Below are positions 1-64,000 of a stretch of DNA of 64,000 nt, piece by piece. Under the pieces are notes generated by a model, which searched no databases, was not told the DNA's origin, and saw nothing but the letters and a program-made list of their open reading frames with translations. The DNA is taken from IMG/VR virus record IMGVR_UViG_3300035158_000222, positions 1 to 64,000 of that record. One strand, written 5' to 3'. How positions within the stretch are numbered: position 1 is the stretch's first letter; each line of letters begins with the position of its first letter. The DNA is from a virus. A program made the translations under genes and the position numbers.

Positions 1-335
1 ATGGGTAGTTCGTACGGGTATGTCTTGCCAGGTTTTTTGCCCCTGTCAAGAAGATATACGAACTCTATATTATATAATTCTGTTAAAGATTCTCTTAGTG
101 TCCGGTAGGGAGCAATGGCTGCGACTATCACGATCTTTGTCTGGCTTAGCCTATGCGCCTCTCGCCCCATGTTCAGGCAGTTCATGTATCTTCCATTCTT
201 TGTGAAGTCCTTGTTATCGGTCTTGGCACGATAGTTGTCTCCGTCTAAAACGATAGAGTTAGGAATCATTTCGTGTAGCTTGTTGGCTAACGTGGTCTTG
301 CCCGCACCACTGTTACCGGAAATCCATAGGATCAT
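1..335 (-). CDS. cysC: Adenylylsulfate (APS) kinase, 3' end cut by window edge
   Basis: The first 111 codons are present and the C-terminal part lies beyond position 1. It begins with a P-loop (GNSGAGKTT, residues about 7-15), then LDGDNYR (about 32-38) and IAPYR (about 80-84); these are the P-loop, the DGD/NxR region and the IAPxR motif of APS kinase, which phosphorylates adenylylsulfate to PAPS. The ATG sits one base after the stop of the upstream nucleotidyltransferase gene, so the two are co-transcribed. PAPS is the donor for a sulfotransferase such as the one encoded at 6459-7097. Other P-loop kinases are possible but the motif set fits CysC best. The recognition rests on motifs only. 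Confidence 0.85.
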   Translation of the reverse strand, partial: MILWISGNSGAGKTTLANKLHEMIPNSIVLDGDNYRAKTDNKDFTKNGRYMNCLNMGREAHRLSQTKIVIVAAIAPYRTLRESLTELYNIEFVYLLDRGKKPGKTYPYELP

Positions 336-336
336 A

Positions 337-663
337 TTATTTCTTTTTGTTCCTGATATTTGTGGCAGAGATAGCTTCTATCCCTGGATCCAGACGAATC
401 TCATGGACACCGTAGCCTACTTTTCTCCCGTAGACTACGCCCTCTATATCGGGAATAGTTATTATCTTTAATAAATTGTTTCCTCCAAAGGCCTTGCGTA
501 CCATCTTCTTTCGTTCCTTGTATGTATGCGGATTATCTTTGCTCATCTTTGTATCACGTATTGCAACACAGATAGGCTTCCCAGCATCCAGGAACTTCTT
601 CACGAAAGCTTCATGGCCTTTGTGGAATGGTTGAAATCGACCTATATATAGATAGTATTTCAT
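337..663 (-). CDS. HxGH-type nucleotidyltransferase (NMNAT/cytidylyltransferase-like)
   Basis: A 108-residue protein with the nucleotidyltransferase signature GRFQPFHKGHE (residues 8-18, HxGH) and a C-terminal ISATNIR motif (about 98-104), both nucleotide-binding motifs of the NMNAT/cytidylyltransferase superfamily. It is shorter than NadM-type NMNATs and lacks the usual substrate-recognition stretch between the two motifs. Its start overlaps the stop of the small membrane gene by ATGA, and the APS kinase gene follows after one base. From memory, similar proteins are found next to or fused to APS kinases in phages and bacteria, so the substrate may belong to sulfate activation rather than NAD. 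That substrate is an inference. Confidence 0.75.
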   Translation of the reverse strand: MKYYLYIGRFQPFHKGHEAFVKKFLDAGKPICVAIRDTKMSKDNPHTYKERKKMVRKAFGGNNLLKIITIPDIEGVVYGRKVGYGVHEIRLDPGIEAISATNIRNKKK

Positions 664-764
664 AGCTTACGCTTCTTTATCTTTTCTACTAGCCAGCCTA
701 TACAGCAAATAAACAACATTGCTAAATAGGCTAGCGCTACTATTAATATGAATTTAAAACACAT
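660..764 (-). CDS. Small single-span membrane protein
   Basis: A 34-codon ORF starting MCFKFILIVALAYLAML and ending in a basic tail KIKKRKL. One hydrophobic helix spans about residues 4-25, followed by a positive C-terminus, which predicts a single membrane anchor with the tail in the cytoplasm. Its stop overlaps the start of the nucleotidyltransferase gene (ATGA), a tight translational coupling that supports it being real. It lies 3 bases downstream of the tRNA-Lys 3' end. No family is recognised. Confidence 0.6.
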   Translation of the reverse strand: MCFKFILIVALAYLAMLFICCIGWLVEKIKKRKL

Positions 765-767
765 ATG

Positions 768-841
768 TGGGCATGATAGGATTCGAACCTATGGTCTTCT
801 GCTTAAAAGGCAGTTGCTTTAACCAGCTAAGCTACACACCC
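768..841 (-). tRNA. tRNA-Lys (anticodon TTT)
   Basis: A 74-nt cloverleaf read on the minus strand. The acceptor is GGGTGTG paired with CATGCCC, discriminator A; the anticodon loop is CTTTTAA, and the T arm contains GGTTCGAATCC. CCA is not encoded. It is the most promoter-distal of the cluster. Confidence 0.93.
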
Positions 842-847
842 AACAGG

Positions 848-932
848 CGGAGAAAGAAGGATTCGAACCTTCGTAGGCGTTAACCTAGTCTCTGGTTAGC
901 AACCAGGCCCCTTTCCACTCGGGCATTTCTCC
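848..932 (-). tRNA. tRNA-Ser (anticodon GCT)
   Basis: An 85-nt class II tRNA: acceptor GGAGAAA/TTTCTCC, discriminator G, anticodon loop TTGCTAA closed by CTGG/CCAG, a long variable arm, and T arm AAGGTTCGAATCCTT. CCA is not encoded. It reads AGC/AGT. Confidence 0.93.
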
Positions 933-935
933 TGG

Positions 936-1023
936 CGGAAGGGGTGGGATTCGAACCCACGGGGCTTTGACACCTCACTGGTTTTCAAGGCCAGCTCCTT
1001 AAGCCAGACTCGGACACCCTTCC
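936..1023 (-). tRNA. tRNA-Ser (anticodon TGA)
   Basis: An 88-nt class II tRNA: acceptor GGAAGGG/CCCTTCC, discriminator G, anticodon loop CTTGAAA, long variable arm, T arm GTGGGTTCGAATCCCAC. CCA is not encoded. Only one base separates its 5' end from the next tRNA. Confidence 0.93.
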
Positions 1024-1024
1024 G

Positions 1025-1098
1025 TACGGGAGGTGAGATTCGAACTCACACTGGACAGGTTTTAAGCCTGTTGTCTCTACCGGTTGGACTACTCCCGC
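1025..1098 (-). tRNA. tRNA-Leu (anticodon TAA), short variable loop
   Basis: A 74-nt cloverleaf: acceptor GCGGGAG/CTCCCGT (G1-U72), discriminator A, anticodon loop CTTAAAA closed by ACAGG/CCTGT, and T stem GTGAG/CTCAC. The variable region is only 5 nt (class I), whereas bacterial leucine tRNAs are normally class II. Amino acid identity is taken from the anticodon; what actually charges it is uncertain. Confidence 0.88.
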
Positions 1099-1104
1099 TA
1101 TATG

Positions 1105-1178
1105 TACGGGAGGTGGGACTCGAACCCACAAATTTCTGGTCCTAAGCCAGCTGCCTATTCCAATTCGGCTACTCCCGC
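1105..1178 (-). tRNA. tRNA-Leu (anticodon TAG), short variable loop
   Basis: A 74-nt class I cloverleaf with the same acceptor as its neighbour (GCGGGAG/CTCCCGT, discriminator A), anticodon loop CTTAGGA closed by CTGG/CCAG, a 5-nt variable loop and T stem GTGGG/CCCAC. The shared acceptor suggests duplication from one ancestor. CCA is not encoded. Confidence 0.88.
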
Positions 1179-1187
1179 ATATATAAG

Positions 1188-1261
1188 TACACGGGAGAGG
1201 AGTCGAACCTCTACTGTCTAGGTTTTGAATCTAGTGCCTCTACCTATTGGGCTACCCGTGC
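1188..1261 (-). tRNA. tRNA-Leu (anticodon CAA), short variable loop
   Basis: A 74-nt class I cloverleaf: acceptor GCACGGG/CCCGTGT (again G1-U72), discriminator A, anticodon loop TTCAAAA closed by CTAG/CTAG, and T arm AGAGGTTCGACTCCTCT. Third leucine-type tRNA in a row, all without the long variable arm. Confidence 0.87.
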
Positions 1262-1274
1262 ATGTGTAAAGAAC

Positions 1275-1329
1275 AAACTTAAGTCAAGCTACTGAGCAAA
1301 CTCAGTAACGAGGATAATGACTTAAGTTT
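1275..1329. repeat. Nested perfect inverted repeats between tRNA genes
   Basis: Outer arms of 12 bases (AAACTTAAGTCA at 1275-1286, complement at 1318-1329) enclose a second perfect hairpin, TACTGAG-CAAA-CTCAGTA (1290-1307). The outer arms each contain the ACTTAAGT core that also forms the recurrent GAACTTAAGTTC palindrome elsewhere in the window. The 101-base gap 1262-1362 has no gene. It may be a tRNA-processing or transcription signal; there is no U-tract. Confidence 0.7.
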
Positions 1330-1362
1330 TAATACACGAGTATTCATAATAATTAATGTTAG

Positions 1363-1436
1363 TCGCGGCGGTGGGATTCGAACCCACGTCCTCGAAGTTA
1401 TGAGCTTCGCGAGCTGCCAGACTGCTCTACACCGCA
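1363..1436 (-). tRNA. tRNA-Met or tRNA-Ile2 (anticodon CAT)
   Basis: A 74-nt cloverleaf: acceptor TGCGGTG/CGCCGCG (U1-G72), discriminator A, anticodon loop CTCATAA closed by CGAAG/CTTCG, T arm GTGGGTTCGAATCCCAC. It lacks the three G-C pairs at the base of the anticodon stem that mark initiators, so it is an elongator or, if C34 is modified to lysidine, a tRNA-Ile reading ATA. Confidence 0.9.
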
Positions 1437-1440
1437 ATAA

Positions 1441-1507
1441 TGGAGCGGGCTACAGGATTTGCACCCGCCTTAAGGTGGTACCTTAAGTACCGCTACGATT
1501 CGCCCGC
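1441..1507 (-). tRNA. Minimal tRNA-Gly-like gene (apparent anticodon ACC), CCA encoded
   Basis: A 64-nt tRNA-like body followed by a genomic CCA, unlike the neighbours. The acceptor GCGGGC pairs with GCCCGC, the discriminator is U; the T arm is GCGGG-TGCAAAT-CCTGT; the anticodon arm is a strong CTTAAG/CTTAAG stem with loop GTACCAC. U73, G1-C72, C2-G71, C35 and C36 match known glycine identity elements. The D arm is reduced and the variable loop nearly absent. Its 5' 25 bases overlap the end of the gene at 1483-1695. It could be a functional oddity or a decaying tRNA. Confidence 0.6.
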
Positions 1508-1695
1508 CTTGTAAGCGGATCTCGTTCTCTGTTACAGAAGTGGCAATAGCGCTTATCTTCGTTCCCATCCAGGTAATGTCCTTGGATATAACAATCGTTT
1601 CCGTGTATGCTACACATTACTTTGCCACAGTTGGCACACTTTACTTGGAATGAACAATACAGACATCTAGTAGTTAATACTGAATCTTTCTTCAC
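1483..1695 (-). CDS. Small cysteine-rich zinc-binding protein
   Basis: A 70-residue protein with paired Cys/His ligands (CLYC, CANC, CSIH, a Cys-His pair, CHFC; residues 11-55), most likely binding two zinc ions in a B-box or treble-clef-like fold. The start is GTG with a well-placed AAAGGAG five bases upstream. It begins right after the stop of the 48-aa ORF at 1698-1844 and its last 25 bases overlap the tRNA-Gly-like gene. No function is recognised; such proteins are frequent in phage early regions. Confidence 0.7.
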   Translation of the reverse strand: MKKDSVLTTRCLYCSFQVKCANCGKVMCSIHGNDCYIQGHYLDGNEDKRYCHFCNRERDPLTRRANRSGT

Positions 1696-1697
1696 AT

Positions 1698-1844
1698 CTA
1701 CTCCTTTGGCACATCGATATGTGCTGTACGCTCAGGGCCCTTGGGATCGTCTTTGACAATAGCCATGACTCTCTTGTGGCCCTTCTTAACTGGTTTGTGT
1801 TTTAGTTTTCTTTTGTGCTCGCTTATTATTTGAACGATTTGCAT
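1698..1844 (-). CDS. Small basic protein overlapping the ART-like gene
   Basis: A 48-codon ORF beginning MQIVQIISEHKRKLK inside the 3' end of the 1786-2205 gene in another frame (59-base overlap). The N-terminal half is strongly basic; the second half (VMAIVKDDPKGPERTAH) is mixed. It ends at TAG, whose upstream GAG codon is part of the Shine-Dalgarno sequence of the next gene (GTG at 1695). It fills a gap that would otherwise be empty. No family is recognised. Confidence 0.5.
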   Translation of the reverse strand: MQIVQIISEHKRKLKHKPVKKGHKRVMAIVKDDPKGPERTAHIDVPKE

Positions 1845-2205
1845 ATCTCTTGAAGGCACCGCATTTAGACATGTGGCTGCGATACTTAGGGCCTAATGTT
1901 TTCTTAAGATTAAACTTGAACATTCTGTCGTTGAGCTTCTTGTTCTCCTGTAGCTTTGTCTTTGTATATCTGTGCAGGTCTACTATCTGTCTTGCCGGTA
2001 TTCGGTTAGTGCTGACGTATTCCCAGTATGTATGGTCATATGGTAGCTTGATCGATACTGCGAAGACATGTGTGCCTCCGTAGTGAACAGCGTCCTCGAG
2101 ATGATTCGCGAAGAATGTACCTCGTTTGAATCCCTCCTTTAGTATAATAGCAGCAGTCTTCTTGTCTGTGCCGTGATAAAACTTCTTCCAATATATCTCG
2201 CTCAT
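1786..2205 (-). CDS. ADP-ribosyltransferase-fold (PARP/DUF3990-like) protein
   Basis: A 139-residue protein with YHGT (residues 10-13), a following IILKEGF, FFANHLEDAVHYG (31-43) and YVSTNRIPARQIVDL (63-77). The HGT motif, the GF turn and the 'A..YG' segment resemble the NAD-binding core of ART-fold proteins. The C-terminal 45 residues are a basic tail. Phage ARTs modify host proteins or RNA early in infection; whether this one is active is unknown, since the catalytic Glu is not obvious. Family placement comes from motif resemblance only. Confidence 0.5.
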   Translation of the reverse strand: MSEIYWKKFYHGTDKKTAAIILKEGFKRGTFFANHLEDAVHYGGTHVFAVSIKLPYDHTYWEYVSTNRIPARQIVDLHRYTKTKLQENKKLNDRMFKFNLKKTLGPKYRSHMSKCGAFKRYANRSNNKRAQKKTKTQTS

Positions 2206-2233
2206 AAGGATGGTAAAGTCTAGAATGAATTAG

Positions 2234-2509
2234 TTAGTTATCTTTTCTATTATCCTGCTCTGGTGTGGTTGCGGCCATTGGCTGATCGCAGCGGTCTCTC
2301 ATTTTCTTTAGTGATAGCTCGTATTCGTCCGGATCCATCTTTCGTATCTCTTTGATTACGCTCTCTAGGATCTCGTAAGCTTTAACGATCTGTGATCTGA
2401 CTACTGCAGCTCGTGTGCGGGCAATCAGTCTATGTCTCAACTCGTCATCATATTGGCGCTTGAGCTTTTCCTCCTTAGTAAGGCCCTCAGGCTTTAGAAT
2501 ATTTCCCAT
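2234..2509 (-). CDS. Hypothetical helical protein
   Basis: A 91-residue, charge-rich protein predicted to be mostly alpha-helical or coiled coil (residues 10-75), with a polar disordered C-terminus. It starts 13-25 bases after small ORF stops in the preceding region and is followed by the ART-like gene after 28 bases. No family is recognised. Confidence 0.65.
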   Translation of the reverse strand: MGNILKPEGLTKEEKLKRQYDDELRHRLIARTRAAVVRSQIVKAYEILESVIKEIRKMDPDEYELSLKKMRDRCDQPMAATTPEQDNRKDN

Positions 2510-2601
2510 ATACTCTATTGTATTAACCTACATCTTCCATGTAGGCGACTCCACCATTCTCATGGTGACATATGTACTGATAATACAGGGCATTTGGTAT
2601 C

Positions 2602-2730
2602 CTACCGGGACTTCCCAGTCTTATACCCGTATAGAATCAAATACCCGAAAGTATCAATATACATGCAATGAGATCCCCGCCTATCTGCAATTCTTCGGGC
2701 AAACTGGCCCTCCCGATTCATTTCAGGCAT
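2602..2730 (-). CDS. Possible small ORF, 42 aa
   Basis: MPEMNREGQFARRIADRRG is followed by YIDTFGYLILYGYKTGKSR. The frame is open further upstream to 2826, but that extension begins inside a UUCG hairpin and looks non-coding, so the ATG at 2730 is preferred. No family is recognised; evidence is limited to an open frame in an otherwise empty gap. Confidence 0.3.
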   Translation of the reverse strand: MPEMNREGQFARRIADRRGSHCMYIDTFGYLILYGYKTGKSR

Positions 2731-2915
2731 AGGACGCCGCGTGATAGTAAAGAGACAGGGGAGCTCACTACATACGTAGTTCTTTGCTGGCCTCACCGGA
2801 GATCTTCGACCTATCAGCCCTGTCACGAATGACAGAGCAGGGCCACCGTAGTGTAATGGCTAACACTCGGAAGATCCACCACCCAATCGTGAAGGGCTGG
2901 AGAGTGTGGAGAGGT

Positions 2916-3032
2916 TTAAAGCAAACGACTCCGGTTCCCACCACCACCCCTTCTAGTTATTACTCCATGAAAGGGCTGATATACCAAAGCGTAGAACTCC
3001 GCATACGTTCGGACTTCTACGTCTAGGTACAT
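2916..3032 (-). CDS. Possible small ORF, 38 aa
   Basis: An ATG-initiated frame, MYLDVEVRTYAEFYALVYQP, ending in a Gly/Arg-rich tail. Amino acid composition is protein-like in the first half, but there is no strong ribosome binding site and no recognised family. Confidence 0.3.
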   Translation of the reverse strand: MYLDVEVRTYAEFYALVYQPFHGVITRRGGGGNRSRLL

Positions 3033-3167
3033 ACTAGCTGGTTAACACACCTACTTTCCGCAATATCTCCGGGCCAGCGCCGTCTATCCGGCCGCTTTCT
3101 TAAGCTAGCTATCGACAAGAAACGTACGCTCCTCGAGACAGGTGACGCAAGATGTGATTGTTTGATT

Positions 3168-3671
3168 TCAGTATATGTACCCCAGGATCCTAGGGTCATC
3201 TAGTGAGAGTTCTCGTTTGGAAATAACATATCGGCCTAAGAAGTTTTGTTCGCTGATATGTATATGATCGTCATGTACATCTTCAACAACAGCAACATGG
3301 CCGCGAGACTCATTGGTAATTACCATGCCTCCGATAATAGGAACGGTGCTGGTTGAGTAACCTTCTTCCTTTGCCCACTTGAGGAAATATCTAGCCCAAC
3401 CATAGAGCTGGATACCGGTCCTATAGCGCGCATATGGTACGCATGTTCCGTTACCGAAATACTTGACTTGTTGTAATGGACGTGGATCTGGTCTTTTTAT
3501 GGTACGTAGAAGAACTGGAGCTTTAATAGTTCCGTAATCCCAGGCGCATGTAGTACATGGTTCTTTCATAATTGCAAATCCTGGGCTTACTGCTGTCGGA
3601 AATAATATGCCAATAACTATCAGGAGTATGAATCTTTTGATGCCTATAATAGGCAATGGATCTTCATCCAT
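3168..3671 (-). CDS. CHAP-domain lysin with N-terminal signal/anchor
   Basis: A 167-residue protein. Residues 12-34 form a hydrophobic signal or anchor segment (RFILLIVIGILFPTAV), so it is probably exported. The remainder matches a CHAP amidase/peptidase: NGTCVPYAR with the catalytic Cys near residue 76, GWARYFLKWA, then GHVAVVE with the catalytic His near 124 and ISEQN (about 138-142) supplying the acidic/Asn residue. CHAP enzymes cut peptidoglycan peptides or the sugar-peptide amide. A strong promoter lies about 160 bases upstream (3832-3860), giving a structured leader. It is probably the endolysin. Confidence 0.8.
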   Translation of the reverse strand: MDEDPLPIIGIKRFILLIVIGILFPTAVSPGFAIMKEPCTTCAWDYGTIKAPVLLRTIKRPDPRPLQQVKYFGNGTCVPYARYRTGIQLYGWARYFLKWAKEEGYSTSTVPIIGGMVITNESRGHVAVVEDVHDDHIHISEQNFLGRYVISKRELSLDDPRILGYIY

Positions 3672-3831
3672 ATAGTATTAGTCAAGTCCATTGGCCGCTT
3701 AGCATCCGCAATCCTCTTTGTACACTCACGAGGAAGGGACACTAGGCACACGATGGACGCGACCCAAGCAGCTCCGAGTTCAATTCTCGGCCGGTAGTAT
3801 AATGGATAAAACGCGAGACCTGCTGTGTAAC

Positions 3832-3860
3832 ATTATAGCAAACATGTATGCTTTTGTAAA
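3832..3860 (-). promoter_or_regulatory. Sigma-70 promoter TTTACA-N17-TATAAT
   Basis: On the minus strand TTTACA (3855-3860) and a perfect TATAAT (3832-3837) are separated by exactly 17 bases. It starts at the stop codon of the 3861-4034 gene and drives the CHAP lysin after a leader of about 155 bases. The leader contains a CCGAG/CTCGG stem-loop (3773-3789). Confidence 0.75.
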
Positions 3861-4034
3861 TTAGAATTCCATGAGTTCCAGCCTCTCCCGTAACCTTAGG
3901 TAAATTTCAGGCGGGAGTAGGAACCGGATTTCTTCCACAGAATAAGGCGAGTCGTCGCTTAATATCTCTATTCTACCGCCCCGGAGATGTTGGTAATCCG
4001 GGTTCATGATAGCTTCTTCTACAAAGCTGAGCAT
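3861..4034 (-). CDS. Small hypothetical protein, 57 aa
   Basis: Starts MLSFVEEAIMNPDY and ends LRLRERLELMEF; predicted helical and acidic. The ATG lies 4 bases after the stop of the 4039-4341 gene; the longer open frame upstream overlaps that gene and is unlikely to be used. No family is recognised. Confidence 0.55.
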   Translation of the reverse strand: MLSFVEEAIMNPDYQHLRGGRIEILSDDSPYSVEEIRFLLPPEIYLRLRERLELMEF

Positions 4035-4038
4035 GTAT

Positions 4039-4341
4039 TTAGGTATTAAGTTGGAATCCTGTTTTTTTGTAAACAGTAACAAGATGTTTCTGGGAATAAC
4101 CCAGTTTAGTATTCCATTTAGCTTCGAAGACGAAGATGTATCCGCTGAATAAGCGATAGATCCTACTGCCTCCGTGTCTTTGTCTCTTTTTGTTGACATA
4201 CTCTTCTTTGATTTCCTCCCGGCTATTCCATGCTTTAGTTGTAATTTTTAGGAGCTTGTCCTTATTACATTTGAACCGCAGCTTCAGCTTCTGTTCGGCA
4301 TGGGAAGTGATAACAAACTCGGGAGGAAGAGAAGTTTGCAT
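4039..4341 (-). CDS. Hypothetical protein with HAEQKL motif (DUF4258-like)
   Basis: A 100-residue protein with ITSHAEQKLKLRF at residues 11-23 and a C-terminal beta-rich HLVTVYKKTG segment (86-95). The 'H-A-x-x-[KR]-L' start plus a closing strand resembles DUF4258/RelE-like small proteins, but nucleolytic activity cannot be argued from this. It is preceded by GAGGTG seven bases before the ATG. Confidence 0.6.
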   Translation of the reverse strand: MQTSLPPEFVITSHAEQKLKLRFKCNKDKLLKITTKAWNSREEIKEEYVNKKRQRHGGSRIYRLFSGYIFVFEAKWNTKLGYSQKHLVTVYKKTGFQLNT

Positions 4342-4350
4342 CGTAGCACC

Positions 4351-4425
4351 TCACACCTTGCAGTTCTTTTCGATTAGTTCCTTCAGGCGCTGTCGCACAA
4401 CGCCTGATATATTATTAATCCTCAT
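4351..4425 (-). CDS. Possible 24-aa leader peptide
   Basis: MRINNISGVVRQRLKELIEK plus four residues; predicted amphipathic helix. It ends 10 bases before the ATG of the next gene, within a 197-base gap (4342-4538) that otherwise contains a CCACC/GGTGG hairpin (about 4486-4520). Weak support. Confidence 0.3.
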   Translation of the reverse strand: MRINNISGVVRQRLKELIEKNCKV

Positions 4426-4538
4426 ATTAACGCCACAGTTTACTCCGTCTGCTTAGTAAAGCCTGTAGAGGCAGTACCTCACAGCCCCACCGAAAGAATA
4501 GCGATGCCGTTCCAAGGTGGCCAGAGTAAGCACTGACG

Positions 4539-4868
4539 TCAATAGAGGCTACCTCCTTCCGGTAGGGTACAATTATGTCTCCTACCGTCGAGGCATTCCT
4601 GTCTAAGTTGTGAAAATTTCACGAGAGCTTCCATTATTGTCTCGTATCCATGGGCTTCTATTATCCGGTCTATACCGATATCTTTCATGTGAACCTCTAC
4701 CTTACAGTCGCCACAGTCAGAGCACTTACTGATTGTTATTTTGTACCACGGATATTCCTGTCGAATAAATTCTTCGCATTTAACTATGTCATATTTACAT
4801 GGTTCTGCTTGGGAAATCTTTCTCCACATATAATTATCTTGATAGATCTGGTCCACAATTTTGTTCAT
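4539..4868 (-). CDS. Hypothetical protein with CSDCGDC motif
   Basis: A 109-residue protein; CSDCGDC at about residues 49-55 plus two further Cys suggests a metal site. The start ATG (MNKIVDQIYQ) lies 13 bases after the RuvC-like gene stop; the longer frame would overlap that gene. The C-terminal half is helical (TIMEALVKFSQLRQ). No family is recognised. Confidence 0.65.
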   Translation of the reverse strand: MNKIVDQIYQDNYMWRKISQAEPCKYDIVKCEEFIRQEYPWYKITISKCSDCGDCKVEVHMKDIGIDRIIEAHGYETIMEALVKFSQLRQECLDGRRHNCTLPEGGSLY

Positions 4869-4881
4869 GAATAATCTGTGG

Positions 4882-5394
4882 CTAAAGCTTGCGTCTAGCA
4901 TATTCGGCAATTAGTATGGCATCTGTCATGCCGTCATGTATCTTGGTACAGCGAGCTGACTTCTTGAATGTAATATCTGGGAACAGCTGCTGTGCTATAA
5001 GTTTGGAATGGTCCTTGGGCTTACCCTTGGGTAGGCCTTTGAACATCTCCTTCTGCCACTCTCGTGGCATTACTATAGTATACGGAAGGTTTAAGCCAGC
5101 GCATATTCCTTCAAGCTGACCGAATCCCTGTCCGATAGTGAAAGTAGAAGATACGCCTTGCTTAGGCATCGCACGCTGATGTTCTATCGCAATTATAGCT
5201 ACGGTCTTATCACATTGAAAGTCGTATGATGATGCCCATCCAAATAGAAGGGAAGATATCTCTCTTAGGTTGAGGCGGTTCTTCGTACCTATTTTGATTG
5301 TTGACATAACGTCTAGGTATACCATCTTGCCCTTCTTGTCCAGGCAGGCTATACCTCCGTTAATGCCAGGATCTATTCCTATATAAAGTTTCAT
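4882..5394 (-). CDS. RuvC-like Holliday junction resolvase/nuclease
   Basis: A 170-residue RNase H-fold nuclease. IGIDPGINGG (residues 5-14) carries the first catalytic Asp, IAIEHQR (68-74) the Glu, and IHDGMTDAILIAEYA (152-166) the two C-terminal Asp residues of the RuvC site. Such enzymes resolve branched DNA intermediates before packaging. Length matches RuvC (about 170 aa). It begins just downstream of the structured element at 5407-5495, which may control it. Confidence 0.85.
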   Translation of the reverse strand: MKLYIGIDPGINGGIACLDKKGKMVYLDVMSTIKIGTKNRLNLREISSLLFGWASSYDFQCDKTVAIIAIEHQRAMPKQGVSSTFTIGQGFGQLEGICAGLNLPYTIVMPREWQKEMFKGLPKGKPKDHSKLIAQQLFPDITFKKSARCTKIHDGMTDAILIAEYARRKL

Positions 5395-5406
5395 ATTGAA
5401 AATTTG

Positions 5407-5495
5407 AGTTACTAGGAGGATTGAATTCTAATCCAGATGAGGATCCCGCGTTGCGCAGGACTCTGTCGAAGCTGGCTCCCCGCCCCCTAGTAACT
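5407..5495 (-). ncRNA. Candidate structured RNA or leader closed by a 10-bp stem
   Basis: AGTTACTAGG (minus-strand 5' end at 5495) pairs perfectly with CCTAGTAACT (ending 5407). The enclosed 69 bases hold further hairpins: TCCTGCG-CAA-CGCGGGA and GGATT-AGAATTC-AATCC. Together this makes a multibranched fold of tRNA size, but without a canonical T loop or anticodon. It fills the gap between a zinc-ribbon gene and the RuvC-like gene exactly. It could be a cis-regulatory leader or a free small RNA; no known class is recognised. Confidence 0.5.
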
Positions 5496-5504
5496 AAAGA
5501 TCGA

Positions 5505-5696
5505 TCAGCAGCCGTACGGAAATGTCCAGGGCAACGTCTTGCTCTTGATGTGATTCGGATCGTCGCAGTCGATACAGACCCAGGCCTTTATAGTAATAAC
5601 GACAGTACAGTTCTCCGTACATAAGCCGTCGATCTTGTGATCTCTTACTCTGGTAAAGAGCGTTTTCTTTTCCTCGCCACATACATAGCATTTCAT
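5505..5696 (-). CDS. Small zinc-ribbon protein
   Basis: A 63-residue protein with CYVC (3-6), CTENC (26-30), CIDC (41-44) and a C-terminal Cys; two to three Cys pairs suggest a zinc ribbon. A GGAGG lies 10 bases before the ATG, which overlaps the preceding gene's stop (ATGA). No specific function. Confidence 0.7.
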   Translation of the reverse strand: MKCYVCGEEKKTLFTRVRDHKIDGLCTENCTVVITIKAWVCIDCDDPNHIKSKTLPWTFPYGC

Positions 5697-5854
5697 TCTT
5701 CATCGTCCTCCTTCTTCTTAAAATCGTACACATAGATCTCACCGCAGAAATTGCAGTTCCATACTTCTTTAACTTTCTTGTTCTGCTTTGTCAGCTTGTG
5801 AAATCTTAGTGGCCACTCGCACTTGTCGCACCAGTGAACATCTTTCAGACTCAT
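5693..5854 (-). CDS. Small zinc-ribbon protein, 53 aa
   Basis: MSLKDVHWCDKCEWPLRF is followed by WNCNFCGEIYVYDF and an acidic C-terminus; CDKC and CNFC (about 28 residues apart) form a typical zinc ribbon. A near-perfect AAGGAGG sits 7 bases upstream of the ATG. It overlaps the 3' end of the HNH gene by 86 bases in another frame and is coupled to the next gene by ATGA. Confidence 0.75.
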   Translation of the reverse strand: MSLKDVHWCDKCEWPLRFHKLTKQNKKVKEVWNCNFCGEIYVYDFKKKEDDEE

Positions 5855-6209
5855 CTAATACCTCCTTAAAATGTGATTCGTAATATGTTCCTATGAATTG
5901 TATGTCGAGCTCATTGAGCTTATAGCCTTGTGCCCTGGTTAGGGCAATGTATGTCTTGCGCAGAAGTGCTACTTCATATTCACGATGGTGTAATAAGCCG
6001 TTATCAAGATGGCAACCGCGATTGTGCATAGGTGCTGAGTTAAGGATGGATCCATTGAAGTCTCCGTGTCTGTGCTCGTATGAGCTTGGTGATATTATAT
6101 GATGAAGGCAGTCCCACTTGTTTTGTCCGCACCACATGCAGCGGTACCAGAACATCCATGCTTCTATATCGTTAGGACTGAACCTGTATTGCAGGCCTGT
6201 GTTTTTCAT
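5769..6209 (-). CDS. HNH endonuclease
   Basis: A 146-residue protein: CMWCG (24-28) and DCLHHII (33-39) give the zinc Cys pair and catalytic HH, followed by ILNSAPMHNRGCHLDNG (about 56-72) with the Asn and the final His of an HNH site. It is similar in layout to phage recombination/HNH nucleases. Its role may be homing, restriction or recombination; there is no DNA-binding module typical of homing HNHs. Its start overlaps the preceding gene by 38 bases and the last 86 bases are overprinted by the zinc-ribbon gene. Confidence 0.7.
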   Translation of the reverse strand: MKNTGLQYRFSPNDIEAWMFWYRCMWCGQNKWDCLHHIISPSSYEHRHGDFNGSILNSAPMHNRGCHLDNGLLHHREYEVALLRKTYIALTRAQGYKLNELDIQFIGTYYESHFKEVLDESERCSLVRQVRVATKISQADKAEQES

Positions 6210-6396
6210 ATCTCTGTTTGATAAGTTCGAACTTGATTAAAGCTCCGCCCTTAGTAGGGAAATATTCTTTGTAGTCCTTCCCAAATCGTGGAATTATAAG
6301 TATGCTAAATGCACGCTCTCCTGCCGTCGGCCATGCATATGCAAATATACTAACATACTCTGACTTATAGTACTTGAGTAGTTCCGGGATATTCAT
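6172..6396 (-). CDS. Hypothetical protein, first gene after promoter
   Basis: A 74-residue protein with aromatic and basic residues (ELLKYYKSEYVSIFAYAWPT) and no recognised domain. It begins about 15 bases after the -10 of the 6412-6439 promoter, so its mRNA leader should be only about 8-10 bases. Confidence 0.65.
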   Translation of the reverse strand: MNIPELLKYYKSEYVSIFAYAWPTAGERAFSILIIPRFGKDYKEYFPTKGGALIKFELIKQRYEKHRPAIQVQS

Positions 6397-6411
6397 ATTC
6401 CCATAGTATAT

Positions 6412-6439
6412 AGTATACAGTACACACTATACTTGTCAA
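6412..6439 (-). promoter_or_regulatory. Sigma-70 promoter TTGACA-N16-TATACT with adjacent DnaA-box-like site
   Basis: On the minus strand a perfect -35 TTGACA (6434-6439) and -10 TATACT (6412-6417) are 16 bases apart. Immediately upstream is TGTGGATAA (6447-6455), an exact match to the E. coli-type DnaA box TTATCCACA in reverse, then a second CTTGACA (about 6457-6463). It drives the genes from 6396 downwards. Confidence 0.85.
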
Positions 6440-6458
6440 GGGGAAGTTATCCACAATG

Positions 6459-7097
6459 TCAAGGGTATGTATAACCGTATGACTCTGCTAATGTTAGGAA
6501 TTTTTTCTTTATATCTCTATTGCACCTATGTAAATCTTCAAGCTTGAAGTACTTTGGATTCTCTCTCTGATTGTACTTTTTGACATATAATTCCTTGTCT
6601 TTATATCTTATACCAAGGGTTTTCAGAATGTCCGTCGGATCCTTGACAACTTCTTCTAACTTGAACCTAGCCTGACATAGGTTAGAGATCTCTTTATTCC
6701 ATGCAGTCCAGAAATATAGGTATCTATCCAGGCCATGGAACCGCATCATACTTGGTAGTCTCTTGCGTTTAAACATAGAGTATTCATTGGTCTCCATGAC
6801 CTGGTTGTCCAGGTGCTTGCCCTGATGCATGGAGCTCACAACCTTTAGGGGATCACGTACTACGTGAATGATCTGCACGCCTTCGCCCATGAAGTTATGA
6901 ATGAATGGCACCGCCATCCAGCTGCTGTCGCCTACGGCACCCTTTGGGTAGTATCCGTGGCCGGGTTGACCGAAGAACATTTCATGTCCTATCGGAACTC
7001 CAGCACTGGTGAATAGCTTAGCCATGTAACCGGTTCCGCTTCTTGGGGTTCCGGTTATTACGTACTTTAGTTTTCTTCCCTTTATACCAGCTGGCAT
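6459..7097 (-). CDS. PAPS-dependent sulfotransferase
   Basis: A 212-residue protein with the 5'-phosphosulfate loop TGTPRSGTGYMAKLF (residues 15-29) and the 3'-phosphate motif VVRDPLKVVSSM (79-90), both diagnostic of sulfotransferases that move sulfate from PAPS to a sugar, peptide or small molecule. With the APS kinase and nucleotidyltransferase genes at 1-663 it suggests a phage sulfation pathway. The acceptor is unknown; surface glycans or virion proteins are guesses. The stop codon overlaps the -35 region of the next promoter. Confidence 0.82.
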   Translation of the reverse strand: MPAGIKGRKLKYVITGTPRSGTGYMAKLFTSAGVPIGHEMFFGQPGHGYYPKGAVGDSSWMAVPFIHNFMGEGVQIIHVVRDPLKVVSSMHQGKHLDNQVMETNEYSMFKRKRLPSMMRFHGLDRYLYFWTAWNKEISNLCQARFKLEEVVKDPTDILKTLGIRYKDKELYVKKYNQRENPKYFKLEDLHRCNRDIKKKFLTLAESYGYTYP

Positions 7098-7164
7098 AGT
7101 TAGTAGCGCCTGAGAGAATTTATAATTCTACTTACATGACACTGATTAATGTTAAATATTTTAG
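7098..7164. other. Short intergenic gap
   Basis: Between the sulfotransferase start and the HNH remnant. It contains a small palindrome (GAATTATAAATTC) and AT-rich sequence; a weak promoter is possible but no good -35 is seen. Confidence 0.4.
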
Positions 7165-7320
7165 CTATTTCATATAGAAGAAGTATCTATGCGCTCTGTA
7201 TCTTCGCAGTTTATTATTTTCTTTTACATGAAGCTGGCCATATACATTGTAGCATGTGCTTCTGGTAAAATCCCAGCAACCATTACTTCTTTTTACGTAA
7301 TACTTTTTTAGACTTTGTTT
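7165..7320 (-). pseudogene. HNH homing endonuclease remnant (N-terminal part)
   Basis: A start-less open frame of 51 codons reads NGCWDFTRSTCYNVYGQLHV, then RRYRAHRYFFYMK and a stop. The 'CW.F...YG.......AHR..Y' spacing is the hallmark of the N-terminal part of HNH_3 homing endonucleases. There is no ATG, GTG or TTG in frame, and the catalytic HNH part is missing. It overlaps the last 38 bases of the zincin gene. It is best read as a decayed homing endonuclease. Confidence 0.55.
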
Positions 7321-7765
7321 TCATGCTGGCATTTGTACAATTGATTAATTTTAATCCAGTTTGAGGCCTTGGCGTACCAGCCTTATCATGCTTCCAGCGT
7401 ATGATCCTGGTTATATGCTGTGTAAGGCGTTCATTGGCCCTGTTTAATTCAGGGGGCGTGATGTAGCGATCTTGGGCCATGTAGAAGATCTCGTGAGTAA
7501 TACAGTGGATTAGCTCATGAGTCAGTGCCTCGACCAGCAGCGCGTCATTATTTAGTGTCATCTCTCGCAGATACGGATAGATATGCATTTCTGCTACGTA
7601 GTAGTGATATGTGGGCGTGACCGTGGCTGCTACACGCAAACCATCTTTAGTGGTGTCCTTAGATTCGAAGTGAACATGGACTGACCAATGTTCCATAAGG
7701 AGATCTTTTCTCAGCTCCTCGAGATAGTCTCCAACTTTCTTTTGAAACTCTTTATCTATTGGCAT
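7283..7765 (-). CDS. Zinc metallopeptidase-like protein (SprT/zincin type)
   Basis: A 160-residue protein with ALTHELIHCITHE (about 79-91), giving the HExxH zinc motif with an extra downstream His. The N-terminal region (EHWSVHVHFES) resembles the beta strands preceding the motif in SprT-like proteins. The C-terminus is very basic (KTKSKKVLRKKK). Its target is unknown. It overlaps the preceding zinc-ribbon gene by 14 bases and its end overlaps the HNH remnant. Confidence 0.65.
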   Translation of the reverse strand: MPIDKEFQKKVGDYLEELRKDLLMEHWSVHVHFESKDTTKDGLRVAATVTPTYHYYVAEMHIYPYLREMTLNNDALLVEALTHELIHCITHEIFYMAQDRYITPPELNRANERLTQHITRIIRWKHDKAGTPRPQTGLKLINCTNASMKTKSKKVLRKKK

Positions 7766-8081
7766 GTGAACGATAGTATAGTAAATTAAAACGCTTAGTA
7801 GTGGGATCGGGATACTGGTTCTTGCAATTCTTACAAGTGAAGTAGTAGGTATGATAAGACTCTTCCTTTAATACTTCCACGGTAACATCGACCTTATCTC
7901 TGGCAAACTTAGTACACCCGCACTTACATGCGTCAGGCTGATGCTTGTATTCTTTTGTCTTGCGCTTGCGTGGCCAACGAAGTTCATTGGAGCAGTTCCT
8001 GCACCTGGCAGTAACCATCCCCTTCTCAGTTTTAAATTTCCAATCTGACTTACCACACTCACCGCACGGTTTCATTGCCAT
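7752..8081 (-). CDS. Double zinc-ribbon protein
   Basis: A 109-residue protein with two ribbons: CGECG/CRNC (residues 6-30) and CKCGC/CKNC (51-86). These resemble TFIIS-like or rubredoxin-like ribbons used in nucleic-acid binding. The start could also be the Met two codons later. It overlaps its neighbours at both ends (8081 and 7765), typical of phage early operons. Confidence 0.7.
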   Translation of the reverse strand: MAMKPCGECGKSDWKFKTEKGMVTARCRNCSNELRWPRKRKTKEYKHQPDACKCGCTKFARDKVDVTVEVLKEESYHTYYFTCKNCKNQYPDPTTKRFNLLYYRSHANR

Positions 8082-8187
8082 GATTCCATTGGCAGTGCTC
8101 GCACCATCGGCACTGAACTAATTTAGAAACGTTTGTGGGTTTGTAATTGTGCCAGCCCAGCTTGCACAATATTTTTAAAATCTTCAT
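8059..8187 (-). CDS. Small zinc-binding protein, 42 aa
   Basis: MKILKILCKLGWHNYK then VQCRWCEHCQWNHG. The pattern 'LCKLG-x-H' followed by CxxCxxC is common in tiny phage zinc proteins. The start follows the preceding gene's stop within 4 bases and the end overlaps the next gene's start by 23 bases. This fills a gap that otherwise has no gene. Confidence 0.65.
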   Translation of the reverse strand: MKILKILCKLGWHNYKPTNVSKLVQCRWCEHCQWNHGNETVR

Positions 8188-8190
8188 AGG

Positions 8191-8715
8191 TTAACCCTTA
8201 ACCTCCTTCGGAGCCAGAAGCTCCGCTAATACAGCCTTAGCTGTTAGTTTTTTTATGATAGCCTTCTTGAGCTCTTTGATTTTCTCAACTGCTAGTTTAC
8301 AGGGCCTATCTGTGTCACCTATGATTTCCGGAAGGTCCTTTTCTTCTATCTCTATCTGTGCTATTAGCTGAAGTTTCCATCTTCCGGTGACCTTATCGAA
8401 CTCAAATCCTATCTTTGCAAGAACTTCTTTTTCCTTCTTACTCCATGGATTCATCCAGTTTCCCCAACCAGATCCAACGCTGGTGGTAGTTTGGCTAGGC
8501 GGATAGTATGGACTAGTTATATTCGTACCTGTCCTGGATGTATTCGGAGCAGGAACAGTGCTGGGCTGTCCAGTCTGTGGATCTACCCATACCATATTGG
8601 CATAGTTACCCTGGGCATTTTGCATAGCCTGTATATTCAGAGCATTGGAATTCTTCATAGCCTTTCTGAGTTTAGCCTGTTGAGCTTTATATTTTTTGTA
8701 TTTACTACTGAACAT
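8191..8715 (-). CDS. Hypothetical protein with low-complexity linker
   Basis: A 174-residue protein. The N-terminus is basic and helical (KYKKYKAQQAKLRKAM), residues 45-90 are a Pro/Thr/Ser-rich linker, and the C-terminal 80 residues form a helical domain (FEFDKVTGRWKLQL onward). The start ATG at 8715 lies one base after the stop of the CHC2 gene. It lies in the replication block; no family recognised. Confidence 0.65.
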   Translation of the reverse strand: MFSSKYKKYKAQQAKLRKAMKNSNALNIQAMQNAQGNYANMVWVDPQTGQPSTVPAPNTSRTGTNITSPYYPPSQTTTSVGSGWGNWMNPWSKKEKEVLAKIGFEFDKVTGRWKLQLIAQIEIEEKDLPEIIGDTDRPCKLAVEKIKELKKAIIKKLTAKAVLAELLAPKEVKG

Positions 8716-8716
8716 A

Positions 8717-9616
8717 TTAGTATCGTAACAGGAGCCTGACTGCATCATCGAAGCTCATGTTCTTGGATTCTACTATGAATTGTATAGTATCTCCGTTCCA
8801 TCCGCAACCATGGCAGTGAGCCCTGTTAGTATTATTATATATTGTAAAACTAGGATTCTTCTCGTTATGAAAGGGACATAGTGCCTGAGAATAGCCTGAG
8901 AGCTCCTGTGCTTTGATTAGAGAGCCGTAGGGCACTTTCCTGGCCTGAGCCTTCATTTCGGCTGTAATATGCCTAGAATCGGCTTGTGTGCCCTCGTAGT
9001 AAGCGATAGAACCACGGTTGGATTTAAGTTCTTTGTACAGTTTCTCAATATTTGACATGCTTTTAGCCACATTTACGAACCAACTAGGGCTATCCATCTC
9101 ATGTAATATGCGAAGATTAGTCTTTATTTCCTCTATCTGCGAACTTAAGTTCGCGTTTTCTTCCTTGAGGTACATAATCCTGGCCTTTTTCATGTCTGGT
9201 CCTATATCCGATAGGAAGATATCATCTCGGAATTCGGCCATTGCTGACTGAAGTTCGTGCTCATCCTGCGGCCGGTTCTTTGCCAGCTTACCAAGACTGT
9301 TGGTAGTATAGATATCATCCCACTCTTCCCAGTATCTTTTAAACCATTCGATAAAATCCTCCCAGTGATAGTTTTTAGCCATACGCTCAAGGCCCATTAT
9401 TGTACTATGTTTAACTACATAGCTTTCGTTGGTGATCTTCTGTGTTACCCAATGCATTGTCTGTCTGGCATCTTTACGATAGAACTCCAGCAACTTCCTG
9501 GACACGAAGCCGTCCTCAGATATCGGACCCATGAATCCGGTATCACGCAGTACAAGTTGTTTGCCGGGCCTTTCGAGAATTTCGAATAAGTGGCCCAGTC
9601 CAAAATAAATGTTCAT
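8717..9616 (-). CDS. CHC2 zinc-finger protein, primase-related, no TOPRIM
   Basis: A 299-residue protein. The C-terminus (about 240-299) is a DnaG-type zinc finger: CPFHNEKNPSF and CHGCGWNGDTIQFI, followed by MSFDDAVRLLL, exactly the layout of the primase CHC2 domain. The N-terminal 240 residues are unrelated and include a coiled coil (ENANLSSQIEEIKTNLRILH). In primases the CHC2 finger is N-terminal and followed by a catalytic TOPRIM domain; neither holds here. It may recognise template DNA for another synthetase, or act as a loader. The start overlaps the HU-like gene's stop by ATGA. The GCGAACTTAAGTTCGC palindrome lies within it. Confidence 0.75.
   Translation of the reverse strand: MNIYFGLGHLFEILERPGKQLVLRDTGFMGPISEDGFVSRKLLEFYRKDARQTMHWVTQKITNESYVVKHSTIMGLERMAKNYHWEDFIEWFKRYWEEWDDIYTTNSLGKLAKNRPQDEHELQSAMAEFRDDIFLSDIGPDMKKARIMYLKEENANLSSQIEEIKTNLRILHEMDSPSWFVNVAKSMSNIEKLYKELKSNRGSIAYYEGTQADSRHITAEMKAQARKVPYGSLIKAQELSGYSQALCPFHNEKNPSFTIYNNTNRAHCHGCGWNGDTIQFIVESKNMSFDDAVRLLLRY
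9139..9154. repeat. Palindrome GCGAACTTAAGTTCGC, copy 1
   Basis: A 16-base perfect palindrome inside the CHC2 gene. One of six copies of the GAACTTAAGTTC core in the window. Confidence 0.9.
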
Positions 9617-9909
9617 CTAAGTCGTCCTCCTAGTTTATCATTAAGTTTAAATATGATCTTGTATCCGCCGGGGTACTTCATTTTTACTCTTCGTTTTTTC
9701 TGGAAATCGTGAACTTCCCTGATGAACGGCTTTATAGAATTCCTCTTGAAGAATCCCAGGTATGGGAATACGAACTTCCCCTTAACACGAAGTTCGCGCT
9801 CCATGATCTTGATCATACACAGTAGTATATACTCTATATCAGACGCGCTGAACCCGGTAGTCTGTGATACTTGTTTGAAGAATGCTTTTGGATCTATGAA
9901 CTTTGACAT
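9613..9909 (-). CDS. Divergent HU/IHF-family DNA-binding protein
   Basis: A 98-residue protein with the HU layout: helix-turn-helix-like start, GKFVFPYLGFFKRNS (about 45-59, equivalent to the HU 'PGFGxF' strand), a basic arm (FQKKRRVKMKYPGG) and a final strand IIFKLNDKL. Length matches HU (about 90-100). It lies between replication genes, consistent with nucleoid or origin architecture. A second, canonical HU is at 42338-42616. Confidence 0.7.
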   Translation of the reverse strand: MSKFIDPKAFFKQVSQTTGFSASDIEYILLCMIKIMERELRVKGKFVFPYLGFFKRNSIKPFIREVHDFQKKRRVKMKYPGGYKIIFKLNDKLGGRLR

Positions 9910-10211
9910 GATTCATGCGTCCAGCCCCACATAAGATTGAACTCCTGCCAGAATTTCTCTAGTGACTTCTTGTCTTTACGCGGGAACTTCATAAATTCTC
10001 TTCGTGCTTCTATGTTTGTACTAAGAAGATCGAGTAACCACTTCTTGAACTCTTCTTGTTGTTCATTGTTCCATGTATGTGACTGGAACCAGTTCTGGCT
10101 TTCGAAGTCTACGTTGTCAGGATCTACGTTAATAACCTGGCACATTTTGCAGATTGCCAGATTTAAGTACTTTGGCAGGTCTTTTCCTTTTACGCTTAGC
10201 TGTTTTTTCAT
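9894..10211 (-). CDS. Conserved-looking hypothetical protein, replication block
   Basis: A 105-residue protein, aromatic-rich in its second half (NNEQQEEFKKWLLDLL, then FWQEFNLMWGW). The 'Q..eFk.Wl...l..n..ar..f....W' pattern recalls a small phage protein seen near replication genes, but no function can be given. It overlaps the HU-like gene by 16 bases and the upstream gene by 83 bases. Confidence 0.65.
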   Translation of the reverse strand: MKKQLSVKGKDLPKYLNLAICKMCQVINVDPDNVDFESQNWFQSHTWNNEQQEEFKKWLLDLLSTNIEARREFMKFPRKDKKSLEKFWQEFNLMWGWTHESCQSS

Positions 10212-10425
10212 AATAATTAATTAGCTTATTGTAAGCCGCAAGCGACACAACAAGGCTGTTATAATAATATGTCCTGCAGTTTAAATCCTGGAATTCTCCT
10301 TTATACTCTTCCGGCTCATCCAGAACAAGATATATCATGTGTCCCTCTATACCGAGGGACACATGTACAAGCTTTCTGCCCCTAGCAAAATGCACCTGAA
10401 AAGAGTTTTTCGTAATTTTTTTCAT
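10129..10425 (-). CDS. Hypothetical 98-aa protein overlapping both neighbours
   Basis: Starts MKKITKNSFQVHFARGRKL, with a beta-rich middle (VSLGIEGHMIYLVLDEPEE) and a basic helical tail (KTAKRKRKRPAKVL). It overlaps the end of the HAD gene by 44 bases and the start of the 9894-10211 gene by 83 bases. The tail overlap is long, but otherwise 170 bases would be empty. A longer open frame upstream lies inside the HAD gene and is rejected. Confidence 0.55.
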   Translation of the reverse strand: MKKITKNSFQVHFARGRKLVHVSLGIEGHMIYLVLDEPEEYKGEFQDLNCRTYYYNSLVVSLAAYNKLINYYEKTAKRKRKRPAKVLKSGNLQNVPGY

Positions 10426-10756
10426 TATGTTTCCTGTAAACGAGGACGTTGGTCCGACCGAGGCCGATTTCACAGTCGTCAAAGGTGAGGTCAATCTCTC
10501 TTTTATGGCCGCCCAGCTCAGGCTTAGCAATACAGTCGGTGACAATTCCCGTGATTCCAAGCTTTTCGCAGATGGTCTTAGCATAATCAATACCGCCAGC
10601 GGACCAGACGTATATATTGTCGCCGTTATTGTAGAACCAACGCATGACAGCTATCATGTCGTAGTCCGGGACCTGACGCTTAAGTTTAACATCTACTTTA
10701 TAAATTGTGTCATCAACGTCAAACGCTACGTTTATTGGTTTTGGATTCTTAGACAT
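10382..10756 (-). CDS. HAD-superfamily phosphatase-like protein
   Basis: A 124-residue protein: FDVDDTIY (12-19) is HAD motif I with both Asp residues, VWSAGG (50-55) motif II, GHKREIDLTFDDCE (83-96) motif IV. The overall size and the VWSAG motif fit small phage HAD proteins related to 5'-nucleotidases or polynucleotide kinase phosphatase domains. It probably acts in nucleotide or nucleic-acid end metabolism. The gene follows a strongly structured 5' region (10764-10830). Confidence 0.75.
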   Translation of the reverse strand: MSKNPKPINVAFDVDDTIYKVDVKLKRQVPDYDMIAVMRWFYNNGDNIYVWSAGGIDYAKTICEKLGITGIVTDCIAKPELGGHKREIDLTFDDCEIGLGRTNVLVYRKHNEKNYEKLFSGAFC

Positions 10757-10763
10757 AGGTTCT

Positions 10764-10830
10764 GATAAAGCGACACGAGCCCTGGGGCAGGGGGAAGGAG
10801 GGTTACCCTTAGGCTACACGCCGCCCTATC
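10764..10830 (-). ncRNA. Candidate structured 5' leader of the HAD gene
   Basis: The minus-strand transcript between the stop at 10836 and the ATG at 10756 folds into a closing helix of about 14 base pairs (GATAGGGCGGCGTG with CGTGTCGCTTTATC), with four or five G-U pairs, an internal loop, and an apical GGGTAACCC hairpin. The G-U pairs favour an RNA made from the minus strand rather than a DNA site. It resembles no riboswitch or ribozyme class that I recognise. Confidence 0.45.
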
Positions 10831-10835
10831 AAAAT

Positions 10836-10973
10836 CTATTTTGACCAAAATTTCTCGGGCAGTTCTACTTTGTCAATCTTAATCTTCTGCAGTTTTTTCA
10901 CGGAACCGCCTGAGACTTTCATTTTCTTTTTCTTACGACGCTTATCTTCGCGCCGCTCTCCTTTTGTTTTCAT
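10836..10973 (-). CDS. Small highly basic protein, 45 aa
   Basis: Starts MKTKGERREDKRRKKKKMK; the N-terminal 25 residues are almost all charged, and the C-terminus is IDKVELPEKFWSK. The ATG overlaps the previous gene's stop (ATGA), which decides the start over a longer upstream frame. It probably binds nucleic acid. No family. Confidence 0.6.
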   Translation of the reverse strand: MKTKGERREDKRRKKKKMKVSGGSVKKLQKIKIDKVELPEKFWSK

Positions 10974-11317
10974 AACTTTGATGCTTCTTCGAGCTTTTCT
11001 TTGTTCTCGTTCCACCAATCGCGAGCTTTACTGATGCATCTGCTGGGATCAGAATCCTTAAACATCTTCTTTACCTGGATTCCTTTGTAGTTATAACCGA
11101 GAGTACATCTGAATCCCCTGATTAAAGACTTTGTCACAAAGAAGGTTTCGATCTTCTTGTCTTTTGCAAAATCTAAATTAAAGACGCTGCAATATACGCG
11201 TGGCATAGCTGCAGGTTTGCTCTCTTTGCCCTTCTTGTATGCATATGTAAGAGCTGTAAATAATGGCGCTAACACAAAGCAAGCTGCTATGATAAATAGT
11301 ATTTTGTTAGTGGTCAT
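10970..11317 (-). CDS. Membrane-anchored hypothetical protein
   Basis: A 115-residue protein with an N-terminal transmembrane helix (NKILFIIAACFVLAPLFTAL, residues 4-23) followed by a soluble domain with four Cys and a basic, helical C-terminus (ARDWWNENKEKLEEA). The start ATG at 11317 immediately precedes the hydrophobic segment; the longer frame to 11386 runs through a structured intergenic region. No family recognised. Confidence 0.65.
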   Translation of the reverse strand: MTTNKILFIIAACFVLAPLFTALTYAYKKGKESKPAAMPRVYCSVFNLDFAKDKKIETFFVTKSLIRGFRCTLGYNYKGIQVKKMFKDSDPSRCISKARDWWNENKEKLEEASKL

Positions 11318-11338
11318 ATATTTGAAGTTAATTATCTG

Positions 11339-11453
11339 CTCCGGGCTGCCCGCCTCTTGGAACCGCGAGGCGAACAGTAGGCTCATGCGGGTTCGAAGTG
11401 CACGAGTGCTGTTTATAAATCCCCATGCTTGTTGATAATGAAACAGCCCGGAG
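11339..11453 (-). ncRNA. Intergenic region closed by a 10-bp inverted repeat
   Basis: CTCCGGGCTG and CAGCCCGGAG (11339-11348 and 11444-11453) pair perfectly and enclose about 95 bases with internal hairpins (GCCTC/GAGGC around a CGGTTCC loop, GCAC-TC-GTGC). This spans the gap between the helicase gene and the membrane protein gene. A 32-codon ORF in it has no support. It may be a processed RNA or leader. Confidence 0.4.
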
Positions 11454-11480
11454 AAGACATTAGGCTTTTAATGTCTTCTC
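11451..11480. repeat. 12-bp perfect hairpin across the helicase stop codon
   Basis: GAGAAGACATTA, loop of 6, TAATGTCTTCTC. It includes the last codons and stop of the helicase gene. There is no U-tract, so it is not a classical intrinsic terminator; it may stabilise the 3' end or limit read-through. It overlaps the arm of the adjacent long inverted repeat by three bases, so the two could compete. Confidence 0.7.
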
Positions 11481-12290
11481 TTCTTCCGCGCTTATAGCGG
11501 GAATAAGTAATTTACTTGCGTACGTAAGTAAAACCATCTTGCCCATTACACCTGTCTCACGCTGCTTAATAATGTGAACCTCAGTGTTGTTGGTGAAATC
11601 GTACTTACGTGACGACCATCCTTTGAGCTTCTGCGGTTGCCTGTGTATGGCATATACCGCATCAGATTCCTGTGCTATCCAGGATGAGTCACGCAACGAG
11701 GACATGGTCGGAGCTGTCGGAACCTTGCTCATATCAGGCGGTTGCTTGGTATGCGCGCAAAGAAAGATAGCAACGTCCAAGTCCTTGGTCATTTGTTTTA
11801 AAGTTCTCATTACATGGCCTACGCGATTAGTGTATCTGGTTCTGTCGTCTGTATCGTCTATACCTATAACATAATGCAGATGGTCTATAAATACAACCCT
11901 GGCTTCGAATTTATCTATTCCTTCCTGTATCTTCTTCGCTAGCCACTCAAGGTCGTATGGTTTATTTTTCTTCGGGATGAAGAAGTTCGGTAATGGATCG
12001 GGGAAGTGCCTGAACAGCTGCCTATATGGTACTTCGTATGAGATAAATGTGACAGCCATTCCTTGTCTGGCCAGATTACTGATAAGAGTTTGGCAGAACG
12101 TAGTCTTTCCGAACCCGCTGTATCCAGTAACCGTGACGAGCTCACCGGTAGCAAATCCGTTCGTATAGTAATCCAGGTTCTCTATTCCAAACTTTAACTG
12201 CGGAGTCTGTGGTGTCTGCTTCAGGGCTTCATGCATATCATTAGAGCTAACAAGTCTATCTTCTCCGTTATAGTTCTTTAGTTTGCTCAT
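11460..12290 (-). CDS. DnaB/RecA-family replicative helicase (short form)
   Basis: A 276-residue RecA-fold ATPase: Walker A GYSGFGKTT (56-64), an acidic residue after ISYEVP (motif H1a), Walker B VVFIDHLHYV (about 132-141), sensor-like IFLCAHTKQP (about 174-183) and LRDSSWIAQESDAV (198-211), the H4-like helicase loop region. It lacks the N-terminal DnaG-interaction domain of full DnaB (about 450 aa), like many phage helicases. It should unwind DNA at the fork and act with the upstream candidate loader. Confidence 0.82.
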   Translation of the reverse strand: MSKLKNYNGEDRLVSSNDMHEALKQTPQTPQLKFGIENLDYYTNGFATGELVTVTGYSGFGKTTFCQTLISNLARQGMAVTFISYEVPYRQLFRHFPDPLPNFFIPKKNKPYDLEWLAKKIQEGIDKFEARVVFIDHLHYVIGIDDTDDRTRYTNRVGHVMRTLKQMTKDLDVAIFLCAHTKQPPDMSKVPTAPTMSSLRDSSWIAQESDAVYAIHRQPQKLKGWSSRKYDFTNNTEVHIIKQRETGVMGKMVLLTYASKLLIPAISAEEEKTLKA

Positions 12291-12294
12291 AGAT

Positions 12295-12807
12295 TTATCG
12301 CTCTTGAAGCCACTTATTCCATATACCGTTACCTAGTATGGTCTTTATGGAACACGCAAAGTTTTGATAGTTGTCATGATTCATGTACCAATCAAAACAG
12401 TCCGTTATCTCGTCTACGCTGTAGTCTTTGAGATATCTCTTGATGATAGCTCCTTCTACGGCGTGATTGATTCTTGGTGTGAACCCACGTATGTTTTCAC
12501 AGTATTGTACAAAGGCCTTCTTTACCTCTGTGACCCGGGGGTCAGTCTGTCTCTTTCTGTTTTCGTCTTTCTTCTTCTCCGATAGGAAGAATGTTGCATG
12601 GAGTCTGAACTTCTGTCGCTCCCCGCCCGGGAGCTTTTCGTATTCTCTCTCCGTATCCCGCATCATTTTGTCATAATGCGCCTTGGAGATAGTTATTGAT
12701 CCGTCAGCATTGGGTGTTCCGATCTTCTTAAGATGATAGACAAAGCCGAGATATAATCGAAAACATACTCGGGCATACCTTTCACTAAGTGATAGTCGCT
12801 TCGACAT
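12295..12807 (-). CDS. Candidate helicase loader/replication initiation protein
   Basis: A 170-residue protein directly upstream of the helicase gene (4-base gap). The C-terminal part, HAVEGAIIKRYLKDYSVDEITDCFDWYMNHDNYQNF and on, resembles the 'k..lk.ys..ei...idwy' domain found in phage replisome organisers or DnaD-like loaders. There is no ATPase motif. Placement and similarity suggest it delivers the helicase; this is an inference. Confidence 0.5.
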   Translation of the reverse strand: MSKRLSLSERYARVCFRLYLGFVYHLKKIGTPNADGSITISKAHYDKMMRDTEREYEKLPGGERQKFRLHATFFLSEKKKDENRKRQTDPRVTEVKKAFVQYCENIRGFTPRINHAVEGAIIKRYLKDYSVDEITDCFDWYMNHDNYQNFACSIKTILGNGIWNKWLQER

Positions 12808-12813
12808 AGTGAT

Positions 12814-13050
12814 TTATTTCTTCTTAGGGAAAGTCATGCTCAGATCGTCATTGACCTTGACAAAGTTATTATCCTTCCGGATCTTGGCTATGGCATCTTT
12901 CAGGGTCTGCGTACAGTTCTGACAAGAGAGGCTCTCTTTGACAGCCTGTAATTTAGGGTGCATCTCGCTGAAGTTACCAATGGGCCGATCCGATATTGCA
13001 GACATGATTACCTCTTGTCCACAACAATCGCAATAATGCTTAGTAGCCAT
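12814..13050 (-). CDS. Zinc-finger protein, 78 aa
   Basis: CDCCG (8-12) and CQNC (43-46) form a four-Cys site, followed by a helical basic segment (LKDAIAKIRKDNNF) and KKK at the end. It lies in the replication operon 6 bases upstream of the candidate loader. Function unknown. Confidence 0.7.
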   Translation of the reverse strand: MATKHYCDCCGQEVIMSAISDRPIGNFSEMHPKLQAVKESLSCQNCTQTLKDAIAKIRKDNNFVKVNDDLSMTFPKKK

Positions 13051-13051
13051 A

Positions 13052-13390
13052 TTATTTTCCCTGTGAGATTTTTCTCACATGCTCTATGTATTGGTTCGTT
13101 AATACCTCGCACTTGTCCTTGACCGCGTCTATCTCCAGAAGATGTTTCATCTTAGAGGCCTTCTTGTCTATGCCTTTTACGGTAATGACTTCAGGTATCA
13201 ATAACATTTTGGTATCTGGATCCGCATCGACGGGGCCTTGAACGGCTACGTTCCAGACATCTTTGATTCCTAGTCTGTCTACTTTTTCCACGGCATGATC
13301 CGAGACTAGGGCCGGAACTACCATGAACATATTTTCTTTCCTGGCTCCGATCAAGAGCCAGAATCCTATTGTAGCTGAATACTGTTTCAT
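13052..13390 (-). CDS. Hypothetical protein, replication block
   Basis: A 112-residue protein beginning MKQYSATIGFWLLIGARKEN, a mixed alpha/beta domain (VDADPDTKMLLIPEVITV) with a basic helical C-terminus. The ATG at 13390 is directly after the stop of the gene above (TAACATG), favoured over an ATG 21 bases upstream. No family is recognised. Confidence 0.65.
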   Translation of the reverse strand: MKQYSATIGFWLLIGARKENMFMVVPALVSDHAVEKVDRLGIKDVWNVAVQGPVDADPDTKMLLIPEVITVKGIDKKASKMKHLLEIDAVKDKCEVLTNQYIEHVRKISQGK

Positions 13391-13391
13391 G

Positions 13392-13973
13392 TTATTTGTT
13401 GGGATCTTCATCCCATTTACTCCCGCAACCGCCGGTGCACTTCCAGTACTTCACCTTGATCACATTGTGATCGCAGCTATTCGCATCAGCGATTGTATCT
13501 TTATCTCCTTTGGCCTCGATAAAGAGATCTTGTGCCGTAAGGCTCTCGGCTTTCTGCAACCATTCTTCTCTGTCCCGGTTACTATCTGCATCAAGGGCTC
13601 GCGCTACGAGATCCAGCTTAGTATAACCAATGCCGGCCAGACGCTTCTCCTCTATTGAGCCGTCCTGCATAAAGTTTTCAAAGACTCTTATAAGTTTCTG
13701 TGCTACACGAACCCTGCTTGAATCCGTTGTCCCCGGGAGTGGGATATCAGGTTCCCGCAGGAAATCGTTGAACTTGTAGTCGACAGAAGAATCGGCAGCC
13801 TTATATGTTTCTTTCTTTCTGATCTCATATAAAGCTTTGCCTGCTCTCAGAAGTCCCAGCTGGCCAAATACCAGAGACTCCTTTAACTCCTTCACCAGTT
13901 TAGTATGCTCTTTGGCTAGAGCCACTTCGTCGGTGATTGGAGCTTCATCAAATGTGATTGCTTTTTCTGCCAT
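13392..13973 (-). CDS. Phage protein with helical 'LYEIR' domain and C-terminal zinc site
   Basis: A 193-residue protein. Residues 25-150 (GLLRAGKALYEIRKKETYKA, FNDFLREP, VAQKLIRVFENF, IGYTKLDLVARAL) follow a pattern shared by phage DUF3102/ParB-associated helical proteins that carry an HTH-like unit. The C-terminus has a His-Cys pair and CTGGCGSKW, a probable zinc knuckle. It may be a DNA-binding regulator. It lies between the SSB-like gene and replication genes. Confidence 0.55.
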   Translation of the reverse strand: MAEKAITFDEAPITDEVALAKEHTKLVKELKESLVFGQLGLLRAGKALYEIRKKETYKAADSSVDYKFNDFLREPDIPLPGTTDSSRVRVAQKLIRVFENFMQDGSIEEKRLAGIGYTKLDLVARALDADSNRDREEWLQKAESLTAQDLFIEAKGDKDTIADANSCDHNVIKVKYWKCTGGCGSKWDEDPNK

Positions 13974-14003
13974 AAGATTTAAAAAAGGGAGAGAGGGAAA
14001 TGA

Positions 14004-14108
14004 TTATTTAACATTAGGGAAGTGTAGCTCTCTGTGGCAGTTAGGACATAGCGGAGTAACATTATCTTTTGTATATCTGCCTCCATTCCCCTCTCCCCCG
14101 GTTAATAT
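14004..14108 (-). pseudogene. HNH endonuclease remnant (C-terminal motif)
   Basis: Immediately after, and in frame with, the stop of the SSB-like gene is an open frame without a start codon reading GRYTKDNVTPLCPNCHRELH. 'N-V-x-P-L-C-x-N-C-H-R-x-L-H' is the C-terminal half of an HNH nuclease. The N-terminal catalytic half is absent. Probably debris of a homing endonuclease; read-through from the SSB-like gene is formally possible. Confidence 0.55.
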
Positions 14109-14885
14109 CTAGAATGGAATCTTACTGACGTCAATTTCTTCTTTGTCGACCGCATCTGCTGTGATCTCCGGATGACCATTCGGTTCTTCCTCTTTGGGCT
14201 TCTCTGATTCTCTCTGAGCGATCCTATCGTTGTAGGACTTGTACTCACTGTCGATTGTATCCAGAGTTTCTCCCATTTTCTCCATGTGCGGACCGATCTT
14301 GTCGAGATCTGAGTCATTACCTGACTCAAATGTAAGATGATAGAATACGTTTCCGCCCTGGCCTTGGCCCTGCATCACGCCTACCTTGGTCTCAACTTCG
14401 AATAGTTCCTTCCCGTCTTTAGCGAGATCCTTGACATAGTCTACGAGGGCCTGTCGGCTTTTCCCGCGGACGTTCATCTTGTGAACCTCATCCATATACA
14501 GAAGATATAAGTTGTCATTGATCCGGAGCTTCGGGAATTCATTCCTGAGTTCTTCGATAACTCCTGACTTGAGGGCTTTTGTTTTCTGGCTGCCCACAGC
14601 TTCGAAGATGGTGATGTGATCGGCATAGTTATTATGCTCGTTGGTGAATCTTCGGATTGCACCGTTCGAGCTTTTTTCGTAAGACGAATAGATCCGTCTT
14701 CGACGTAGCCCTACGAGGATAATCTCCTTAGGCTGTTCTTCACCGTCTTTGAAGTTACCAGCCGGGAATCGTGTGATGATCCCAGTGTTCCCGTTGAACT
14801 TCAACGTGGGAACTGTGTACTTAGTTCTGGCGGTTTGGCCGCCCCCTGAGTGCTTTCTAAGCGACTCCTTAGTGTACTGTGTCAT
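14109..14885 (-). CDS. Single-stranded DNA-binding protein analogue
   Basis: A 258-residue protein with a basic, beta-rich body (about 20-190) and an acidic, disordered C-terminal tail (EKPKEEEPNGHPEI onward) ending DVSKIPF. An acidic tail terminating in IPF is the protein-interaction tip shared by bacterial SSBs and phage analogues. I cannot verify an OB fold by eye. It is the first gene after the strong promoter at 14968-14995 with a leader of about 75 bases, as expected for an abundant early protein. Confidence 0.6.
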   Translation of the reverse strand: MTQYTKESLRKHSGGGQTARTKYTVPTLKFNGNTGIITRFPAGNFKDGEEQPKEIILVGLRRRRIYSSYEKSSNGAIRRFTNEHNNYADHITIFEAVGSQKTKALKSGVIEELRNEFPKLRINDNLYLLYMDEVHKMNVRGKSRQALVDYVKDLAKDGKELFEVETKVGVMQGQGQGGNVFYHLTFESGNDSDLDKIGPHMEKMGETLDTIDSEYKSYNDRIAQRESEKPKEEEPNGHPEITADAVDKEEIDVSKIPF

Positions 14886-14967
14886 ACAGTTTTTGCAGTC
14901 TCAAGAAAGTCCTGCATGGGAATCTCTATGAGCCTGCCTATTTATAAATTTTGTAAGTTCTTATTTT

Positions 14968-14995
14968 AGTATATCAGAATGTAAATATCTGTCAA
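14968..14995 (-). promoter_or_regulatory. Sigma-70 promoter TTGACA-N16-TATACT
   Basis: Perfect TTGACA (14990-14995) and TATACT (14968-14973), 16 bases apart. A DnaA-box-like TTTTCCACA (15005-15013) and a second CTTGA lie just upstream, as at the 6412 promoter. It drives the SSB-like gene and the replication genes below it. Confidence 0.85.
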
Positions 14996-15037
14996 GAGGG
15001 GATATGTGGAAAAATCAAGGGGGTATGTTAGCTAACC

Positions 15038-15655
15038 TTAGTCAAAGAGAATTGAGGACCATTCCAGGATCTTTTTCACCGTGTAGGCATCGCTGTGATT
15101 ACTTGTAGTAATCCACGGTTTATCCACAGCTGGGTTGTACGTAGGGACAATATAGGTCTTATAGCCCACTGGTTTCCTTCTGTACATCTTTGGAAGAACT
15201 AGGTAGCCGTTTCCGTGCCGTTCATGTAGATCTACGAATTCCTCTGTAATGCCGAAGTGCTTTAGAAGATAGTTACTACAGAAATGTCCTAGTGTAAAGA
15301 TAACCTTGGGACGTATGATATCGAGTTCTTCTATTATATATCTAGAGCACCCACGTATATCACTGTCGCCAGGTATATCGTTCTTGGTATAGTGACACTT
15401 CAGTAGGTATGTCATGTATACATCTTCTTTCTTCAATCCGATAGAGGAAATTATGGCCTCGACATTCTCACGCGCGTTGCCTACGAACGGCTTACCGCTT
15501 TCTTCCTCTTTTAGTCCCGGCATTTCTCCCACGAGGACGACCCGGGCCTCTACGTTTCCCGCTCCCACTACCGGATTTCTTTTTAGTTTGCAGTTCTTGC
15601 AATGTTCCAACCGGGAGTTCATCTTTGATAAATAATGTTCCTTGAACATTTCCAT
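15038..15655 (-). CDS. Family-4 type uracil-DNA glycosylase (Fe-S)
   Basis: About 205 residues. CKNCKL gives the first two Fe-S Cys; VLVGEMPGLKEEESGKPFVG is motif A (GExPGxxEdxxGxPFVG); RGCSRYIIEEL and a further downstream Cys may give the others; IFTLGHFCSNYLL follows. Motif B reads TYNPA where family members have THPA/YHPA, so the usual His is Asn. It would remove uracil from DNA or, with the changed motif, bind without cutting. The start is uncertain (ATGs at 15655, 15649, 15622 or GTG at 15682). Its 5' part is overprinted by the nuclease gene above. Confidence 0.75.
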   Translation of the reverse strand: MEMFKEHYLSKMNSRLEHCKNCKLKRNPVVGAGNVEARVVLVGEMPGLKEEESGKPFVGNARENVEAIISSIGLKKEDVYMTYLLKCHYTKNDIPGDSDIRGCSRYIIEELDIIRPKVIFTLGHFCSNYLLKHFGITEEFVDLHERHGNGYLVLPKMYRRKPVGYKTYIVPTYNPAVDKPWITTSNHSDAYTVKKILEWSSILFD

Positions 15656-16334
15656 ATGCTTTGCATAATTCTGAGTAAGCACAGATATGGCAGAAGTTAG
15701 TCCGCTCCCTCTTGGGTAACGTCTGTTCTGCCCAGTGGCAGTTCAGGTCTCGTAGCTCTTTAACGAGATCTTCGAACTCGTCGTCGTCAAATACCATGAC
15801 AAGCTCGTCTCTCTCTCCTGTGTTTTTATTTACGTAGTACAGCCTGGCCTCTTTAAGGTCGGGATACCTATGCTTCTTCAGGAAATAAAAGTATGAACAT
15901 AGCTGCCTTCTGTGGGTATCAAAAGCCTTCTCCGGCATACGTGCACGAGCCCGGTAGTTGCGGTTATTCTGTGTCTTGATGTCCAGTAGGACCATGCCTA
16001 CCTCGAGTTCTATAATAGCATCGAAGTGCCCACAGTAGTTAAGCTCCTTGTCCTGCACAGAGCCCTCTTCTTCCACCAGAACGCCCATCTTTTTGAATGC
16101 TCTCTGCCTCCAGTGATGTGAGGCGTGCCCATCTTCGGCAGCATTCTTCCATTTATAAGGAGATGTCCCCCCTGTAACTATTCCTGTTCTATTCAGGAAC
16201 TGATGTCTTTTACATTTACCCAGTTGACTGGCGGGCCAGCACGACAAGCCTCTTTCTTTTTTAACCCGCTTACGCTTCTGGTCCATGTACTCACAGATAA
16301 CGTCGTCTATAGTTTTAAACTTTTTCTTTTTCAT
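15492..16334 (-). CDS. PD-(D/E)XK nuclease (Cas4/RecB-like) with basic AT-hook tail
   Basis: A 280-residue protein. GHFDAIIELE and MVLLDIKTQNN (about 102-123) form the PD-(D/E)XK core; a single N-terminal Cys (about 40) and CHICAYSELC (about 217-226) match the Fe-S Cys set of Cas4/AddB-like exonucleases. The last 35 residues are a low-complexity basic tail with GRPRGR, an AT-hook core. That tail is encoded over the first part of the uracil-DNA glycosylase gene, in another frame. Probably a 5'-3' exonuclease or DNA-end processing enzyme. Confidence 0.72.
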   Translation of the reverse strand: MKKKKFKTIDDVICEYMDQKRKRVKKERGLSCWPASQLGKCKRHQFLNRTGIVTGGTSPYKWKNAAEDGHASHHWRQRAFKKMGVLVEEEGSVQDKELNYCGHFDAIIELEVGMVLLDIKTQNNRNYRARARMPEKAFDTHRRQLCSYFYFLKKHRYPDLKEARLYYVNKNTGERDELVMVFDDDEFEDLVKELRDLNCHWAEQTLPKRERTNFCHICAYSELCKAYGNVQGTLFIKDELPVGTLQELQTKKKSGSGSGKRRGPGRPRGRNAGTKRGRKR

Positions 16335-16554
16335 ATTTCATGACGGTATCTATCTTGTCTATAGCCCTGGCTTCTATCTGTCGTACTCTCTCACGAGAGA
16401 TATTCATCACCTTGGCTACTTCGGCTAGGGTACGGGCAGCCCCGTCCTCAAAGCCGTATCGCAGACGCAGCACCTTCCTCTGGTTAGCGCTGAGGACTGC
16501 AAATGTCCTTCCCCATTCCAGGAAATCTTTTGGTGTCATATTAATAATCTTCAA
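16315..16554 (-). CDS. Sigma-70 region 4-only protein
   Basis: A 79-residue protein: LSANQRKVLRLRYGFEDG, then RTLAEVAKVMNISRERVRQI, EARAIDKI. This is sigma-70 region 4, including the helix-turn-helix that contacts the -35 element and the conserved SRERVRQIE. No region 2 or 3 is present (full sigma factors are over 170 aa). It could be a co-sigma that redirects host RNA polymerase, an anti-sigma decoy, or a late activator. It overlaps both neighbours by 14-20 bases. Confidence 0.85.
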   Translation of the reverse strand: MKIINMTPKDFLEWGRTFAVLSANQRKVLRLRYGFEDGAARTLAEVAKVMNISRERVRQIEARAIDKIDTVMKYEKEKV

Positions 16555-16927
16555 ATTTGTCCATCATATCTTGAGTTATCTCTTTGGCTCCACCGAAGAT
16601 ATTACCTTCTCCGGTATAGAGAACCTTGACTACTCTTTCCTCAACGAACAAAACCTCATCCTCTACCCATGGAGTACCCTGGTCGACTTTGTCGTACTCA
16701 TGAAGGATAAACTTATCACCAGGTTTTATTTGTTTTACTTCCGGACCGATGGCTAAGGCTTCGCATGTATAGCGATGGCCTAGTCTGCCTTCACCTCCAC
16801 CATCATGTATATTGTCCGGAACAAAGAAGTCTGTGCCCGAGAACTTCTCAGGCTTAAGCCATTTGAAGGCCACGAGGTTTCGTAATACACGGGGCCTTGA
16901 CAGCTTTTCAAAATCTTTAATTTTCAT
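16541..16927 (-). CDS. GroES-like co-chaperonin (candidate)
   Basis: A 128-residue protein. VAFKWLKPEKFSGTDFFVPD (about 19-38), ALAIGPEVKQIKPGDKFIL (about 58-76) and VEDEVLFVEERVVKVLY (about 88-104) align by pattern with GroES: N-terminal strand, mobile-loop region, 'v.avGpg....vkvGDkvl', and terminal 'e..~~~v.ee.i~aVl'. Phages such as T4 (gp31) encode co-chaperonins for capsid folding. This is a pattern match; other small beta-barrel proteins are possible. The ATG lies only 8 bases after a -10 element, suggesting a leaderless mRNA. Confidence 0.5.
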   Translation of the reverse strand: MKIKDFEKLSRPRVLRNLVAFKWLKPEKFSGTDFFVPDNIHDGGGEGRLGHRYTCEALAIGPEVKQIKPGDKFILHEYDKVDQGTPWVEDEVLFVEERVVKVLYTGEGNIFGGAKEITQDMMDKFEDY

Positions 16928-16935
16928 ACCCCTTA

Positions 16936-16964
16936 ATTTTATCAAAGATAAATACCCCTGTCAA
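16936..16964 (-). promoter_or_regulatory. Sigma-70 promoter TTGACA-N17-TAAAAT
   Basis: Perfect TTGACA (16959-16964) and TAAAAT (16936-16941), spacer 17. TGTGGATAA (16983-16991), an exact DnaA-box match, lies upstream with C-rich runs between. The next ATG (16927) is 8 bases after the -10, so transcription should begin at or within about 2 bases of the start codon. Confidence 0.82.
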
Positions 16965-16991
16965 GTAGGGGTACGGGGGTATTTATCCACA

Positions 16992-17059
16992 GGGCAGAGC
17001 AGCACAAGTTTCCGAGCGGACCACTAAACACTCGAACCCAGGTGCCGCTCTAACCAATG
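16992..17059 (-). pseudogene. tRNA remnant
   Basis: The minus strand reads CATTGGTTAGAGCGGCACC directly followed by TGGGTTCGAGTG: a D-loop/D-stem segment and a T loop with little between them, as if the anticodon arm was deleted. No acceptor stem can be formed. Best read as a decayed tRNA between the holin-like gene and the 16936 promoter. Confidence 0.4.
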
Positions 17060-17075
17060 GCGAACTTAAGTTCGC
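17060..17075. repeat. Palindrome GCGAACTTAAGTTCGC, copy 2
   Basis: The same 16-base perfect palindrome as at 9139, here flanked by CCAAT and ATTGG arms (17054-17082) that extend the symmetry imperfectly. It abuts the stop codon of the 17076 gene. Confidence 0.9.
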
Positions 17076-17258
17076 TTATTGGTATTTCTTCTTGAGTTTC
17101 GCCATGAATTCCATAGCAGGCTGCTTAAAGTAGAAGCCCAATATGAAAGTGGCTACTGGTACAAGAACTTGAGAAGCTTCTTGAGCAATAAAAGCAGAGG
17201 CAACAGCGCCGCCAACTACGATTATTGCCAAGATAGCCATAGTGGTTTCTTTTGACAT
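17076..17258 (-). CDS. Small membrane protein, holin-like
   Basis: A 60-residue protein with two hydrophobic helices (MAILAIIVVGGAVASAFIA; VLVPVATFILGFYF) and a basic C-terminus (KLKKKYQ). The size and topology fit class II holins or other small phage membrane proteins. It is the last gene of the virion block. No lysin is adjacent, so a holin role is only a suggestion. Confidence 0.6.
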   Translation of the reverse strand: MSKETTMAILAIIVVGGAVASAFIAQEASQVLVPVATFILGFYFKQPAMEFMAKLKKKYQ

Positions 17259-17279
17259 AATAGTAGATTTATATGTTAA

Positions 17280-17588
17280 TTATCTAATCGCAGTTGTTCT
17301 TACTACTTTGAAGGGGCGCCGTATAACGACTGGGTTTCCACCCATTTCTCCTGAAAATTTCAGGATGTAGTCACCTACCTCGCTCGATGTCCAGAATATG
17401 TACCAGAGTCCGTCTGATCTCTTGTAAGGCCCACCGTTAAGCGTATCATTTGCCACTACAGTTCCTCTGGAAGTGGTTATCTCCCATGCTGGATTGTCAG
17501 GATCTGTCAAGACCCCCATCGTATTACGATAGGTACACTCGAAATAGACGGTATTCCCTAATTCAAATGTCTTGGTAGTGTGTAACAT
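17280..17588 (-). CDS. Ig-like virion-associated protein (candidate)
   Basis: A 102-residue, beta-rich protein: LGNTVYFECTYRNTMGVLTD, PAWEITTSRG, GLWYIFWTSSEVGDYILKFSG. Alternating strands and the 'G.Y.l.f.G' ending resemble Ig/invasin-like domains found in tail proteins. It sits between the largest repeat protein and the holin-like gene. Confidence 0.55.
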   Translation of the reverse strand: MLHTTKTFELGNTVYFECTYRNTMGVLTDPDNPAWEITTSRGTVVANDTLNGGPYKRSDGLWYIFWTSSEVGDYILKFSGEMGGNPVVIRRPFKVVRTTAIR

Positions 17589-17593
17589 ATATT

Positions 17594-20500
17594 TTATTTT
17601 TTATAAATCTTTAATGGATAACCCATACCGGCTCCTAATCCGAATCCCAGATGCTGCTGTTCTCTATCCAGTGTTATAGTTCCAGCGAACCCGGAACTAA
17701 TTGTTCTCATCGCATCCATTTCACCAGCGAATCCGGCTTCTTCTTCCTGTATTAGCAGGGCATCGCCCGTAAAGGCCGCAGAAACGGTCCTTAGGAGACT
17801 AGAATCCGCGGTCCATTGTCTCTGTTCTACTGCCTTCAAGGAGGCATCAGACGAGAAGTCGGCCCCCACAGTCCGCAAGAGACTTGAGTTGCTGCTGAAC
17901 TGGACCTCTGCTACTACATATAGGTTGGCATCTGCAGTGAACATGTCAGCTACAGTGCGCATGATAGACGCATCTCCTGATATGCTATCGGATATTACTC
18001 TTAACAGACTTGCATTGGCGTTGAATATCACATTTGTAGTCTTCACCAGGTTAGCATCGCCATTAAACTGATTTTCTTCTAGTTTGTACAGATTAGCATC
18101 ACCAGTAAATGTGTCTATTATCACCTTATTCAGACAGGAGTCTGCAGTAAACGTTGTACTTAGTATCTTCAGTAAGACCGCTCCGCCGGAGAACTGGTCT
18201 GATACAGACCGTTTCAGGTTACCATCTGCGGTTATAGTGAATGGCAGTACTGCGATGAGGTTAGCGTCTCCGATAAAGGAATCTGCTACCGTCCGTAGGA
18301 GGCTGCAGTCAGCGCTGAACTGCGCGTCAACCACCTTCTTCAAAGAAGAGTCTGAAGTGAATTGATTCTGTATTATAGCCAGTATTGCCGCATCACCAGA
18401 GAATGTAGCCGTTACTGTAGCTTTCAGATTAGCGTCACCTTCCCAGTAGAAGGCGCCTAGAGCTAGAATGCTGGCATCTCCAGTCCAGGAATTTGAGACA
18501 GTCTTCACAAGGTTACAGTCCCCTGACCAGTAATCTGTACCGATTCCCCTGATAGACGCGTCACCAGTAAAGCTGTTCGTGATAACTCTAAGTAGGCTTG
18601 AATCGCTGCTAAATACTGTAGCTTCTGTAGATATCAGACTAGCGTAACCTGTGAATACGGCGCCTACGACTCTTAATAGGTTAGAATTTGAACTGAAAGT
18701 ACCCAATTCTGATGACTTACAGTTCGCATTTCCGGTAAAGGAGCCATAAACTGTCGCCAGAAGATTCGCATCAGACAACACTGTCAGAGCTATTGTTCTT
18801 AGGAGACTACTATCCCCGCTGAACTGGTCCGTAATTATAGTCCTTAGATTAGCATCTGATGTATATGACGAACTTAAGTTCGCGAGTAGGTTAGAATCGG
18901 CCGTAAACGATGTAAGCACTATGCGCAACAGCACAGCATCTGCGGTTATTGACTGCGTTATTACCGCTTTTAGGCTAGCATTAGATGTAAATATATCAGA
19001 AGCAGTTCGTAACAAGTTGGCGCTACCAGAGAAGGACGTCTGTACTGCTGCAGTAAGGCTAGCATCCGCAGTTAGGGACAACTCTACAACACGCAATATG
19101 CTTGCTTGGGACGAGAACTGCTGACTTATGGTCTTCAATAAGCACCCATTACCTGTAAAAGTCGTCGCTATTCCAGCCTGTAGACTGGCATCAGAAGTGA
19201 ATGTATTAGAGACCAGTTTTACAAGATTAGCGTTTCCGCTAAATTGCGAGACTATATCAACTGCTTCAAGATTGGCATCTCCGTAGAAGAATACTGTCGG
19301 TATTATAAGTAGATTCGAATCACCAGAGAATTGCTGGCTTACCTGTCTCAGGAGAGACGCGTTACCGGTAAATGTATTACCGATAACTTTTAGCAGTACG
19401 GCATCCACGGTCCATGAAGCTACTTCTGTCTTAAACAGATTCGCATCTGAACTGAAGGTATTTGCCGTCTCGACCTGCAGATTAGCATCTCCAGTGAACT
19501 GCTGCGCGATCACTCTGAGCAGACTAGCATCACTGCTAAATGTATTTACAAGCAGCTTAAGCAGAGAAGCATCTCCATAGAAGATATTCTGTTCTATGCT
19601 AAGCAGACTAGCATCTGAGCTAAACTGGGCAGCTACGACTTTCAGTAGGCTTGCATCACCAGACACTGTATTCTGTACTGCCTTGTACAGGTTAGAGTCA
19701 CCACTGAAGCTGGCGCTTACTTCGCGCTTCAGGTTAGCATCAGAAGAGAATTGCTGTGATGGCGTTGAAGTTAGGTTGGCATCACCTGTAAACTGTACAG
19801 AAATTGCACCGGTTAGGTTCGCATCGGCAGTCCACGACTGTGTTACTATGTGTAACAAGCTGGCATCTGCCGCAAATGTATCAGAGATTACTCTCTTCAA
19901 ACTTGAATCAGAGGTGAGAGTAAAGCTCACTTCCAGTTTAAGATTCGCATCTGAGGTAAACACATTCGATAATGTTTCTATCAGATTAGCATCTCCGCTG
20001 AAGGTAGCGCTGACTATACGCAGCAGGCTGGCATCAGATGTATATGTCTGTAATATACCGACCTTAAGACTTGAATCACCGCTAAATGTGGCAGACACGT
20101 TCTTCTTTAAGTTAGTATCACCAGAGAAAGTATTTACTCCAACCTTCTTCAGGCTGGCATCACCACTGAACGTTGCAGATACTATCTTCCTTAGATTTGC
20201 GTCAGCAGTATATGAGTCTATGTGATGTGTCGAAATGTCAAGTAGTGTACCGTATTGGCTGCCATATGCCCATGCCGGGAACAATCCTCTCAGCTCCTCG
20301 CTGTAAAGGTATGAATCGCCAGAGAAAGTATTCTGCTCCGCACCGGTCAAGTTAGCATCGCCCGTAAATGTGTCTATATAGGTGTTAATCAAAAACGTGT
20401 CAGAAGTGAAGGAGTTCTCAACTACTAATAGGAGCGAAGAACTGCCGCTGAATGTATTCGCCTCTGTATCTGTCAGATTCGCATCACCTACAAAGCTTTG

Positions 20501-23500
20501 TACAACCGTGCCAACGAGATTAGCGTCTCCGCTAAGGATATTAGAGATGGCCAATCTCAGGTTGGCATCGGCTGTGAGCACAAGATATAGTATTTTCTTT
20601 AGACTTGCATCTGCAGAAAACACCTGATCGATTTGTTTTTGTAGGTTCGCGTCCCCGGCAAAAGAGTTCTGTATTGCTCTCTTTATACTACAATCACCAG
20701 TAAACGCCTGCGAAATTGTTGCTGTTAGGTTTGCATCACCAGTCCATGCATTACTTTCGACTGACTTCAAGGATGCATCACCACTAAAGCTGCTTGTAAT
20801 TTCGGACCTTGTAAGGTTCGCGTCCGCATTGAAGGACGCAGCCAGTACCGCTTTCAGGGAGGCATCTCCCGCGAAAGTAGTACCGACAACATACTTCAAT
20901 GAAGCATCACCTGTAATACTTTGTATTACAGTAGTTTTAAGATTAGAGTCACCTGTAATGAGGCTCTGTACGGCCCTCAGAAGGCTTGAATCACCTGATA
21001 TGGTATCAGACACCACCCTAAGTAGATTCGCGTCGCTACGGAGCTCCTGTGGCGTTATACGCAATAGTGAGGAATCACCTGTGAATTGCCCTAATTCTAT
21101 TGACTTTAGTGAAGCACTTCCCGTAAACACTGCAGTTACTACCCGTAACAGCGAACTGCCGCCTGTAAAGCTCGTAATTTCCTCTGATCTTAGCGAAGCA
21201 TCACCTACGAATGTATTAGATATATTAATTAGTAAACTTGCATCTCCGGTAAAGACAGTAGATACACCGCCCACGAGGTTTGCGTCCCCGCCGAATGAGG
21301 CTGTTATCACCTTGAGAAGTGATCCGTCAGCCACGAACGTCGTCGATTCTATAGACTTCATACTGGCATCACCAGTAAAACTGTCTGTTATATCGATCTT
21401 TTTCAGGTTAGCATCCGACGTTAATGTATTGGTTTCTTCACCGGTTAGATTCGCATCGCCTGTGAATGATTCTAATTGTATCATTTTGAGGCTCGCATCG
21501 CCCGTAATCGTATCATAAATGATACGCTTTAGGCTCGCAGATGATACGAATGTATCTGAAATTGTGATCAATAGACTGGCATCGGCCGTAAACTGTGCAG
21601 ATTCTGCACCGATTAGATTTGTATCGGCTGAGAATGTAGCGCTTACTTCTTTCTTCAGGTTACCGTCACCATAATAGAATACTGTCGGGACAATAAGAAG
21701 GTTACCGTCACCATAGAATGTGGCGGTTATTTCTTTCAGAAGACTGGCGTCAGCTGTTGCAGAATTTGCAACTACTCCTACTAAGTTAGCATCACCGGTG
21801 AAGTTGGCACTTACGATCCGCAAGAAAGAACCATCCGATACAAATGTATTGGATAGTACCCTCTTAAGAGAACCGTCACCCGTGAATGTATCTTGTATAT
21901 CAGTCTTCTTTAAATTTGAGTCTCCACTGAATGAATCTACTTCAGCTGTTGTCAGATTAGAATCACCCGCAAACGAAACGTTTACAGTTGTAAACAGATT
22001 GGTATTACCAGAGAATGTAGCACTTACTACGCGCTTAAGAGACGCATTACCTGTGAAGGTATCAGTCCCCTCTATCTTCAGACTGGCATCTCCGTAGAAA
22101 AATACTGTAGGTACAAACAAGAGATTACCATCGCCTGAGAATGCAGTGCTCACTGCGCCTACCAAGTTAGCATGTCCGTGGAAATCAACAGATACTTCGC
22201 CCACTAGATTAGAATCTCCGGAGTATGTATCTGTGGTTATTCTGAGTAGACTGGCATCAGAACTGAATGTATCCGATAGGGCTATGAGTAGACTAGCATC
22301 TCCATAGAATGGCGTCTCATATGAGTTGATCAATACAGTATCACCAGAGAAGGTAGACTCCTCGGTCTTAAGTAGGTTAGTATCGCTAGAGAATGTATCA
22401 GATTCTATGCTCTTCAAGTTAGCATCACCGTAGAATGGTGAGTCAAGGATGTTTCTTAGATTAGCATCCCCGGAGAATGTGGCTGCTATGTTCGTGATCA
22501 GCATTGCATCTCCCGTGAAGTCGTCCAAGTATGTATCTGTATCTGTGGGATCGCCTTCTAGTACAAATGTGTTGGGAGTCTTCTGGTTATTGTATGCAGC
22601 ATTGATCCATTCATCATCCTCCCTAGAATCCATGACCCACATTTCGTCGATCATTCCGTCCATCCAGTGACCATCACTATTAGAGGAACCAATTCTGAAT
22701 TCAAAGTCAGAGTTCTCTATAGAGCTCACGTTAGTTCCGTTCTGAGTAGATCCCTGCTGTGAACCGTCTACATAGAACTTAAAGTCCTTAGTAGCTCCAC
22801 CTATCCATGTAGCTGCTAGGTGATACCAGGTGGTAGCAGACGGACTCCAGTTAACAAGAGCATCGTCTTCACCGGGACCGTGCTCGTAGGGATTCATTCT
22901 GAATCTATAGTTAACTCCGTTGTAGTTATGACTCCATGTATATGCTCTTTTGCCCTCGGCTCCGACAGTATTGTATTTGCTCAAAAGTCCGAATGTCTGT
23001 CCACTCGTAGGTAGTGTCTCTATCTTATTCCAGCATAGGAACGTATGTTCTGTAGTCAGGTCCAGTCCTTGCTGATTAGCATTTGTTATATATAGGTGTT
23101 CGTTGTTAGATCGTTCAAAGTCTCCGGCTGTATCTATTTGTCCACTTGAAGAGCTCTGCACAGTATTATAATCAGTAAGATCATTCTGGTTTCTAGTACT
23201 ATCGGACCTTGTTCCGGATGTTTCGTCCAGGTGCCAGACGCCCTTGAAGTTGTCGTTCCATACGTTAAAACTTCCATATATACCTTCTTCGTGTGGCTGT
23301 GTCTTACCCGATTTGTTATACCATACATAGATATTTGTATTGGTAGAGCTTGATATGCTTGGTACCTTGACCCAGACCTGAGCCGTTCCGTTAGCCGGGT
23401 CTATGTCAGTAGTAAATTCCCTCACCTCGCAAGGTAGGATATTAGTACCGGCAGCATCAGAGCTAAACCGGATGTCACCACCGCCATTGAGCGCGGGGTA

Positions 23501-24517
23501 GCTTCCGTCAGAGTCGAACATCTCAGATGGTAGCGTTGTCTCATCCAGTAGGACGGGGAAATCTGTTAGGGTAGAATCTACCTTGCTTGACTGGATAGTA
23601 AGCTTACACTTCCTGCCCCAGTCCTGTAGATCTTCAGATGGTTCCGTTATAAGTACTTGGTCACCATATGTCTGGTGGACTGAACTATTGGACAGACATA
23701 AACGAAGTCTTGTGAACTGGTTATTTGTTCTATTCCGCATAAAGTTTATCCAGCTCGTCCAGGTTCCATCGTTTATGTTCGCCCTATACTGATGTGTAGT
23801 AAAGTTCCATTGGACAGTAAGCTTGTGCCAGGTATTTGTAGCTAGTCCTGTAGCAACGTCTACGTAGTCAGTATCATAGATTCTCCACCTTCCTGGATTT
23901 CCTTCGTATCTAGTCCACAGTACTTGCGTAGCACCGTCAAAGAGATGGAAGTGAACCTCACCTCCGGCACCGGCACACTTGCCCCAGTATGTCATTTCGT
24001 AGTTATCGGTATTAGTATCCTGTGTTATAGCAGTACGGAATGTATAGTCAAGCTTATCATCGCCGGCAGTAGTATTCGTGATACACTTGTCTGAGCTCTC
24101 TGCACCGTCTGTATCTATTATGTCTACATCGGTAGAACCTGACCAGCGCTTCTGACCATTGGCATCTCCGTTTGTCATATCATCAAAGGTTTCCTGGAAC
24201 ACCACAATCTTACCTACAAGGCTTGAATCTCCCGTAAAGGTATTCGGTTCTGTTTTGATTAGGTTAGCATTAGATGTAAATGTGCTGGCTATCTCTTTGA
24301 TGAAATAGCAATCGCCCGTGAACGAGTCCGAGTGTTCTTGGCTCAGACTCGCATCACCGGAGTATGTACTGGAGACAGTGCTTAGCAAACTAGCATCTGC
24401 AAGCATTGTATTATCTACGACCCGTGTCAGGCTCGCATTTGATGTGAAGGTTGCTGTCTGTTGATCAGACAGCCAGCCGCCATAAGATTGTGAGCCATAG
24501 GGCTGTCTTCCGTACAT
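17594..24517 (-). CDS. Giant repeat-containing fibre/adhesin protein (2307 aa)
   Basis: N-terminus: several copies of a ~16-residue repeat (F-[TS]-[GS]-D-[AS]-[NS]-L), then a beta-sandwich (about 115-295), a DUF2341-like domain (about 302-410: DFPVLLDETTLPSEMF, then an IYVWYN ending) and a LamG/concanavalin-like lectin domain (about 420-645: VWHLDETSG, FCWNKIET, DGMIDEMWVM). From about 655 to 2270 is an almost uninterrupted array of about 100 repeats. A Gly/Tyr-rich insert (WAYGSQYGTLLDI) interrupts it once near 1400. The lectin domains suggest glycan binding; the array is probably a rod. Virion location is inferred from context. Confidence 0.8.
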   Translation of the reverse strand: MYGRQPYGSQSYGGWLSDQQTATFTSNASLTRVVDNTMLADASLLSTVSSTYSGDASLSQEHSDSFTGDCYFIKEIASTFTSNANLIKTEPNTFTGDSSLVGKIVVFQETFDDMTNGDANGQKRWSGSTDVDIIDTDGAESSDKCITNTTAGDDKLDYTFRTAITQDTNTDNYEMTYWGKCAGAGGEVHFHLFDGATQVLWTRYEGNPGRWRIYDTDYVDVATGLATNTWHKLTVQWNFTTHQYRANINDGTWTSWINFMRNRTNNQFTRLRLCLSNSSVHQTYGDQVLITEPSEDLQDWGRKCKLTIQSSKVDSTLTDFPVLLDETTLPSEMFDSDGSYPALNGGGDIRFSSDAAGTNILPCEVREFTTDIDPANGTAQVWVKVPSISSSTNTNIYVWYNKSGKTQPHEEGIYGSFNVWNDNFKGVWHLDETSGTRSDSTRNQNDLTDYNTVQSSSSGQIDTAGDFERSNNEHLYITNANQQGLDLTTEHTFLCWNKIETLPTSGQTFGLLSKYNTVGAEGKRAYTWSHNYNGVNYRFRMNPYEHGPGEDDALVNWSPSATTWYHLAATWIGGATKDFKFYVDGSQQGSTQNGTNVSSIENSDFEFRIGSSNSDGHWMDGMIDEMWVMDSREDDEWINAAYNNQKTPNTFVLEGDPTDTDTYLDDFTGDAMLITNIAATFSGDANLRNILDSPFYGDANLKSIESDTFSSDTNLLKTEESTFSGDTVLINSYETPFYGDASLLIALSDTFSSDASLLRITTDTYSGDSNLVGEVSVDFHGHANLVGAVSTAFSGDGNLLFVPTVFFYGDASLKIEGTDTFTGNASLKRVVSATFSGNTNLFTTVNVSFAGDSNLTTAEVDSFSGDSNLKKTDIQDTFTGDGSLKRVLSNTFVSDGSFLRIVSANFTGDANLVGVVANSATADASLLKEITATFYGDGNLLIVPTVFYYGDGNLKKEVSATFSADTNLIGAESAQFTADASLLITISDTFVSSASLKRIIYDTITGDASLKMIQLESFTGDANLTGEETNTLTSDANLKKIDITDSFTGDASMKSIESTTFVADGSLLKVITASFGGDANLVGGVSTVFTGDASLLINISNTFVGDASLRSEEITSFTGGSSLLRVVTAVFTGSASLKSIELGQFTGDSSLLRITPQELRSDANLLRVVSDTISGDSSLLRAVQSLITGDSNLKTTVIQSITGDASLKYVVGTTFAGDASLKAVLAASFNADANLTRSEITSSFSGDASLKSVESNAWTGDANLTATISQAFTGDCSIKRAIQNSFAGDANLQKQIDQVFSADASLKKILYLVLTADANLRLAISNILSGDANLVGTVVQSFVGDANLTDTEANTFSGSSSLLLVVENSFTSDTFLINTYIDTFTGDANLTGAEQNTFSGDSYLYSEELRGLFPAWAYGSQYGTLLDISTHHIDSYTADANLRKIVSATFSGDASLKKVGVNTFSGDTNLKKNVSATFSGDSSLKVGILQTYTSDASLLRIVSATFSGDANLIETLSNVFTSDANLKLEVSFTLTSDSSLKRVISDTFAADASLLHIVTQSWTADANLTGAISVQFTGDANLTSTPSQQFSSDANLKREVSASFSGDSNLYKAVQNTVSGDASLLKVVAAQFSSDASLLSIEQNIFYGDASLLKLLVNTFSSDASLLRVIAQQFTGDANLQVETANTFSSDANLFKTEVASWTVDAVLLKVIGNTFTGNASLLRQVSQQFSGDSNLLIIPTVFFYGDANLEAVDIVSQFSGNANLVKLVSNTFTSDASLQAGIATTFTGNGCLLKTISQQFSSQASILRVVELSLTADASLTAAVQTSFSGSANLLRTASDIFTSNASLKAVITQSITADAVLLRIVLTSFTADSNLLANLSSSYTSDANLRTIITDQFSGDSSLLRTIALTVLSDANLLATVYGSFTGNANCKSSELGTFSSNSNLLRVVGAVFTGYASLISTEATVFSSDSSLLRVITNSFTGDASIRGIGTDYWSGDCNLVKTVSNSWTGDASILALGAFYWEGDANLKATVTATFSGDAAILAIIQNQFTSDSSLKKVVDAQFSADCSLLRTVADSFIGDANLIAVLPFTITADGNLKRSVSDQFSGGAVLLKILSTTFTADSCLNKVIIDTFTGDANLYKLEENQFNGDANLVKTTNVIFNANASLLRVISDSISGDASIMRTVADMFTADANLYVVAEVQFSSNSSLLRTVGADFSSDASLKAVEQRQWTADSSLLRTVSAAFTGDALLIQEEEAGFAGEMDAMRTISSGFAGTITLDREQQHLGFGLGAGMGYPLKIYKK
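18869..18882. repeat. Palindrome CGAACTTAAGTTCG, copy 3
   Basis: Lies within the repeat array of the 2307-aa protein, encoding ANLSS in one unit; other units use different codons at the same place. Confidence 0.9.
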
Positions 24518-24528
24518 ATTAGGTTATT

Positions 24529-26373
24529 TTATGTTGCTATAAAGATAATTTTGCTTACGGTTTCTGTTTGGAGATTAGCATCACCAGTAAAGGTTCCGGT
24601 TCCTGTATAGCTGTAGACTACTTCGAGCTTCGCTGCTTTAGACGCAGAGCTGCTATAGTCATAAGCATTTCTTTCTCTACCAATATCACTTCCATTGTCA
24701 TTGATTATTAGAGCAAGATCATTCCCACTTGCCCAGCCGTTTCTGTCTGTAATCTCCTGTACAATACTTGCTAGGCCAGTGAAGTCATACTCATTGTCAG
24801 TCGTCCACGAAGGAAGAATACTGAAGTTTACGTATGCAGAAGTGAGCTGTGTATAGTTGTCTTCCCAGGGCCTGTTATCAGTCGACCATGCAGGCGCATC
24901 ATCAACGTCAATACCGTAAACTCTTACATTTACATTATTACTAGAATAGTCACCATTGGCAGTAAGCGTAAGTTTGGCGCTATGGATAGTAGCACCCTTC
25001 GGGATATTTACTCCAGTAAATCTGAAGCCTGCGCAGAGGCTCCACTCTAGCATGTGCCCACCTTCGTGACCTATCTCGATAGTGCTTTCGCGATAGTCTA
25101 CGGATACGTTAGTATCATTGCGATACTTGTCAGTAGCGTCGTTAGTAGATGAGGTTACTATCTGCTCCGTAACGGTAGTTCTCGGCTGGAATAGAGATGC
25201 ATCGCCAGTAAAGTCATCGGAGTATCTATCAGCATAACTGGTATCATAACCAACTATAAACTCACCATCATTATCTGTATTGGCTTCGTATAACATACAG
25301 AAATGTGTAGTAGTAAGCTTACACATCGCAGGCGCATTGATTCTATAGCCCGTGCTATAGGTATCTTCTCCATCATCGGTTATAGTATCATTATCGTTTC
25401 TGGTTATATACTGGACCTTGCCGTTAGCACCACCGAGTTCGAATTGACATACATATTTATTAACACCCATTGCAAACAAGTCCTGTTTTCTAACTTGATA
25501 CGATGCACCATAGTAAAGCTCAGAAGCAGAGGAGTTGGCTGTTACGGTAGTATCAGTAAGAGTAAAGGGTCTGGCATATAGCTTACGCTCTGAGCCAGAA
25601 GACCAGGTTAGGATACCTTTCGTAGTCGAATCTACGTCCATGCTACATGCTACATATTTATATGTAGTAAAATCCTGAGAGAACTTGGCACCCCCGGCGG
25701 TCGAAGGCGTAGTACCTGAAACAGTATACTGACTCAGGTAGGCATCAAAGCTCCATGTTCTTCCGCCGCTTCCTACCATTCTTGACCAAGCCAGGATAAA
25801 CCTATCGTCGGCTAGGCGCTTTATATCACATGCTCCAAGCTCATATGCGGAGTTTCCGGTATTAAGGAAATTATATTCCGTTCCAGGAATAATAGTCGTC
25901 CCGGATACAGTACATACCTGAAGCTGTCCCTTACCAGTCGCATAGTAACTTCTTCTGGCAGCAGTAACGAACTTACTATCAGTCAGCATGTCTACGGCGA
26001 ACGGATATACGCCGGTGATATTATTAAAGAGGCCCGTAGCACTATCTAATGATATAGTAATAGTAGTTCCGGATAATGTACCGATAATACCCTTCGCTTT
26101 ATTAGTATCGCCCGAGTCAGAAAATACTATAATGAATTTAGTAGATGACAACGGAGCAATAAATAGCGAGCCAGAATCAGCATTACCGGATTCAAACTTT
26201 ACCTTACTTCCCCAAGTTGGCGTAGTACCGCTAACAGACGCTGCTCTTACATAACATCCAGTAGCACTGAAATCAGACCAGGCCGCTACTATATGTGTAT
26301 CATCCATACGACAGATATCCATCTTGGCCATATTGCCAGTATCAAATGTTGACTTTGTTCCAAATGTTGCCAT
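24529..26373 (-). CDS. Beta-propeller plus DNRLRE-like virion protein with repeats
   Basis: A 614-residue protein. Residues 1-390 contain about seven similar blades ending in patterns such as HIVAAWSD, KFIIVFSD, KFVTAARRS, RFILAWS, typical of a beta-propeller. After one repeat (FTGDASLF) a second domain (about 410-600: GATIHSAKLTLTANG, VRVYGIDVDDAPAWS, GNDLALIINDNG) resembles the DNRLRE/carbohydrate-binding sandwich. One more repeat unit (FTGDANLQ) ends the protein. Likely a tail-fibre or capsid decoration component; it sits between other repeat proteins. Confidence 0.7.
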   Translation of the reverse strand: MATFGTKSTFDTGNMAKMDICRMDDTHIVAAWSDFSATGCYVRAASVSGTTPTWGSKVKFESGNADSGSLFIAPLSSTKFIIVFSDSGDTNKAKGIIGTLSGTTITISLDSATGLFNNITGVYPFAVDMLTDSKFVTAARRSYYATGKGQLQVCTVSGTTIIPGTEYNFLNTGNSAYELGACDIKRLADDRFILAWSRMVGSGGRTWSFDAYLSQYTVSGTTPSTAGGAKFSQDFTTYKYVACSMDVDSTTKGILTWSSGSERKLYARPFTLTDTTVTANSSASELYYGASYQVRKQDLFAMGVNKYVCQFELGGANGKVQYITRNDNDTITDDGEDTYSTGYRINAPAMCKLTTTHFCMLYEANTDNDGEFIVGYDTSYADRYSDDFTGDASLFQPRTTVTEQIVTSSTNDATDKYRNDTNVSVDYRESTIEIGHEGGHMLEWSLCAGFRFTGVNIPKGATIHSAKLTLTANGDYSSNNVNVRVYGIDVDDAPAWSTDNRPWEDNYTQLTSAYVNFSILPSWTTDNEYDFTGLASIVQEITDRNGWASGNDLALIINDNGSDIGRERNAYDYSSSASKAAKLEVVYSYTGTGTFTGDANLQTETVSKIIFIAT

Positions 26374-26396
26374 ATGTTTAGTTTATATTAAGTAAA

Positions 26397-27110
26397 TTAT
26401 TCAAACGTAAGAATGACGCTTAGACCTTTTGGTGCAGTTCCTGAGTGCACAGCGTCTACGTCTATGTAGATCTCGTCGCCGGTAGCGATGTCATCATTGG
26501 CCGCGTTTATGACTTCGTCGTTCGCGTAGAACTCGTCACCAATCGTCACCTTCGTTGAGAGCATGTCGACATCGGCACCTGCTCTCCGTCGCCTTACTTG
26601 TACGTCAGTAGTTCCTGTTATACCTTTGGTATGAACAGTGCAAAGAACGTCTTTGAGTTCGTATCCGTTAAAGTCAGCCGGTACCGGGATAGCCACGGCA
26701 CCATCTCCGACAGCTACGTCTTGCGAGCTATCAAAGACATTAATACCGAACATCTTCTTACCAGCTGCGTCTGTAAGATCATCCATCATTTTTTTCGTAA
26801 GCACTAGGGCCATACGATATGTTTTGCTAGCGATGTTCTTGATGCTAGCACCAGATCCTTCTTGGTTTCTGGTTACGGTTAAGGTATCAGTACTTCTGGC
26901 AGTACATCGAACGATCTCAACATTAGGATCGTCAGACGGATCACCATAGTCAGTATTATTCCACCAGACAAGGTTAAACTCCCCATCCGAAGACGGATCA
27001 GGAAGCTTGGCGCCATGGCCACCAGACAGAACAATGCTCACGGCACTGTCGTCATAACCAGTGGATACTGTTACCTTACCAAAGTTTTTTACTGCGTCGA
27101 ATGTTGCCAT
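26397..27110 (-). CDS. Tail/fibre attachment protein (phage structural)
   Basis: A 237-residue protein. The N-terminus KNFGKVTVSTGYDDSAVSIV, LPDPSSDGEFNLVWWN and VEIVRCTARSTDTLTVTRNQEG form a beta module common in phage fibre proteins (the 'tl.v.R.qeGt' ending). The C-terminal half (VAVGDGAVAIPVPADFNGYE to GDEIYIDVDAVHSG) is a second beta-sandwich also frequent in tailed-phage adhesins. Probably an adaptor between fibre and tail. Confidence 0.7.
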   Translation of the reverse strand: MATFDAVKNFGKVTVSTGYDDSAVSIVLSGGHGAKLPDPSSDGEFNLVWWNNTDYGDPSDDPNVEIVRCTARSTDTLTVTRNQEGSGASIKNIASKTYRMALVLTKKMMDDLTDAAGKKMFGINVFDSSQDVAVGDGAVAIPVPADFNGYELKDVLCTVHTKGITGTTDVQVRRRRAGADVDMLSTKVTIGDEFYANDEVINAANDDIATGDEIYIDVDAVHSGTAPKGLSVILTFE

Positions 27111-27136
27111 ATGTTTTGGTTTATTATTAATTTTAA

Positions 27137-30100
27137 TTAAATTCCTAATTCAAGGCCAAACTCTTCCATACCTGTCAGACCCCATCCTGGGGCATTGGCC
27201 ACGCTGACACAATCTATAGTTCCTGCGAAGCCTGCGTCCTGCAGCGTAGATTCAAGCACCGACAGACCGGCAAATGATTCTGTGCGCTCTACGTCAAAGT
27301 ATGCGTCACTATTGAACTGATTCGACAGTACGCCCTTCAGACTTGCATCAGCTGTAAATGTATTCTGGATATCCTTTTGAAGACTCGCATCTCCAGAGAA
27401 CGTATCAGACACTGTAGCAGATAGACTGGCATCTGAACTGAATGTATCTGATACTACTCTGAGTAGACTAGAATCACCAGAGAATTGTGCTGTATGCAAT
27501 GTTTGTATCAGGGCATCACCTGTGAATGTATTAGCTTCGACTGACCTTAGGCTGGCATCTCCGGAGAATGTAGCAGGTACTACAGCCAACAGACTTGAAT
27601 CAGCAGAGAACGTATTCGCCTCTAAACCTACGAGATTCGCATCACCCGTGAACGTTGCTGTATGCAGGGTCACAAGAGCTGCATCTCCGTTGAATGTATC
27701 AGAGACAGATACTGCTAGATTCGCATCTCCAAAGAATCTTGGATATGTAATATATGAATCACCTGTGAATTGATTTGAAAGTACGGCCGCCAGATTCGCA
27801 TCACATGTAAACGATCCTGTTATGATCTCAGCAAAGTGCGCATCACCTGAGAATGTATTAGATACCACACCTGTCAGGCTCGCATCACCAGAGAACGTAG
27901 CAGCAATTACCTTCTCAAGATTAGCATCTCCTACGAATGTATTCGACTCTGCCCCTACAAGGTTGGCGTCACCTGTAAATGTATCTTCTATGTATCTGTC
28001 ACCCATGAATATACCGCCGTACATTGGGCCGTATCCCCAGGCTCCGTACAGGAATTTACTGTCACTGTCGTATAGATATGCATCACCGGTCCAGTGTCCC
28101 TTACTAATTACTGCATCTCCGGTAAAGGTGTTAGGAATCGAGTATGTCACTTTTACCTCGAGGTGGTCGAGATTCGCGGCTATCGATTTGCCTGCATACG
28201 ACTCTATCCCTACGTCTATAATAAAGTTATCGTCATTTATATCAGACGGTGACAGGGATAATCCCCATAGATCAGAGATAGTTCCGTATATAGCAGTGGT
28301 CTCTGATGTTGACAGGGTCACTTCTTTCTCTCCATAACTTGTATCTGGTTTCACTACCCTCACATAGAATCTTCCGTCAGCAGTATCGACAGTATCCTCA
28401 TAGTGCTCAAGAGCCACCTCTACTCCGAGTATTGTAGCGTGAGACGGTACTGTGAATCCGAAGTGGTGATATGATTGCCACTTAGATCCTAAGCCAGACT
28501 GCGAAGCAGTCGCGTACTGATCATCACTTACGTACGCCTGTGGCGCATTGGTCCACTGGTTATTTGATCCTGTACCGGAAGGAGATTGCCAGTATGTTGT
28601 TTTAATAGTGTATGATATTTCAACTCTTTCAAGATTACAGTCAGCAACGAACGTGGTTGACTCTATGCTCTGCAGACTTGCATCTCCTGTGAAGGTATCA
28701 CTTTCTGTGCCCAGAAGACTGGCATTACCAATAAACAAATTCTGTGAAGTATCTTTAAGGCTTGCATCACCTGAGAATGTGTTCGATACTTCACCGACCA
28801 GATTGGCATCAGAGCTAAATGTTTGCTCTACAATACTTACTATGCTGGCATCTGCAGTAAATATGTCGCTGTACTGCCGCATGATCATGGCTCTTCCAAG
28901 CCACGTATTAGAGACAACTCTCTTAAGGCTAGAGTCTCCGCTGAACGTGTCGCTTATATCGGTCTTAAGAAGATTGGCATCAATATCGAATCCATTACCT
29001 CCACCATATAAGAACTTAAGTTCGTTGATAAATATCTCATGACCAGATACTCCGATAGTAGGATGATGTATCCTAAAGATAACATGATTATAGTTAGCAG
29101 TATCTATATAGTCAGACATATCTAGCGGTAGGAAGTATGTGTGTGAATAGTCTCCGGTAGGATTCTTTTTGAAATCCTGGGTTTGTGCTGTTATGTTATC
29201 CCAGCCGGTTGTATTTGTATTATATAATTGGAATCTGATATTATGTTCGGTTGTAGCATTATAGTAGCCAATCAATCTGACCATTAGCTGCTGGCCGCTT
29301 GTAGGCACTTCATAGAAATCAAAATCAACTTGCATTCCCGGGGTTACCCCAACATTTTCTATGACAGATAGTCTGCTTCCGTTATGGTCCCACGTATCTT
29401 GAAGACTACCGCCGCTTACTGATCCAATATTGACCGTCATTGATTTGGCATGTTGCCACGACAGAAGGTAGGAATCTCCATAATAAAATACTGTAGGTAT
29501 TATTAACAGATTCGCATCTCCAGTAAATGTTTCCGTATATGTACTTATAAGATTGGCATCACCCGTGAATGTATCAGAGATCACGCGCTTTAAGCTTGCG
29601 TCTGCCGAATACGTATCTGAGTATGTTTCGGCTGTGATCTTCACCGCTATAATTCTGTTTAGCTTAAAGTCTGATTCGTTACCAGCTCCAGTATCCTGAG
29701 TAGCACCTTCTAGCTCTAACGTCTTACTTCCTGCTGCCATACCAGCAACACCAAGCGAGATAATAGAACTATTGCTATTATCCTGATTATCAGAATTCGT
29801 CTCACCATACATGTAGCCATCCATTGTGTCTGCACCGAATTTCATTGCTATACCGGTCCCATTATTATTATCCCTGCATCCGAAGAACGAGTGTGCCATT
29901 ACAAGATAATCACCGTCATCCAGATATCCTGTTTGCGTTAATATATCTTGCCAGGTAGCAGCCCCACTATCGAGAGTAACAGTGCCTTCATTCTCGTTCT
30001 GGATATTCGTGTTGTTCATTATCGGAATAGCACAGATTCTTGCTCTCTGGATTATAGCCTCGTCAGCCCAGCCTTGACCCTGATATCGTATATCAAATGT

Positions 30101-30847
30101 CTGCGAAGACGCGGGAAGCGTCTCAAGAGTAAATGCAGTAATAGGAATATATTTACTGTCGTTTGATGTATCTCTACCTATATCTGTATTGGCAGCATCA
30201 TAGTCAGTATTGTAGGCACCGACTACTGTGCTACCATACCTGAATTCAAATGCACCACCGCCTGCTGCAACATCTTCGGACGCACATGAAGCATGGAACA
30301 TTACCATGTACTGTCCTGCAGTCGGAGGAGTAAAAGTTAGGGTTGTCTTGGTCTTCCACCCTGTACCAAATCCCGAGCTTGATTCGGATTCTGACTCAGC
30401 CCACTCTGTGTTTGGTGGTTCCTCGAAGCAGGTAATGCTGGCATTATTAATCCAGATATCATCCGTAGAAGATTCAGCCAGATATTGCAGATCAATAGTG
30501 TGAGATGTATTGTCAAGGCTGATTCTATCTATGAACGTGATCGGGATACCCTGCCTAATCGATGTAGCATTCAGGTTGCCAAAGTTAATCCATCTTGCTC
30601 CGCTGGTTCCGGTAATAGCCAGAGTAGTAGAATCGTCCAGCCTGAATCTTGCACCGATACCGTGCCCGTCCTGAGCAGTGTCATAGTCTGCACCAATGAA
30701 CATAGTACCAATCACGATAAAGTTCTTGGTACCTGATTCCCCGCTTCGGTTCACAGTAAGCGTAAGGTGGTCAGTCCACGATGTAGGAGCTGACGAGGTT
30801 ATGACAGTTTCGGTTAGGTCTTTATTTGTATAAAATTCTCTGGCCAT
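27137..30847 (-). CDS. Repeat-containing multi-domain fibre protein (1236 aa)
   Basis: Residues 1-400 are beta-sandwich domains (GTMFIGADYDTAQDGHGIGA; FNVWN-like strands; DYLVMAHSFFGCRDN), then repeat units, a second sandwich (about 470-625), more repeats, a third sandwich with DDQYATASQSGLGSKWQSY (about 755-900), and about 20 repeats to the C-terminus. A Gly/Tyr motif (LYGAWGYGPMYGGIFMGD) near 930-950 parallels the insert in the 2307-aa protein. The mosaic layout shows that repeats act as linkers between binding domains. Ends EEFGLELGI, similar to the C-terminus of the bigger protein. Confidence 0.75.
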   Translation of the reverse strand: MAREFYTNKDLTETVITSSAPTSWTDHLTLTVNRSGESGTKNFIVIGTMFIGADYDTAQDGHGIGARFRLDDSTTLAITGTSGARWINFGNLNATSIRQGIPITFIDRISLDNTSHTIDLQYLAESSTDDIWINNASITCFEEPPNTEWAESESESSSGFGTGWKTKTTLTFTPPTAGQYMVMFHASCASEDVAAGGGAFEFRYGSTVVGAYNTDYDAANTDIGRDTSNDSKYIPITAFTLETLPASSQTFDIRYQGQGWADEAIIQRARICAIPIMNNTNIQNENEGTVTLDSGAATWQDILTQTGYLDDGDYLVMAHSFFGCRDNNNGTGIAMKFGADTMDGYMYGETNSDNQDNSNSSIISLGVAGMAAGSKTLELEGATQDTGAGNESDFKLNRIIAVKITAETYSDTYSADASLKRVISDTFTGDANLISTYTETFTGDANLLIIPTVFYYGDSYLLSWQHAKSMTVNIGSVSGGSLQDTWDHNGSRLSVIENVGVTPGMQVDFDFYEVPTSGQQLMVRLIGYYNATTEHNIRFQLYNTNTTGWDNITAQTQDFKKNPTGDYSHTYFLPLDMSDYIDTANYNHVIFRIHHPTIGVSGHEIFINELKFLYGGGNGFDIDANLLKTDISDTFSGDSSLKRVVSNTWLGRAMIMRQYSDIFTADASIVSIVEQTFSSDANLVGEVSNTFSGDASLKDTSQNLFIGNASLLGTESDTFTGDASLQSIESTTFVADCNLERVEISYTIKTTYWQSPSGTGSNNQWTNAPQAYVSDDQYATASQSGLGSKWQSYHHFGFTVPSHATILGVEVALEHYEDTVDTADGRFYVRVVKPDTSYGEKEVTLSTSETTAIYGTISDLWGLSLSPSDINDDNFIIDVGIESYAGKSIAANLDHLEVKVTYSIPNTFTGDAVISKGHWTGDAYLYDSDSKFLYGAWGYGPMYGGIFMGDRYIEDTFTGDANLVGAESNTFVGDANLEKVIAATFSGDASLTGVVSNTFSGDAHFAEIITGSFTCDANLAAVLSNQFTGDSYITYPRFFGDANLAVSVSDTFNGDAALVTLHTATFTGDANLVGLEANTFSADSSLLAVVPATFSGDASLRSVEANTFTGDALIQTLHTAQFSGDSSLLRVVSDTFSSDASLSATVSDTFSGDASLQKDIQNTFTADASLKGVLSNQFNSDAYFDVERTESFAGLSVLESTLQDAGFAGTIDCVSVANAPGWGLTGMEEFGLELGI
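29011..29024. repeat. Palindrome AGAACTTAAGTTCG, copy 4
   Basis: The 12-base core GAACTTAAGTTC (29012-29023) lies in coding sequence for NELKF of the 1236-aa protein. Confidence 0.9.
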
Positions 30848-30848
30848 A

Positions 30849-31142
30849 TTATGTATATTTATGTCTTACTTCTAGCTTGCCCTTCATTTTCTTCTTGCCT
30901 TCGTAGTTGTCAACTATCCTCTCTATTGATGTTATAAAATCCATTAGGTCGTACTGTCCGACCTTTGCAAGTGATTTAAGATTGAGCTTGAGATTGTAGA
31001 TGATCTCATCTGCCGTGGGCTTTTTCTTGAGTTCCTTGATCCTGATCAGGTATTTCTTTTCGCAGTATTCACGTTCGTCAATATACCAACGAGGTCCGCG
31101 GTATTTACCACATATAGTTTGTTTACATCCACGACAGTCCAT
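30849..31142 (-). CDS. Small Cys-containing protein
   Basis: A 97-residue protein with MDCRGCKQTICGKY at the N-terminus (four-Cys site with a later Cys) followed by a basic helical segment. Function unknown; it sits between the 1236-aa fibre protein and the holin-like gene. Confidence 0.65.
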   Translation of the reverse strand: MDCRGCKQTICGKYRGPRWYIDEREYCEKKYLIRIKELKKKPTADEIIYNLKLNLKSLAKVGQYDLMDFITSIERIVDNYEGKKKMKGKLEVRHKYT

Positions 31143-31152
31143 AGAATTAAAG

Positions 31153-31431
31153 TTAACCTATAAAGTGTACGGCGGCTTTCCAGATAGCGTATACGACCCC
31201 ACCGATAATCGAAACGCCTACTACTCTACCCACCCAAATAAGAAACTTCTCTACCCACTTGGCAGAGAACTTTTTCTCGTTCTCCTTATTCATATTCTCT
31301 ATCTTTTTCCCGAGATCTTTAAAGCCATCACCGACTTTTTTGTCGAGATTCTTGTGGCCTTCCTTGATATGTTTGATGTCGGTTTTTACTTCTCTCATAT
31401 CTACTTTAAGTTGTATGATATCTTTTTCCAT
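31153..31431 (-). CDS. XhlA-like coiled-coil protein with C-terminal membrane helix
   Basis: A 92-residue protein; residues 1-55 form a heptad coiled coil (LKVDMREVKTDIKHIKEGHK) and 63-85 a transmembrane helix (IWVGRVVGVSIIGGVVYAIW). This layout is that of haemolysin XhlA/holin-associated phage proteins. The start ATG at 31431 lies just after the stop of the peptidase gene; an upstream frame extension overlaps that gene. Its neighbour is a papain-like peptidase, so this may be a lysis cassette or a virion membrane-anchoring pair. Confidence 0.6.
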   Translation of the reverse strand: MEKDIIQLKVDMREVKTDIKHIKEGHKNLDKKVGDGFKDLGKKIENMNKENEKKFSAKWVEKFLIWVGRVVGVSIIGGVVYAIWKAAVHFIG

Positions 31432-31435
31432 ATTA

Positions 31436-32473
31436 TTAGAAGTTCGCGCCTTTCGGAAGTTCATTGAAGATCTTGGATGAAACGGTTATGCCATAGCCAT
31501 TATTATTCTGTACGTAGATCGAGGCCGCAGCCTGTCTCTCGTTCCGCACAGGCCGTAATTGGCCACCGACTATAATACCTTTTCGTCCTGCTCCTTCGCC
31601 TTCCAAGACGAACTTTTTCTCAAAGTCTTTAATAATACGATTTGCATCATCAGATATTTGAACGACATTGGGTTTATCTACCAATGTCCACGGATTAAAC
31701 ATGAATCGTGAGTCGAACCATTCTTCCCGGAACTTCTGCCACCCATCAGGATGTAGGGCATCTGGGGTTCCTCTCGTACCCCAGCTGTTAGGACCTGCAA
31801 TAAACTTTCCAAGTTTATCTATACCAAACTTGGCCCACCACATACAGTGAGCCCAGGTAGACCTTACCGGTGGCTTTGGTTCGAATGATCCCCAGTTACC
31901 TGCACCATCGCCGCGCAATCCTCCAACTACTCCCCAGTTGTCTCTAATAGCCATAGCAAATAAGTCCATATTACTTGCCGCACTGAATGTGCGATACTCT
32001 TTGGCTTGCAGGATTTGAGCTATTCTATCCATCTCAGGAGTCTTCCATGTTCTCTCGATCATGAATTCTTCTCTCGGGGGATTTCCATTTTCATAGCTGG
32101 ATACCAGTCTTTCCGGTAGTGATCCCCAGTTCACCAATAACTTAGCGCCATCACGGATATATGCACCGCCATGGAGTCCAAGGCTGATCTGAGAATAGAT
32201 AGCTTTTGCCGATTGATCCCGGTAGTATCCGGTCTCAACAGCATCAAGACCAGAACCGTAATAACTCCAGCCTTGTCCTACACAAGAACTGGAACCGTCC
32301 TGGTCCTTGAATGGAATAACAATATCAAGTTCTCTCTCGATATCGAATCCCTTTTCCCAATCTACGGGTTCTCCGGCCGCGGCTACTTCTTCGTAGCCAT
32401 AGTCCCTTACATCTATCTGATCCGGGACACAACCAGTCCCATAGGGAAATCTTGGTCGGAAGAAATTAAACAT
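31436..32473 (-). CDS. Papain-family (C1) cysteine peptidase
   Basis: A 345-residue protein. FKDQDGSSSCVGQGW (about 54-68) holds the oxyanion Gln and catalytic Cys; RSTWAHCMWWAKFG (about 202-215) the catalytic His; IAGPNSWGTRG (about 223-233) the Asn. The papain triad order and spacing are intact. Length suits a single C1 domain plus a C-terminal extension. Phage C1 peptidases may mature virion proteins or cut cell-surface protein during entry. It lies amid the fibre genes. Confidence 0.82.
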   Translation of the reverse strand: MFNFFRPRFPYGTGCVPDQIDVRDYGYEEVAAAGEPVDWEKGFDIERELDIVIPFKDQDGSSSCVGQGWSYYGSGLDAVETGYYRDQSAKAIYSQISLGLHGGAYIRDGAKLLVNWGSLPERLVSSYENGNPPREEFMIERTWKTPEMDRIAQILQAKEYRTFSAASNMDLFAMAIRDNWGVVGGLRGDGAGNWGSFEPKPPVRSTWAHCMWWAKFGIDKLGKFIAGPNSWGTRGTPDALHPDGWQKFREEWFDSRFMFNPWTLVDKPNVVQISDDANRIIKDFEKKFVLEGEGAGRKGIIVGGQLRPVRNERQAAASIYVQNNNGYGITVSSKIFNELPKGANF

Positions 32474-32491
32474 AGTTGTGGTCTTAGTTAA

Positions 32492-32911
32492 TTATGGTAC
32501 CAACGTGCAGTCCCCTGAGAATGAATCAGAGACTACAGCAAGAAGACTCGAGTCAGCATCGTATGAAGCTGCTATTGTTGTCAGAAGACTTGAGTCACCA
32601 GCGAACGTATCGCTAACAGTGATAGCAAAAGCCCCAAGACCAACAGCGTCTCCTAATTCCATGATAGAAAGAATCCCAGCACCTGAGTCCTGGATAACAG
32701 AAACTTGAGCCGGATACAATATATCGAATGTATATTGCCTATCCGCTGAAATTAAGAAGCCGTTGCCCGCAGAAACTGTAGTAGAGTCGAAGCTGATGTA
32801 GCAATCAGCCGAAGCAGATACGGTGATCTGTTTAGCTTTTCCACTAAGATCCTGCGACTGTGATGTGCCGGTAAACGACACATTGATTGCATTTGATTTT
32901 GAATAAGCCAT
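32492..32911 (-). CDS. Virion protein with three C-terminal repeats
   Basis: A 139-residue protein. Residues 1-95 form a beta-sandwich (NAINVSFTGTSQSQDLSGKA; SAGNGFLISADRQYTF) seen in phage decoration proteins; the last 45 residues are three copies of the 16-residue repeat (FAGDSSLLTTIAASYDAD and on). It is the smallest member of the repeat family and shows that the unit can be added to a short carrier. Confidence 0.65.
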   Translation of the reverse strand: MAYSKSNAINVSFTGTSQSQDLSGKAKQITVSASADCYISFDSTTVSAGNGFLISADRQYTFDILYPAQVSVIQDSGAGILSIMELGDAVGLGAFAITVSDTFAGDSSLLTTIAASYDADSSLLAVVSDSFSGDCTLVP

Positions 32912-32915
32912 AGTT

Positions 32916-33671
32916 TTAAGCCTTAATTATTTTATCTCTATAAATAAGTTTATAGTCCCTAATAGGAATTTCCCTCTGGCGGATATCCTTGTTGCCGATT
33001 ATCCTGATATGGCCTAGGCCATGTTGCCAGTTTGGCACACCCTCGATATAGTCCTGCTGCATTTTACACAGGCACCCGGTCTCCATCCATTCGTAGTCCC
33101 CGCTTCTTTTAGTAGCGTAGAACTTCCCAAGACGGTGAGTATGAGCAGATGCTCCGCTAATACCCTCCTTCTCGAACTCGGCCCTGCATGTATATGCAGA
33201 GTGCTTTCTAAAGTTCTTGCCATGCTTTGCTATGAATTCATCTCCTATTTCGAAGGAGTCCATATAGGCTATCCCAAGCTCGTCTAGCTTGAGGAGTTTA
33301 TTTAATTGTAAGTCTCTTAGATATGCGAAGGCTTTTGCATGTCTCCACATGTACTTCTGAAGTCTATCCATGTGGTTGCTTTTGAGTAACACTTTCTGTG
33401 AGTTCGGGCATATCTCGCTGAGATGTTCCCAGTACCCTCGTACCATGTCCAGCTCTTCTTGCAAGCTATTAACTCTCTTTGGGTCTTTAGAGAATTTAGA
33501 GATAGCGTAGAAATCATGCCACTCATGCATGAGTATGATCTCCGGCTGGATGATCTCACAAAATTTGAATGCTACTGATAGTGCCCTCTTGTCCTCAAAC
33601 GGGACGTGTACGTCGTTTAGCGTTATGATATCCATCGATTCACACGCCTCGACTTTCGCTTTGTTGAGCAT
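32916..33671 (-). CDS. Metallophosphoesterase-like protein with altered motifs
   Basis: A 251-residue protein of the phage metallophosphoesterase family: NDVHVPFED (motif I, residues 18-26), then ILMHEWHDFYAISKF in place of the usual xxGDxxD, LLKSNHMDRLQKY in place of GNHEDRL, AKHG, and SAHTHRLG (GHTH-like). Metal ligands His and Asp in motifs I and the C-terminal HTH are kept, but the bridging Asp of motif II is Glu and the Gly-Asn-His-Glu becomes Ser-Asn-His-Met. Activity may be changed. It follows an intrinsic terminator. Confidence 0.7.
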   Translation of the reverse strand: MLNKAKVEACESMDIITLNDVHVPFEDKRALSVAFKFCEIIQPEIILMHEWHDFYAISKFSKDPKRVNSLQEELDMVRGYWEHLSEICPNSQKVLLKSNHMDRLQKYMWRHAKAFAYLRDLQLNKLLKLDELGIAYMDSFEIGDEFIAKHGKNFRKHSAYTCRAEFEKEGISGASAHTHRLGKFYATKRSGDYEWMETGCLCKMQQDYIEGVPNWQHGLGHIRIIGNKDIRQREIPIRDYKLIYRDKIIKA

Positions 33672-33691
33672 AGTAGTCTATTATATTTGAT

Positions 33692-33733
33692 AAAAAAAAC
33701 TTTCATCGTATGTGGTCCGATCCACGATGAAAG
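33692..33733 (-). terminator. Intrinsic terminator after the glycosyltransferase gene
   Basis: The minus-strand RNA has CTTTCATCGT, a 14-base loop (with an inner GTGG/CCAC pairing), ACGATGAAAG and then eight U residues (33692-33699). It separates the glycosyltransferase gene (33786-34517) from the metallophosphoesterase gene. Confidence 0.88.
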
Positions 33734-33785
33734 CTTTCTTCGATGGGTACGCAAAGGAACTGCGTTTAACCTAGGATCGGTTACC

Positions 33786-34517
33786 CTATTTTGCGTTTGT
33801 ATCCTTGACTATTCCGCCCATGACGTCATGGCGGGCTACTTCTGTCTGATTCGGGTATGTAACTTTCGTCATCTTCCAGTGATCACAATGAACTGAGAAG
33901 TCGCACCAGAGATCCTGGCCCTTGTCTCTGAGTTCATAACAGAACTTAATATCTTCTCCTATCGGCTTCTTTCCTTTGTCAGGAACAAACTCTTCCTTGA
34001 ACCAAGGCTCTTCAAGATTATCGAATACAGACTTATGTATAAGGCAGCATGACATTCCAAAGGCGTCTACCTTTTCTATGCCTTCTGGCTTAAGAACGTA
34101 TTCGAGACCGTCTTCTTTGTCTTTGCCGTTGGCGAATCTGAACACCATGGGGGCTGGCCTAAGAAGTCCGTCTTCACATAGTTTGAAGTTACAGGTTACA
34201 CCTGTTATTATATCTTTTCCGGTAGCGAGTAATTTCTCTATCGCGTCTGGTGGAGGTACGGTATCCGCATCGACAAAGAACAAGTAATCGTAACCGCCGT
34301 TCAGGAATGCAGACACGCACAGGTTGCGCGCTACTGATACCGGTGAATAGTTTTGTGGCGGGAACAATATCATCTTCATGCCTCTCGACCAGGAGATCAC
34401 CCTGAGCATGAGATCAGTGCGGATATTCCCCATGTTGGGAATAGCGACAAAGATAGATGGCATTTGATCTAAGGTTTTGCCGTCTACCTCTTTGGGTTTG
34501 AATTCTCTATTCCCCAT
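33786..34517 (-). CDS. GT-A family glycosyltransferase
   Basis: A 243-residue protein: SVARNLCVSAFLNGGYDYLF (about 57-76) precedes FVDADT, a DxD metal-binding motif (about 77-82); PIGEDIKFCYELRDKG (about 187-202) gives the ED base motif and CDHWKM a later His. This fits family-2-like glycosyltransferases. It may glycosylate virion proteins, modified DNA bases or host glycans. The start is ambiguous: the ATG at 34517 lies inside the end of the previous gene, and a GTG at 34529 is in frame. An intrinsic terminator follows. Confidence 0.78.
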   Translation of the reverse strand: MGNREFKPKEVDGKTLDQMPSIFVAIPNMGNIRTDLMLRVISWSRGMKMILFPPQNYSPVSVARNLCVSAFLNGGYDYLFFVDADTVPPPDAIEKLLATGKDIITGVTCNFKLCEDGLLRPAPMVFRFANGKDKEDGLEYVLKPEGIEKVDAFGMSCCLIHKSVFDNLEEPWFKEEFVPDKGKKPIGEDIKFCYELRDKGQDLWCDFSVHCDHWKMTKVTYPNQTEVARHDVMGGIVKDTNAK

Positions 34518-34977
34518 CTTCGTCGGCACGTACCAACTTAGGTTCGCATCCTGTGCAGGATTCTATTTCACTGGCGTCCTTCAGTGGAAGGCTCTCAGTA
34601 AAACTTTCTACCATAGTTGGTTCGTCGTAATTATTCTCTATCCGTCCGTCCGGATAAAGATACGTAATCTGCTTGACCTTTTTACCTCCTATTTCTATTT
34701 GCCAGCCAACCATGTTGACTTGAAATTTCGGGAACAGGTTCCCGGTATTGGCAATAGTTCGTCTGAAATAAATCAGAGTAGCTCCATCTGGAACTCCCAT
34801 CTTGAATTCTCTGAGCCCTGAATCTTTATGTTTAGGGATGAGCTTAAAAACTCTAATCTTTTCAAAGTCCGGATTCCTGTGATGAAACTTGAATTGTTCC
34901 TTCTCCCCATCTGGAGATTGATTAACGACTCTGCCGTCGTCTAGTTCAAGCTCCCACTTATAGTATTCTCTGAGCAT
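34507..34977 (-). CDS. Hypothetical beta-rich protein
   Basis: A 156-residue protein: WELELDDGRVVNQSPDG, FKLIPKHKDSGLREFKMGV, INMVGWQIEIGG-like strands, and an acidic C-terminus ending VRADEDGE. Predominantly beta, no recognised family. It overlaps the glycosyltransferase start by 11 bases, so the two are translationally coupled. Confidence 0.65.
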   Translation of the reverse strand: MLREYYKWELELDDGRVVNQSPDGEKEQFKFHHRNPDFEKIRVFKLIPKHKDSGLREFKMGVPDGATLIYFRRTIANTGNLFPKFQVNMVGWQIEIGGKKVKQITYLYPDGRIENNYDEPTMVESFTESLPLKDASEIESCTGCEPKLVRADEDGE

Positions 34978-35082
34978 ATTGTTTAGTGGTCTAGAGTGCG
35001 ACTGGGCACATCCAGAATAGTAATCTTTTTATTACACTCTAAGAGCAAAACCTAGTTTTCGTCGAGCCCGAAGGCCTCATCG

Positions 35083-35628
35083 TTAGCGAGGATAGAGTTT
35101 TTTGACAATAGGTTTCCAGTCGTCATAGGTCTTATAGCCGCGCTTAGCTGCAGATGTTCTCATGTCTGCATTAAGGTTGGTAGCTACACGGATCAAATCT
35201 AGTACTGTTTTCTGTTTTCTTAGTTTCTTTCCTGATATTTTGTCTTTCATGTTTTTTGTTACGACCTTTGACTCCCTGATCCATGATTCAAGAACAGGGA
35301 TAACTATATCTGCTTGTGTTTTTTTGACAACCAGATATGGCCTTACTGCCTTCAGCACATCTACTATCTCTTGAGTTTTAAGAGTTTGCCATGTAGCTTT
35401 TGCGCTTGCGTTGCTTCTATTGGCAATATATACAGCGCCTTTGCCTAACATGCCTCTTATATACTCACATACCCATTCGTACTTAATGTGCTGTGTAATG
35501 TTAAGGACTGGGCGAATGGCAATGTATTCATTACCATTGTTGTTCTGTACTCTAACTCCGATATGGATGGATCCATCGCCATCGATGAAGCCTGCGAGCC
35601 ATGACAGAAATTGAGTCTTAGTTGACAT
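35083..35628 (-). CDS. LAGLIDADG homing endonuclease (free-standing)
   Basis: A 181-residue protein with one LAGLIDADG motif (FLSWLAGFIDGDGSIHI, residues 8-24) and the following beta-sheet pattern (LNITQHIKYEWVCEYIRG), so it should act as a dimer. It has its own consensus promoter (35657-35685). The flanks show no group I intron core (no P7-type segments), so it is a free-standing gene inserted among virion genes. Confidence 0.85.
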   Translation of the reverse strand: MSTKTQFLSWLAGFIDGDGSIHIGVRVQNNNGNEYIAIRPVLNITQHIKYEWVCEYIRGMLGKGAVYIANRSNASAKATWQTLKTQEIVDVLKAVRPYLVVKKTQADIVIPVLESWIRESKVVTKNMKDKISGKKLRKQKTVLDLIRVATNLNADMRTSAAKRGYKTYDDWKPIVKKLYPR

Positions 35629-35656
35629 AGATTTTATATTAGTTACTTATATAATA

Positions 35657-35685
35657 AGTATAATACTCTATCTAGTTATTGTCAA
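35657..35685 (-). promoter_or_regulatory. Sigma-70 promoter TTGACA-N17-TATACT
   Basis: Perfect TTGACA (35680-35685), 17-base spacer, TATACT (35657-35662), with a leader of about 22-28 bases to the ATG at 35628. It serves the homing endonuclease independently of the virion operon. Confidence 0.88.
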
Positions 35686-35695
35686 CTAATGATCA

Positions 35696-36205
35696 TCAAT
35701 TTTCGTCGTAAGAGTAATTGTAAGTTTGCTGGGTCATGTTACCTTGTGAAGCACCCGTAGATACTTCCAGCATCATAACCAGGAAGTCTGTAGCTTCACC
35801 TTGTGTGTTAAGGGTTCCTGAAACAGAAGCCTTAGCACCGGCTGTAGCTGTAGACACCGCCGTGTAACCAGCATTAGTTGTAGCTAACGAAGGTGTGGCG
35901 TAAGTTGAAGTGGTTTTGTAGTAATCCTTTACTACTCCGGCTTCCGGCTCAGTGCCGGCTCCCCAGAATTTGAAGTTGGTAACCTGAGTGTCTGGCTCAG
36001 TAGTACCTAATTCAAAGTGTAACCACTTCTCGTAAGAGTAAGCGTAACCCGCACTTGGGATGGTGATCGGATTGGATGTTCTGTTTCCAGAACTGTTGGT
36101 GCAGTTATCGGCTGTGATAAAGTCGATACCTGTACCGGTAATATCCGTTTCCGTAGGACCAGCGCCAAAGTTACAAGTTAAGTTTACATCAGCTGGACTT
36201 GCCAT
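35696..36205 (-). CDS. Structural protein, probable tail component
   Basis: A 169-residue beta-rich protein (NLTCNFGAGPTETDITGTG, YAYSYEKWLHFELGT, VNFKFWGAGTEPEAG, ATDFLVMMLEVSTGA). Ala/Thr/Gly-rich composition is typical of tail tube or decoration proteins. No specific family can be named. It sits between two homing-endonuclease insertions. Confidence 0.55.
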   Translation of the reverse strand: MASPADVNLTCNFGAGPTETDITGTGIDFITADNCTNSSGNRTSNPITIPSAGYAYSYEKWLHFELGTTEPDTQVTNFKFWGAGTEPEAGVVKDYYKTTSTYATPSLATTNAGYTAVSTATAGAKASVSGTLNTQGEATDFLVMMLEVSTGASQGNMTQQTYNYSYDEN

Positions 36206-36248
36206 AGTTTTGGTTCACTATGTTAATTAATAAATAAAACCGTACGGC

Positions 36249-36449
36249 CTACTTCGGCCCTACAGTCTTTTGAGCTGGAAATTCAGCAGCATCATTGCTG
36301 ATGACCTCGAATAACCCGCCCTTGCCTTCAGCAACAATAGCGTCATACCGAGAATTCGGCATAGATACTATGTTACCCTTTGAGGCGTGAAACTCAGGAC
36401 ACATGAAACTCGCGTGCTGAGCGTCGCCTTTGAATCTTGCTTTTACCAT
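36249..36449 (-). CDS. Small virion-region protein
   Basis: A 66-residue protein (MVKARFKGDAQHASFMCPEF, SMPNSRYDAIVAEGKGGLFE). The 'y.~i..~g~~~~~~~.~' layout resembles small head-completion or decoration proteins, but this is weak. It lies just downstream of the hairpin/terminator region at 36468-36534. Confidence 0.55.
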   Translation of the reverse strand: MVKARFKGDAQHASFMCPEFHASKGNIVSMPNSRYDAIVAEGKGGLFEVISNDAAEFPAQKTVGPK

Positions 36450-36467
36450 ATGTGTTACAGATAAATT

Positions 36468-36534
36468 AAAAACTGCCTGTCGGCAGCTGATACGAGCAAG
36501 TAGAGCAACGTATCAGTTGCCTATAAACTTGCTC
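36468..36534 (-). terminator. Intrinsic terminator within an attenuator-like stack of hairpins
   Basis: The minus-strand RNA ends in CTGCC-GACA-GGCAG-UUUUU (36468-36486), a classical terminator. Overlapping it upstream is a longer stem GGCAACTGATACG/CGTATCAGCTGCC (36482-36494 with 36509-36521, one mismatch) that uses the same CTGCC arm, and GAGCAAG/CTTGCTC (36494-36500 with 36528-36534) that would in turn block the second. The three are mutually exclusive, as in attenuators. It stands between an HNH gene and the 36249 gene. Confidence 0.7.
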
Positions 36535-36577
36535 CGACGACTAATCGCAGGAGTCCACACATTATACTTTAATTATA

Positions 36578-36946
36578 TCACAGTTTTGCGTCAAACTCAA
36601 TATGGCACTTCTTACATACGGGCTTATAATCATCTAGATTGCGCCTGTACTTGTGATCTATATTGGACCACTGAGTTGCCATGTTGTCGCAGTATGTGCA
36701 TTTGTGAGTTCTGGCAGCGCCCTTATGGCGGCCTACCCACATATGTATAGCTTTATATTTAGCATCACTTCCTTTCCATTTAGAGCTATTACTGCTCTGC
36801 ATATGGGGCCGAGATATTCCTTTAGTAGGATTATTCTTCCCCTTCCAATAACTCGTGCGTCCTTTGCACGAATTACTTATCTTTTCTTTGGTTTTGGCAG
36901 AATGCTTTCTGCCTAGATTTGTTTTGTGACCCTTTTGAAAAGCCAT
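36578..36946 (-). CDS. HNH homing endonuclease with NUMOD3-like start
   Basis: A 122-residue protein. GHKTNLGRKHSAKTKEKISN (residues 6-25) matches NUMOD3 DNA-binding modules. The C-terminus has CTYCD (about 83-87), SNIDHKYRR (His) and DYKPVCKKCHIEFD with the HNH Asn/His. It is a typical selfish endonuclease inserted into virion genes, with its own promoter (36989-37017) and an attenuator/terminator downstream. Confidence 0.82.
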   Translation of the reverse strand: MAFQKGHKTNLGRKHSAKTKEKISNSCKGRTSYWKGKNNPTKGISRPHMQSSNSSKWKGSDAKYKAIHMWVGRHKGAARTHKCTYCDNMATQWSNIDHKYRRNLDDYKPVCKKCHIEFDAKL

Positions 36947-36988
36947 AAATATAAGTAGTTATAATATGTTCCACACATTGTTACTTAT

Positions 36989-37017
36989 ATTATATCAAAG
37001 ATTTGTCCTGTGGACAA
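36989..37017 (-). promoter_or_regulatory. Probable promoter TTGTCC-N17-TATAAT
   Basis: A perfect TATAAT (36989-36994) with TTGTCC (37012-37017; 4/6) 17 bases upstream, inside the 3' end of the 36990 gene. TTGTCCACA in reverse (37009-37017) resembles a DnaA box variant and overlaps the -35. It probably drives the HNH gene. Confidence 0.6.
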
Positions 37018-37439
37018 CTTATGCCCTTCCGCAATATCTCTTTATTGAACAGACCTTTGTCAATTTTATTCACTAATGCATGTAAAGGAAAGTAATTTAT
37101 TGACGTATTTCCTATCTTATCTACCCTAACTTCAAGGACAAACCGCCTATCTACATTGATTCCTGCAATGATTTTAGCCTGTAATTTCTGGTCACCGATC
37201 TCTAATTTGCCTCCGGATGATATAACGGAAGCTACTGCCTCGTTTAGAAAATAGTAATAGTGATACTTTCTTATGCTAATCTTAGGCGTTATCCGTGATT
37301 TATTAACGAATGTTGAGACCGGATGAGTCAATGCCAGTGCAGATATTGACACATCGGCAGGAATGTCTTCCCATGTAAAAGGCTTGTCCCCCGTGTTTTC
37401 CACAAACCTTCGGTTATCATTAGTGTAAGCAATAAACAT
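36990..37439 (-). CDS. Hypothetical virion-region protein
   Basis: A 149-residue protein with SITPKISIRKYHYYYFLNEA and RRFVLEVRVDKIGNTSINYF segments, mixed alpha/beta. No family. The upstream gap holds palindrome copy 5 and a second palindrome, ATTCAC-CTTA-GTGAAT (37461-37476), so this gene is a candidate for operator control. Confidence 0.6.
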   Translation of the reverse strand: MFIAYTNDNRRFVENTGDKPFTWEDIPADVSISALALTHPVSTFVNKSRITPKISIRKYHYYYFLNEAVASVISSGGKLEIGDQKLQAKIIAGINVDRRFVLEVRVDKIGNTSINYFPLHALVNKIDKGLFNKEILRKGISCPQDKSLI

Positions 37440-37460
37440 ATTTTAGCTAGGATTAGTGTA

Positions 37461-37511
37461 ATTCACCTTAGTGAATGAAATTGTCCTATGGAAGTTACGA
37501 ACTTAAGTTCG
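37461..37511. promoter_or_regulatory. Two palindromes in one gap, including CGAACTTAAGTTCG copy 5
   Basis: CGAACTTAAGTTCG (37498-37511) and ATTCACCTTAGTGAAT (37461-37476) lie in the 79-base gap upstream of the gene starting at 37439. This is the only copy of the recurrent palindrome upstream of a start codon. No consensus promoter was found in the gap. Confidence 0.6.
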
Positions 37512-37518
37512 CACTTTA

Positions 37519-38154
37519 TTAAGTGGTTATCCCCATCTCTGGGGCGTCTACTGTACCGGATTCCGGTAGGGTTAACTTATATGGCCCGGCACTCCAGTCC
37601 GTCCCGGCATTGCAGTATCGCACGCCGTGTGTTCCTGGAGTAAACTCAGTCCATGTAGGGCTGGCCTCTGTCCCTTCGTTTGCATAGAAGCTAATAGAAG
37701 GAGTTGACCCCGAATATCTGTATCGGATCTGTATTACGTGTGCCAGTGAACTTGTACTAGGAACGGCCGCATCATACGGTACTTCCGCGCCTAGGTTAAA
37801 ATATATAGACTCACCAGCGCTAGGAGTAACACTAGCTTCAACATAATTTGTATCTCCCATAAGGCGGTTAGGACTAGCAGCACCGGCCGTGGCGGCAGCT
37901 GGCTTCCAGTCGTCACCAGGCGATGTAGATGTCGTGTCAACAGCATAGAGCATTGGTATGTTCCCATTACCGGTTGTTCCGATAAAAATCTCTTTGGCCA
38001 CAGATGCGCCGGGTGTAGTCTGCGCAGGGAAGGTTAATGCATTGTCCCATGCCTCTACGTATGGAGCTACGGATAAGGATTGAGAGAATGTAACCTTGAA
38101 TACGTATCGCGCGTTCTGGTTACCGGCTCCTGTGATTTGTAATGGAATAGCCAT
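37519..38154 (-). CDS. Structural protein, probable tail component
   Basis: A 211-residue beta-rich, Thr/Ala/Gly-rich protein (NARYVFKVTFSQSLSVAPYV, YVEASVTPSAGESIYFNLG, GVRYCNAGTDWSAGPYKLTL). It resembles major tail or fibre-tip proteins in composition only. It is preceded by a GC-rich hairpin (38183-38218). Confidence 0.55.
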   Translation of the reverse strand: MAIPLQITGAGNQNARYVFKVTFSQSLSVAPYVEAWDNALTFPAQTTPGASVAKEIFIGTTGNGNIPMLYAVDTTSTSPGDDWKPAAATAGAASPNRLMGDTNYVEASVTPSAGESIYFNLGAEVPYDAAVPSTSSLAHVIQIRYRYSGSTPSISFYANEGTEASPTWTEFTPGTHGVRYCNAGTDWSAGPYKLTLPESGTVDAPEMGITT

Positions 38155-38182
38155 AGGTTTAGGTCTTGTATGTTAGTAAAGT

Positions 38183-38218
38183 GCGGACCCCGCCCCGACC
38201 TTTAGACGCAGGGCCCGC
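38183..38218 (-). other. Strong intercistronic hairpin
   Basis: GCGGGCCCTGC pairs with GCGGGGTCCGC (11 bp with two G-U pairs, lo​op of 14) in the minus-strand RNA between the 38228 and 37519 genes. It is not followed by a U-tract. It may stabilise the downstream mRNA or act as an RNA-processing signal. Confidence 0.7.
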
Positions 38219-38227
38219 GTAAGATGT

Positions 38228-38596
38228 TTAGCCATCTTGCCTTGGGACGTTGTCGAATCTCAAGGATTTCTTAGTCTTCTGTCTGTTTTTATCCCGTACG
38301 ATCTTCTCAGCTTTTAGAAAGTGTTGAAGAGCTTCAGGATCGGAACAGTTAGGCATAGCCAGGTCGTCCCTGGTAAGCTTAGCAACGCGTTCCCGCATCT
38401 CTTTGGGTACGTGCTCAAGCTTCTCTTTCATTCCTACTATATCGGATGAAAGATCTACTTCCTTTACTGTGTCAGTCTCAGGCGCGGGTATAACCCTGTC
38501 CTGAGGATTGTTGTCAGGATTTTTAATCTCCCGACCGTCGACGTTTGGAGCGCCACCTGCTTGGGCCTCCATGTCTAATGGTTGTCCTTTTGACAT
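38228..38596 (-). CDS. Hypothetical, disordered N-terminus
   Basis: A 122-residue, polar protein: residues 1-50 are Gly/Pro/Asn-rich, then a helical region (GMKEKLEHVPKEMRERVAKL) and a basic C-terminus. It could be a tail-assembly chaperone or scaffold, but nothing specific can be argued. Confidence 0.55.
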   Translation of the reverse strand: MSKGQPLDMEAQAGGAPNVDGREIKNPDNNPQDRVIPAPETDTVKEVDLSSDIVGMKEKLEHVPKEMRERVAKLTRDDLAMPNCSDPEALQHFLKAEKIVRDKNRQKTKKSLRFDNVPRQDG

Positions 38597-38604
38597 AAGT
38601 GGTC

Positions 38605-38907
38605 TTAGTTATTGTTTATAAAGTCTAGTAGTCGGCCGACTACTACAGCCATGAATGAGGAGTTGCCATCAATGACCTTCTCAAGGAATTCGACATCTTC
38701 CTTGGTAAGCTCTAGCTCTTCCTTCGCATCCAGGATCTTACCGCCAAGACTATAAGCCCTAACGTTTTCTCCTGAACCAGGCTGGCCCTGATGCGTCTCA
38801 CAAGCAGACACAAGGGCTGATCGATAAGTCATCGCCGCTGTCGGCGTTAACATTATCTTGCCACCGTTTAGGGTGGTCATCTCTTGATCAAGATTTTTTA
38901 ATTTCAT
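38605..38907 (-). CDS. Hypothetical, tail-region
   Basis: A 100-residue protein (TLNGGKIMLTPTAAMTYRSA, GSGENVRAYSLGGKIL, DVEFLEKVIDG). Small alpha/beta protein with a 'tLxgg~~~~tl' start seen in some tail-assembly proteins. No secure family. Confidence 0.6.
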   Translation of the reverse strand: MKLKNLDQEMTTLNGGKIMLTPTAAMTYRSALVSACETHQGQPGSGENVRAYSLGGKILDAKEELELTKEDVEFLEKVIDGNSSFMAVVVGRLLDFINNN

Positions 38908-38923
38908 AGTGGTCTATATTAAT

Positions 38924-39208
38924 CTAGACGTCGGTCGCTCCAGCGAAGTCGTCTAGTGTTTTAAGCCATGTATAAAGGTCTGCTCTACTCTCTTTCGATT
39001 CGTCCTCGCATATATATTTGCGTGTCTCTAAATAGTCACGCTCGTCTGCATTTCTGGCATCTTCGTTAAAGTAGAATGCGACCATCACTGAGTTGCCGAC
39101 AGGATCATTGGGATTAGTAGAGCCTATATAAATTATCTCTACTATTCTGGCATAAGAAGAATTGGCCACGACTCCTTTGTCTAGTGTTGTGTCTAATTGT
39201 AGTGCCAT
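38924..39208 (-). CDS. Hypothetical, tail-region, 94 aa
   Basis: Starts MALQLDTTLDKGVVANSSYA, with IYIGSTNPNDPVGNSVMVAF and a conserved-looking C-terminal helix. Phage proteins with 'D...KG~~~~~aY..i' at this position are usually baseplate or fibre-associated. The ATG is two bases after the stop of the fibre gene (39213), favoured over a longer frame into it. Confidence 0.6.
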   Translation of the reverse strand: MALQLDTTLDKGVVANSSYARIVEIIYIGSTNPNDPVGNSVMVAFYFNEDARNADERDYLETRKYICEDESKESRADLYTWLKTLDDFAGATDV

Positions 39209-39212
39209 ATGT

Positions 39213-41555
39213 TTATGAGGCGCCAAGTACCCATTTGCCAAGACCGAAGTCCCATATAGGCGTATAGGTTTTGCCACCTACTTTAATAGCAGCAGTAGAA
39301 CACTCCAGAAAACCGGAGCACCTTACGCTGCCTGTTACGTATAATTCTTTATTAAAATATATTGTGCCAAATGAATAGTGCATTCTTCCCTGTTGCGAGA
39401 CCCCAAACTCTACAGCTCCCTCTGCCCTAAGATCTCCCTGCGTCCAGATATTATCATCAACAACCGCAGCCCACTGTGCTCCGCGCCTGAACGCAAAGTC
39501 AATATTACTTGGTACATATAATATCATACTATTTGGATAAGATCCTTCACGATAGATTTTATAGTCTGGCCTTGAGCCTACATATACATCAGCAGTAGAA
39601 GACCAGTTTGTTCCTCCTGTACAGTACATCATATCATGCGCATTCCCGGCCGGGAGTGCGGCACCGCCTCCTATGTCTGCCCACCCGGTATCATATCTCA
39701 CTCTTACCTGATTAGTAGAATCATTGTAATACATTGCACCTATAGTATTGCCCTGGTCGGACGAGTTTGTATATAGTGCCAGGTTACCGAATAGGTCAAG
39801 TGAATATTCCCCGTCAGGTGTTCCGTTGAATCTGGCAATCGCTCCACTACCACTATTCTCGATCTTAAGAAAATTACTTGTCGATAAGCTAAGGACATTC
39901 TGGTACCCCCAGGAAGTATATGAAGTATCTACATACATTTGGAAGTATAAGCTTCCGGTATTGTCGGCAGCTGAGAATGCTTTACCCCAGGCTGTACGCA
40001 CACCAGTATTCAGAATTCGCACAGTATTGTTTGCGATTGATATATCATCTATGTTAAATAGCGTTTGTGATCCACCTGTCTCACCTTGGATATGTCCTAC
40101 TTCATTCTCATTCTCATCAAAGAAGTATAGTCCCTCAGAATTAAGCATGACTCTCTTCTTAGATACTGATCCCTCTGCCCGGTAGATATCGAGACGTGGT
40201 AGCGGTGTTCCGCCAGGATCGCTTGAGTCACCCTGCGTAATCTGGACAAGATCGATTGGGTTTCCAGGATGCGTCCAACTTCCATTATGAGAATATGCTG
40301 CCTGAATATGTCCACGTGAAGAGCCCGGACCTATGCACATTTGAATTCTCGTTTCTCCAGAGCCTACAGTCTTGTCCTTTGTAAGACAGGCAGAGCTCAT
40401 TACCCATCCTGCTATATCTCCGTAGTCAGCCTGAAGATATTTACCTGATATATATAGGGAGTTGATCTCATCACCTGTTATGGTATTGGCCGCAATCTCA
40501 TTGGCAGTAATCGTATTTGCAAAGATCTCATTAGCTGTAATTGTATTTGATGCTATGTTATCTGCTGTTATGAATACATTTTGACCATCGCTTCCAAATA
40601 CCTGGAACACGGCTTTCTTGCTTGCCTCTGCATTGGCCTTGGCTACACAGATCAATATCTTCCCGCTTCCTACTGCTGTCTCAGGATCAGTAGTTACGCT
40701 GAGTGTGGATGATCCACTGTAGTAGATATAATATACAGTACCTCCGGTCATGTTGCCCGTATTGCCTGAGTTGATAGAATAATCCGTACCATCCATCAGA
40801 TGTATCTCTCCACTTGTCCACTCTACAGTATCGTTATCGGTGGCTGAGAATACCATGTCATGGCTCCAACCCTGGATAGATGGCTCAGATCCTGATAGTA
40901 GTCCTGTTAACTGTACGTTGTCTATATCTCCGCCTAGGATTCTTATATCGTTGAAGTATCCTATTCCGGTAAGGTATTCAAGTTTGTAGCCCGGCGGATA
41001 GCCGTCAGACTCTATATCACCCTGGACGATAATGTCACCCTTGATGTATAGCTTTCCTTCGCTGTCATTCCAGAGAATGAACTCGTCAGAATTTATATCA
41101 CCGATTATAACATCGCCTTTGTCCAGATTCTCTGCCGGGGATGTTCTCCACTGAACGTTTGTGTTCTTAATGTAGAATGCGAATATGTTATCCCTACCGG
41201 AAAAGCCCAACATACCTTCGTCACTCATTATAAGAGAAGGATTAGACTCCATTGGTTTCTCTCCGATAGAGATGAATCTGTTAACCCCGTCTAGCTTGAT
41301 AGTATCGCCTATCGTGATAACCGTGTTCGCGTGCAAAGCTCCGGTCCGGATAGATGCAGGATCGGTAGACGGCCCGCCCGTATAGTCCTCTGCGCCGCTT
41401 GCGATGATCTTACTTCCGGGAGTATTTGATATCATCCACCTTTCGAACCCAGGCATCTGCATAATCAAACGCCCCCTCGTATCCCTTTTGAATTCGGGCT
41501 TGTAGGGATCAATCTCTACATCTTTGATTGCATGTACGTTTTTATGCTTCGCCAT
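39213..41555 (-). CDS. Tail fibre/baseplate protein with NTITAxEI repeats
   Basis: A 780-residue protein. The middle contains near-perfect repeats (NTITANEIFANTITANEIAA, about 340-360), a motif of phage fibre stalks; flanking regions are beta-rich (GDIIVQGDIESDGYPPG; VRILNTGVRTAWGKAF). The C-terminus (SVRCSGFLECSTAAIKVGGK) resembles receptor-tip or intramolecular-chaperone domains. A typical central fibre or host-specificity protein. Confidence 0.7.
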   Translation of the reverse strand: MAKHKNVHAIKDVEIDPYKPEFKRDTRGRLIMQMPGFERWMISNTPGSKIIASGAEDYTGGPSTDPASIRTGALHANTVITIGDTIKLDGVNRFISIGEKPMESNPSLIMSDEGMLGFSGRDNIFAFYIKNTNVQWRTSPAENLDKGDVIIGDINSDEFILWNDSEGKLYIKGDIIVQGDIESDGYPPGYKLEYLTGIGYFNDIRILGGDIDNVQLTGLLSGSEPSIQGWSHDMVFSATDNDTVEWTSGEIHLMDGTDYSINSGNTGNMTGGTVYYIYYSGSSTLSVTTDPETAVGSGKILICVAKANAEASKKAVFQVFGSDGQNVFITADNIASNTITANEIFANTITANEIAANTITGDEINSLYISGKYLQADYGDIAGWVMSSACLTKDKTVGSGETRIQMCIGPGSSRGHIQAAYSHNGSWTHPGNPIDLVQITQGDSSDPGGTPLPRLDIYRAEGSVSKKRVMLNSEGLYFFDENENEVGHIQGETGGSQTLFNIDDISIANNTVRILNTGVRTAWGKAFSAADNTGSLYFQMYVDTSYTSWGYQNVLSLSTSNFLKIENSGSGAIARFNGTPDGEYSLDLFGNLALYTNSSDQGNTIGAMYYNDSTNQVRVRYDTGWADIGGGAALPAGNAHDMMYCTGGTNWSSTADVYVGSRPDYKIYREGSYPNSMILYVPSNIDFAFRRGAQWAAVVDDNIWTQGDLRAEGAVEFGVSQQGRMHYSFGTIYFNKELYVTGSVRCSGFLECSTAAIKVGGKTYTPIWDFGLGKWVLGAS

Positions 41556-42234
41556 ATATTTTCTTTTTACCGTATATAGAATTACGCAACTTCTTATGTC
41601 TAGTTAATGCCGGGTGTATCTTCGGCTCACGTTTTCTCGCAGCCAGTCTTGCTCGCATAGCCTCTATCTTTCTGAACTCAGCTTCGCTATCCCTGATCTC
41701 GGGGCCAACAGTACCAGGAATTCTTCTCTCGAATACCTCTGGTATATCTCTCGCGAATAGTCTTGCTACTCCACCGTAGATCTCTGTATCCCACCAGATA
41801 ACAACTTTGCCTCCGTTAGGATTTCCATTTGGTATTGTCGGTACTCCGCCTTCGTATATCGTATAGCCAGCCATCAGCCAATATGCTTTCTTCAACTGAT
41901 CGCTATCCCTATTCATCGTATGCCAGTATGTACCAAATACCTCTATGTATATATTACAATCGGGTAGCTCGAAGTCTGGGATCCAGACGTCTTCCGGGTT
42001 GTATGTTCCCGGGTTATCCGGCATATGGTATTGGAAGTTGAAATTAACACGAAGTCTTACGAGATGATTATACACCATCTTCTCCGGGACGGTTCCTGGA
42101 ACCTGCCCGGTAATGTCAAAGAATGACCAGCTGTCAACCTCAGCTATCACATCTCTTTGTTGTAGGCCTCTTTCATCGCTAAGGTTCTTCGGCCTTTTAT
42201 ATGTTCTGATGTATCTTCGTGATCGTATAGACAT
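41542..42234 (-). CDS. Restriction-endonuclease-fold protein (Vsr/DUF559-like)
   Basis: A 230-residue protein. MVYNHLVRLRVNFNFQYHMP, then DVWIPDFELPDCNIYIEVFG and DSDQLKKAYWLMAGY, match the Vsr/DUF559 pattern: an N-terminal helix, 'y....D~~~~~~ie~~g..h', and a basic helix after it. It is the sort of nuclease carried near homing elements or used in mismatch repair. The ATG at 42234 is chosen because the upstream frame runs through the tRNA-like element. Confidence 0.6.
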   Translation of the reverse strand: MSIRSRRYIRTYKRPKNLSDERGLQQRDVIAEVDSWSFFDITGQVPGTVPEKMVYNHLVRLRVNFNFQYHMPDNPGTYNPEDVWIPDFELPDCNIYIEVFGTYWHTMNRDSDQLKKAYWLMAGYTIYEGGVPTIPNGNPNGGKVVIWWDTEIYGGVARLFARDIPEVFERRIPGTVGPEIRDSEAEFRKIEAMRARLAARKREPKIHPALTRHKKLRNSIYGKKKIYGEA

Positions 42235-42236
42235 AT

Positions 42237-42331
42237 AGTTGGTGGAGGACTCGAACCTCTTCTTGCTTTGGGTAATGAATTTAGGTACATTACTTATTCG
42301 CAGAGTAGTACACCCCACTACCAGCACCAAC
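42237..42331 (-). tRNA. tRNA-like gene with atypical central region (95 nt)
   Basis: The ends form a perfect acceptor stem GTTGGTG/CACCAAC with discriminator U, and a T arm GAGG-TTCGAGT-CCTC, so a tRNA origin is clear. The D-arm region (GTAGT-GGGGTGT-ACTAC) folds with a GG-containing loop. The middle 45 bases do not make a standard anticodon arm: GTAATG/CATTAC forms an extra hairpin that could be an intron-like insert, or 10 of 11 pairs can form between GGTGTACTACT and AGTAATGTACC. The anticodon cannot be assigned. CCA is not encoded. Confidence 0.5.
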
Positions 42332-42337
42332 GTATTA

Positions 42338-42616
42338 CTATAAGACAGCGTCTTTCAAAGCTTTTTGGATTCTGAATTTAACTACTGTTTTGGCAGGAAT
42401 CTTGATAGATTCGCCGGTCGCTGGGTTTCTACCCATGCGTGCTTTGCGGAAAGCTTTCACTAACTTGCCGAAGCCAGGTAGTGTGAACTCGCCGTCTTCC
42501 TTGACGTACTCGTACGCCATGGCTGTCAGCCCGTCGAGGACTTTCTGAACGGTCTTCTTGTCCACCTCGGTTAAGGTTGACAAGTTGTCCGTCAGTTGCG
42601 ACTTTGTCATTGACAT
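42338..42616 (-). CDS. Canonical HU DNA-binding protein
   Basis: A 92-residue HU: KTVQKVLDGLTAMAYEYVKE, FTLPGFGKLVKAFRKARMGRNPATGESIKI, ending TVVKFRIQKALKDAV. The GFGKL and GRNPATGE signatures and length are those of bacterial HU. It sits in the middle of the virion operon, unlike the divergent HU in the replication block, and may be packaged or help condense DNA. A short hairpin (TCCTGC/GCAGGA) precedes its start. Confidence 0.9.
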   Translation of the reverse strand: MSMTKSQLTDNLSTLTEVDKKTVQKVLDGLTAMAYEYVKEDGEFTLPGFGKLVKAFRKARMGRNPATGESIKIPAKTVVKFRIQKALKDAVL

Positions 42617-42653
42617 GTTTTTGTGTCCTGCCTTCCCCAGCAGGAATCAATTT

Positions 42654-45251
42654 TTAAGCTTCTCGAAGCCTGACCTGTAATCGGTCAGAGCCTCTACCAT
42701 CAAGTGACTGCTTGGTTTGACTAGGAGAGCCGGACTCCATAATCACGGTATGGATATCTGATCCAACCATGACATAGCTTTCGGCACTCTTAATCTCAAG
42801 GTCATTGCGAGGCTCCATATCGTGCGCGCTGCGACTATCCTCCTGGTCCCTATGGACAGAGCACGAGTAATCGCCTAGGCCATCGAAATAGTCGGAGACC
42901 TCTTTGATAGTTTTATCTTTATAGACGTAGCTGGTATCAGGTGTACCATCTACGGCCGTAGATATCAGATAATTGGTTCTATCTATCGTACAGATGCATG
43001 ATGTCCCTGCACCGTCATAGCTTAGTTTCAGCCCAACCTCACTATTATTATCAGGACCTATGAAGTTCAGGACCTGCTTGAGGCCCGCGCTTGCATTAAG
43101 ATCGCTTATGATTTCCTCTCTTGTTCTCGGGAATTCCCTGTCCTTATATAGGACCTGTTTGTCACCAAGATTATCTTCAAGCCAGTCTTCTGCCAGAATG
43201 GTAAAGTTGAATGATCTCTTAACTAGAACATCCTCTGACGGTTTCTCCAGAATGTATTTCCAGAGAAGATCAGTGACTACCGGAGTCTTGTCAGTATCTG
43301 TTGTCTCAAGAGTATTCTTGATTTGAATTCTGTTTCCTACGGTCGGATTAGGAAGTTCGTATACGCTCTCTGCGGTAGAGCCATCACCACTGTATACACT
43401 TGAGTCTGTCCAGCTGGAACCTATGGCAGCCGAACAGTCTGTGTCTTTTCTAAATGATAGTTTCGAAGTTGTATCTGTCGGGAACGCATCGTATATCACA
43501 GATACATTCGAATAGAGCTTCATGATCTTCACGAGGTTCTCGTCGATTATAGATGTGACATAGTATCCGCTCGACACATGGGGTCCGTCAACCTTATTGA
43601 ATGTTTCCCATGTATTGTCTGAATAGAAGATAAATACTTTCTCCGGATCCCAGCCTGCCATATGTACAGGTTCCTTCGCCAGTTGCTTCACGATCCACCA
43701 GTATTTAGGCTGACCCTGGTAGTTCAGGTTCGCGCGCAATAAATACCAAGTGCTGCCATCATTAGATACACATGCGTATACATCGTTACCAGAGGTATGT
43801 ATGTGCCGGCCAGACTTAAAGGTGAACCCTTCCTCTAGGTGTGTAAAAGCTGTGGGGAAAAGCTGTGAACCATCTGTGTAAAAGATACCCTGTTCTTCTA
43901 CTGTAAATATTGCGAAAGCATTCCATCGCTCCATTCCTCTGAAGTTATTGGCGTTTATGTAGTCAGGAAAGTGCCAGATATTAAGTCCGGAGCTTCCACC
44001 TACGAATGCCCACAGTCCTCTATCGGTACCGGCTATAAAGCTCTTAGGAATAGCTGTTGCATTTAATACAGTACCTTCTCCGCTTGGCACTACCCACAGT
44101 GGATCAGGCGGCTCTGGAGTCCAGTTATATCCGTCAGTAGATTGTCTGATACCATCATTGAACCAGCCGAATGCGTAGTCTGACTCAACCATTACGTAAT
44201 AGAGCTTATCTATGGTATCTCTCTTAAGAACAAACTGGAAGTCACTATTGTCCCTGTCCTCCCATTCTGTGGTATAGGTTAATGCATTACCTTCTGCATA
44301 GGCAGCTTTAGATCCGTCAGTCCTGCCCCAATGGTAGCAGTTAGAGCTATCTCCTCCGGAGTATGTAGCATGGATAAAGTATTTTAGTCCGGCCCTCAGA
44401 TCAAACTGTGTGGTATTATACGGAGCTTTTTCAACCCATGTATATGTCCCGCTGACATCACCGGGTGCTATATTGAAGTGAGTTACTTCAGCTGAAGTAT
44501 CGGGTAGGCCTCTGTTCTCCGTGTCTTCTTCGTAGATAGTCACCACTAGATTCCCTGGAGGAGAACCTGTTTTTCTTAATTTGAGTCCTAATGTATAGAA
44601 AGTATCCCCGCTCATGGGGACCCTGAATGACTGCGCGAATTGAGATCCGCTATGTATATGAGTATCTGTATCTGGTGTATGGTCAAAATCCGGTAGAGGG
44701 AACTGGGTCGATATTGCAATCTTCGTCCATGTATCACCCGAGTCTGGGGTTTCATTTACGTACGTAAAGCCGTTCCCCAGTGCTGCAAATAGCCTTCCCC
44801 CTATCTCGTAGAATTCTGTAATAGTTTTATCCGTATCTGTAATTGTATGAACTATACTAAAACTTGTACCGTTCGTGGATTTGATGATATGGCCCTGGTC
44901 GTCACCCAGATAGAGTTCGTTTCGTCTTCGGTGATGCGCGGTTATATTCCCGATACTGAGTCCGTGAGAGAATGATTCGGTATCGCGCTCTAGTTTATAT
45001 TCACCGGGCTTGGATAGATCAAGGCCCTGGCAGTAGAATCCCATTGCTGGATCTACTAGGAACTTCTGGTTCATCCCCTTAGAGAACTCTGTCATAGCGC
45101 CGACATTCCAGAAGTCCATACTGGAATACTCTCTCCTACCGGTATTCATCCTCGTACCCATAAGAGTAGACGGAGATGACCGGAAGGATCTATCTTCTAT
45201 TTTATAACCCTTGTAGTCTAAATAGACATCAAAGCGGTTTTGTAATTCCAT
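42654..45251 (-). CDS. Beta-propeller/beta-rich virion protein (865 aa)
   Basis: The N-terminal 550 residues contain repeated blade-like units (ELYLGDDQGHIIKSTNG; KLYYVMVESDYAFGWFND; WALFAVFTVEEQGIF-like; VYACVSNDGSTWYLLRAN), suggesting a seven-bladed propeller. The C-terminal 300 residues are a mixed domain (DFPRTREEIISDLNASAGLK, GYKIEDR-like start). It probably belongs to the baseplate or tail tip. It overlaps its upstream neighbour by 23 bases. Confidence 0.65.
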   Translation of the reverse strand: MELQNRFDVYLDYKGYKIEDRSFRSSPSTLMGTRMNTGRREYSSMDFWNVGAMTEFSKGMNQKFLVDPAMGFYCQGLDLSKPGEYKLERDTESFSHGLSIGNITAHHRRRNELYLGDDQGHIIKSTNGTSFSIVHTITDTDKTITEFYEIGGRLFAALGNGFTYVNETPDSGDTWTKIAISTQFPLPDFDHTPDTDTHIHSGSQFAQSFRVPMSGDTFYTLGLKLRKTGSPPGNLVVTIYEEDTENRGLPDTSAEVTHFNIAPGDVSGTYTWVEKAPYNTTQFDLRAGLKYFIHATYSGGDSSNCYHWGRTDGSKAAYAEGNALTYTTEWEDRDNSDFQFVLKRDTIDKLYYVMVESDYAFGWFNDGIRQSTDGYNWTPEPPDPLWVVPSGEGTVLNATAIPKSFIAGTDRGLWAFVGGSSGLNIWHFPDYINANNFRGMERWNAFAIFTVEEQGIFYTDGSQLFPTAFTHLEEGFTFKSGRHIHTSGNDVYACVSNDGSTWYLLRANLNYQGQPKYWWIVKQLAKEPVHMAGWDPEKVFIFYSDNTWETFNKVDGPHVSSGYYVTSIIDENLVKIMKLYSNVSVIYDAFPTDTTSKLSFRKDTDCSAAIGSSWTDSSVYSGDGSTAESVYELPNPTVGNRIQIKNTLETTDTDKTPVVTDLLWKYILEKPSEDVLVKRSFNFTILAEDWLEDNLGDKQVLYKDREFPRTREEIISDLNASAGLKQVLNFIGPDNNSEVGLKLSYDGAGTSCICTIDRTNYLISTAVDGTPDTSYVYKDKTIKEVSDYFDGLGDYSCSVHRDQEDSRSAHDMEPRNDLEIKSAESYVMVGSDIHTVIMESGSPSQTKQSLDGRGSDRLQVRLREA

Positions 45252-45612
45252 ATTTTTTTCTTAGCTTCTTGATGCGCTGGCGCACTCTGTAGTTGTGCAT
45301 CCATACGCGATTGTATTCCTTACGCGATGGGTTGGGAGGCATCTCCCATATCGTGAGGTCTAGCTTCCTTCCCCTTATTCTAATTTCAGTACCCGTGATC
45401 TCTATTACAGGTTTCTTTGGTTTAGGCTTCCAGCCGTTCTTTGGGAGCTTGCTAAGTTCGTCTCTCGGAATCTGTTTAAGATTCTTTTTTCTTCCGAAGC
45501 CAGTCATCTTTGGAGATGGCTTCAGCGAACCGTCTTCCTTGAATACCGGTCCGTACGTTTTCGGATCACGCTTTCTTGCCTCCCTACAGTACTGTTTGTA
45601 AGTTTTTCCCAT
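45229..45612 (-). CDS. Basic hypothetical protein
   Basis: A 127-residue, strongly basic protein (CREARKRDPKTYGPVFKEDG; KNGWKPKPKKPVIEITGTE; YRVRQRIKKLRKKYGITKPL). The C-terminal helix is nearly all basic. It may bind packaged DNA. The ATG at 45612 lies one base after the upstream stop; the end overlaps the propeller gene by 23 bases. Confidence 0.6.
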   Translation of the reverse strand: MGKTYKQYCREARKRDPKTYGPVFKEDGSLKPSPKMTGFGRKKNLKQIPRDELSKLPKNGWKPKPKKPVIEITGTEIRIRGRKLDLTIWEMPPNPSRKEYNRVWMHNYRVRQRIKKLRKKYGITKPL

Positions 45613-45613
45613 G

Positions 45614-46258
45614 TTAGAATACCTTGACAGGATTTGAGTTAGTAAGCTTACGTTTCTCCAGTTCGATCTCTGAAGTAAGATCTCTGTAAATAGCCAGCAG
45701 CTCATAGCTGTTAGCTCTGCCTACCAGAGTTCTGTATCGGTCAAGCTTAATGTTGTCCATTAGAATCCGCATGATTCCTTCCTTCCTGCAGACCTTTCTG
45801 AACAAACCAAACTCTGCCTTATCAAGGTTGATTGAACCATCACCGGCTGTATCCGGAATATTACTTAGCCAATGTATCTCTATCGTAGGATAGGATGAGG
45901 ACGGCTTAAGGTCCTGCTCGGCATAAGTCTTAGGATCCAGTCTCAGCATCTTGAGTTCTTTGTCAAATACCCAGTTGATATACAGCCATCGCTTTCCGTT
46001 AGCGTCAATCAGATACACGTTCTTTATATCCTGCAATCCTTCGTAGGTAGTGGCGCTTGACATATCTATCTCGTGTGTATCTGTATCCACAGTGCTATAC
46101 GCTATCTGTGCAGTATTTACGAACATCACTTCTGGGGATAACTCACTGCCGGTTTGGTTGACAATATCCAACCATTCTGTCGAAGTTACGACTACCATGG
46201 TCGGATCTTTAGTGGCCTGGGCTAGATCTTCTATGAATTTTTTGACAGTAATTGCCAT
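45614..46258 (-). CDS. Head-tail connector-like protein
   Basis: A 214-residue protein starting MAITVKKFIEDLAQATKDPT with the pattern of phage connector/adaptor proteins: an N-terminal helix, a beta region (MLRLDPKTYAEQDLKPSSS; TIEIHWLSNIPD) and a C-terminal helix (NSYELLAIYRDLTSEIELEK). Such proteins join the portal to the tail. It precedes the giant gene's C-terminus without overlap. Confidence 0.5.
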   Translation of the reverse strand: MAITVKKFIEDLAQATKDPTMVVVTSTEWLDIVNQTGSELSPEVMFVNTAQIAYSTVDTDTHEIDMSSATTYEGLQDIKNVYLIDANGKRWLYINWVFDKELKMLRLDPKTYAEQDLKPSSSYPTIEIHWLSNIPDTAGDGSINLDKAEFGLFRKVCRKEGIMRILMDNIKLDRYRTLVGRANSYELLAIYRDLTSEIELEKRKLTNSNPVKVF

Positions 46259-46275
46259 ATGTTTACACTTATTAC

Positions 46276-49200
46276 TTATATTTTAGCACGTTCAGGAACT
46301 CTGGTCAAAACCTTCCGGTCTTCCAGAGTATTACTGAATTCCTCGTTCGTGAATGCGATAACGTTTGTTACAATGAATGGATTCACGTCGCCCCAGCCTT
46401 TTAGCGGCTTAGGCAGGGTTGACAATGGGTATCTGCGCATAACTCTCAGTAGTTCTGACCTTAGCAGCGGTAGTTCCTCGAGATCCTTCTGTCTCAGTGC
46501 ATTGACTCTGGCTATTCTGGCTTCCCACCATTGATCCCATTGCGCGTCTGTCCAGACTGATCTGTCTTGCCAAGTGCCTCGCTTCACAAGAATATCCTCT
46601 ACTTGCTTCTTAATATCAAATGGGATATTTTTTCTGAACTTGTTTTGCTGTCTCACAGCCCATGCCTGGTCAGGCCTTTTGTTGTCTTCGATGCGTAAGC
46701 CCTCTTCCATTTGTCTACCTAGGGACAGATAGGACAGGAACTTCTTCTCTGGATGGCGCTTAAAGTATTCATTGCGCAACCAGGATGGTAGCATCTTGAA
46801 ATAATATGTTGACATGAACGTGCCAAACGTTGTGGCCCATGTGCTCATAGCTCTCCCGTACAGCTTGTTTAACAGCCATCTGCCTTCCTCGGTTCTAGTA
46901 TCCGGTACGGCAGGAAGAAGATCTTTGAACTTCTCTGCGCTTCTCCATTGCTTCTGCTCTACAGCTTCGAAGAACTTCTCAGCCTTACTAAACTTGTTGC
47001 GTGTAGTATCGAACTTTGATCTGTCTGTCCAGTATGATGTAGGCATCTTGGATACTTCCCAGTATTCCTCTAGCTCTGGATATCTATCCAGGAATGTCTG
47101 TCTCAATTCGTATTGCTTATCAGAATCTTCGTGCTCGATCTTAAAGTAGGCTCTCTGAAGTAGGCGTATTCTCCGTATCCCCGGAGGAACCTGGAGTAGC
47201 AGATAGCGATCTAAGTCTTCATGTTCTAATAGGAATTCGCGCCTCTCGCTGTCGTAATCGAGGGCGTTGTATTGCTCCATGAGCGTGTCCATAGCCTGCT
47301 GCTTGGGAGTGCGTGTTATTTCCCTATCGGATTTAAACCACTGTTCGAATTCAGGGTTGTCATCAAAATACTTCTGAGCTTTAGCCCGGGCCTCAAAATA
47401 GTCAAGGTAGTACTGCCGACCTTTACCATCAGCCTCGACCTTGTCTATTATCGTATAATATATTTCACGTTGTAAATTAAATGCGACTTCTTCTTCGCTT
47501 ATATCCTTGTCGCGATCCCACCATTCTCTGAGCTTAGGATTCTCTCGCAGGAATTCTCTCCGTTCTTTCCGGCCTTCCCACGACTCTCTGTCTATAGCTT
47601 CGTACTGTTTCCATAGAGTATATGCTTCGATAGCTCCTGGGTTTGCACTATCGTGGCGTAGTCTGTAGTCCTTGTTGGCATCAGAGAAGTAGAACTCAAG
47701 CGCAGCAGCACGTCCGTCTTTCTCTTTGATATTGTTATGATCGTACCAGAACTTGTAGTATCCGACTATTCCCGGCTTATCTCTCTCCCATGCGTCTCTT
47801 TGAGTTTTGTTTTCGGCTTTGAAGAAGTATCCTAACCTGTCTTGGAATTCCTCAAACTCCTGCATCTTAAGAGCCATAGGATAGTATACCTTCCTGTCAG
47901 GGTGGATATCAAAGTATCTGTTCCGGAACCATTCTTCCTGGTCGTATACGAATTGGTAGATAATGCCTGGATCTTTCTCAAACTTGTCAGCTGCGTCTTT
48001 CCATACTCGCTGGTAATCTACTACAGAGTGTACTCCGTCTATCTTCTTGTTCTCATGATAGGTCTCTCTTGCTTTCTTATTCTTTTCTGACCAGAACCAG
48101 ACTGTGGCCAGGTTAGTTCTTTTTCCGGTAAGGAGTTCGTTCTCTTCGTCGCGCTTCTGTAGCTCCAGCCAGGTACGGACATACGGATACGTGATTCGTT
48201 TCCATGTGTTATGTTCCTTACTGAAATAGAATTCTCGGAAGTCATCCCATCCTTTGTTGCCCTTCTTCTGGAAGAACAGGTCGAAATATATCGTACTATC
48301 GTCCACCTCTCTTGCCTTGGTCAGGCCGTCATACAGTTGCTTCAGTTTGTCATAGTAGTTATATGTTCCCGGTCTTCTTCTGTCCCAGGCCTTGAGTGCG
48401 TTCTGATTCTTCCAGATATAATCGTATAGGCCTTTCCAGTCTGCTGGATCGAATCCGGTTTTATCCTGGGTATCTACTATCTTCTGGCGCCTGATATTAG
48501 TCTCCTGTACTAACGGGAAGTACAGTCTAGCATCAGGATTGGAAAGATAGTACCACTTCCTGAACCAGCCAGGCTTGGCATTGAACCAGTTAAAGAAGTC
48601 TGTGTCTTCTTCACGCTCTATGCGCTGAATCATTTCTCCCCACCAATTACCGTATTGTACACGCTTCTCATAGTATTCACGCTGCCACGGCGGCATCTCG
48701 TCAAGATATCTTTGCTTCCACTTAGGTATGCTAAGGATAAGATCTTCTAACCTCTTGTTATATTTATCCCAGTACTTATTAGCTTCCTCATCTGGGAGTT
48801 CGTCTAGGTTATCCGGTAGGGTAGCAAATACCAGAGACATGCGTCCGTAGAAACGCGCATCTTCATCTCGCGCCTGTTCCTGCGCCTCCAGGCCTAGGGC
48901 CTGCCATCTTTGGTAATCAACTTCGGCTTCTTCCTTGTATATTTGAGGATCAAGGAATGTAACTATAGCATCATACTTCTCGAGTATTTTAACAACCTCG
49001 TCAATATTCTTGACTTTCAAGTTTCCAAATTTATCGAATAGTTCAGCGCGCAGCTCCGCCTCCTTGAACGGCTTCTTGAACGGATGTGAGATACCGGCCA
49101 GATTCATTCTGGCTATCTTGTTTTGATCTACATCTCTCGTAGTCGTTAGCATCTTCCTTATGGATGCTTCAACCTGGGCCATCTCGAACTTACGCTTACC

Positions 49201-52200
49201 GAGTATCTGCTTAGACGTAATGCCGTATTGTTTCTCAAGATCATCAAAGTGCTTTTCTACTATGTGCTTGATATCAGGATTCTGTGCCAGCCACACGTCA
49301 CCTGATCCGTCTTTCTCCCACTCCTTCTCGAAGTAGACCTGGATAACAATAAACTTATGAAGATCATATATCTTTTGTTCTTTAGATTTTCCCTTGGCTT
49401 TGTTGATCCGGTCCATCTGCAAGAGCATGTTATATTGCTGGAAGTACTTCCATAGATCCGGGTTCTCTGCCTCAAGTGACCGCTTGAATAGATCTCTCTC
49501 ATGAGGAGGAAGTTTGTTCAATGAGTCCCAAACGAATGCTACGTCCTCGAGCTCAAGATAGTTCAGACCGAACCATTTGAATATAGCCCGCACCTTCTTG
49601 GAATTATACCAGGCAGTACCTCTAAGCTGGACAGCATAATCAGTTTCGAATATTGATTCCATAACTCTTAGCGGAGGAAGGTATGCCATCATGAACGTCA
49701 CAAGAGCACTGGGCTCATCGGAATATGTTAGCTCGTCTGTAAATCTTGAAGCATCTCTCTCTTTGTATCTTCTTTGTTCCTCGGCAAACCAACCATACTT
49801 ACCGAAGTCACGCATAAGCGGACCAGTCTCGTGGAATCCCCTCTTGCCTACAAGCTCGATTCCTCCCGCGAAGAACGGTCCCCACCCGAGAGCGAATGAC
49901 ATCTTTAGCGGATTATCAGCGAACTTCTTCAGCGACTCGAATGGATCTACTATCACCCTTAGGTATTCAAGAACACCAAAGTGAGGCAGTACCCATATCT
50001 TGTCACCGAACGGAACTCTTTCCTTGAACTGGTCAGGCATGTCAGCAGACAGCTTGTCATATGCATCAAGCAGAGCGTTAGAGGCCTGATATACGCCAGG
50101 ACCATACTTGATCATAGCTCCGAGATACAGTCCGATGGACTTAGCAGTAAACGCGTAGAACGGGAAGAATGTTCTGAAGAATCTTCCTGCAAGTGTCAGA
50201 TCACGATAGTCGTATAGGAACTTCTTAACCTTGATCTCTGTCTTGGCCTTATTGAAAGCCTTCCTGTACATCAGGTCATGAGCCATGATTACCCTACGCA
50301 TATTCTCTAGTTGTGCTGCCATGGATACATAGTCCGCGAAGAATACTCTGCCTGCAAGCTTGAGCTTACGCGCAGTTTTTCTGGCTACTACAAAATTGTT
50401 CAAAGGTTCAGAGTCCATGTAATCTCTCAGAACACGTACGTGCCCTTCGGCTTTCTTCGGATCAGCCAGGTACTGCACAAGACCTGCTGATGTAATACTC
50501 TCCCAGTCTCCCAGCTCAATAGCTTCGTTAACCAGGTTCTTATTTCTAGGCTTGATAGACTCCATGTATGCTTTACGTACGCGCTTACTTCTCAGCATTC
50601 CAGGTATACTTCTGGAGTCTTTCTTTGCCTTCAAGTATGCCTCGAGATTGTACACACCAATGTCTGCCTCCTTGCCGATCATTAGCTTAGTGAACTCACG
50701 AACATTGATCAAGTGCTTCTTCATCCGTAATGCAGTTGCCTCTGCCTGTAGCCTACTGATATCAATAAACAGCCTTACATTTCTGGTTCCCATTATTACT
50801 CTCATGGAGTCACCAAGATAGTTCCAGAGTAGCCAGCCCGGTCTCAACATAAGTACTGACCATATGAATGTACTGAATGCTGTCCGCCTTATTGTCTTCT
50901 GTACCTGGTTAACATCCGGTAAGGTCTTTAGGAATAACTTATTGGCCCGCTCATAGTACCTCAGATTTCTCGGCACCTCACCTACAAGCTGTTCGTGAAT
51001 GCCGTTGAACGTATCGTCAAACTCTTGTCTCTGTCTCTCGTGAAGATAGAACATGTGATTAGCCATCTTACGCTTGAAGCTTTCGATAAGTCTGCTAGGC
51101 ATATCGAATTTGAAAACATATCTCTTGATGTTCTTTGATATCTCAATGGCCTGTCTGTGGTGTTCGTCGATCAAACGTTCCTGCCAGTCGAGTAACGGCT
51201 TACCATTATTCTGTTCCATAAACCCCTTTCTTATCTCATCTCTGTATTCTTTCATGGCTGAGTCTATCCCCTTATCGAATTTTTCCTTTAACTCCTGACG
51301 TCCCTTGATAGATGCCCAGTCCACCATGATATCCTTAATAGGTTTCTGGAAGTATGAGTTATGGTACATGTTCATCTTGTCTGTAATAAACCATGGCGGG
51401 AACTTGTTCGGATCACCCATCCACTTGCTGACAGATTCTTGTAGCTCCTGCCTAAGCTTAGCTTTTATGAGCTCTTCGTGCTTTAGAATATTAACAGTAC
51501 CAGGCAGACTAAACTTTTCGTATAGGTCTCTCATCGCCTTGGTTCTGAACTGTCTGGTGGTCGGGAACATCAGGTCAACATGCTTGGCCTTAGTCACCGT
51601 CTTCTTTAACTTGGGGTCGCGCATAGATATCTTAACCGGATTACCGTTACGTATAGCCATGATATTCTTCTCGTTAAAACTCATGAACGCCACCTTGCTA
51701 TTAGGTAGAGATGATACGAATTCGAATACAGCCTTTTCGCCGGGCATCATCTTGACTCCATTGAATACGAACCTTGTTCCATTATTGTATCCATACATGA
51801 TAGCCTTTCTCTGGTCTGGATTCAGGAACGTACTCCGTCCTCCGACTACAAGTATATTAGAACCTCTGACAAACTTCTTATAGTCAGCAGCTTCTCCAAC
51901 GCCCACGTTATGTCTGATCATATCCGCCTCTAATCCAGCCAGCGCCATATCTCTGGCAGATCTCTCGGCTATCTGTGGTCTAGATTCCAATAGAGAGTCA
52001 ATCGTTATATTGCCTTTCTTGTCAACACCGAAGAACTCGGACGCAAAACTATCCGGATCTACGGGGAAGTGACCCGGGAATCCAGGCTTAGGATCGGCTG
52101 CGGCACGCACTATCTGGTCAAAGTCTTCTCTCATTAAGTTGTGCATAGCTCTGTCCTCGGGTAGCATTCCCTTACCATACATAGAATTCTTAAGGTGCCA

Positions 52201-55200
52201 CGGGCTAGCCAGCTCACTACTCTCACCGAATATCCAGATAGCACCACGCTCTTTCATCTTGTCGACCATCTTTGTTACAGCCCTGGCCTCCACATCGTTC
52301 ATACCAAAGCCTTCACCGACTAGGATTCGGCCCAGGTTGTCGGGGTGGAAATCAGGATCTACAATGACAGTCATGTTTTTAATATATCCCCTTACTTCGT
52401 TGGCTTGTCTTATCAGTTCTTCTTTCTGTGCGCCTACCATTCTTGTAGAACGTCTCTCTAGGTCTTTCCGGAAGGAGTCAAGAGTTTCCTTTAGGGTCCC
52501 GCTCATATCGAAGACCACCGGGAAATCCTTCTCCCGCCCAGTCTTTCTGAACAGTCCTTTAATAGCCGCGTGTACTTCCGTCATGCTTCTCGCATTGCCT
52601 ACCTGCACTATATCAGCCTTCATAATTTTTATCTGGCCTAGATCTTTGGCAGACGGTAGCTTGTCGTAGAATTGTTTTTTAATATCTGCTGCAGTAATGC
52701 GCGGCACTTCAGTAGTTGGATGAGTAACGGTCGGGACACCGATTTCCTTCAGGCCCTCTCTTGTTAAGAGTTTGTCGCCCATGTCTGCGATAGCATTGTG
52801 TAGTGCGCCCATCGCGGCTCCCATCTCAGGAGTGATATGTCCCTTGTCCGCCCAGTATACTCCATCTATCGGAATAGGAATATGATTATGTCTGGCTACA
52901 GCCATTGGAATTACAGACTTCTTGATAGCCTTTAGTCTGACCAGAGCCTCTTGATTTGTTCTATAGTTGAATAGTATATCGTTATAGTCTATGTCAGGAT
53001 CGCCTGTCCTTAGAGTTTTCTCCTGTCTCTTCATAGAATCCTGTACTCGCTTTATCTCCCTATCAAGTTCGTCGTAGACATGTCTGGCTATAGTAGTATT
53101 TATGTTCCCATCCTTATCCACAATCTTTCCGTCCGGAGTATCACCGGTCAGAAGGAATCTCTCTACAGACATATCGTGTCTCATTCTATTTTCGACAGCA
53201 GCAAGATCAGTAGAAACTTCGTCTACCTTCTTGTCCAGTTTCTTGATCTTGGCATCTCGTTCTTTCTTGAGTATGTCTATACCATCGCGTATCTGCTTTC
53301 TCTTAACTGTAAACTCTATAGCAGATTCGGCAACGATCTTTCTCATGCCAGCTCTTGCCTTCGGATCTTTTTCTTTATCGATCATCTTCTTAGCTTTCTC
53401 TCTTTGTCTATTGTATAGAGCCTGTCCATCTTCGATAACCTTATACTCACCGTTGATTCGCTTCTCGTAATCTCGCTCTATCTTTCTCGTCTGATTCGAC
53501 AGGTCTTCAAGCTGGTCATTCAAACCTTTGATCTGTTTTCTATAGTCTGCCTTGTCAGACTTATCGTTGACCCACCTAGCCAGATCGTCTGGACCTATCT
53601 TATTCGCAACGTCAAATGCCACTCCAAGATTCTTCACGAGCTCTTCTGCAGAGAAATCTCTGATAGCCTTAGGAAGTTTCTTGGGCTTGAATGCTTCGCG
53701 CGCGGACTTGCTCAGGAGGTGTTTACCTATAACGTTACCACCAACCTGGTTAAGCTTGGACACTTCGGCAGCAGCTTTCGCATCCTCGGACGGACGCCTT
53801 GTGACTTTCCATTCCCAGTCATCAAACTTCTCTCTTGATATAGCTAGCTGTCTCTTTCTATATTCGTCACCCTTCTTGACTATCTTCTTCTTCTTAATCC
53901 GTTCCATGGCACTAGGATTCTCGCCCACATCATCAATCATCTTCTGGAATCTAGGAATAGGACCGTCTGTCATGTCGTCTAGATCAACGCGGATAAGAGG
54001 GGTTCTGGACCATCGAGGAGTTTCGAATGATACCTTAGCGCCCTTAATCTTCTTGAGCTTGGTATAGAATACTCCAGGATTAGCAATGTCTGGTTTTGTC
54101 TCCATTGTCTCCTTGCCGGTTCTTAAATCTACAGTCTTCTTACGCGGACCAACATAATCTCCTCTACCATTGACCCAGTTAGAATGCTCCCTCTGCAATA
54201 ATTTAGAGAATGCTTTTCCCTCTGGAAGCGAAGACTTTATTTCTCCGGACAATATCCCGCTAAATATAGTTGCAGTTGAATCAACTACGTCTGCTAGCAT
54301 CCCAAACTTTCTTAGTTCATCTATGCCACCATGTGCATCTTGCCAGGCAGCATAAGCCTTGTATAGAGCACGCTCTGCCGGAGGAACTTGCTTTTCTAGG
54401 AACTGCTTACCGAACTCGCCTATATTTATCTTGTGTCCTCTCATCATATCCCATATTTCTCTACCAAAATGTTTATAGTTCAGCTCAGCAGATTCTTCTA
54501 CAGTATAGTAAAGCTTGCTTGCGAGACTATTTCCCTCAATAAGATCTGATGCCTTTCCGGTAGGAAGATATACAGACCGGTATCCCTCGGCCTTCTTGTT
54601 GTACAGCGCATGGCGTATTGTAATATCAAACCAGCTATCATAGAGATCGGCATACCGCTTGTACACATCATAGTCCGCGATCTTCCTGCCCTTGACCGCC
54701 TTGTTAGATAGGATATCCATGAATGTAGTTCTGTATCTCTTCTCTTGACCCTGATAGTAATCTATAATCTTCTTCGCAGAGTCCAGGTTTTTATATAGAC
54801 CTCTTTTAAATTCGAGTCTACCTATCTTTACCTTCAGCGTACGACCAGCTTTGAAGTTAGCATTTAGATCAACTATGTTCTTGTAATACTTTCTATCGAG
54901 GTCATACAGTAGCTTACCGGTAGTAGTATCGGTACCAAGGCGCTTTGACTGCTCCTCTACGAATGCTAATACATAGTCTGCCATTGGATCGTGCGGTCCG
55001 AACTGTTTTTTTCTTAGCTTAGAGAGCTCGCCAAGTCTTGGCATAGTTTTTAGTTTACCTGCATCAAGCTTTGAATTCAGCTCTGCTATACCAAGGATAG
55101 TAGCATTAAGATCTCCTCTTGCCTCCGGTTCATACTTATACACGCTGTCTATCCGGCTGAATATACCCTTGTCCTTCGCGCCTGCTATTAAATCAGAAGT

Positions 55201-58200
55201 AAGTTTGTGTTTCTCTAGCCACTTGATAATATTCTTGCCTGCCTCATTTCTACGATACAGACTGGTATTTTGTTCGATAAATATTTGTCCCTGCTTTGCC
55301 GCTAACTCCTTCGCAGGAATTTTTTCCGCTTCACTTTCGAGCCTGGCAAACTCTGCCTTATAGTCTTCTGCGAATTTAGCTATGTCTTTTCTCTGCTGCG
55401 TATTGCCATCGAAGTACATTCTAATAAGTTTATTCTCTATCTTGTTCGAGGTGACATCGAAGGTTATGTCCCTATTAGCTTTTATATTCAGATCAATCTC
55501 ATGAACAGCTTTCTCACTCGCCTTAGCAACATCATTGTAATTATCCATGGCACTCATCAGTTCCAGATCATTCTTATATTTAGCCAGCATTGATACTCTA
55601 TTTTTTGCTTCTCTCTTCGCGACCTCTTCTATACCGGTAATACCGCCAGCTATCTCGTAGTCTCCATTAACAAAAGACTTCTTGATTTCCGGCAGAATGT
55701 CAGACTGGAACTCATGGATAAACACATCGTCCCCGATCTTAAACTCGGCATACCAACCAATACCATTGTATCGCTTCTTTGCCTCGCGGATACCAAACCT
55801 GTGGGCATTGGTTATAACTGCATCATCGACAAACAGCCTGCGCTTGTACTCTATCGGAACCTTCTTCTTTTGTATATCTGTCATAGGCCCGATAGGAATA
55901 AGATTTTTAATTCCATACATTTCATGCCCAGTAACATCTACTACTCCAAGATCATATCTTTGTCTCAGCCAATTTCTGTATGCATCGGCAAGCTCTGATG
56001 CTGGCATGGACTTTTCCTTGGTTGTCTCCAATAGATCCTTCCTGAATAATTCCATGGCCTCAAGCTCGGCCTTCTTAATGCCCTCAAACTTAAATGGAGA
56101 TGTAAGGGCTATGGCAGTGTCCGGCTTCTTCTCACCTAGCCAGTCTACAAATTTATATTTAAGCTCGACAGGGTTCACTCTCTTAGATATGGCTTTCATG
56201 TCTGCGTCCTTTTGATTGAGCAGTTTTCTTTTTACTTTGAATCCGGAGAATGATCCGTCAGTAAGGGCCCTGTCAAGATTGTCAACCGTTCTGGTTCTTG
56301 GATTATACGGACCCTGTGGCAGCACATACATTCTATCTACATACATATCTGCTCTCTGTTCAGCAGTAAGGTTGGTACCCAGCTCACGCTCTATAGCATC
56401 ATCTACGGCAGAGTACTTTGCTGCATCGCCTATATCTACCTTACGTTTCTCGAGTGCAATAAGATTACCGATATCCTCCAGTGTAAGATCCGGCCTTAGT
56501 TCTCCTGGTCTGATCACTTCTCTCTTTCCAAACATAACATTAAAGTAATCGGCTACTCTATCCAGGAGCTCTCTGACTTTACTAATGAGTCTTTGTCCCG
56601 TAGTAAGGGAGATTTTATCGGCAGCATACCTACCGATTGCCTCGGCAATACCCTCCTTATAGAAGTCTTCACTCCCGACTTTGATCTCAGGATACTTCTT
56701 CTCAATGTATTTAAGTATCTCGCCCTCGGTATCTAGTTCCTTCTTGAGGGCTTTATAGAGATCAACATTCTCGCGAGAAATTACTTCTATGAATGGGTGA
56801 GCTATCTCATGGAATGGCGTTGAGGCCTTTGCGTAGGCACGGTTAATGTAGACCTGGCCATTTACGAATTGACCAGCCCATTTCATTTCCCTCCGATTAA
56901 TTACTTTTACCTTCACGCCGAATCTGCTTGCGACTTGATAAGACGCACTGTCTATCGCATACCTAGACATCTTCTTACCATAGGCCTGCTTCTCCAGCTT
57001 AGTCTTAGGCGGAGGGAGCAATAGAACCTCAGGCGGGGCCGGGTCTACGTTTATTGTCTTGGGCCTTCTTGCTTCCGGATCTCTTACGAATCTAACTATA
57101 TCAATAGCACCAAGTTCTTTCTTGGCGGCATAGAACGCAGCATTCCATTCCCGCAGCTTATCAAGATATTTCTCATAGGAAAGGATTTCTCTCGGGCTCT
57201 TGATATCTCTCAGCAGCGCTCCCACCTCTTCAGGCGTCAGCTTCTCGAACGCTTCCTCTCTGTCTACTTTATTTCTGTAGTCACGGGTCACGCGCTTACC
57301 ACCGCTTCTCTCGCGTCTTAGTCTGGTTGCCTCGCGGGCTATACCCTCCTCAGAGAGTCCTACTAACATTCTTTGTTCTATATCCGATAGTTCAGTAAAT
57401 TCCAACAGGAGCTCCATGGCAGTCTTAGTCTTCACGATGGATCCTGTCTCATCACGTATACCTACAATCGGAGTAGCCAGAGCCTTCTCAAAGTTCCTTA
57501 GATAGTACTCAGGATTCTCTGCAGCCTTAACCGGATCAACAGACTGTGAGATCAGGTGGATAGAGTCATTGGCTCGGAACCCAGAACCGGCAGGAAGTCT
57601 GTCCTCCAGGATCGCATATACGATTGGATCATACGTTCCCTTGGCACGGAGCCTTTGCATGATCTCGGCAGATGTAAGAGTTTCTTCTATCTTAGCTTGA
57701 GGTGCAAGAACTTCGAAGTGTGTATCTTCGACAAAGCTCGGATGCTCTCTCATGTAATTGATAATGGCACGCTCTTCCGCGCTGTCACCAAACCACGCGA
57801 ACTTCTTTCCATACCATGGGTTCGGCTTTCCCTTAGCATCAGTGGGATGCAGAATAATCTCCAGCTCTCTCGCCAGCTCAGGAGTTACAAAGTAGTCCTC
57901 TGAGACATGCTTCTGCTTAGAGATTCTTCTATCTGGAGTTACTCTGTCGACGAACTTAAGTTCGGGAACTGCCATCTTCTTTGCGTAGTCTTTGCCAACA
58001 TCCTGGAGTTTTTTCCACTCTACTCTTTTGGCTTCGTATGCTTTCTGCCACTTATCTATCGTGGCCTTGCTTCTCTTTTTCTTCTTGGCTATGTTTAGTT
58101 TCTCCTGAGTCACAAGCATATCTATCTTTGCCTGTGCCGCTCTTTGCTCCATTTCATTCAGCTTATCTATAACCGCTCTGTCTACAAGTCTGGGCTCAAG

Positions 58201-61200
58201 AACCTTCCAGACACGAGACCGCTGGTTATTCTCGAATACATCCTGCATGATCTTCGGGATAGATCTGGTTGTGGCACCGGGCTCCTTATCCATCTTCATT
58301 AGAATATCAAGGCCACCCTTTTGGATCTCCTTCGTGAACTTGTTGAACTTCTCCGTGAAGGCTTCCTTCGGGACCTTACGCCTCAGGATATAGGAAACTT
58401 GCTTGTTGAGTTTTCGCTCCGCGAACCAGAATTCATAATCATTCCATAGCTCAGACATCTTGCGCACTTGTTCGTCAGTGTACTTCTCAAAGCTCCAGCC
58501 CTTGTTGCCCCCCTCCTTCTCGGGCACCATACCAGGCCATTCCTTCAGCTTATCCTTTAGGGTAGTGAATTGATTAGCATCTTTAGTCTTATTTAATTCG
58601 AATTTAGTATACAGAGCAAACTCCTTCTTGGTAGTTTCGTATAGGGCAGCGTCAGTTCTGGCCTTCAGGATATCGTCCCTTCTGGTAACAGCCCACATCG
58701 TACCAAGAGTATTGAAGTTTCTAAGTAGTTCGTTAATATTCTGATCAGTTAAATATCTACCTCTCATTATCATCTCTACGATATTGTACGGAGCCTTCGG
58801 GAAGAACGCTGGCTTGTCACCGCCAAGTTTCATCAGGAAGTATACCAGCTCATCAGCCGGGGTAAGTTTGAACGGGGCATCCGGTCTGTCTATCCAGATC
58901 TTCTTCTCCCTGTCCCACATCTTGGTAACCTGATACGATCTGTCTAGAACATTCCTTAGCTTCGCGTATAGGTTAGGATTAGTATAGTATAGATTTTCTA
59001 ATCCGATAGCAGAGGAAAATACCAAGTCGACTTCGGGATCATACGGGGTGTACCTTCCTTCACCGATCTCATGAACACCGGTACGCTTCCACATTTCACG
59101 CACACCGGTCTTCGGATCTTTGATGCCGCCCTCGTAAGTTCTCTGTACAACATCCTGGATAGGATAAAGTTCGGACATTTGCTTTGTCCATACTACTTGC
59201 TTTTTATTTTTAACGACATCGAACTTGCCCAGTATGCTGGTAAGCTCTCCTCTCTGAGCGCTGTTCAGGAACTGATGGTACCACCCAACCTTCGGGTTTA
59301 GGTATGCTGTACGCAAAAGATTGTATACAACGACCGGCCCCATCTCACCTCTATTCTTGGCAGCCTCAACATACTCGATAATAGTTTTGGTCTTACCCTT
59401 TGATGTGGCAGTAAGTTTCCTTGTCTTAGGATCGAATTGGAACTTCTGATTCTTCTCAAAGAACAGTGTCTTCCAGTTATCAGATATCTTACCTATCGTA
59501 AACCGTCTTGAGTTCTCTATCTGCTGCTGTGCAATAGCTGTGAATGCACCAAGAAGATCTCCGGACAATCCCATTCTTGTCTTTCTTGTACGTCTGTACA
59601 TTACCCTGTACACGCCAGTATCAGGGTCCCTGAGGATCAGATTCTGATTATTTTTCCATAACGCCTGATCGTGTGGGTGAAGGGCACTGAAGTCGTCAGG
59701 AGTAATCCCGTAGAAGACAAAGTCATCAGTTACCTTTATCGGAACAGCCTGGTCTGCTTCAACCATTCTGCGGAAGAAGTCATCACGCTTCCTGTATATA
59801 TCAGCAGCCTCAACAGCTCTGTCTATTGATCCATGATATTTCTTTGGATAGTCTTCATAGAGTTTCTTCTTAACCCTGTCCAGCTCTTCGGTTGTTTTAA
59901 TCATACGTTCTCTTTTAATAACCTTACCGTCCTTGTCTACCTTCTCTATTACCCTGAACAGATCAAGTAATGCCTGTCGTCCAACCTTGTCCAAGTTTGC
60001 AACCTGCTCTCCATAGTAGACAAGTTCGAACCGCCCAAGGTTTCTGGATTCAAATATCCTCTGCCTGAATTCTTTCAGGAAGTTGTCCGGAGACACTATT
60101 ACTCCTACTCCTCGAGAGATGTTGTTCGGATCAAAGGCTTCACCATAAAGTCCGCGATTAAGTTCTACAACTTCATTGAACAAATCAGTATCAGCCTTGA
60201 TCTCATCACTGACAAGATCCTTAAGTTTGGTCTTATCCTTCTTCACGAGAACTCTTTTGTAATAGGTCTCCGGGAACATTTGCATCAATCGTCTGATGTC
60301 CTCTGTCGCCAGGCCCATAGTTTCGTTGAATTTCCAGAAGACATCTTCAGCATCTGCGCTGGCTCTGATAGGATCTGCAACGTACTCCCTGAGATAGTTC
60401 TTTACCCTGGTGGCCGGGAGGTCGAATTCCCCGGATACCTTAGCCACTGCTTCTATGAACTTAACTTCATTCTGCGCACGCAAAACTCCCAGCTCCTGAT
60501 CGGTTAACTGGGTAATCTTTTTTCCTTTGTACGGAAGTAGTTTAGCTAGTGAGATACCTCGCCACTTCATCGAAGCAACGGTTAAGGTATTGAGATTTAT
60601 CTTATTGGGCTCAAAAGTTGTTAAGAGTTCACGGAATGTTGTCGCATCCTGCGGGGAGTAGAACCTCTCGGTCGGAACTTTCCCCTTCCGGATAACGTTA
60701 TCCAGGCTCCAGATAAATTCGAATGTCCCGAGCGCGGCGCGCTTAAATCCTGTGCGCTCTGCATCGTCAAGAAGCTTGTATGCGATCTTCTGTCCCAGTG
60801 GTCTCATCAATCTTCTTGTCCCCCTACCAACCGGATACCACAATAGATCAATGGGGTCAGTCACAATCATCAAGGCTTCATCGAGAAGCTCAGTAAAAAC
60901 AGGATAGTTGTTCTGCAACTTAACCCTGGTCTGGTCATTAAGTATGTTTAGGAATGATATATCGTCCTCTCTTGTGATAGGAATCTTGATCTCTGTACCG
61001 GCCGGTATCTTTGTAATATCTTTGATTCCCATTGCATACAGGTCATTACGCATTTGAATATCAGCAATGATCTTCATTCTGTCAGGACCGGCAGGCACTA
61101 TATCCATGAGGCTGCCTTCTTTTTCAAACCTATATTTAAACTCGTTGCGCGCGTCACGCATCCAGTTGTATGTCTTCTCCCAGTTCTTCATGATCTGCGG

Positions 61201-64000
61201 AACATCTTTAGCTCCTTTGTATAGCAGGATTTCTGTTCCTATCGGAATCTTATCAAAGTCTTTGATGTGAGGATTCAGTTTCTTAACGGCTTCTATCCGC
61301 TCCTCGGGTGTAGGCTCTACGAATCCGACAACGGCATCCAGGTCCCATGGATCCATGAATGATTCTAGTGGACCCTCGAACTCTGTCACGATCTTTCTGT
61401 CGTCAAGCCTGCTCCAGAGTTGCTCCTGATCTACAGTATGGTCGGGATAATTCAACCATCGTCTTACCATCCGGATAGACATTAGTGCCTTGTCTATGGG
61501 CCCTGCATCGTCAGGCTCCATAATAACCTGGCCAAGTTTAAATTCATTCGGCATACCAAGAGACTTCATCTTCTTGTTAAGGAAGTTATCGGTCTCCATA
61601 CCGATCCACTGCAGGAAGTTTTCGAATTCATTTACTGTAGCTAGCGTGGCTGGCCAAGCCTCTTTGAACAGGAGATTGTTATACTTCATTAGACCTTCGA
61701 ATACGACCTGTGACGGTTTCCATTTGACTTCCTTGCCGGTAACCTTACCCCACAACTTTCTTGGTCCCCAGGTAATGCCATCCGCAGTATATAGCGGAGC
61801 CTTAATGTATGGAGATATAATAACCGCATCGAATAGAGCCCAGGCTCTGCTACCCAACAGATCATATGTCAGACGTGCTCTTGATGGAGCCTCCCTATAT
61901 GCCTCAATGATGCTGGTCGGCTTTACTAACCTTGCCTTCTCGAATGCCGCATGTTGCTTAGATTCATTATTTAATTCTTCGATCTCCTGGAATTGTCTTG
62001 CCCTGGCTTCCATCTCATTGGCTTCATCTATCTTCTTAAACGAATCAAGCAGCTTATTATAGAACCGGTCCAGTTCCTCGTTATATGATTTAAGTTCATT
62101 GTCATATTGCTCCTGGAGATCGGTAAGCTTTTGATTATCTGTCTGGACTCTTGAGTAGTTGTTTCTGATCCAGGATTCATTCTCTCTATATGAGGCTGCT
62201 ATCTTCTGTGCATTGCTAAGCTCTCCGGCATTCATGATCTTACCTGCGATAACCGCATCCTGGAATGTAGGATTATTAACAAGGTCTTCAAGCCTTGGTC
62301 CGATATTATTCAGGATGGTTTCCTTCACATTGATTCTCTCTGCTATCTTATTTCCTTTTGTTACTTCGAGATTATATTTATCTAGAGTGCTGTGAAACTT
62401 TTGGGCCAGATCGTTGATCTTGATTATCCTATCCCTGTTCAGCATCCCATATGTCGTATGTGTCATCTGTTCGAACTCTGTCATCGCATCGAATCTGTAG
62501 CTATCCTCGATATACTTGTCCATCTCAGGATCAATCAATGAGTCAAGCTCTGCCTTCTGATCCAGCATCTCGTCCATCATCTCGTCAGCAGATTTAGACA
62601 CGTCATCAAATTCGCTGGTAAGTATCTTAACTTCTTCCGATGTGGCAGATATATCCGATAGGGATTCTGCGATATCGCCCATCTCTGATATCGTCTCTTC
62701 GATCACGCGGTGCTTCTCTTCGGGCACAGTGGTAAGGTCCAGCTTATACATCTTATCCGTAGCATCCCTGGATAGCTGCAGGAGATCGGCTATATCATTG
62801 AACTTCCGCGTAGTTCTGTCCTGCACCTGGTATAGCGGGCTATCTTCCGGAAGGGCAAACATCTCTGCTTTCCTTTCCATTTCTTTTAATGCTTCCTCTC
62901 CCATCTTTTCCATGTCATATAGGGGCCTTCCTTTCTCATCTATCGGAATTGCAATCCCAAGCTTCTTGGCTTCTTCAAGTGCTGGGCCTCTAAGCCAATC
63001 GAACTCAGCCTGTCGTGTTGACTCGGCTTTCTGCTGTTCTATCTCAAATGCCTTAGGGGCTGTGGTCTTTCTGATTCTCTGTACCTCTCCCTTCTGGGAT
63101 ACAAGAGTAAAATCATATTGGTTGTATATATCGAGAACCTCTTCGTAGCCCTTGCCCTGTTTGATTGCTTCATCGATTCTATCTTTCAGTTCTTCAATCT
63201 TCTTATCGGTTACTGGCTTGTTTAGGAAGTTCTTAACCGCATCGTCTATTCTAACTTCCTCCTCGGCATCAAGCATAGTCTTAACTGCATTACCGAATCC
63301 CTTGCGGATCTTGTCCTGGACCGTTGCCTCTGGGGCATTGGTTCTGATACCGATGCTCGGAAAATAAGTGTTTGTTACAGGAATAAAGTAGTCGGTCATT
63401 CCTTCTCTGATTTTTTGTTTAAGACCTTCGAACTTCTTTGCATCTTCCGGGGCCTTGGGTTGGAAGAATTCATCGAATCTCTCTCCGAGTTTATCCATCT
63501 GTTCGGTCACGTCTACTCCGAATATACTAAAAAAAGACCTGGCCTCGTCCGGTTCAGGGACGGGTTCAGGTCTCTTTTCGGGAGCCCTTGGTCTAAGCTC
63601 TGGGGGAACTTCAGCTTCTGGAATGATATCTACTCTGGGTTCGGGAACTTCCGGCTCTACAACTTCCACCTCTACAGCCTCTGGAGGAGGTACAATCTCC
63701 ACCTTGGGCTCTGGAATTTCCGGCTCAACTACTTCTACTTTCGCCTCTGGGAACTCGGGTTCAACAACCTCTACCTTTTGCTTCTTGGCTAGGTAGCGTT
63801 CGTATGCGCCTTCTTCGCGCCATTCTTTCCCCAGGTCTTTATCGATTTGTTCGTCTGCTACGTTTGGGAAACGTGCCTTCACTTCGTTCCATACCGGACC
63901 CCAGTCAACTCCTGTTTGCAACTTTCGTATACCCTCTTTGATAGCATCATCGTATTGAGTGGCCGGGACAACAACCTCCTGCCCTACTTTAATCACATTG
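46276..64000 (-). CDS. Giant polyvalent virion protein (>5,900 aa, 5' end beyond window)
   Basis: The frame is open to the window edge, so the N-terminus is missing; the first residues (IKVGQEVVVP) look like the end of a LysM module, and two similar GTE-[IL]-x-[IL] endings occur near 900 and 990. Residues about 70-150 are Pro/Glu repeats (VEVVEPEVPEP-like). FHEIAH near 2396 with a downstream GIAEAIGRYA is a zincin signature. VFIHEFQSDIL near 2759 matches the EIQSDWxQ motif of large polyvalent proteins. WSVLMLRPGWLLWNYLGDSM near 4365 and FFRTFFPFYAFTAKSIGLYLG near 4600 match their conserved hydrophobic segments. The C-terminus (about 5130-5770) has an aromatic repeat. It is probably ejected into the host with the genome. 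Confidence 0.8.
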   Translation of the reverse strand, partial: NVIKVGQEVVVPATQYDDAIKEGIRKLQTGVDWGPVWNEVKARFPNVADEQIDKDLGKEWREEGAYERYLAKKQKVEVVEPEFPEAKVEVVEPEIPEPKVEIVPPPEAVEVEVVEPEVPEPRVDIIPEAEVPPELRPRAPEKRPEPVPEPDEARSFFSIFGVDVTEQMDKLGERFDEFFQPKAPEDAKKFEGLKQKIREGMTDYFIPVTNTYFPSIGIRTNAPEATVQDKIRKGFGNAVKTMLDAEEEVRIDDAVKNFLNKPVTDKKIEELKDRIDEAIKQGKGYEEVLDIYNQYDFTLVSQKGEVQRIRKTTAPKAFEIEQQKAESTRQAEFDWLRGPALEEAKKLGIAIPIDEKGRPLYDMEKMGEEALKEMERKAEMFALPEDSPLYQVQDRTTRKFNDIADLLQLSRDATDKMYKLDLTTVPEEKHRVIEETISEMGDIAESLSDISATSEEVKILTSEFDDVSKSADEMMDEMLDQKAELDSLIDPEMDKYIEDSYRFDAMTEFEQMTHTTYGMLNRDRIIKINDLAQKFHSTLDKYNLEVTKGNKIAERINVKETILNNIGPRLEDLVNNPTFQDAVIAGKIMNAGELSNAQKIAASYRENESWIRNNYSRVQTDNQKLTDLQEQYDNELKSYNEELDRFYNKLLDSFKKIDEANEMEARARQFQEIEELNNESKQHAAFEKARLVKPTSIIEAYREAPSRARLTYDLLGSRAWALFDAVIISPYIKAPLYTADGITWGPRKLWGKVTGKEVKWKPSQVVFEGLMKYNNLLFKEAWPATLATVNEFENFLQWIGMETDNFLNKKMKSLGMPNEFKLGQVIMEPDDAGPIDKALMSIRMVRRWLNYPDHTVDQEQLWSRLDDRKIVTEFEGPLESFMDPWDLDAVVGFVEPTPEERIEAVKKLNPHIKDFDKIPIGTEILLYKGAKDVPQIMKNWEKTYNWMRDARNEFKYRFEKEGSLMDIVPAGPDRMKIIADIQMRNDLYAMGIKDITKIPAGTEIKIPITREDDISFLNILNDQTRVKLQNNYPVFTELLDEALMIVTDPIDLLWYPVGRGTRRLMRPLGQKIAYKLLDDAERTGFKRAALGTFEFIWSLDNVIRKGKVPTERFYSPQDATTFRELLTTFEPNKINLNTLTVASMKWRGISLAKLLPYKGKKITQLTDQELGVLRAQNEVKFIEAVAKVSGEFDLPATRVKNYLREYVADPIRASADAEDVFWKFNETMGLATEDIRRLMQMFPETYYKRVLVKKDKTKLKDLVSDEIKADTDLFNEVVELNRGLYGEAFDPNNISRGVGVIVSPDNFLKEFRQRIFESRNLGRFELVYYGEQVANLDKVGRQALLDLFRVIEKVDKDGKVIKRERMIKTTEELDRVKKKLYEDYPKKYHGSIDRAVEAADIYRKRDDFFRRMVEADQAVPIKVTDDFVFYGITPDDFSALHPHDQALWKNNQNLILRDPDTGVYRVMYRRTRKTRMGLSGDLLGAFTAIAQQQIENSRRFTIGKISDNWKTLFFEKNQKFQFDPKTRKLTATSKGKTKTIIEYVEAAKNRGEMGPVVVYNLLRTAYLNPKVGWYHQFLNSAQRGELTSILGKFDVVKNKKQVVWTKQMSELYPIQDVVQRTYEGGIKDPKTGVREMWKRTGVHEIGEGRYTPYDPEVDLVFSSAIGLENLYYTNPNLYAKLRNVLDRSYQVTKMWDREKKIWIDRPDAPFKLTPADELVYFLMKLGGDKPAFFPKAPYNIVEMIMRGRYLTDQNINELLRNFNTLGTMWAVTRRDDILKARTDAALYETTKKEFALYTKFELNKTKDANQFTTLKDKLKEWPGMVPEKEGGNKGWSFEKYTDEQVRKMSELWNDYEFWFAERKLNKQVSYILRRKVPKEAFTEKFNKFTKEIQKGGLDILMKMDKEPGATTRSIPKIMQDVFENNQRSRVWKVLEPRLVDRAVIDKLNEMEQRAAQAKIDMLVTQEKLNIAKKKKRSKATIDKWQKAYEAKRVEWKKLQDVGKDYAKKMAVPELKFVDRVTPDRRISKQKHVSEDYFVTPELARELEIILHPTDAKGKPNPWYGKKFAWFGDSAEERAIINYMREHPSFVEDTHFEVLAPQAKIEETLTSAEIMQRLRAKGTYDPIVYAILEDRLPAGSGFRANDSIHLISQSVDPVKAAENPEYYLRNFEKALATPIVGIRDETGSIVKTKTAMELLLEFTELSDIEQRMLVGLSEEGIAREATRLRRERSGGKRVTRDYRNKVDREEAFEKLTPEEVGALLRDIKSPREILSYEKYLDKLREWNAAFYAAKKELGAIDIVRFVRDPEARRPKTINVDPAPPEVLLLPPPKTKLEKQAYGKKMSRYAIDSASYQVASRFGVKVKVINRREMKWAGQFVNGQVYINRAYAKASTPFHEIAHPFIEVISRENVDLYKALKKELDTEGEILKYIEKKYPEIKVGSEDFYKEGIAEAIGRYAADKISLTTGQRLISKVRELLDRVADYFNVMFGKREVIRPGELRPDLTLEDIGNLIALEKRKVDIGDAAKYSAVDDAIERELGTNLTAEQRADMYVDRMYVLPQGPYNPRTRTVDNLDRALTDGSFSGFKVKRKLLNQKDADMKAISKRVNPVELKYKFVDWLGEKKPDTAIALTSPFKFEGIKKAELEAMELFRKDLLETTKEKSMPASELADAYRNWLRQRYDLGVVDVTGHEMYGIKNLIPIGPMTDIQKKKVPIEYKRRLFVDDAVITNAHRFGIREAKKRYNGIGWYAEFKIGDDVFIHEFQSDILPEIKKSFVNGDYEIAGGITGIEEVAKREAKNRVSMLAKYKNDLELMSAMDNYNDVAKASEKAVHEIDLNIKANRDITFDVTSNKIENKLIRMYFDGNTQQRKDIAKFAEDYKAEFARLESEAEKIPAKELAAKQGQIFIEQNTSLYRRNEAGKNIIKWLEKHKLTSDLIAGAKDKGIFSRIDSVYKYEPEARGDLNATILGIAELNSKLDAGKLKTMPRLGELSKLRKKQFGPHDPMADYVLAFVEEQSKRLGTDTTTGKLLYDLDRKYYKNIVDLNANFKAGRTLKVKIGRLEFKRGLYKNLDSAKKIIDYYQGQEKRYRTTFMDILSNKAVKGRKIADYDVYKRYADLYDSWFDITIRHALYNKKAEGYRSVYLPTGKASDLIEGNSLASKLYYTVEESAELNYKHFGREIWDMMRGHKINIGEFGKQFLEKQVPPAERALYKAYAAWQDAHGGIDELRKFGMLADVVDSTATIFSGILSGEIKSSLPEGKAFSKLLQREHSNWVNGRGDYVGPRKKTVDLRTGKETMETKPDIANPGVFYTKLKKIKGAKVSFETPRWSRTPLIRVDLDDMTDGPIPRFQKMIDDVGENPSAMERIKKKKIVKKGDEYRKRQLAISREKFDDWEWKVTRRPSEDAKAAAEVSKLNQVGGNVIGKHLLSKSAREAFKPKKLPKAIRDFSAEELVKNLGVAFDVANKIGPDDLARWVNDKSDKADYRKQIKGLNDQLEDLSNQTRKIERDYEKRINGEYKVIEDGQALYNRQREKAKKMIDKEKDPKARAGMRKIVAESAIEFTVKRKQIRDGIDILKKERDAKIKKLDKKVDEVSTDLAAVENRMRHDMSVERFLLTGDTPDGKIVDKDGNINTTIARHVYDELDREIKRVQDSMKRQEKTLRTGDPDIDYNDILFNYRTNQEALVRLKAIKKSVIPMAVARHNHIPIPIDGVYWADKGHITPEMGAAMGALHNAIADMGDKLLTREGLKEIGVPTVTHPTTEVPRITAADIKKQFYDKLPSAKDLGQIKIMKADIVQVGNARSMTEVHAAIKGLFRKTGREKDFPVVFDMSGTLKETLDSFRKDLERRSTRMVGAQKEELIRQANEVRGYIKNMTVIVDPDFHPDNLGRILVGEGFGMNDVEARAVTKMVDKMKERGAIWIFGESSELASPWHLKNSMYGKGMLPEDRAMHNLMREDFDQIVRAAADPKPGFPGHFPVDPDSFASEFFGVDKKGNITIDSLLESRPQIAERSARDMALAGLEADMIRHNVGVGEAADYKKFVRGSNILVVGGRSTFLNPDQRKAIMYGYNNGTRFVFNGVKMMPGEKAVFEFVSSLPNSKVAFMSFNEKNIMAIRNGNPVKISMRDPKLKKTVTKAKHVDLMFPTTRQFRTKAMRDLYEKFSLPGTVNILKHEELIKAKLRQELQESVSKWMGDPNKFPPWFITDKMNMYHNSYFQKPIKDIMVDWASIKGRQELKEKFDKGIDSAMKEYRDEIRKGFMEQNNGKPLLDWQERLIDEHHRQAIEISKNIKRYVFKFDMPSRLIESFKRKMANHMFYLHERQRQEFDDTFNGIHEQLVGEVPRNLRYYERANKLFLKTLPDVNQVQKTIRRTAFSTFIWSVLMLRPGWLLWNYLGDSMRVIMGTRNVRLFIDISRLQAEATALRMKKHLINVREFTKLMIGKEADIGVYNLEAYLKAKKDSRSIPGMLRSKRVRKAYMESIKPRNKNLVNEAIELGDWESITSAGLVQYLADPKKAEGHVRVLRDYMDSEPLNNFVVARKTARKLKLAGRVFFADYVSMAAQLENMRRVIMAHDLMYRKAFNKAKTEIKVKKFLYDYRDLTLAGRFFRTFFPFYAFTAKSIGLYLGAMIKYGPGVYQASNALLDAYDKLSADMPDQFKERVPFGDKIWVLPHFGVLEYLRVIVDPFESLKKFADNPLKMSFALGWGPFFAGGIELVGKRGFHETGPLMRDFGKYGWFAEEQRRYKERDASRFTDELTYSDEPSALVTFMMAYLPPLRVMESIFETDYAVQLRGTAWYNSKKVRAIFKWFGLNYLELEDVAFVWDSLNKLPPHERDLFKRSLEAENPDLWKYFQQYNMLLQMDRINKAKGKSKEQKIYDLHKFIVIQVYFEKEWEKDGSGDVWLAQNPDIKHIVEKHFDDLEKQYGITSKQILGKRKFEMAQVEASIRKMLTTTRDVDQNKIARMNLAGISHPFKKPFKEAELRAELFDKFGNLKVKNIDEVVKILEKYDAIVTFLDPQIYKEEAEVDYQRWQALGLEAQEQARDEDARFYGRMSLVFATLPDNLDELPDEEANKYWDKYNKRLEDLILSIPKWKQRYLDEMPPWQREYYEKRVQYGNWWGEMIQRIEREEDTDFFNWFNAKPGWFRKWYYLSNPDARLYFPLVQETNIRRQKIVDTQDKTGFDPADWKGLYDYIWKNQNALKAWDRRRPGTYNYYDKLKQLYDGLTKAREVDDSTIYFDLFFQKKGNKGWDDFREFYFSKEHNTWKRITYPYVRTWLELQKRDEENELLTGKRTNLATVWFWSEKNKKARETYHENKKIDGVHSVVDYQRVWKDAADKFEKDPGIIYQFVYDQEEWFRNRYFDIHPDRKVYYPMALKMQEFEEFQDRLGYFFKAENKTQRDAWERDKPGIVGYYKFWYDHNNIKEKDGRAAALEFYFSDANKDYRLRHDSANPGAIEAYTLWKQYEAIDRESWEGRKERREFLRENPKLREWWDRDKDISEEEVAFNLQREIYYTIIDKVEADGKGRQYYLDYFEARAKAQKYFDDNPEFEQWFKSDREITRTPKQQAMDTLMEQYNALDYDSERREFLLEHEDLDRYLLLQVPPGIRRIRLLQRAYFKIEHEDSDKQYELRQTFLDRYPELEEYWEVSKMPTSYWTDRSKFDTTRNKFSKAEKFFEAVEQKQWRSAEKFKDLLPAVPDTRTEEGRWLLNKLYGRAMSTWATTFGTFMSTYYFKMLPSWLRNEYFKRHPEKKFLSYLSLGRQMEEGLRIEDNKRPDQAWAVRQQNKFRKNIPFDIKKQVEDILVKRGTWQDRSVWTDAQWDQWWEARIARVNALRQKDLEELPLLRSELLRVMRRYPLSTLPKPLKGWGDVNPFIVTNVIAFTNEEFSNTLEDRKVLTRVPERAKI
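57951..57964. repeat. Palindrome CGAACTTAAGTTCG, copy 6
   Basis: Lies in coding sequence for PELKFVD of the giant protein. Confidence 0.9.

Follow-up and report, generated by a model that had tools for sequence, protein, structure and literature searches.

A compact kinase and nucleotidyltransferase pair of aquatic phages and SAR11 as a candidate miniature PAPS synthase

Does a phage carry the enzymes that would supply its own sulfotransferase with a sulfate donor? The question is raised by one end of a 64-kb window of viral DNA (the whole stretch that was analysed, 64,000 nucleotides), which begins at base 1 of a virus record of 99,954 bases. A preliminary description of this sequence proposed a phage sulfation pathway, made of a truncated APS kinase, a small HxGH nucleotidyltransferase (NT) coupled to it, and a sulfotransferase with both PAPS motifs. 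The three open reading frames are present where that description placed them, all on the minus strand. The features of interest, including two exact repeats of the far end of the record, are as follows.

335..3, minus strand: compact APS-kinase-family kinase, allele A (Pfam APS_kinase), cut only by the contig start
663..337, minus strand: HxGH NT of 108 aa, NadM-like, a candidate minimal ATP sulfurylase (Pfam CTP_transf_like)
7097..6459, minus strand: sulfotransferase-like protein of 212 aa (Sulfotransfer_3 below cut-off, plus two motif segments)
1..119, no strand: exact repeat of the kinase 3′ part, identical to contig 99084-99202
434..544, no strand: exact repeat inside the NT, identical to contig 99844-99954

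The kinase belongs to the APS-kinase family (PF01583, E 1.3e-15, 58.2 bits against a cut-off of 21.1; NCBIfam apsK, E 3.4e-16). The apsK equivalog (TIGR00455, cut-off 138.7 bits) is not reached by either of the two kinase copies in the record, which score 59.4 and 47.6 bits. A profile of the kinase matches canonical APS kinases at 98.7% probability, and in Foldseek APS kinase ranks highest, closely followed by shikimate and gluconate kinases. Among PDB sequences, the kinase half best matches APS kinases and the NT half best matches NadM. The kinase alone found no relative in viral_contigs, and PADLOC returned weak P-loop matches only.

The family assignment of the preliminary description therefore stood, but a genuinely truncated gene was rejected. 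The truncation is an edge effect, because the window starts at record base 1. Since the cassette recurs at the far end of the record, the reading frame can be completed; that end carries a second kinase copy (contig 99071-99424, 117 aa, 76% identical to the window copy) and a second, partial NT. If the record ends join, contig 99071-99083 supplies the C-terminus and the complete kinase has about 115 aa. Its small size is natural, and the enzyme is compact. The completed protein retains the APS-kinase residues, DGDxxR, F[ST]xxxR and [IV]APYRxxR (the last being [IV][SA]PYRxxR in our alignment, which includes canonical kinases of phages and SAR11), and copy B has M instead of F in F[ST]xxxR. In the same alignment the lid segment RDxKxLYxKA is absent from the window kinase and the compact phage kinases, and present in the kinases of loci L008, L009, L079, L080 and L082.

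The NT matches Pfam CTP_transf_like (E 3.6e-9). Its best NCBIfam models are NadM-type NMNATs, all far under their cut-offs (41.8 bits for the NadM equivalog TIGR01527, cut-off 181.2 bits). An AlphaFold2 model has a pLDDT of 90, and the nearest relatives are NMNAT and PPAT; VIA-align likewise gave PPAT and NMNAT, ATP sulfurylase not being among the matches listed, an absence that carries no weight against it. No sulfate site is evident in the NT, by sequence or by structure. The GRFQPFHxGH and SxTxIR-type motifs and the fold are common to the NT and NadM, the archaeal NMN adenylyltransferase (1f9a, 4yp7), but the NT is about 60 residues shorter and is partnered by an APS-kinase-type enzyme. Three stretches of NadM are missing from it: some 16 residues that follow IPDI, another 8 or so further along, and the tail at the C-terminus. 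The family alignment comprises 41 sequences, and all six members that were compared with three NadM-type proteins lack the NadM middle segment and tail. NadM contacts NMN through the segment that follows its IPDI strand. With these parts missing, a plain NMNAT identity was rejected, in agreement with the earlier remark that the protein is too short for a normal NMNAT.

The kinase and the NT are one unit. Viral loci found through the NT (L011-L068) have the kinase in 57 of 58 cases, and loci with ordinary NMNATs (L069-L073, L075, L077) in 0/7. The two are fused in 40 of the 69 kinase-NT loci, with the kinase first, and their distances are correlated (r 0.85 over 53 distinct pairs; best of 2000 permutations 0.28). 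PHROG 10255 spans both genes, with the kinase at profile positions 3-85 and the NT at 133-228, so that the pair in the window corresponds to that fused family with its two halves separated; the PHROG annotation stops at 'kinase' and states no link to sulfation. Aquatic phages and the ocean bacterium SAR11 commonly have relatives of the pair, and the fusion is present as a single protein in four cultured phages (Stenotrophomonas phage Bhz60, protein WVW77517.1; DLP6; AhaSv; and Clavibacter phage 33). The coupling that had been noticed is confirmed; the interpretation given in the preliminary description is supported in part. The sole viral locus without a kinase, L013, has its NT at a contig edge.

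A similar architecture is known from PAPS synthase. The kinase half matches PAPS synthase chains (human PAPSS1; 1x6v, 2pey), and both proteins unite an APS-kinase domain with an HxGH-superfamily nucleotidyltransferase. In PAPSS the APS kinase is N-terminal and the nucleotidyltransferase C-terminal. The phage fusion differs in length (about 250 aa against about 600 aa), in its NadM-like NT (PF01467 against PF01747) and in the shortened lid of its kinase.

Is the pair linked to sulfotransferases? The window candidate, 5.8 kb from the kinase-NT pair, has the two motif segments that had been described, TPRSGT at about residue 17 and VRDPLKVVSS at about residue 80, but its match to Sulfotransfer_3 (PF13469, E 1.3e-4, 22.8 bits) is just under the cut-off of 27. 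We take the N-terminal PRSGT loop to be the 5′ phosphosulfate loop and VRDPLKVVSS the 3′ phosphate-binding segment. A profile match to the module-linked sulfotransferases of phages and SAR11 covers the VRDPLKVVSS segment only (E 2.3e-4), and no relative of this protein was found in phages, nor in viral_contigs by single-sequence patterns. The window phage itself had no megablast match among phages (window 1-20000), and searches via its terminase gave no relative in one case and only distant matches in another.

For a broader view, we collected 49 kinase-NT records (46 of the 58 viral loci and three of four isolate loci, leaving out 12 loci resembling duplicates and isolate locus L007). The window's own record was added for the PF03567, DUF2061 and Sat searches, giving 50, and was not in the PF13469 set. 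Sulfotransferase domains occur in 28/50 records, often adjacent to the pair; the other 22, including the window's record with its sub-threshold reading frame, have no match by the models used. In IMG/VR records having a match, the sulfotransferase is within 10 kb in 18 of 25. PF13469 exceeds its cut-off in 4/49 records, each time 0.6-1.4 kb from the NT. Sulfotransfer_2 (PF03567) is found in 22/50 at E<=0.01, nine of them over cut-off, against 1/29 control viral records bearing gp32, none over cut-off (Fisher p 7e-5). This control, to which the comparison for PF03567 refers, comprises those 29 of 80 gp32 loci whose contigs reach a length of about 18 kb or more. After de-duplication the counts are 14/34 and 1/19 (p 0.009). 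Among the control loci, L174 matches the NT profile weakly (19.6 bits). On both points that the preliminary description had named as possible refutations, the kinase residues and the co-occurrence of the genes, the outcome favours it; the co-occurrence is seen elsewhere, no close relative of this phage having been found.

Two other searches concern the same records. The canonical ATP sulfurylase Sat (PF01747) is over cut-off in 0/50, with eight weak matches of 10-14.5 bits, several falling on the NT. DUF2061 is present in 37/50 and was rejected as a sulfate marker; visual inspection of 12 gammaproteobacterial loci around it revealed no gene for sulfate activation at distances up to about 1.5 kb. 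In the Casjensviridae isolates a putative sulfotransferase, like Sulfotransfer_4, lies two genes upstream of the fusion. Its score passes the cut-off in Bhz60 and in Clavibacter phage 33 and falls below it in AhaSv; the Bhz60 protein is also matched by a PHROG named 'hydrolase', and no PDB sequence match was found, so that the indications for this assignment are mixed.

Cellular carriers point in more than one direction. Among seven SAR11 genomes with the NT, APS kinase is present in 7/7, CysD in 1/7 and Sat in 0/7, and six have the kinase without either CysD or Sat. These absences are weak evidence because the SAR11 genomes are incomplete. Across nine cellular genomes, CysD is found in one and Sat in another. 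A full-length APS kinase adjoins the NT in the SAR11 loci L079, L080 and L082, the compact pairs of SAR11 stand in varied gene contexts, and in a planctomycete MAG the gene immediately upstream of the fusion encodes a Sulfotransfer_1 domain. Sulfotransferases are named in SAR11 in a passage of PMC2217521. A genome-level link between NT and Sulfotransfer_3 was rejected, as 157 Pelagibacteraceae genomes showed no association (34/87 with the NT, 21/70 without, p 0.24).

We give an even chance to the kinase and NT being a miniature PAPS synthase, with a NadM-derived half in place of ATP sulfurylase. The NT would be a NadM stripped of the part following the central strand, and would transfer the adenylyl group of ATP to a small anion, sulfate being the likeliest, to give APS. 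The compact kinase would phosphorylate APS to PAPS, and a phage sulfotransferase would then transfer the sulfate to a glycan or protein during infection. The gene families, the fusion, the linkage and the enrichment of sulfotransferases in phages are observed, and sulfate as substrate, APS as intermediate and the sulfation target are what we infer; that the short NT feeds the PAPS pathway, as first suggested in the preliminary description, is the best-supported reading. Against a PAPS synthase we count that no sulfate site is evident in the NT, its NMNAT/PPAT kinship, the missing kinase lid, the 22/50 records without a sulfotransferase, the NADAR gene of Bhz60 (below), the lack of an NT-Sulfotransfer_3 association in SAR11, and CysD and Sat each occurring in one cellular genome.

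Another 3′-phospho-adenylyl compound could be the product, if the NT adenylylates a different small acid or phosphate and the kinase then acts on the 3′-OH of that product. APS kinases phosphorylate the 3′-OH of an adenylyl compound, both enzymes of the pair are remodelled in substrate-side elements, and the compact SAR11 pairs do not track sulfotransferases. The sulfotransferase enrichment in phages, together with the SAR11 and planctomycete loci, points at PAPS, and we regard a different compound as unlikely. The pair might instead resemble NadR (NMN adenylyltransferase plus ribosylnicotinamide kinase), its kinase acting on nicotinamide riboside and its NT making NAD+, thereby refilling NAD+ against NAD-consuming defences. 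The NT is closest to NadM in sequence, and in Bhz60 a NADAR gene, which hints at ADP-ribose/NAD chemistry, stands between the sulfotransferase and the fusion. NadR likewise joins an HxGH nucleotidyltransferase to a P-loop kinase, but of another family than ours (APS_kinase 1.3e-15 against AAA_28 at E 0.016), and its domain order is opposite to that of the phage fusion, where the kinase stands first. In phages, NadR is reported to combine a P-loop kinase and a HIGH nucleotidyltransferase (PMC9503650). With the NadM segments missing and the sulfotransferase linkage left unexplained, NAD+ synthesis seems rather improbable. That the kinase alone serves sulfation with host-made APS, the NT having an unrelated role, is very doubtful: many hosts make APS via CysDN or Sat, and individual phage APS kinases occur without an NT (L008, L009), but fusion is frequent, pairing is near-obligate and most SAR11 carriers have neither CysD nor Sat.

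Returning to the PAPS synthase, the NT half, which would carry out the first step, seems to be of a hitherto undescribed kind. Tentatively, and a little short of an even chance, the NT of 108-120 aa may be a third, undescribed class of ATP sulfurylase, forming with the compact kinase the smallest known PAPS synthase, for sulfation of surface or virion molecules by aquatic phages and by SAR11 without CysDN or Sat. We recognised no description of the pair as a sulfation module in the open literature searched. Sulfotransfer_3, of a PAPS-using family, is reported from OM43-phage genomes with a role called unclear, and the relevant excerpt of that report mentions no donor-making module (PMC10580990). 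The fusion is present in four cultured phages, and the question is therefore open to immediate testing.

If the proposal is true, phages bring their own sulfate-activation enzyme, a new kind of ATP sulfurylase, to drive sulfotransferases. Phage sulfotransferases, whose role is called unclear in the excerpt cited above, would then have a source of donor and a purpose that can be tested, and one would expect glycans of phage or host to be sulfated. It would also provide a PAPS route for SAR11, which here has APS kinase but mostly neither CysD nor Sat.

The window comprises the first 64,000 bases of a virus record of 99,954 b, which by its terminase-like ORF is a tailed phage. The preliminary description had reported an APS-kinase-family ORF, a small nucleotidyltransferase (NT) and a sulfotransferase-like ORF, and this observation was right: ORF and profile searches find all three on the minus strand. 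The features discussed here are listed below.

Features of the record
7097-6459, minus strand, reading towards base 1: sulfotransferase-like ORF
1436-767, minus strand, reading towards base 1: seven tRNA genes
663-337, minus strand: NT, a nucleotidyltransferase of 108 aa
335 to the record's edge, minus strand: APS-kinase-family ORF (version A)
window 33786-34529: weak glycosyltransferase-like ORF
contig 93030-93665: weak glycosyltransferase-like ORF
contig 99071-99424, same orientation as version A: version B kinase, 117 aa
far end of contig: version B NT, partial, running off the record's end

The NT comes first and the kinase second, as separate genes. A second version of the cassette lies at the far end of the record in unchanged orientation. 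Two sequences, one of 119 b and one of 111 b, occur without mismatch at both ends of the record, whose start and stop fall exactly on them. The simplest reading is that the versions are two strain alleles of one circular or permuted genome; a tandem duplication at the record's ends is a tenable second reading. Between its NT and kinase, version B carries 277 additional bases (contig 99425-99701, or 17425-17701 of L004, the locus near this end), which by eye look like an HNH endonuclease gene. Other endonuclease-like ORFs likewise lie between kinase and NT in the viral loci L016 and L048, a pattern that would fit a preference of homing endonucleases for this site. Elsewhere in the record (G000), a probable capsid gene seems, by eye, to be interrupted, its pieces lying on either side of two LAGLIDADG-looking ORFs (contig 90241-92702, L004 8241-10702), and one minus-strand ORF of 5,943 aa runs from window 46276 to contig 64107.

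The kinase had been described as truncated. The record's edge does cut the ORF, but the protein is naturally compact, since version A reaches ~115 aa once read on into the flank common to both ends and version B has 117 aa. The completed protein keeps APS-kinase-type motifs. In alignments the kinases of three SAR11 loci are full length with a canonical lid, whereas phage kinases have shorter lids and keep the DGDxxR-, F[ST]xxxR- and P-x-x-x-R-type motifs. A PDB-sequence search with a profile of the kinase-NT fusions matched APS kinases with its first half and NadM with its second. For an AlphaFold2 model of the L027 fusion (pLDDT 89, pTM 0.63), Foldseek placed APS kinase nearest, with shikimate and gluconate kinases only slightly behind.

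One important point is to be added to the sulfation idea: its interesting part is the nucleotidyltransferase. Its AlphaFold2 model (pLDDT 90) has the PPAT/NMNAT fold in structure comparison (Z 11.3 to 10.2 over 101-107 residues). Alignment with NadM shows three losses in the NT: ~16 residues that in NadM follow the IPDI strand, ~8 that precede the GY segment, and the tail at the C terminus. The first of these missing stretches carries NMN contacts in NadM. Where NadM has the missing segment, the family alignment shows a conserved block, VxYGR[DK]VGY...ISATxIR.

The two genes behave as one unit. The NT alignment (A3) recovered 67 viral loci, and the kinase is present at 57 of the 58 with an essentially whole NT (L011-L068), the NT of the exception lying at a contig edge, and at none of seven further loci with ordinary NMNATs; the other two are L074, which is a fragment, and L076, where the frames of both genes are broken. 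Of the 69 loci with both genes, 40 have them fused. Four isolates carry the fusion with the kinase leading: the Stenotrophomonas phages Bhz60 and DLP6, the Xanthomonas phage AhaSv and Clavibacter phage 33. PHROG 10255 covers both genes, and their divergences are correlated (r 0.85, n=53), partly from shared descent of the host genomes. From sequence, we file the pair as PAPS synthase-like; it was not classed as Sat, NadM or the apsK equivalog because those cut-offs were missed.

Several other genes lie nearby. DUF2061, a small membrane protein, is frequent beside the pair (L012, L014, L016, L031, L036, L048; 37 of 50 records, counting kinase-NT records only). A NADAR gene (Pfam) adjoins the Bhz60 fusion (L005 11148-11588), and in a phage of 462 kb an ORF that by eye looks like NADAR is close to a canonical APS kinase (L009 4071-4547). 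QueC/PP-loop ATPase-like ORFs occur close to the pair in several phages (L031 6342-6923, L036 4790-5377 and 6341-6928), the first two with support from Pfam QueC.

Sulfotransferase domains are found in 28 of 50 kinase-NT records, taking three domains together and leaving out the window's own sub-threshold ORF. With the kinase co-occurring as well, and the completed kinase keeping its motifs, the central idea of the preliminary description withstands both refuting conditions that it had set, although no close relative of this phage turned up. Sulfotransfer_2 accounts for 22/50 at E<=0.01 (9 above cut-off), Sulfotransfer_3 is above cut-off in 4/49, and Sulfotransfer_4-like genes occur in Bhz60 and, below cut-off, AhaSv. 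Only 1 of 29 control viral records, selected via the unrelated gene gp32, has Sulfotransfer_2 (p 7e-5); with near-identical records merged the comparison is 14/34 for kinase-NT records versus 1/19 for controls (p 0.009). The gap between sulfotransferase and NT is below 10 kb in 18 of the 25 IMG/VR records with a match, and 102-150 b in six of these, five being one near-identical cluster. The fusion of a planctomycete MAG has a Sulfotransfer_1 gene immediately beside it.

One search of cellular genomes gave nine with a whole NT (seven SAR11, one gammaproteobacterial MAG and the planctomycete MAG). All nine have an APS kinase, one has CysD above cut-off and one has Sat; profile searches of these single-cell or metagenome assemblies found neither CysD nor Sat in six of the seven SAR11 genomes. 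At L079, L080 and L082 a full-length APS kinase is followed directly by the NT, and sulfotransferase-domain ORFs lie near the NT at L079, L082 and L085. By eye, several of these loci adjoin rRNA-like or masked stretches, as does, according to PMC2217521, the SAR11 surface-polysaccharide region HVR2. A pyruvate-kinase-like gene, Pfam-confirmed for L079 only, sits just downstream of the NT at the SAR11 loci L079 (7090-8109), L080 (6330-7316), L082 (6653-8011), L085 (6326-7687) and L086 (6321-7316).

The NT family occurs in 87 of 157 Pelagibacteraceae genomes (E<=1e-8; G168 is included only at 3e-9), often in a compact kinase and NT pair with varied surroundings. Such pairs are common SAR11 chromosomal genes with no obvious sulfation genes around them (e.g. 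L249, L250, L252, L253, L256, L262). In these 157 genomes Sulfotransfer_3 is about equally common with the NT (34/87) and without it (21/70; p 0.24), which speaks against the sulfation reading.

Alongside the observed genes and families, their fusion and linkage, and the sulfotransferase enrichment in phages, we infer each chemical step of a sulfation scheme. The NT would form APS and PPi from ATP and sulfate, a step suggested because its APS kinase partner has no known sulfurylase, because the NadM segment is lost and because of the parallel with PAPS synthases. The kinase would then use APS and ATP to make PAPS, and the sulfotransferase would act on PAPS and an acceptor. The record also encodes a methyltransferase, which together with the glycosyltransferase-like ORFs would fit a glycan as the sulfate acceptor.

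Follow-up and report, generated by a model that had tools for sequence, protein, structure and literature searches.

The giant gene that fills positions 46276 to 64000 of the viral DNA analysed here probably encodes an internal (cargo or ejection) protein of the virion of a tailed, probably short-tailed, phage and belongs to the polyvalent-protein class. The analysed stretch of 64,000 nucleotides (hereafter the window) belongs to a viral contig 99,954 bp long, and that record supplied the rest of the gene. The frame, which the initial annotation had described as one uninterrupted run of more than 5,900 residues leaving the window, was open throughout and continued for a further 107 bp to an ATG that is the first after an in-frame stop at 64129-64131, which fixes the true start. 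A GTG at 63996 was ruled out as the start. The protein opens with MIRHVVKGGETL, directly at a LysM domain, and its gene takes up about 18% of the record. Two features by which polyvalent proteins are recognised were found, namely at least two unrelated domains in one polypeptide (LysM, zincin and EFQSD) and an enzymatic domain with intact catalytic residues (H2433, E2434, H2437 and E2485), in agreement with the initial assignment to this class. Few phage proteins are as long, and nearly all of this one is uncharted; in kind it is a typical representative of a class already described, set apart by its length and isolation. The features are listed in the Table.

Table. Features of the giant protein and of the genes that follow it. 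Residues are counted from the ATG at 64107; nucleotide positions are those of the window unless stated otherwise.
Feature	Residues	Position	Strand	Evidence
Giant gene, 5,943 aa		46276..64000 in window; ATG at 64107 of record; stop at 46276	-	Open frame and upstream stop; zero Cys
LysM domain	4-48	63964-64098 (coding DNA); 63964..64000 inside window	-	Pfam PF01476, E=1.1e-10
Pro/Glu/Val-rich linker	about 101-195	63523..63807	-	Sequence
LysM C-terminal-half look-alike	937-962	61222..61299	-	Local alignment with N-terminal LysM
Zincin-type metallopeptidase (predicted)	2369-2563	56419..57003	-	Viral-contig relatives; conserved residues
Zincin catalytic H2433-E2434-x-x-H2437	2433-2437	56797-56811	-	98-relative alignment
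Zincin third ligand E2485	2485	56653-56655	-	98-relative alignment
EFQSD block A (NGIGWYAEF...VFIHEFQSD)	2639-2820	55648..56193	-	L060 profile, E=9.6e-21; BLASTP to L060 and L025
EFQSD block B (LYDSWFDI...VYLPTGKASDLIEGN)	3146-3210	54478..54672	-	BLASTP, L060 4e-9, L025 1e-5
EFQSD block C (E.P.WS...LIRVDL...RFQ)	3340-3396	53920..54090	-	In L060 HSP; L025 HSP, E=0.007
Hydrophobic segment	4409-4427	50827..50883	-	Hydropathy; no family match
Hydrophobic segment	4648-4666	50110..50166	-	Hydropathy; no family match
Aromatic-rich C-terminal region	4850-5900	46408..49560	-	Composition and motif scan; not periodic
Next gene, 214 aa, adaptor/connector-like		45614..46258	-	By eye; no family or PDB match
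865-aa protein, beta-propeller/nozzle-like		42654..45251	-	By eye; no family, PDB or phage match
780-aa tail-fibre-like protein		39213..41555	-	By eye; weak match to PHROG 26466 (unknown function), E=5.6e-5

The LysM domain begins three residues behind the start of the protein and scored 41.7 bits against a Pfam cut-off of 20.9, so the LysM-like element noticed initially is real at the N-terminus. The stretch further along the chain that resembles the C-terminal half of LysM gave no Pfam match to LysM; its local alignment to the N-terminal domain had a score of 38, which none of 300 shuffles equalled, and a third look-alike at about residues 1028-1043 was marginal in the shuffle test (p=0.05). 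The Pro/Glu-rich linker that had been read from the sequence is present as well and contains repeats of the type VEVVEPExPEPK.

The zincin was recognised through its relatives. A search with residues 1401-3400 returned one match, a protein of 2,748 residues from Leptolyngbya phage Lbo-JY46 (XAI97381.1), around the HEIAH site only, and no other annotated phage protein with this zincin came up in a direct search. An alignment of these two sequences brought in 63 viral contigs, in which the matched open reading frames were large (1,035-4,690 aa) and the match was to the zincin region, with up to 38% identity (E=4e-25). The four residues of the gluzincin-type pattern, HExxH and the downstream glutamate, were kept in 90-95% of the relatives in the alignment (n=98), which bears out the zincin site of the initial annotation; the same pattern is described for zincins in polyvalent proteins (PMC5512222). 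The catalytic residues are intact and the domain is a predicted metallopeptidase. It is also the only enzyme fold established, although several enzymes had been suggested for the protein, and none of the named LPD, ART, methylase or ParB domains was detected in it. The Lbo-JY46 protein shares the zincin at 26% identity and has a single cysteine, at residue 4, but it has a GNAT domain, lacks LysM and is half as long. The polyvalent proteins with a zincin-like MPTase are likewise very large and carry the zincin among unrelated domains (Iyer et al., 2017; PMC5512222); the protein studied here differs in its N-terminal LysM and in having 5,943 residues in one chain, and absence of cysteine is not described in the portions read.

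The EFQSD motif marks a real conserved domain, common to the giant protein and two other phage giants, L060 (3,790 aa) and L025 (4,199 aa), in three blocks. The homologues found for the zincin and EFQSD regions were other giant phage proteins only. Block for block, the EFQSD region resembles a compact domain, IKGHAQF.T..GIGWFRSD...ILEVQSDLFQKGR...NWVTFFVKSIIQDSAKKGYEKVLFPSG.TASKVEG...FYENTV...TDEYGNTWNEV, which is present in a large set of phage giants and in which the motif reads EVQSD. Comparison of the EFQSD region with the compact QSD family gave an hhalign probability of 22%, and HMMs of the blocks matched at noise level, with some best matches at the expected sites. The order of strands and helices predicted for the EFQSD region in a low-confidence model agrees with that of the compact domain. 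AlphaFold2 modelled a compact QSD homologue with moderate confidence (pLDDT 73.5), for which Foldseek found no fold match among solved structures in the PDB, and the model of the EFQSD region itself had a mean pLDDT of 40, unusable as a fold. Since the link to the compact domain is statistically unproven and no solved fold was matched, EFQSD is best treated as a conserved domain with no assigned function. At eight loci (L119, L120, L126, L133, L141, L142, L144 and L147) the compact QSD domain was split across two open reading frames, which looks like insertion of an intron or homing endonuclease into a conserved gene.

About 5,300 residues, or some 90% of the chain, are without a detectable relative, a larger part than the 3,000 residues without a recognisable domain estimated initially. 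Whole-chain searches of Pfam, PHROG and PDB sequences matched LysM alone, and about 640 profiles built from the giants of the relatives matched the zincin and an EFQSD block only. No match to the C-terminal 2,543 residues was found by tblastn among 50,697 phage records, and peptide-pattern searches of viral and bacterial genomes with pieces of 2,000-2,500 residues found no direct relatives. A long coiled coil is plausible, and weak matches to coiled-coil families were obtained. Hydropathy revealed hydrophobic stretches, including one at residues 4802-4820 in addition to those in the Table; they exist as the initial annotation stated, but the conservation claimed for them as segments of polyvalent proteins found no family match. 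Tryptophan, phenylalanine and tyrosine make up 15-20% of residues 5001-5750 compared with 10.6% of the whole protein, and about nine irregular motifs like (F)L..NP.L..YW occur in the aromatic C-terminal region. The aromatic enrichment and motifs thus stand, but the proposed repeat had no significant regular period. Two further stretches were picked out by eye, each lacking database support: one like SLOG/DUF2493 (NILVVGGRSTFLNPDQ...GTRFVFNGVKMMPGEKAV; window 51679-51858, residues 4084-4143) and a HAD-like motif, VVFDMSGTL (window 52489-52515, residues 3865-3873).

The giant protein contains no cysteine. Had it the cysteine content of the phage's other genes (1.23%), it would be expected to contain 73, and with that of the portal candidate, the cysteine-poorest of the large proteins that have cysteine, 21 (P ~1e-9). 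Cysteine made up 0.35-1.74% of the products of the phage's other large genes, with the exception of one cysteine-free protein of 302 aa. Almost all of the proteins checked that are known to leave the virion share this property: 15 ejected proteins of N4, T7, P22, SU10 and lambda contain one cysteine in 11,673 residues, whereas 26 virion proteins of the same phages outside this set contain 98 in 14,081. Fourteen of the 15 have none, among them N4 gp50, gp51 and gp52, T7 gp15 and gp16, P22 gp7, gp16 and gp20 and the lambda tape measure gpH (0 of 853); the single cysteine is at residue 2 of T7 gp14. The T7, P22 and lambda proteins of the set are textbook cases of ejection. Ejection of N4 gp51 and gp52 follows from work on DEV (PMC10925440), and SU10 gp20-24 were shown experimentally to leave the virion (PMC9509320). 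SU10 was examined only after the cysteine hypothesis had been formed; all five of its ejected proteins are cysteine-free and the neighbouring gp19, outside the ejected set, has six.

The depletion extends to the relatives of the giant protein. Cysteine accounted for 0.049% of the residues of 128 giants with a zincin or QSD domain (loci L004-L067 and L070-L148), an approximately 20-fold depletion relative to ordinary open reading frames of the same loci (1.0-1.1%). The crassvirus cargo proteins gp47, gp49 and gp50 have been detected in virions, with extrusion in a partly unfolded state proposed for them (PMC10172136), and are nearly cysteine-free. In the cultured Tenacibaculum phage Gundel_1, the structural protein Gundel1_74 (2,482 aa), on which the zincin match falls, has no cysteine. 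The rule is not absolute, as crAss001 cargo gp45 has two cysteines and crAss002 gp33 has seven in 4,245 residues; some proteins that are not ejected also lack cysteine (the N4 major head protein and the Gundel_1 portal), and absence of cysteine fails to tell internal cargo apart from tape measures. A statement of this rule was not found in searches of an open-access library, which is weak evidence of novelty, and the class-wide signature looks unreported. The absence of cysteine from the giant protein, as from proven ejected proteins, speaks for its ejection via the tail. For a chain that crosses the envelope unfolded, having no oxidisable thiol would be an advantage. Separately, three consecutive cysteine-free open reading frames (938, 498 and 2,392 aa, the last with a zincin) lie between cysteine-containing genes in Spirosoma oryzae (L158:1297-12919), and look like a cargo cassette of the crassvirus gp45-46-47 type in a bacterial genome.

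The genes that follow the giant gene look, by eye, like the adaptor, beta-propeller nozzle and fibre of a short-tailed phage. A tail-fibre PHROG match was detected at 26397-27110 on the same strand, and the terminase (TerL), portal and capsid genes are encoded on the opposite strand at a distance of about 20 kb, which speaks against the cargo reading. Portal and terminase searches for sister phages found none close, and the neighbours of the giant gene had no similarity to those of its closest one-chain relatives (L005, L010 and L022). Positions 1-119 and 434-544 of the record recur exactly near its other end (99,084-99,954), with a middle segment of 314 bp in one copy and 641 bp in the other, which reads as terminal redundancy in which the middle varies or was wrongly assembled. 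Since the first 544 bases partly recur, the genome is probably close to complete. Other observations on the genome were an intein-like insertion (residues 108-323; Pfam Intein_splicing, E=6e-6) in the GpA-type terminase large subunit (L003:3633-6185, record 83633-86185); an AAA ATPase (PHROG 1297) adjoining a DUF2201 metallopeptidase/VWA protein as a MoxR-VWA-like pair (L002:16334-18991, record 78334-80991); seven tRNA genes clustered on the minus strand at window 767-1436; and two proteins of one glycosyltransferase-like family (PHROG 1574; window 33786-34529 and L003:13030-13665).

A tape measure of a very long-tailed phage would also be expelled via the tail and, at about 0.15 nm per residue, the protein would correspond to about 0.9 micrometre. 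Such a role is unlikely, even though tape measures share the lack of cysteine, as gpH of lambda does, and the giant protein is the only long cysteine-free protein of its genome. A close parallel is the tape measure gp95 of Thermus phage P74-26, which has 5,006 residues, no cysteine and an annotated metallopeptidase domain. However, the two proteins differ in composition (10.6% aromatic residues and 1.85% tryptophan in the giant protein, 6.3% and 0.32% in gp95) and had no significant similarity, and the tail context was not found around the giant gene: searches against PHROGs picked up no gene for a tail tube, sheath or tail chaperone among the proteins covered, and most of the neighbours had no match of any kind. 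The adaptor- and nozzle-like appearance of the following genes, and zincin and EFQSD homologues that come from giants resembling crassvirus cargo, also argue against a tape measure.

Less likely still is a virion-packaged RNA polymerase of the N4 or crassvirus type with accessory domains. The giant protein falls in the same size class and, like the ejected N4 virion RNA polymerase gp50 (0 cysteines in 3,500 residues), is a single chain with HExxH and no cysteine; fusion to a zincin is the rule in N4-like polymerases (PMC5512222), and the zincin homologues share loci with cargo giants. The crassvirus cargo, which is RNA polymerase-associated, likewise consists of giant virion proteins poor in cysteine, with summed lengths (6,102 aa in crAss001 and 5,398 aa in phi14:2) near that of the giant protein, and crAss001 gp47 has HExxH. 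In contrast, no polymerase was detected in the giant protein: DxDGD and the T7-type motif B were not found, and BLAST gave no significant match to N4 gp50 or to crAss001 gp47, gp49 or gp50. The motif test is weak, as DxDGD was also missed in these three crAss001 proteins. An external fibre, adhesin or lysin that never enters the cell, its LysM and protease acting on the host surface, would suit the LysM tip and the fibre-type genes nearby but is very improbable given that the phage's other large proteins, fibre-type included, have cysteine (13 in 2,307 aa, six in 780 aa and seven in 865 aa), as do the fibres and tailspikes of T7, P22 and lambda, and that the zincin and EFQSD relatives look like internal cargo.

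Delivery at ejection is the best supported reading, based on zincin and EFQSD homology to phage giants, the LysM tip, the absence of cysteine and the short-tail-like neighbours recognised by eye. The protein would be made late, packed in the head and released, partly unfolded, by way of the portal and tail; partial unfolding of threaded cargo was proposed from the crassvirus structure (PMC10172136). The position of LysM at the very N-terminus would fit exit with the N-terminus first, and the LysM tip may stay bound to peptidoglycan as the chain passes across the envelope. The zincin would then refold and cut either the giant protein itself, releasing pieces, or host proteins; a precedent for processing is DdrB of P1 (discussed in PMC5512222). 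Further functions may come from the EFQSD domain and from the long helical regions.

The crassvirus cargo differs from the giant protein in being three chains with terminal cysteines rather than one chain with none, and cysteines so placed recur among relatives that encode two or three giants in a row (L004, L006-L060 and others; L161, phi14:2 gp76-78; L151/L153, crAss001 gp47, gp49 and gp50). In 91 of 103 adjacent pairs of cysteine-poor giants, the first protein had a cysteine within its last 10 residues and the second within its first 10; 11 pairs had neither cysteine and one had the first only. A C-terminal cysteine was found in all 95 giants followed by a cysteine-poor giant and in six of 46 with none following, some of the six looking like interrupted genes, and 119 of the 152 cysteines of the 128 giants were near chain ends. 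As the phages counted are related, the events are not independent and Fisher p-values overstate the certainty. The phi14:2 proteins, which are virion proteins by the mass spectrometry annotation of the record, have cysteine only at residue 1797 of 1797 in gp78, residues 3 and 2179 (of 2180) in gp77 and residue 3 in gp76. The same logic holds for crAss001 gp47, gp50 and gp49, with one extra internal cysteine in gp50, and crAss002 gp33 lacks the expected N-terminal cysteine, its first being at residue 35. Translational bypassing or hopping was rejected as the cause of the pairs, as paired codons matched in 78% of cases against 80% expected by chance and crAss001 gp47 and gp50 lie on opposite strands.

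The cysteines at facing ends suggest disulfide couplers between ejected cargo chains, which is the reading of the pairs that we favour. The couplings may be gp78-C1797 to gp77-C3 and gp77-C2179 to gp76-C3 in phi14:2, and gp47-C2339 to gp50-C5 and gp50-C2404 to gp49-C5 in crAss001. Tentatively, and with more doubt than confidence, we propose that proteins passing through the tail exclude cysteine as a general rule and that split cargo chains are coupled by disulfides at their facing ends into one train, of which the giant protein, at about the length of a train, would be the one-chain version that needs no coupler.

The class-wide cysteine pattern is a more valuable result than the giant protein itself. 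In the model phages checked, absence of cysteine set ejected proteins apart from most of the remaining virion proteins, and as a mark of ejection it could allow cargo to be picked from sequence alone, even in phages that have never been cultured. With the terminal cysteine pairs of crassvirus-like phages, the ordered exit of several giants through one narrow tube becomes directly testable.
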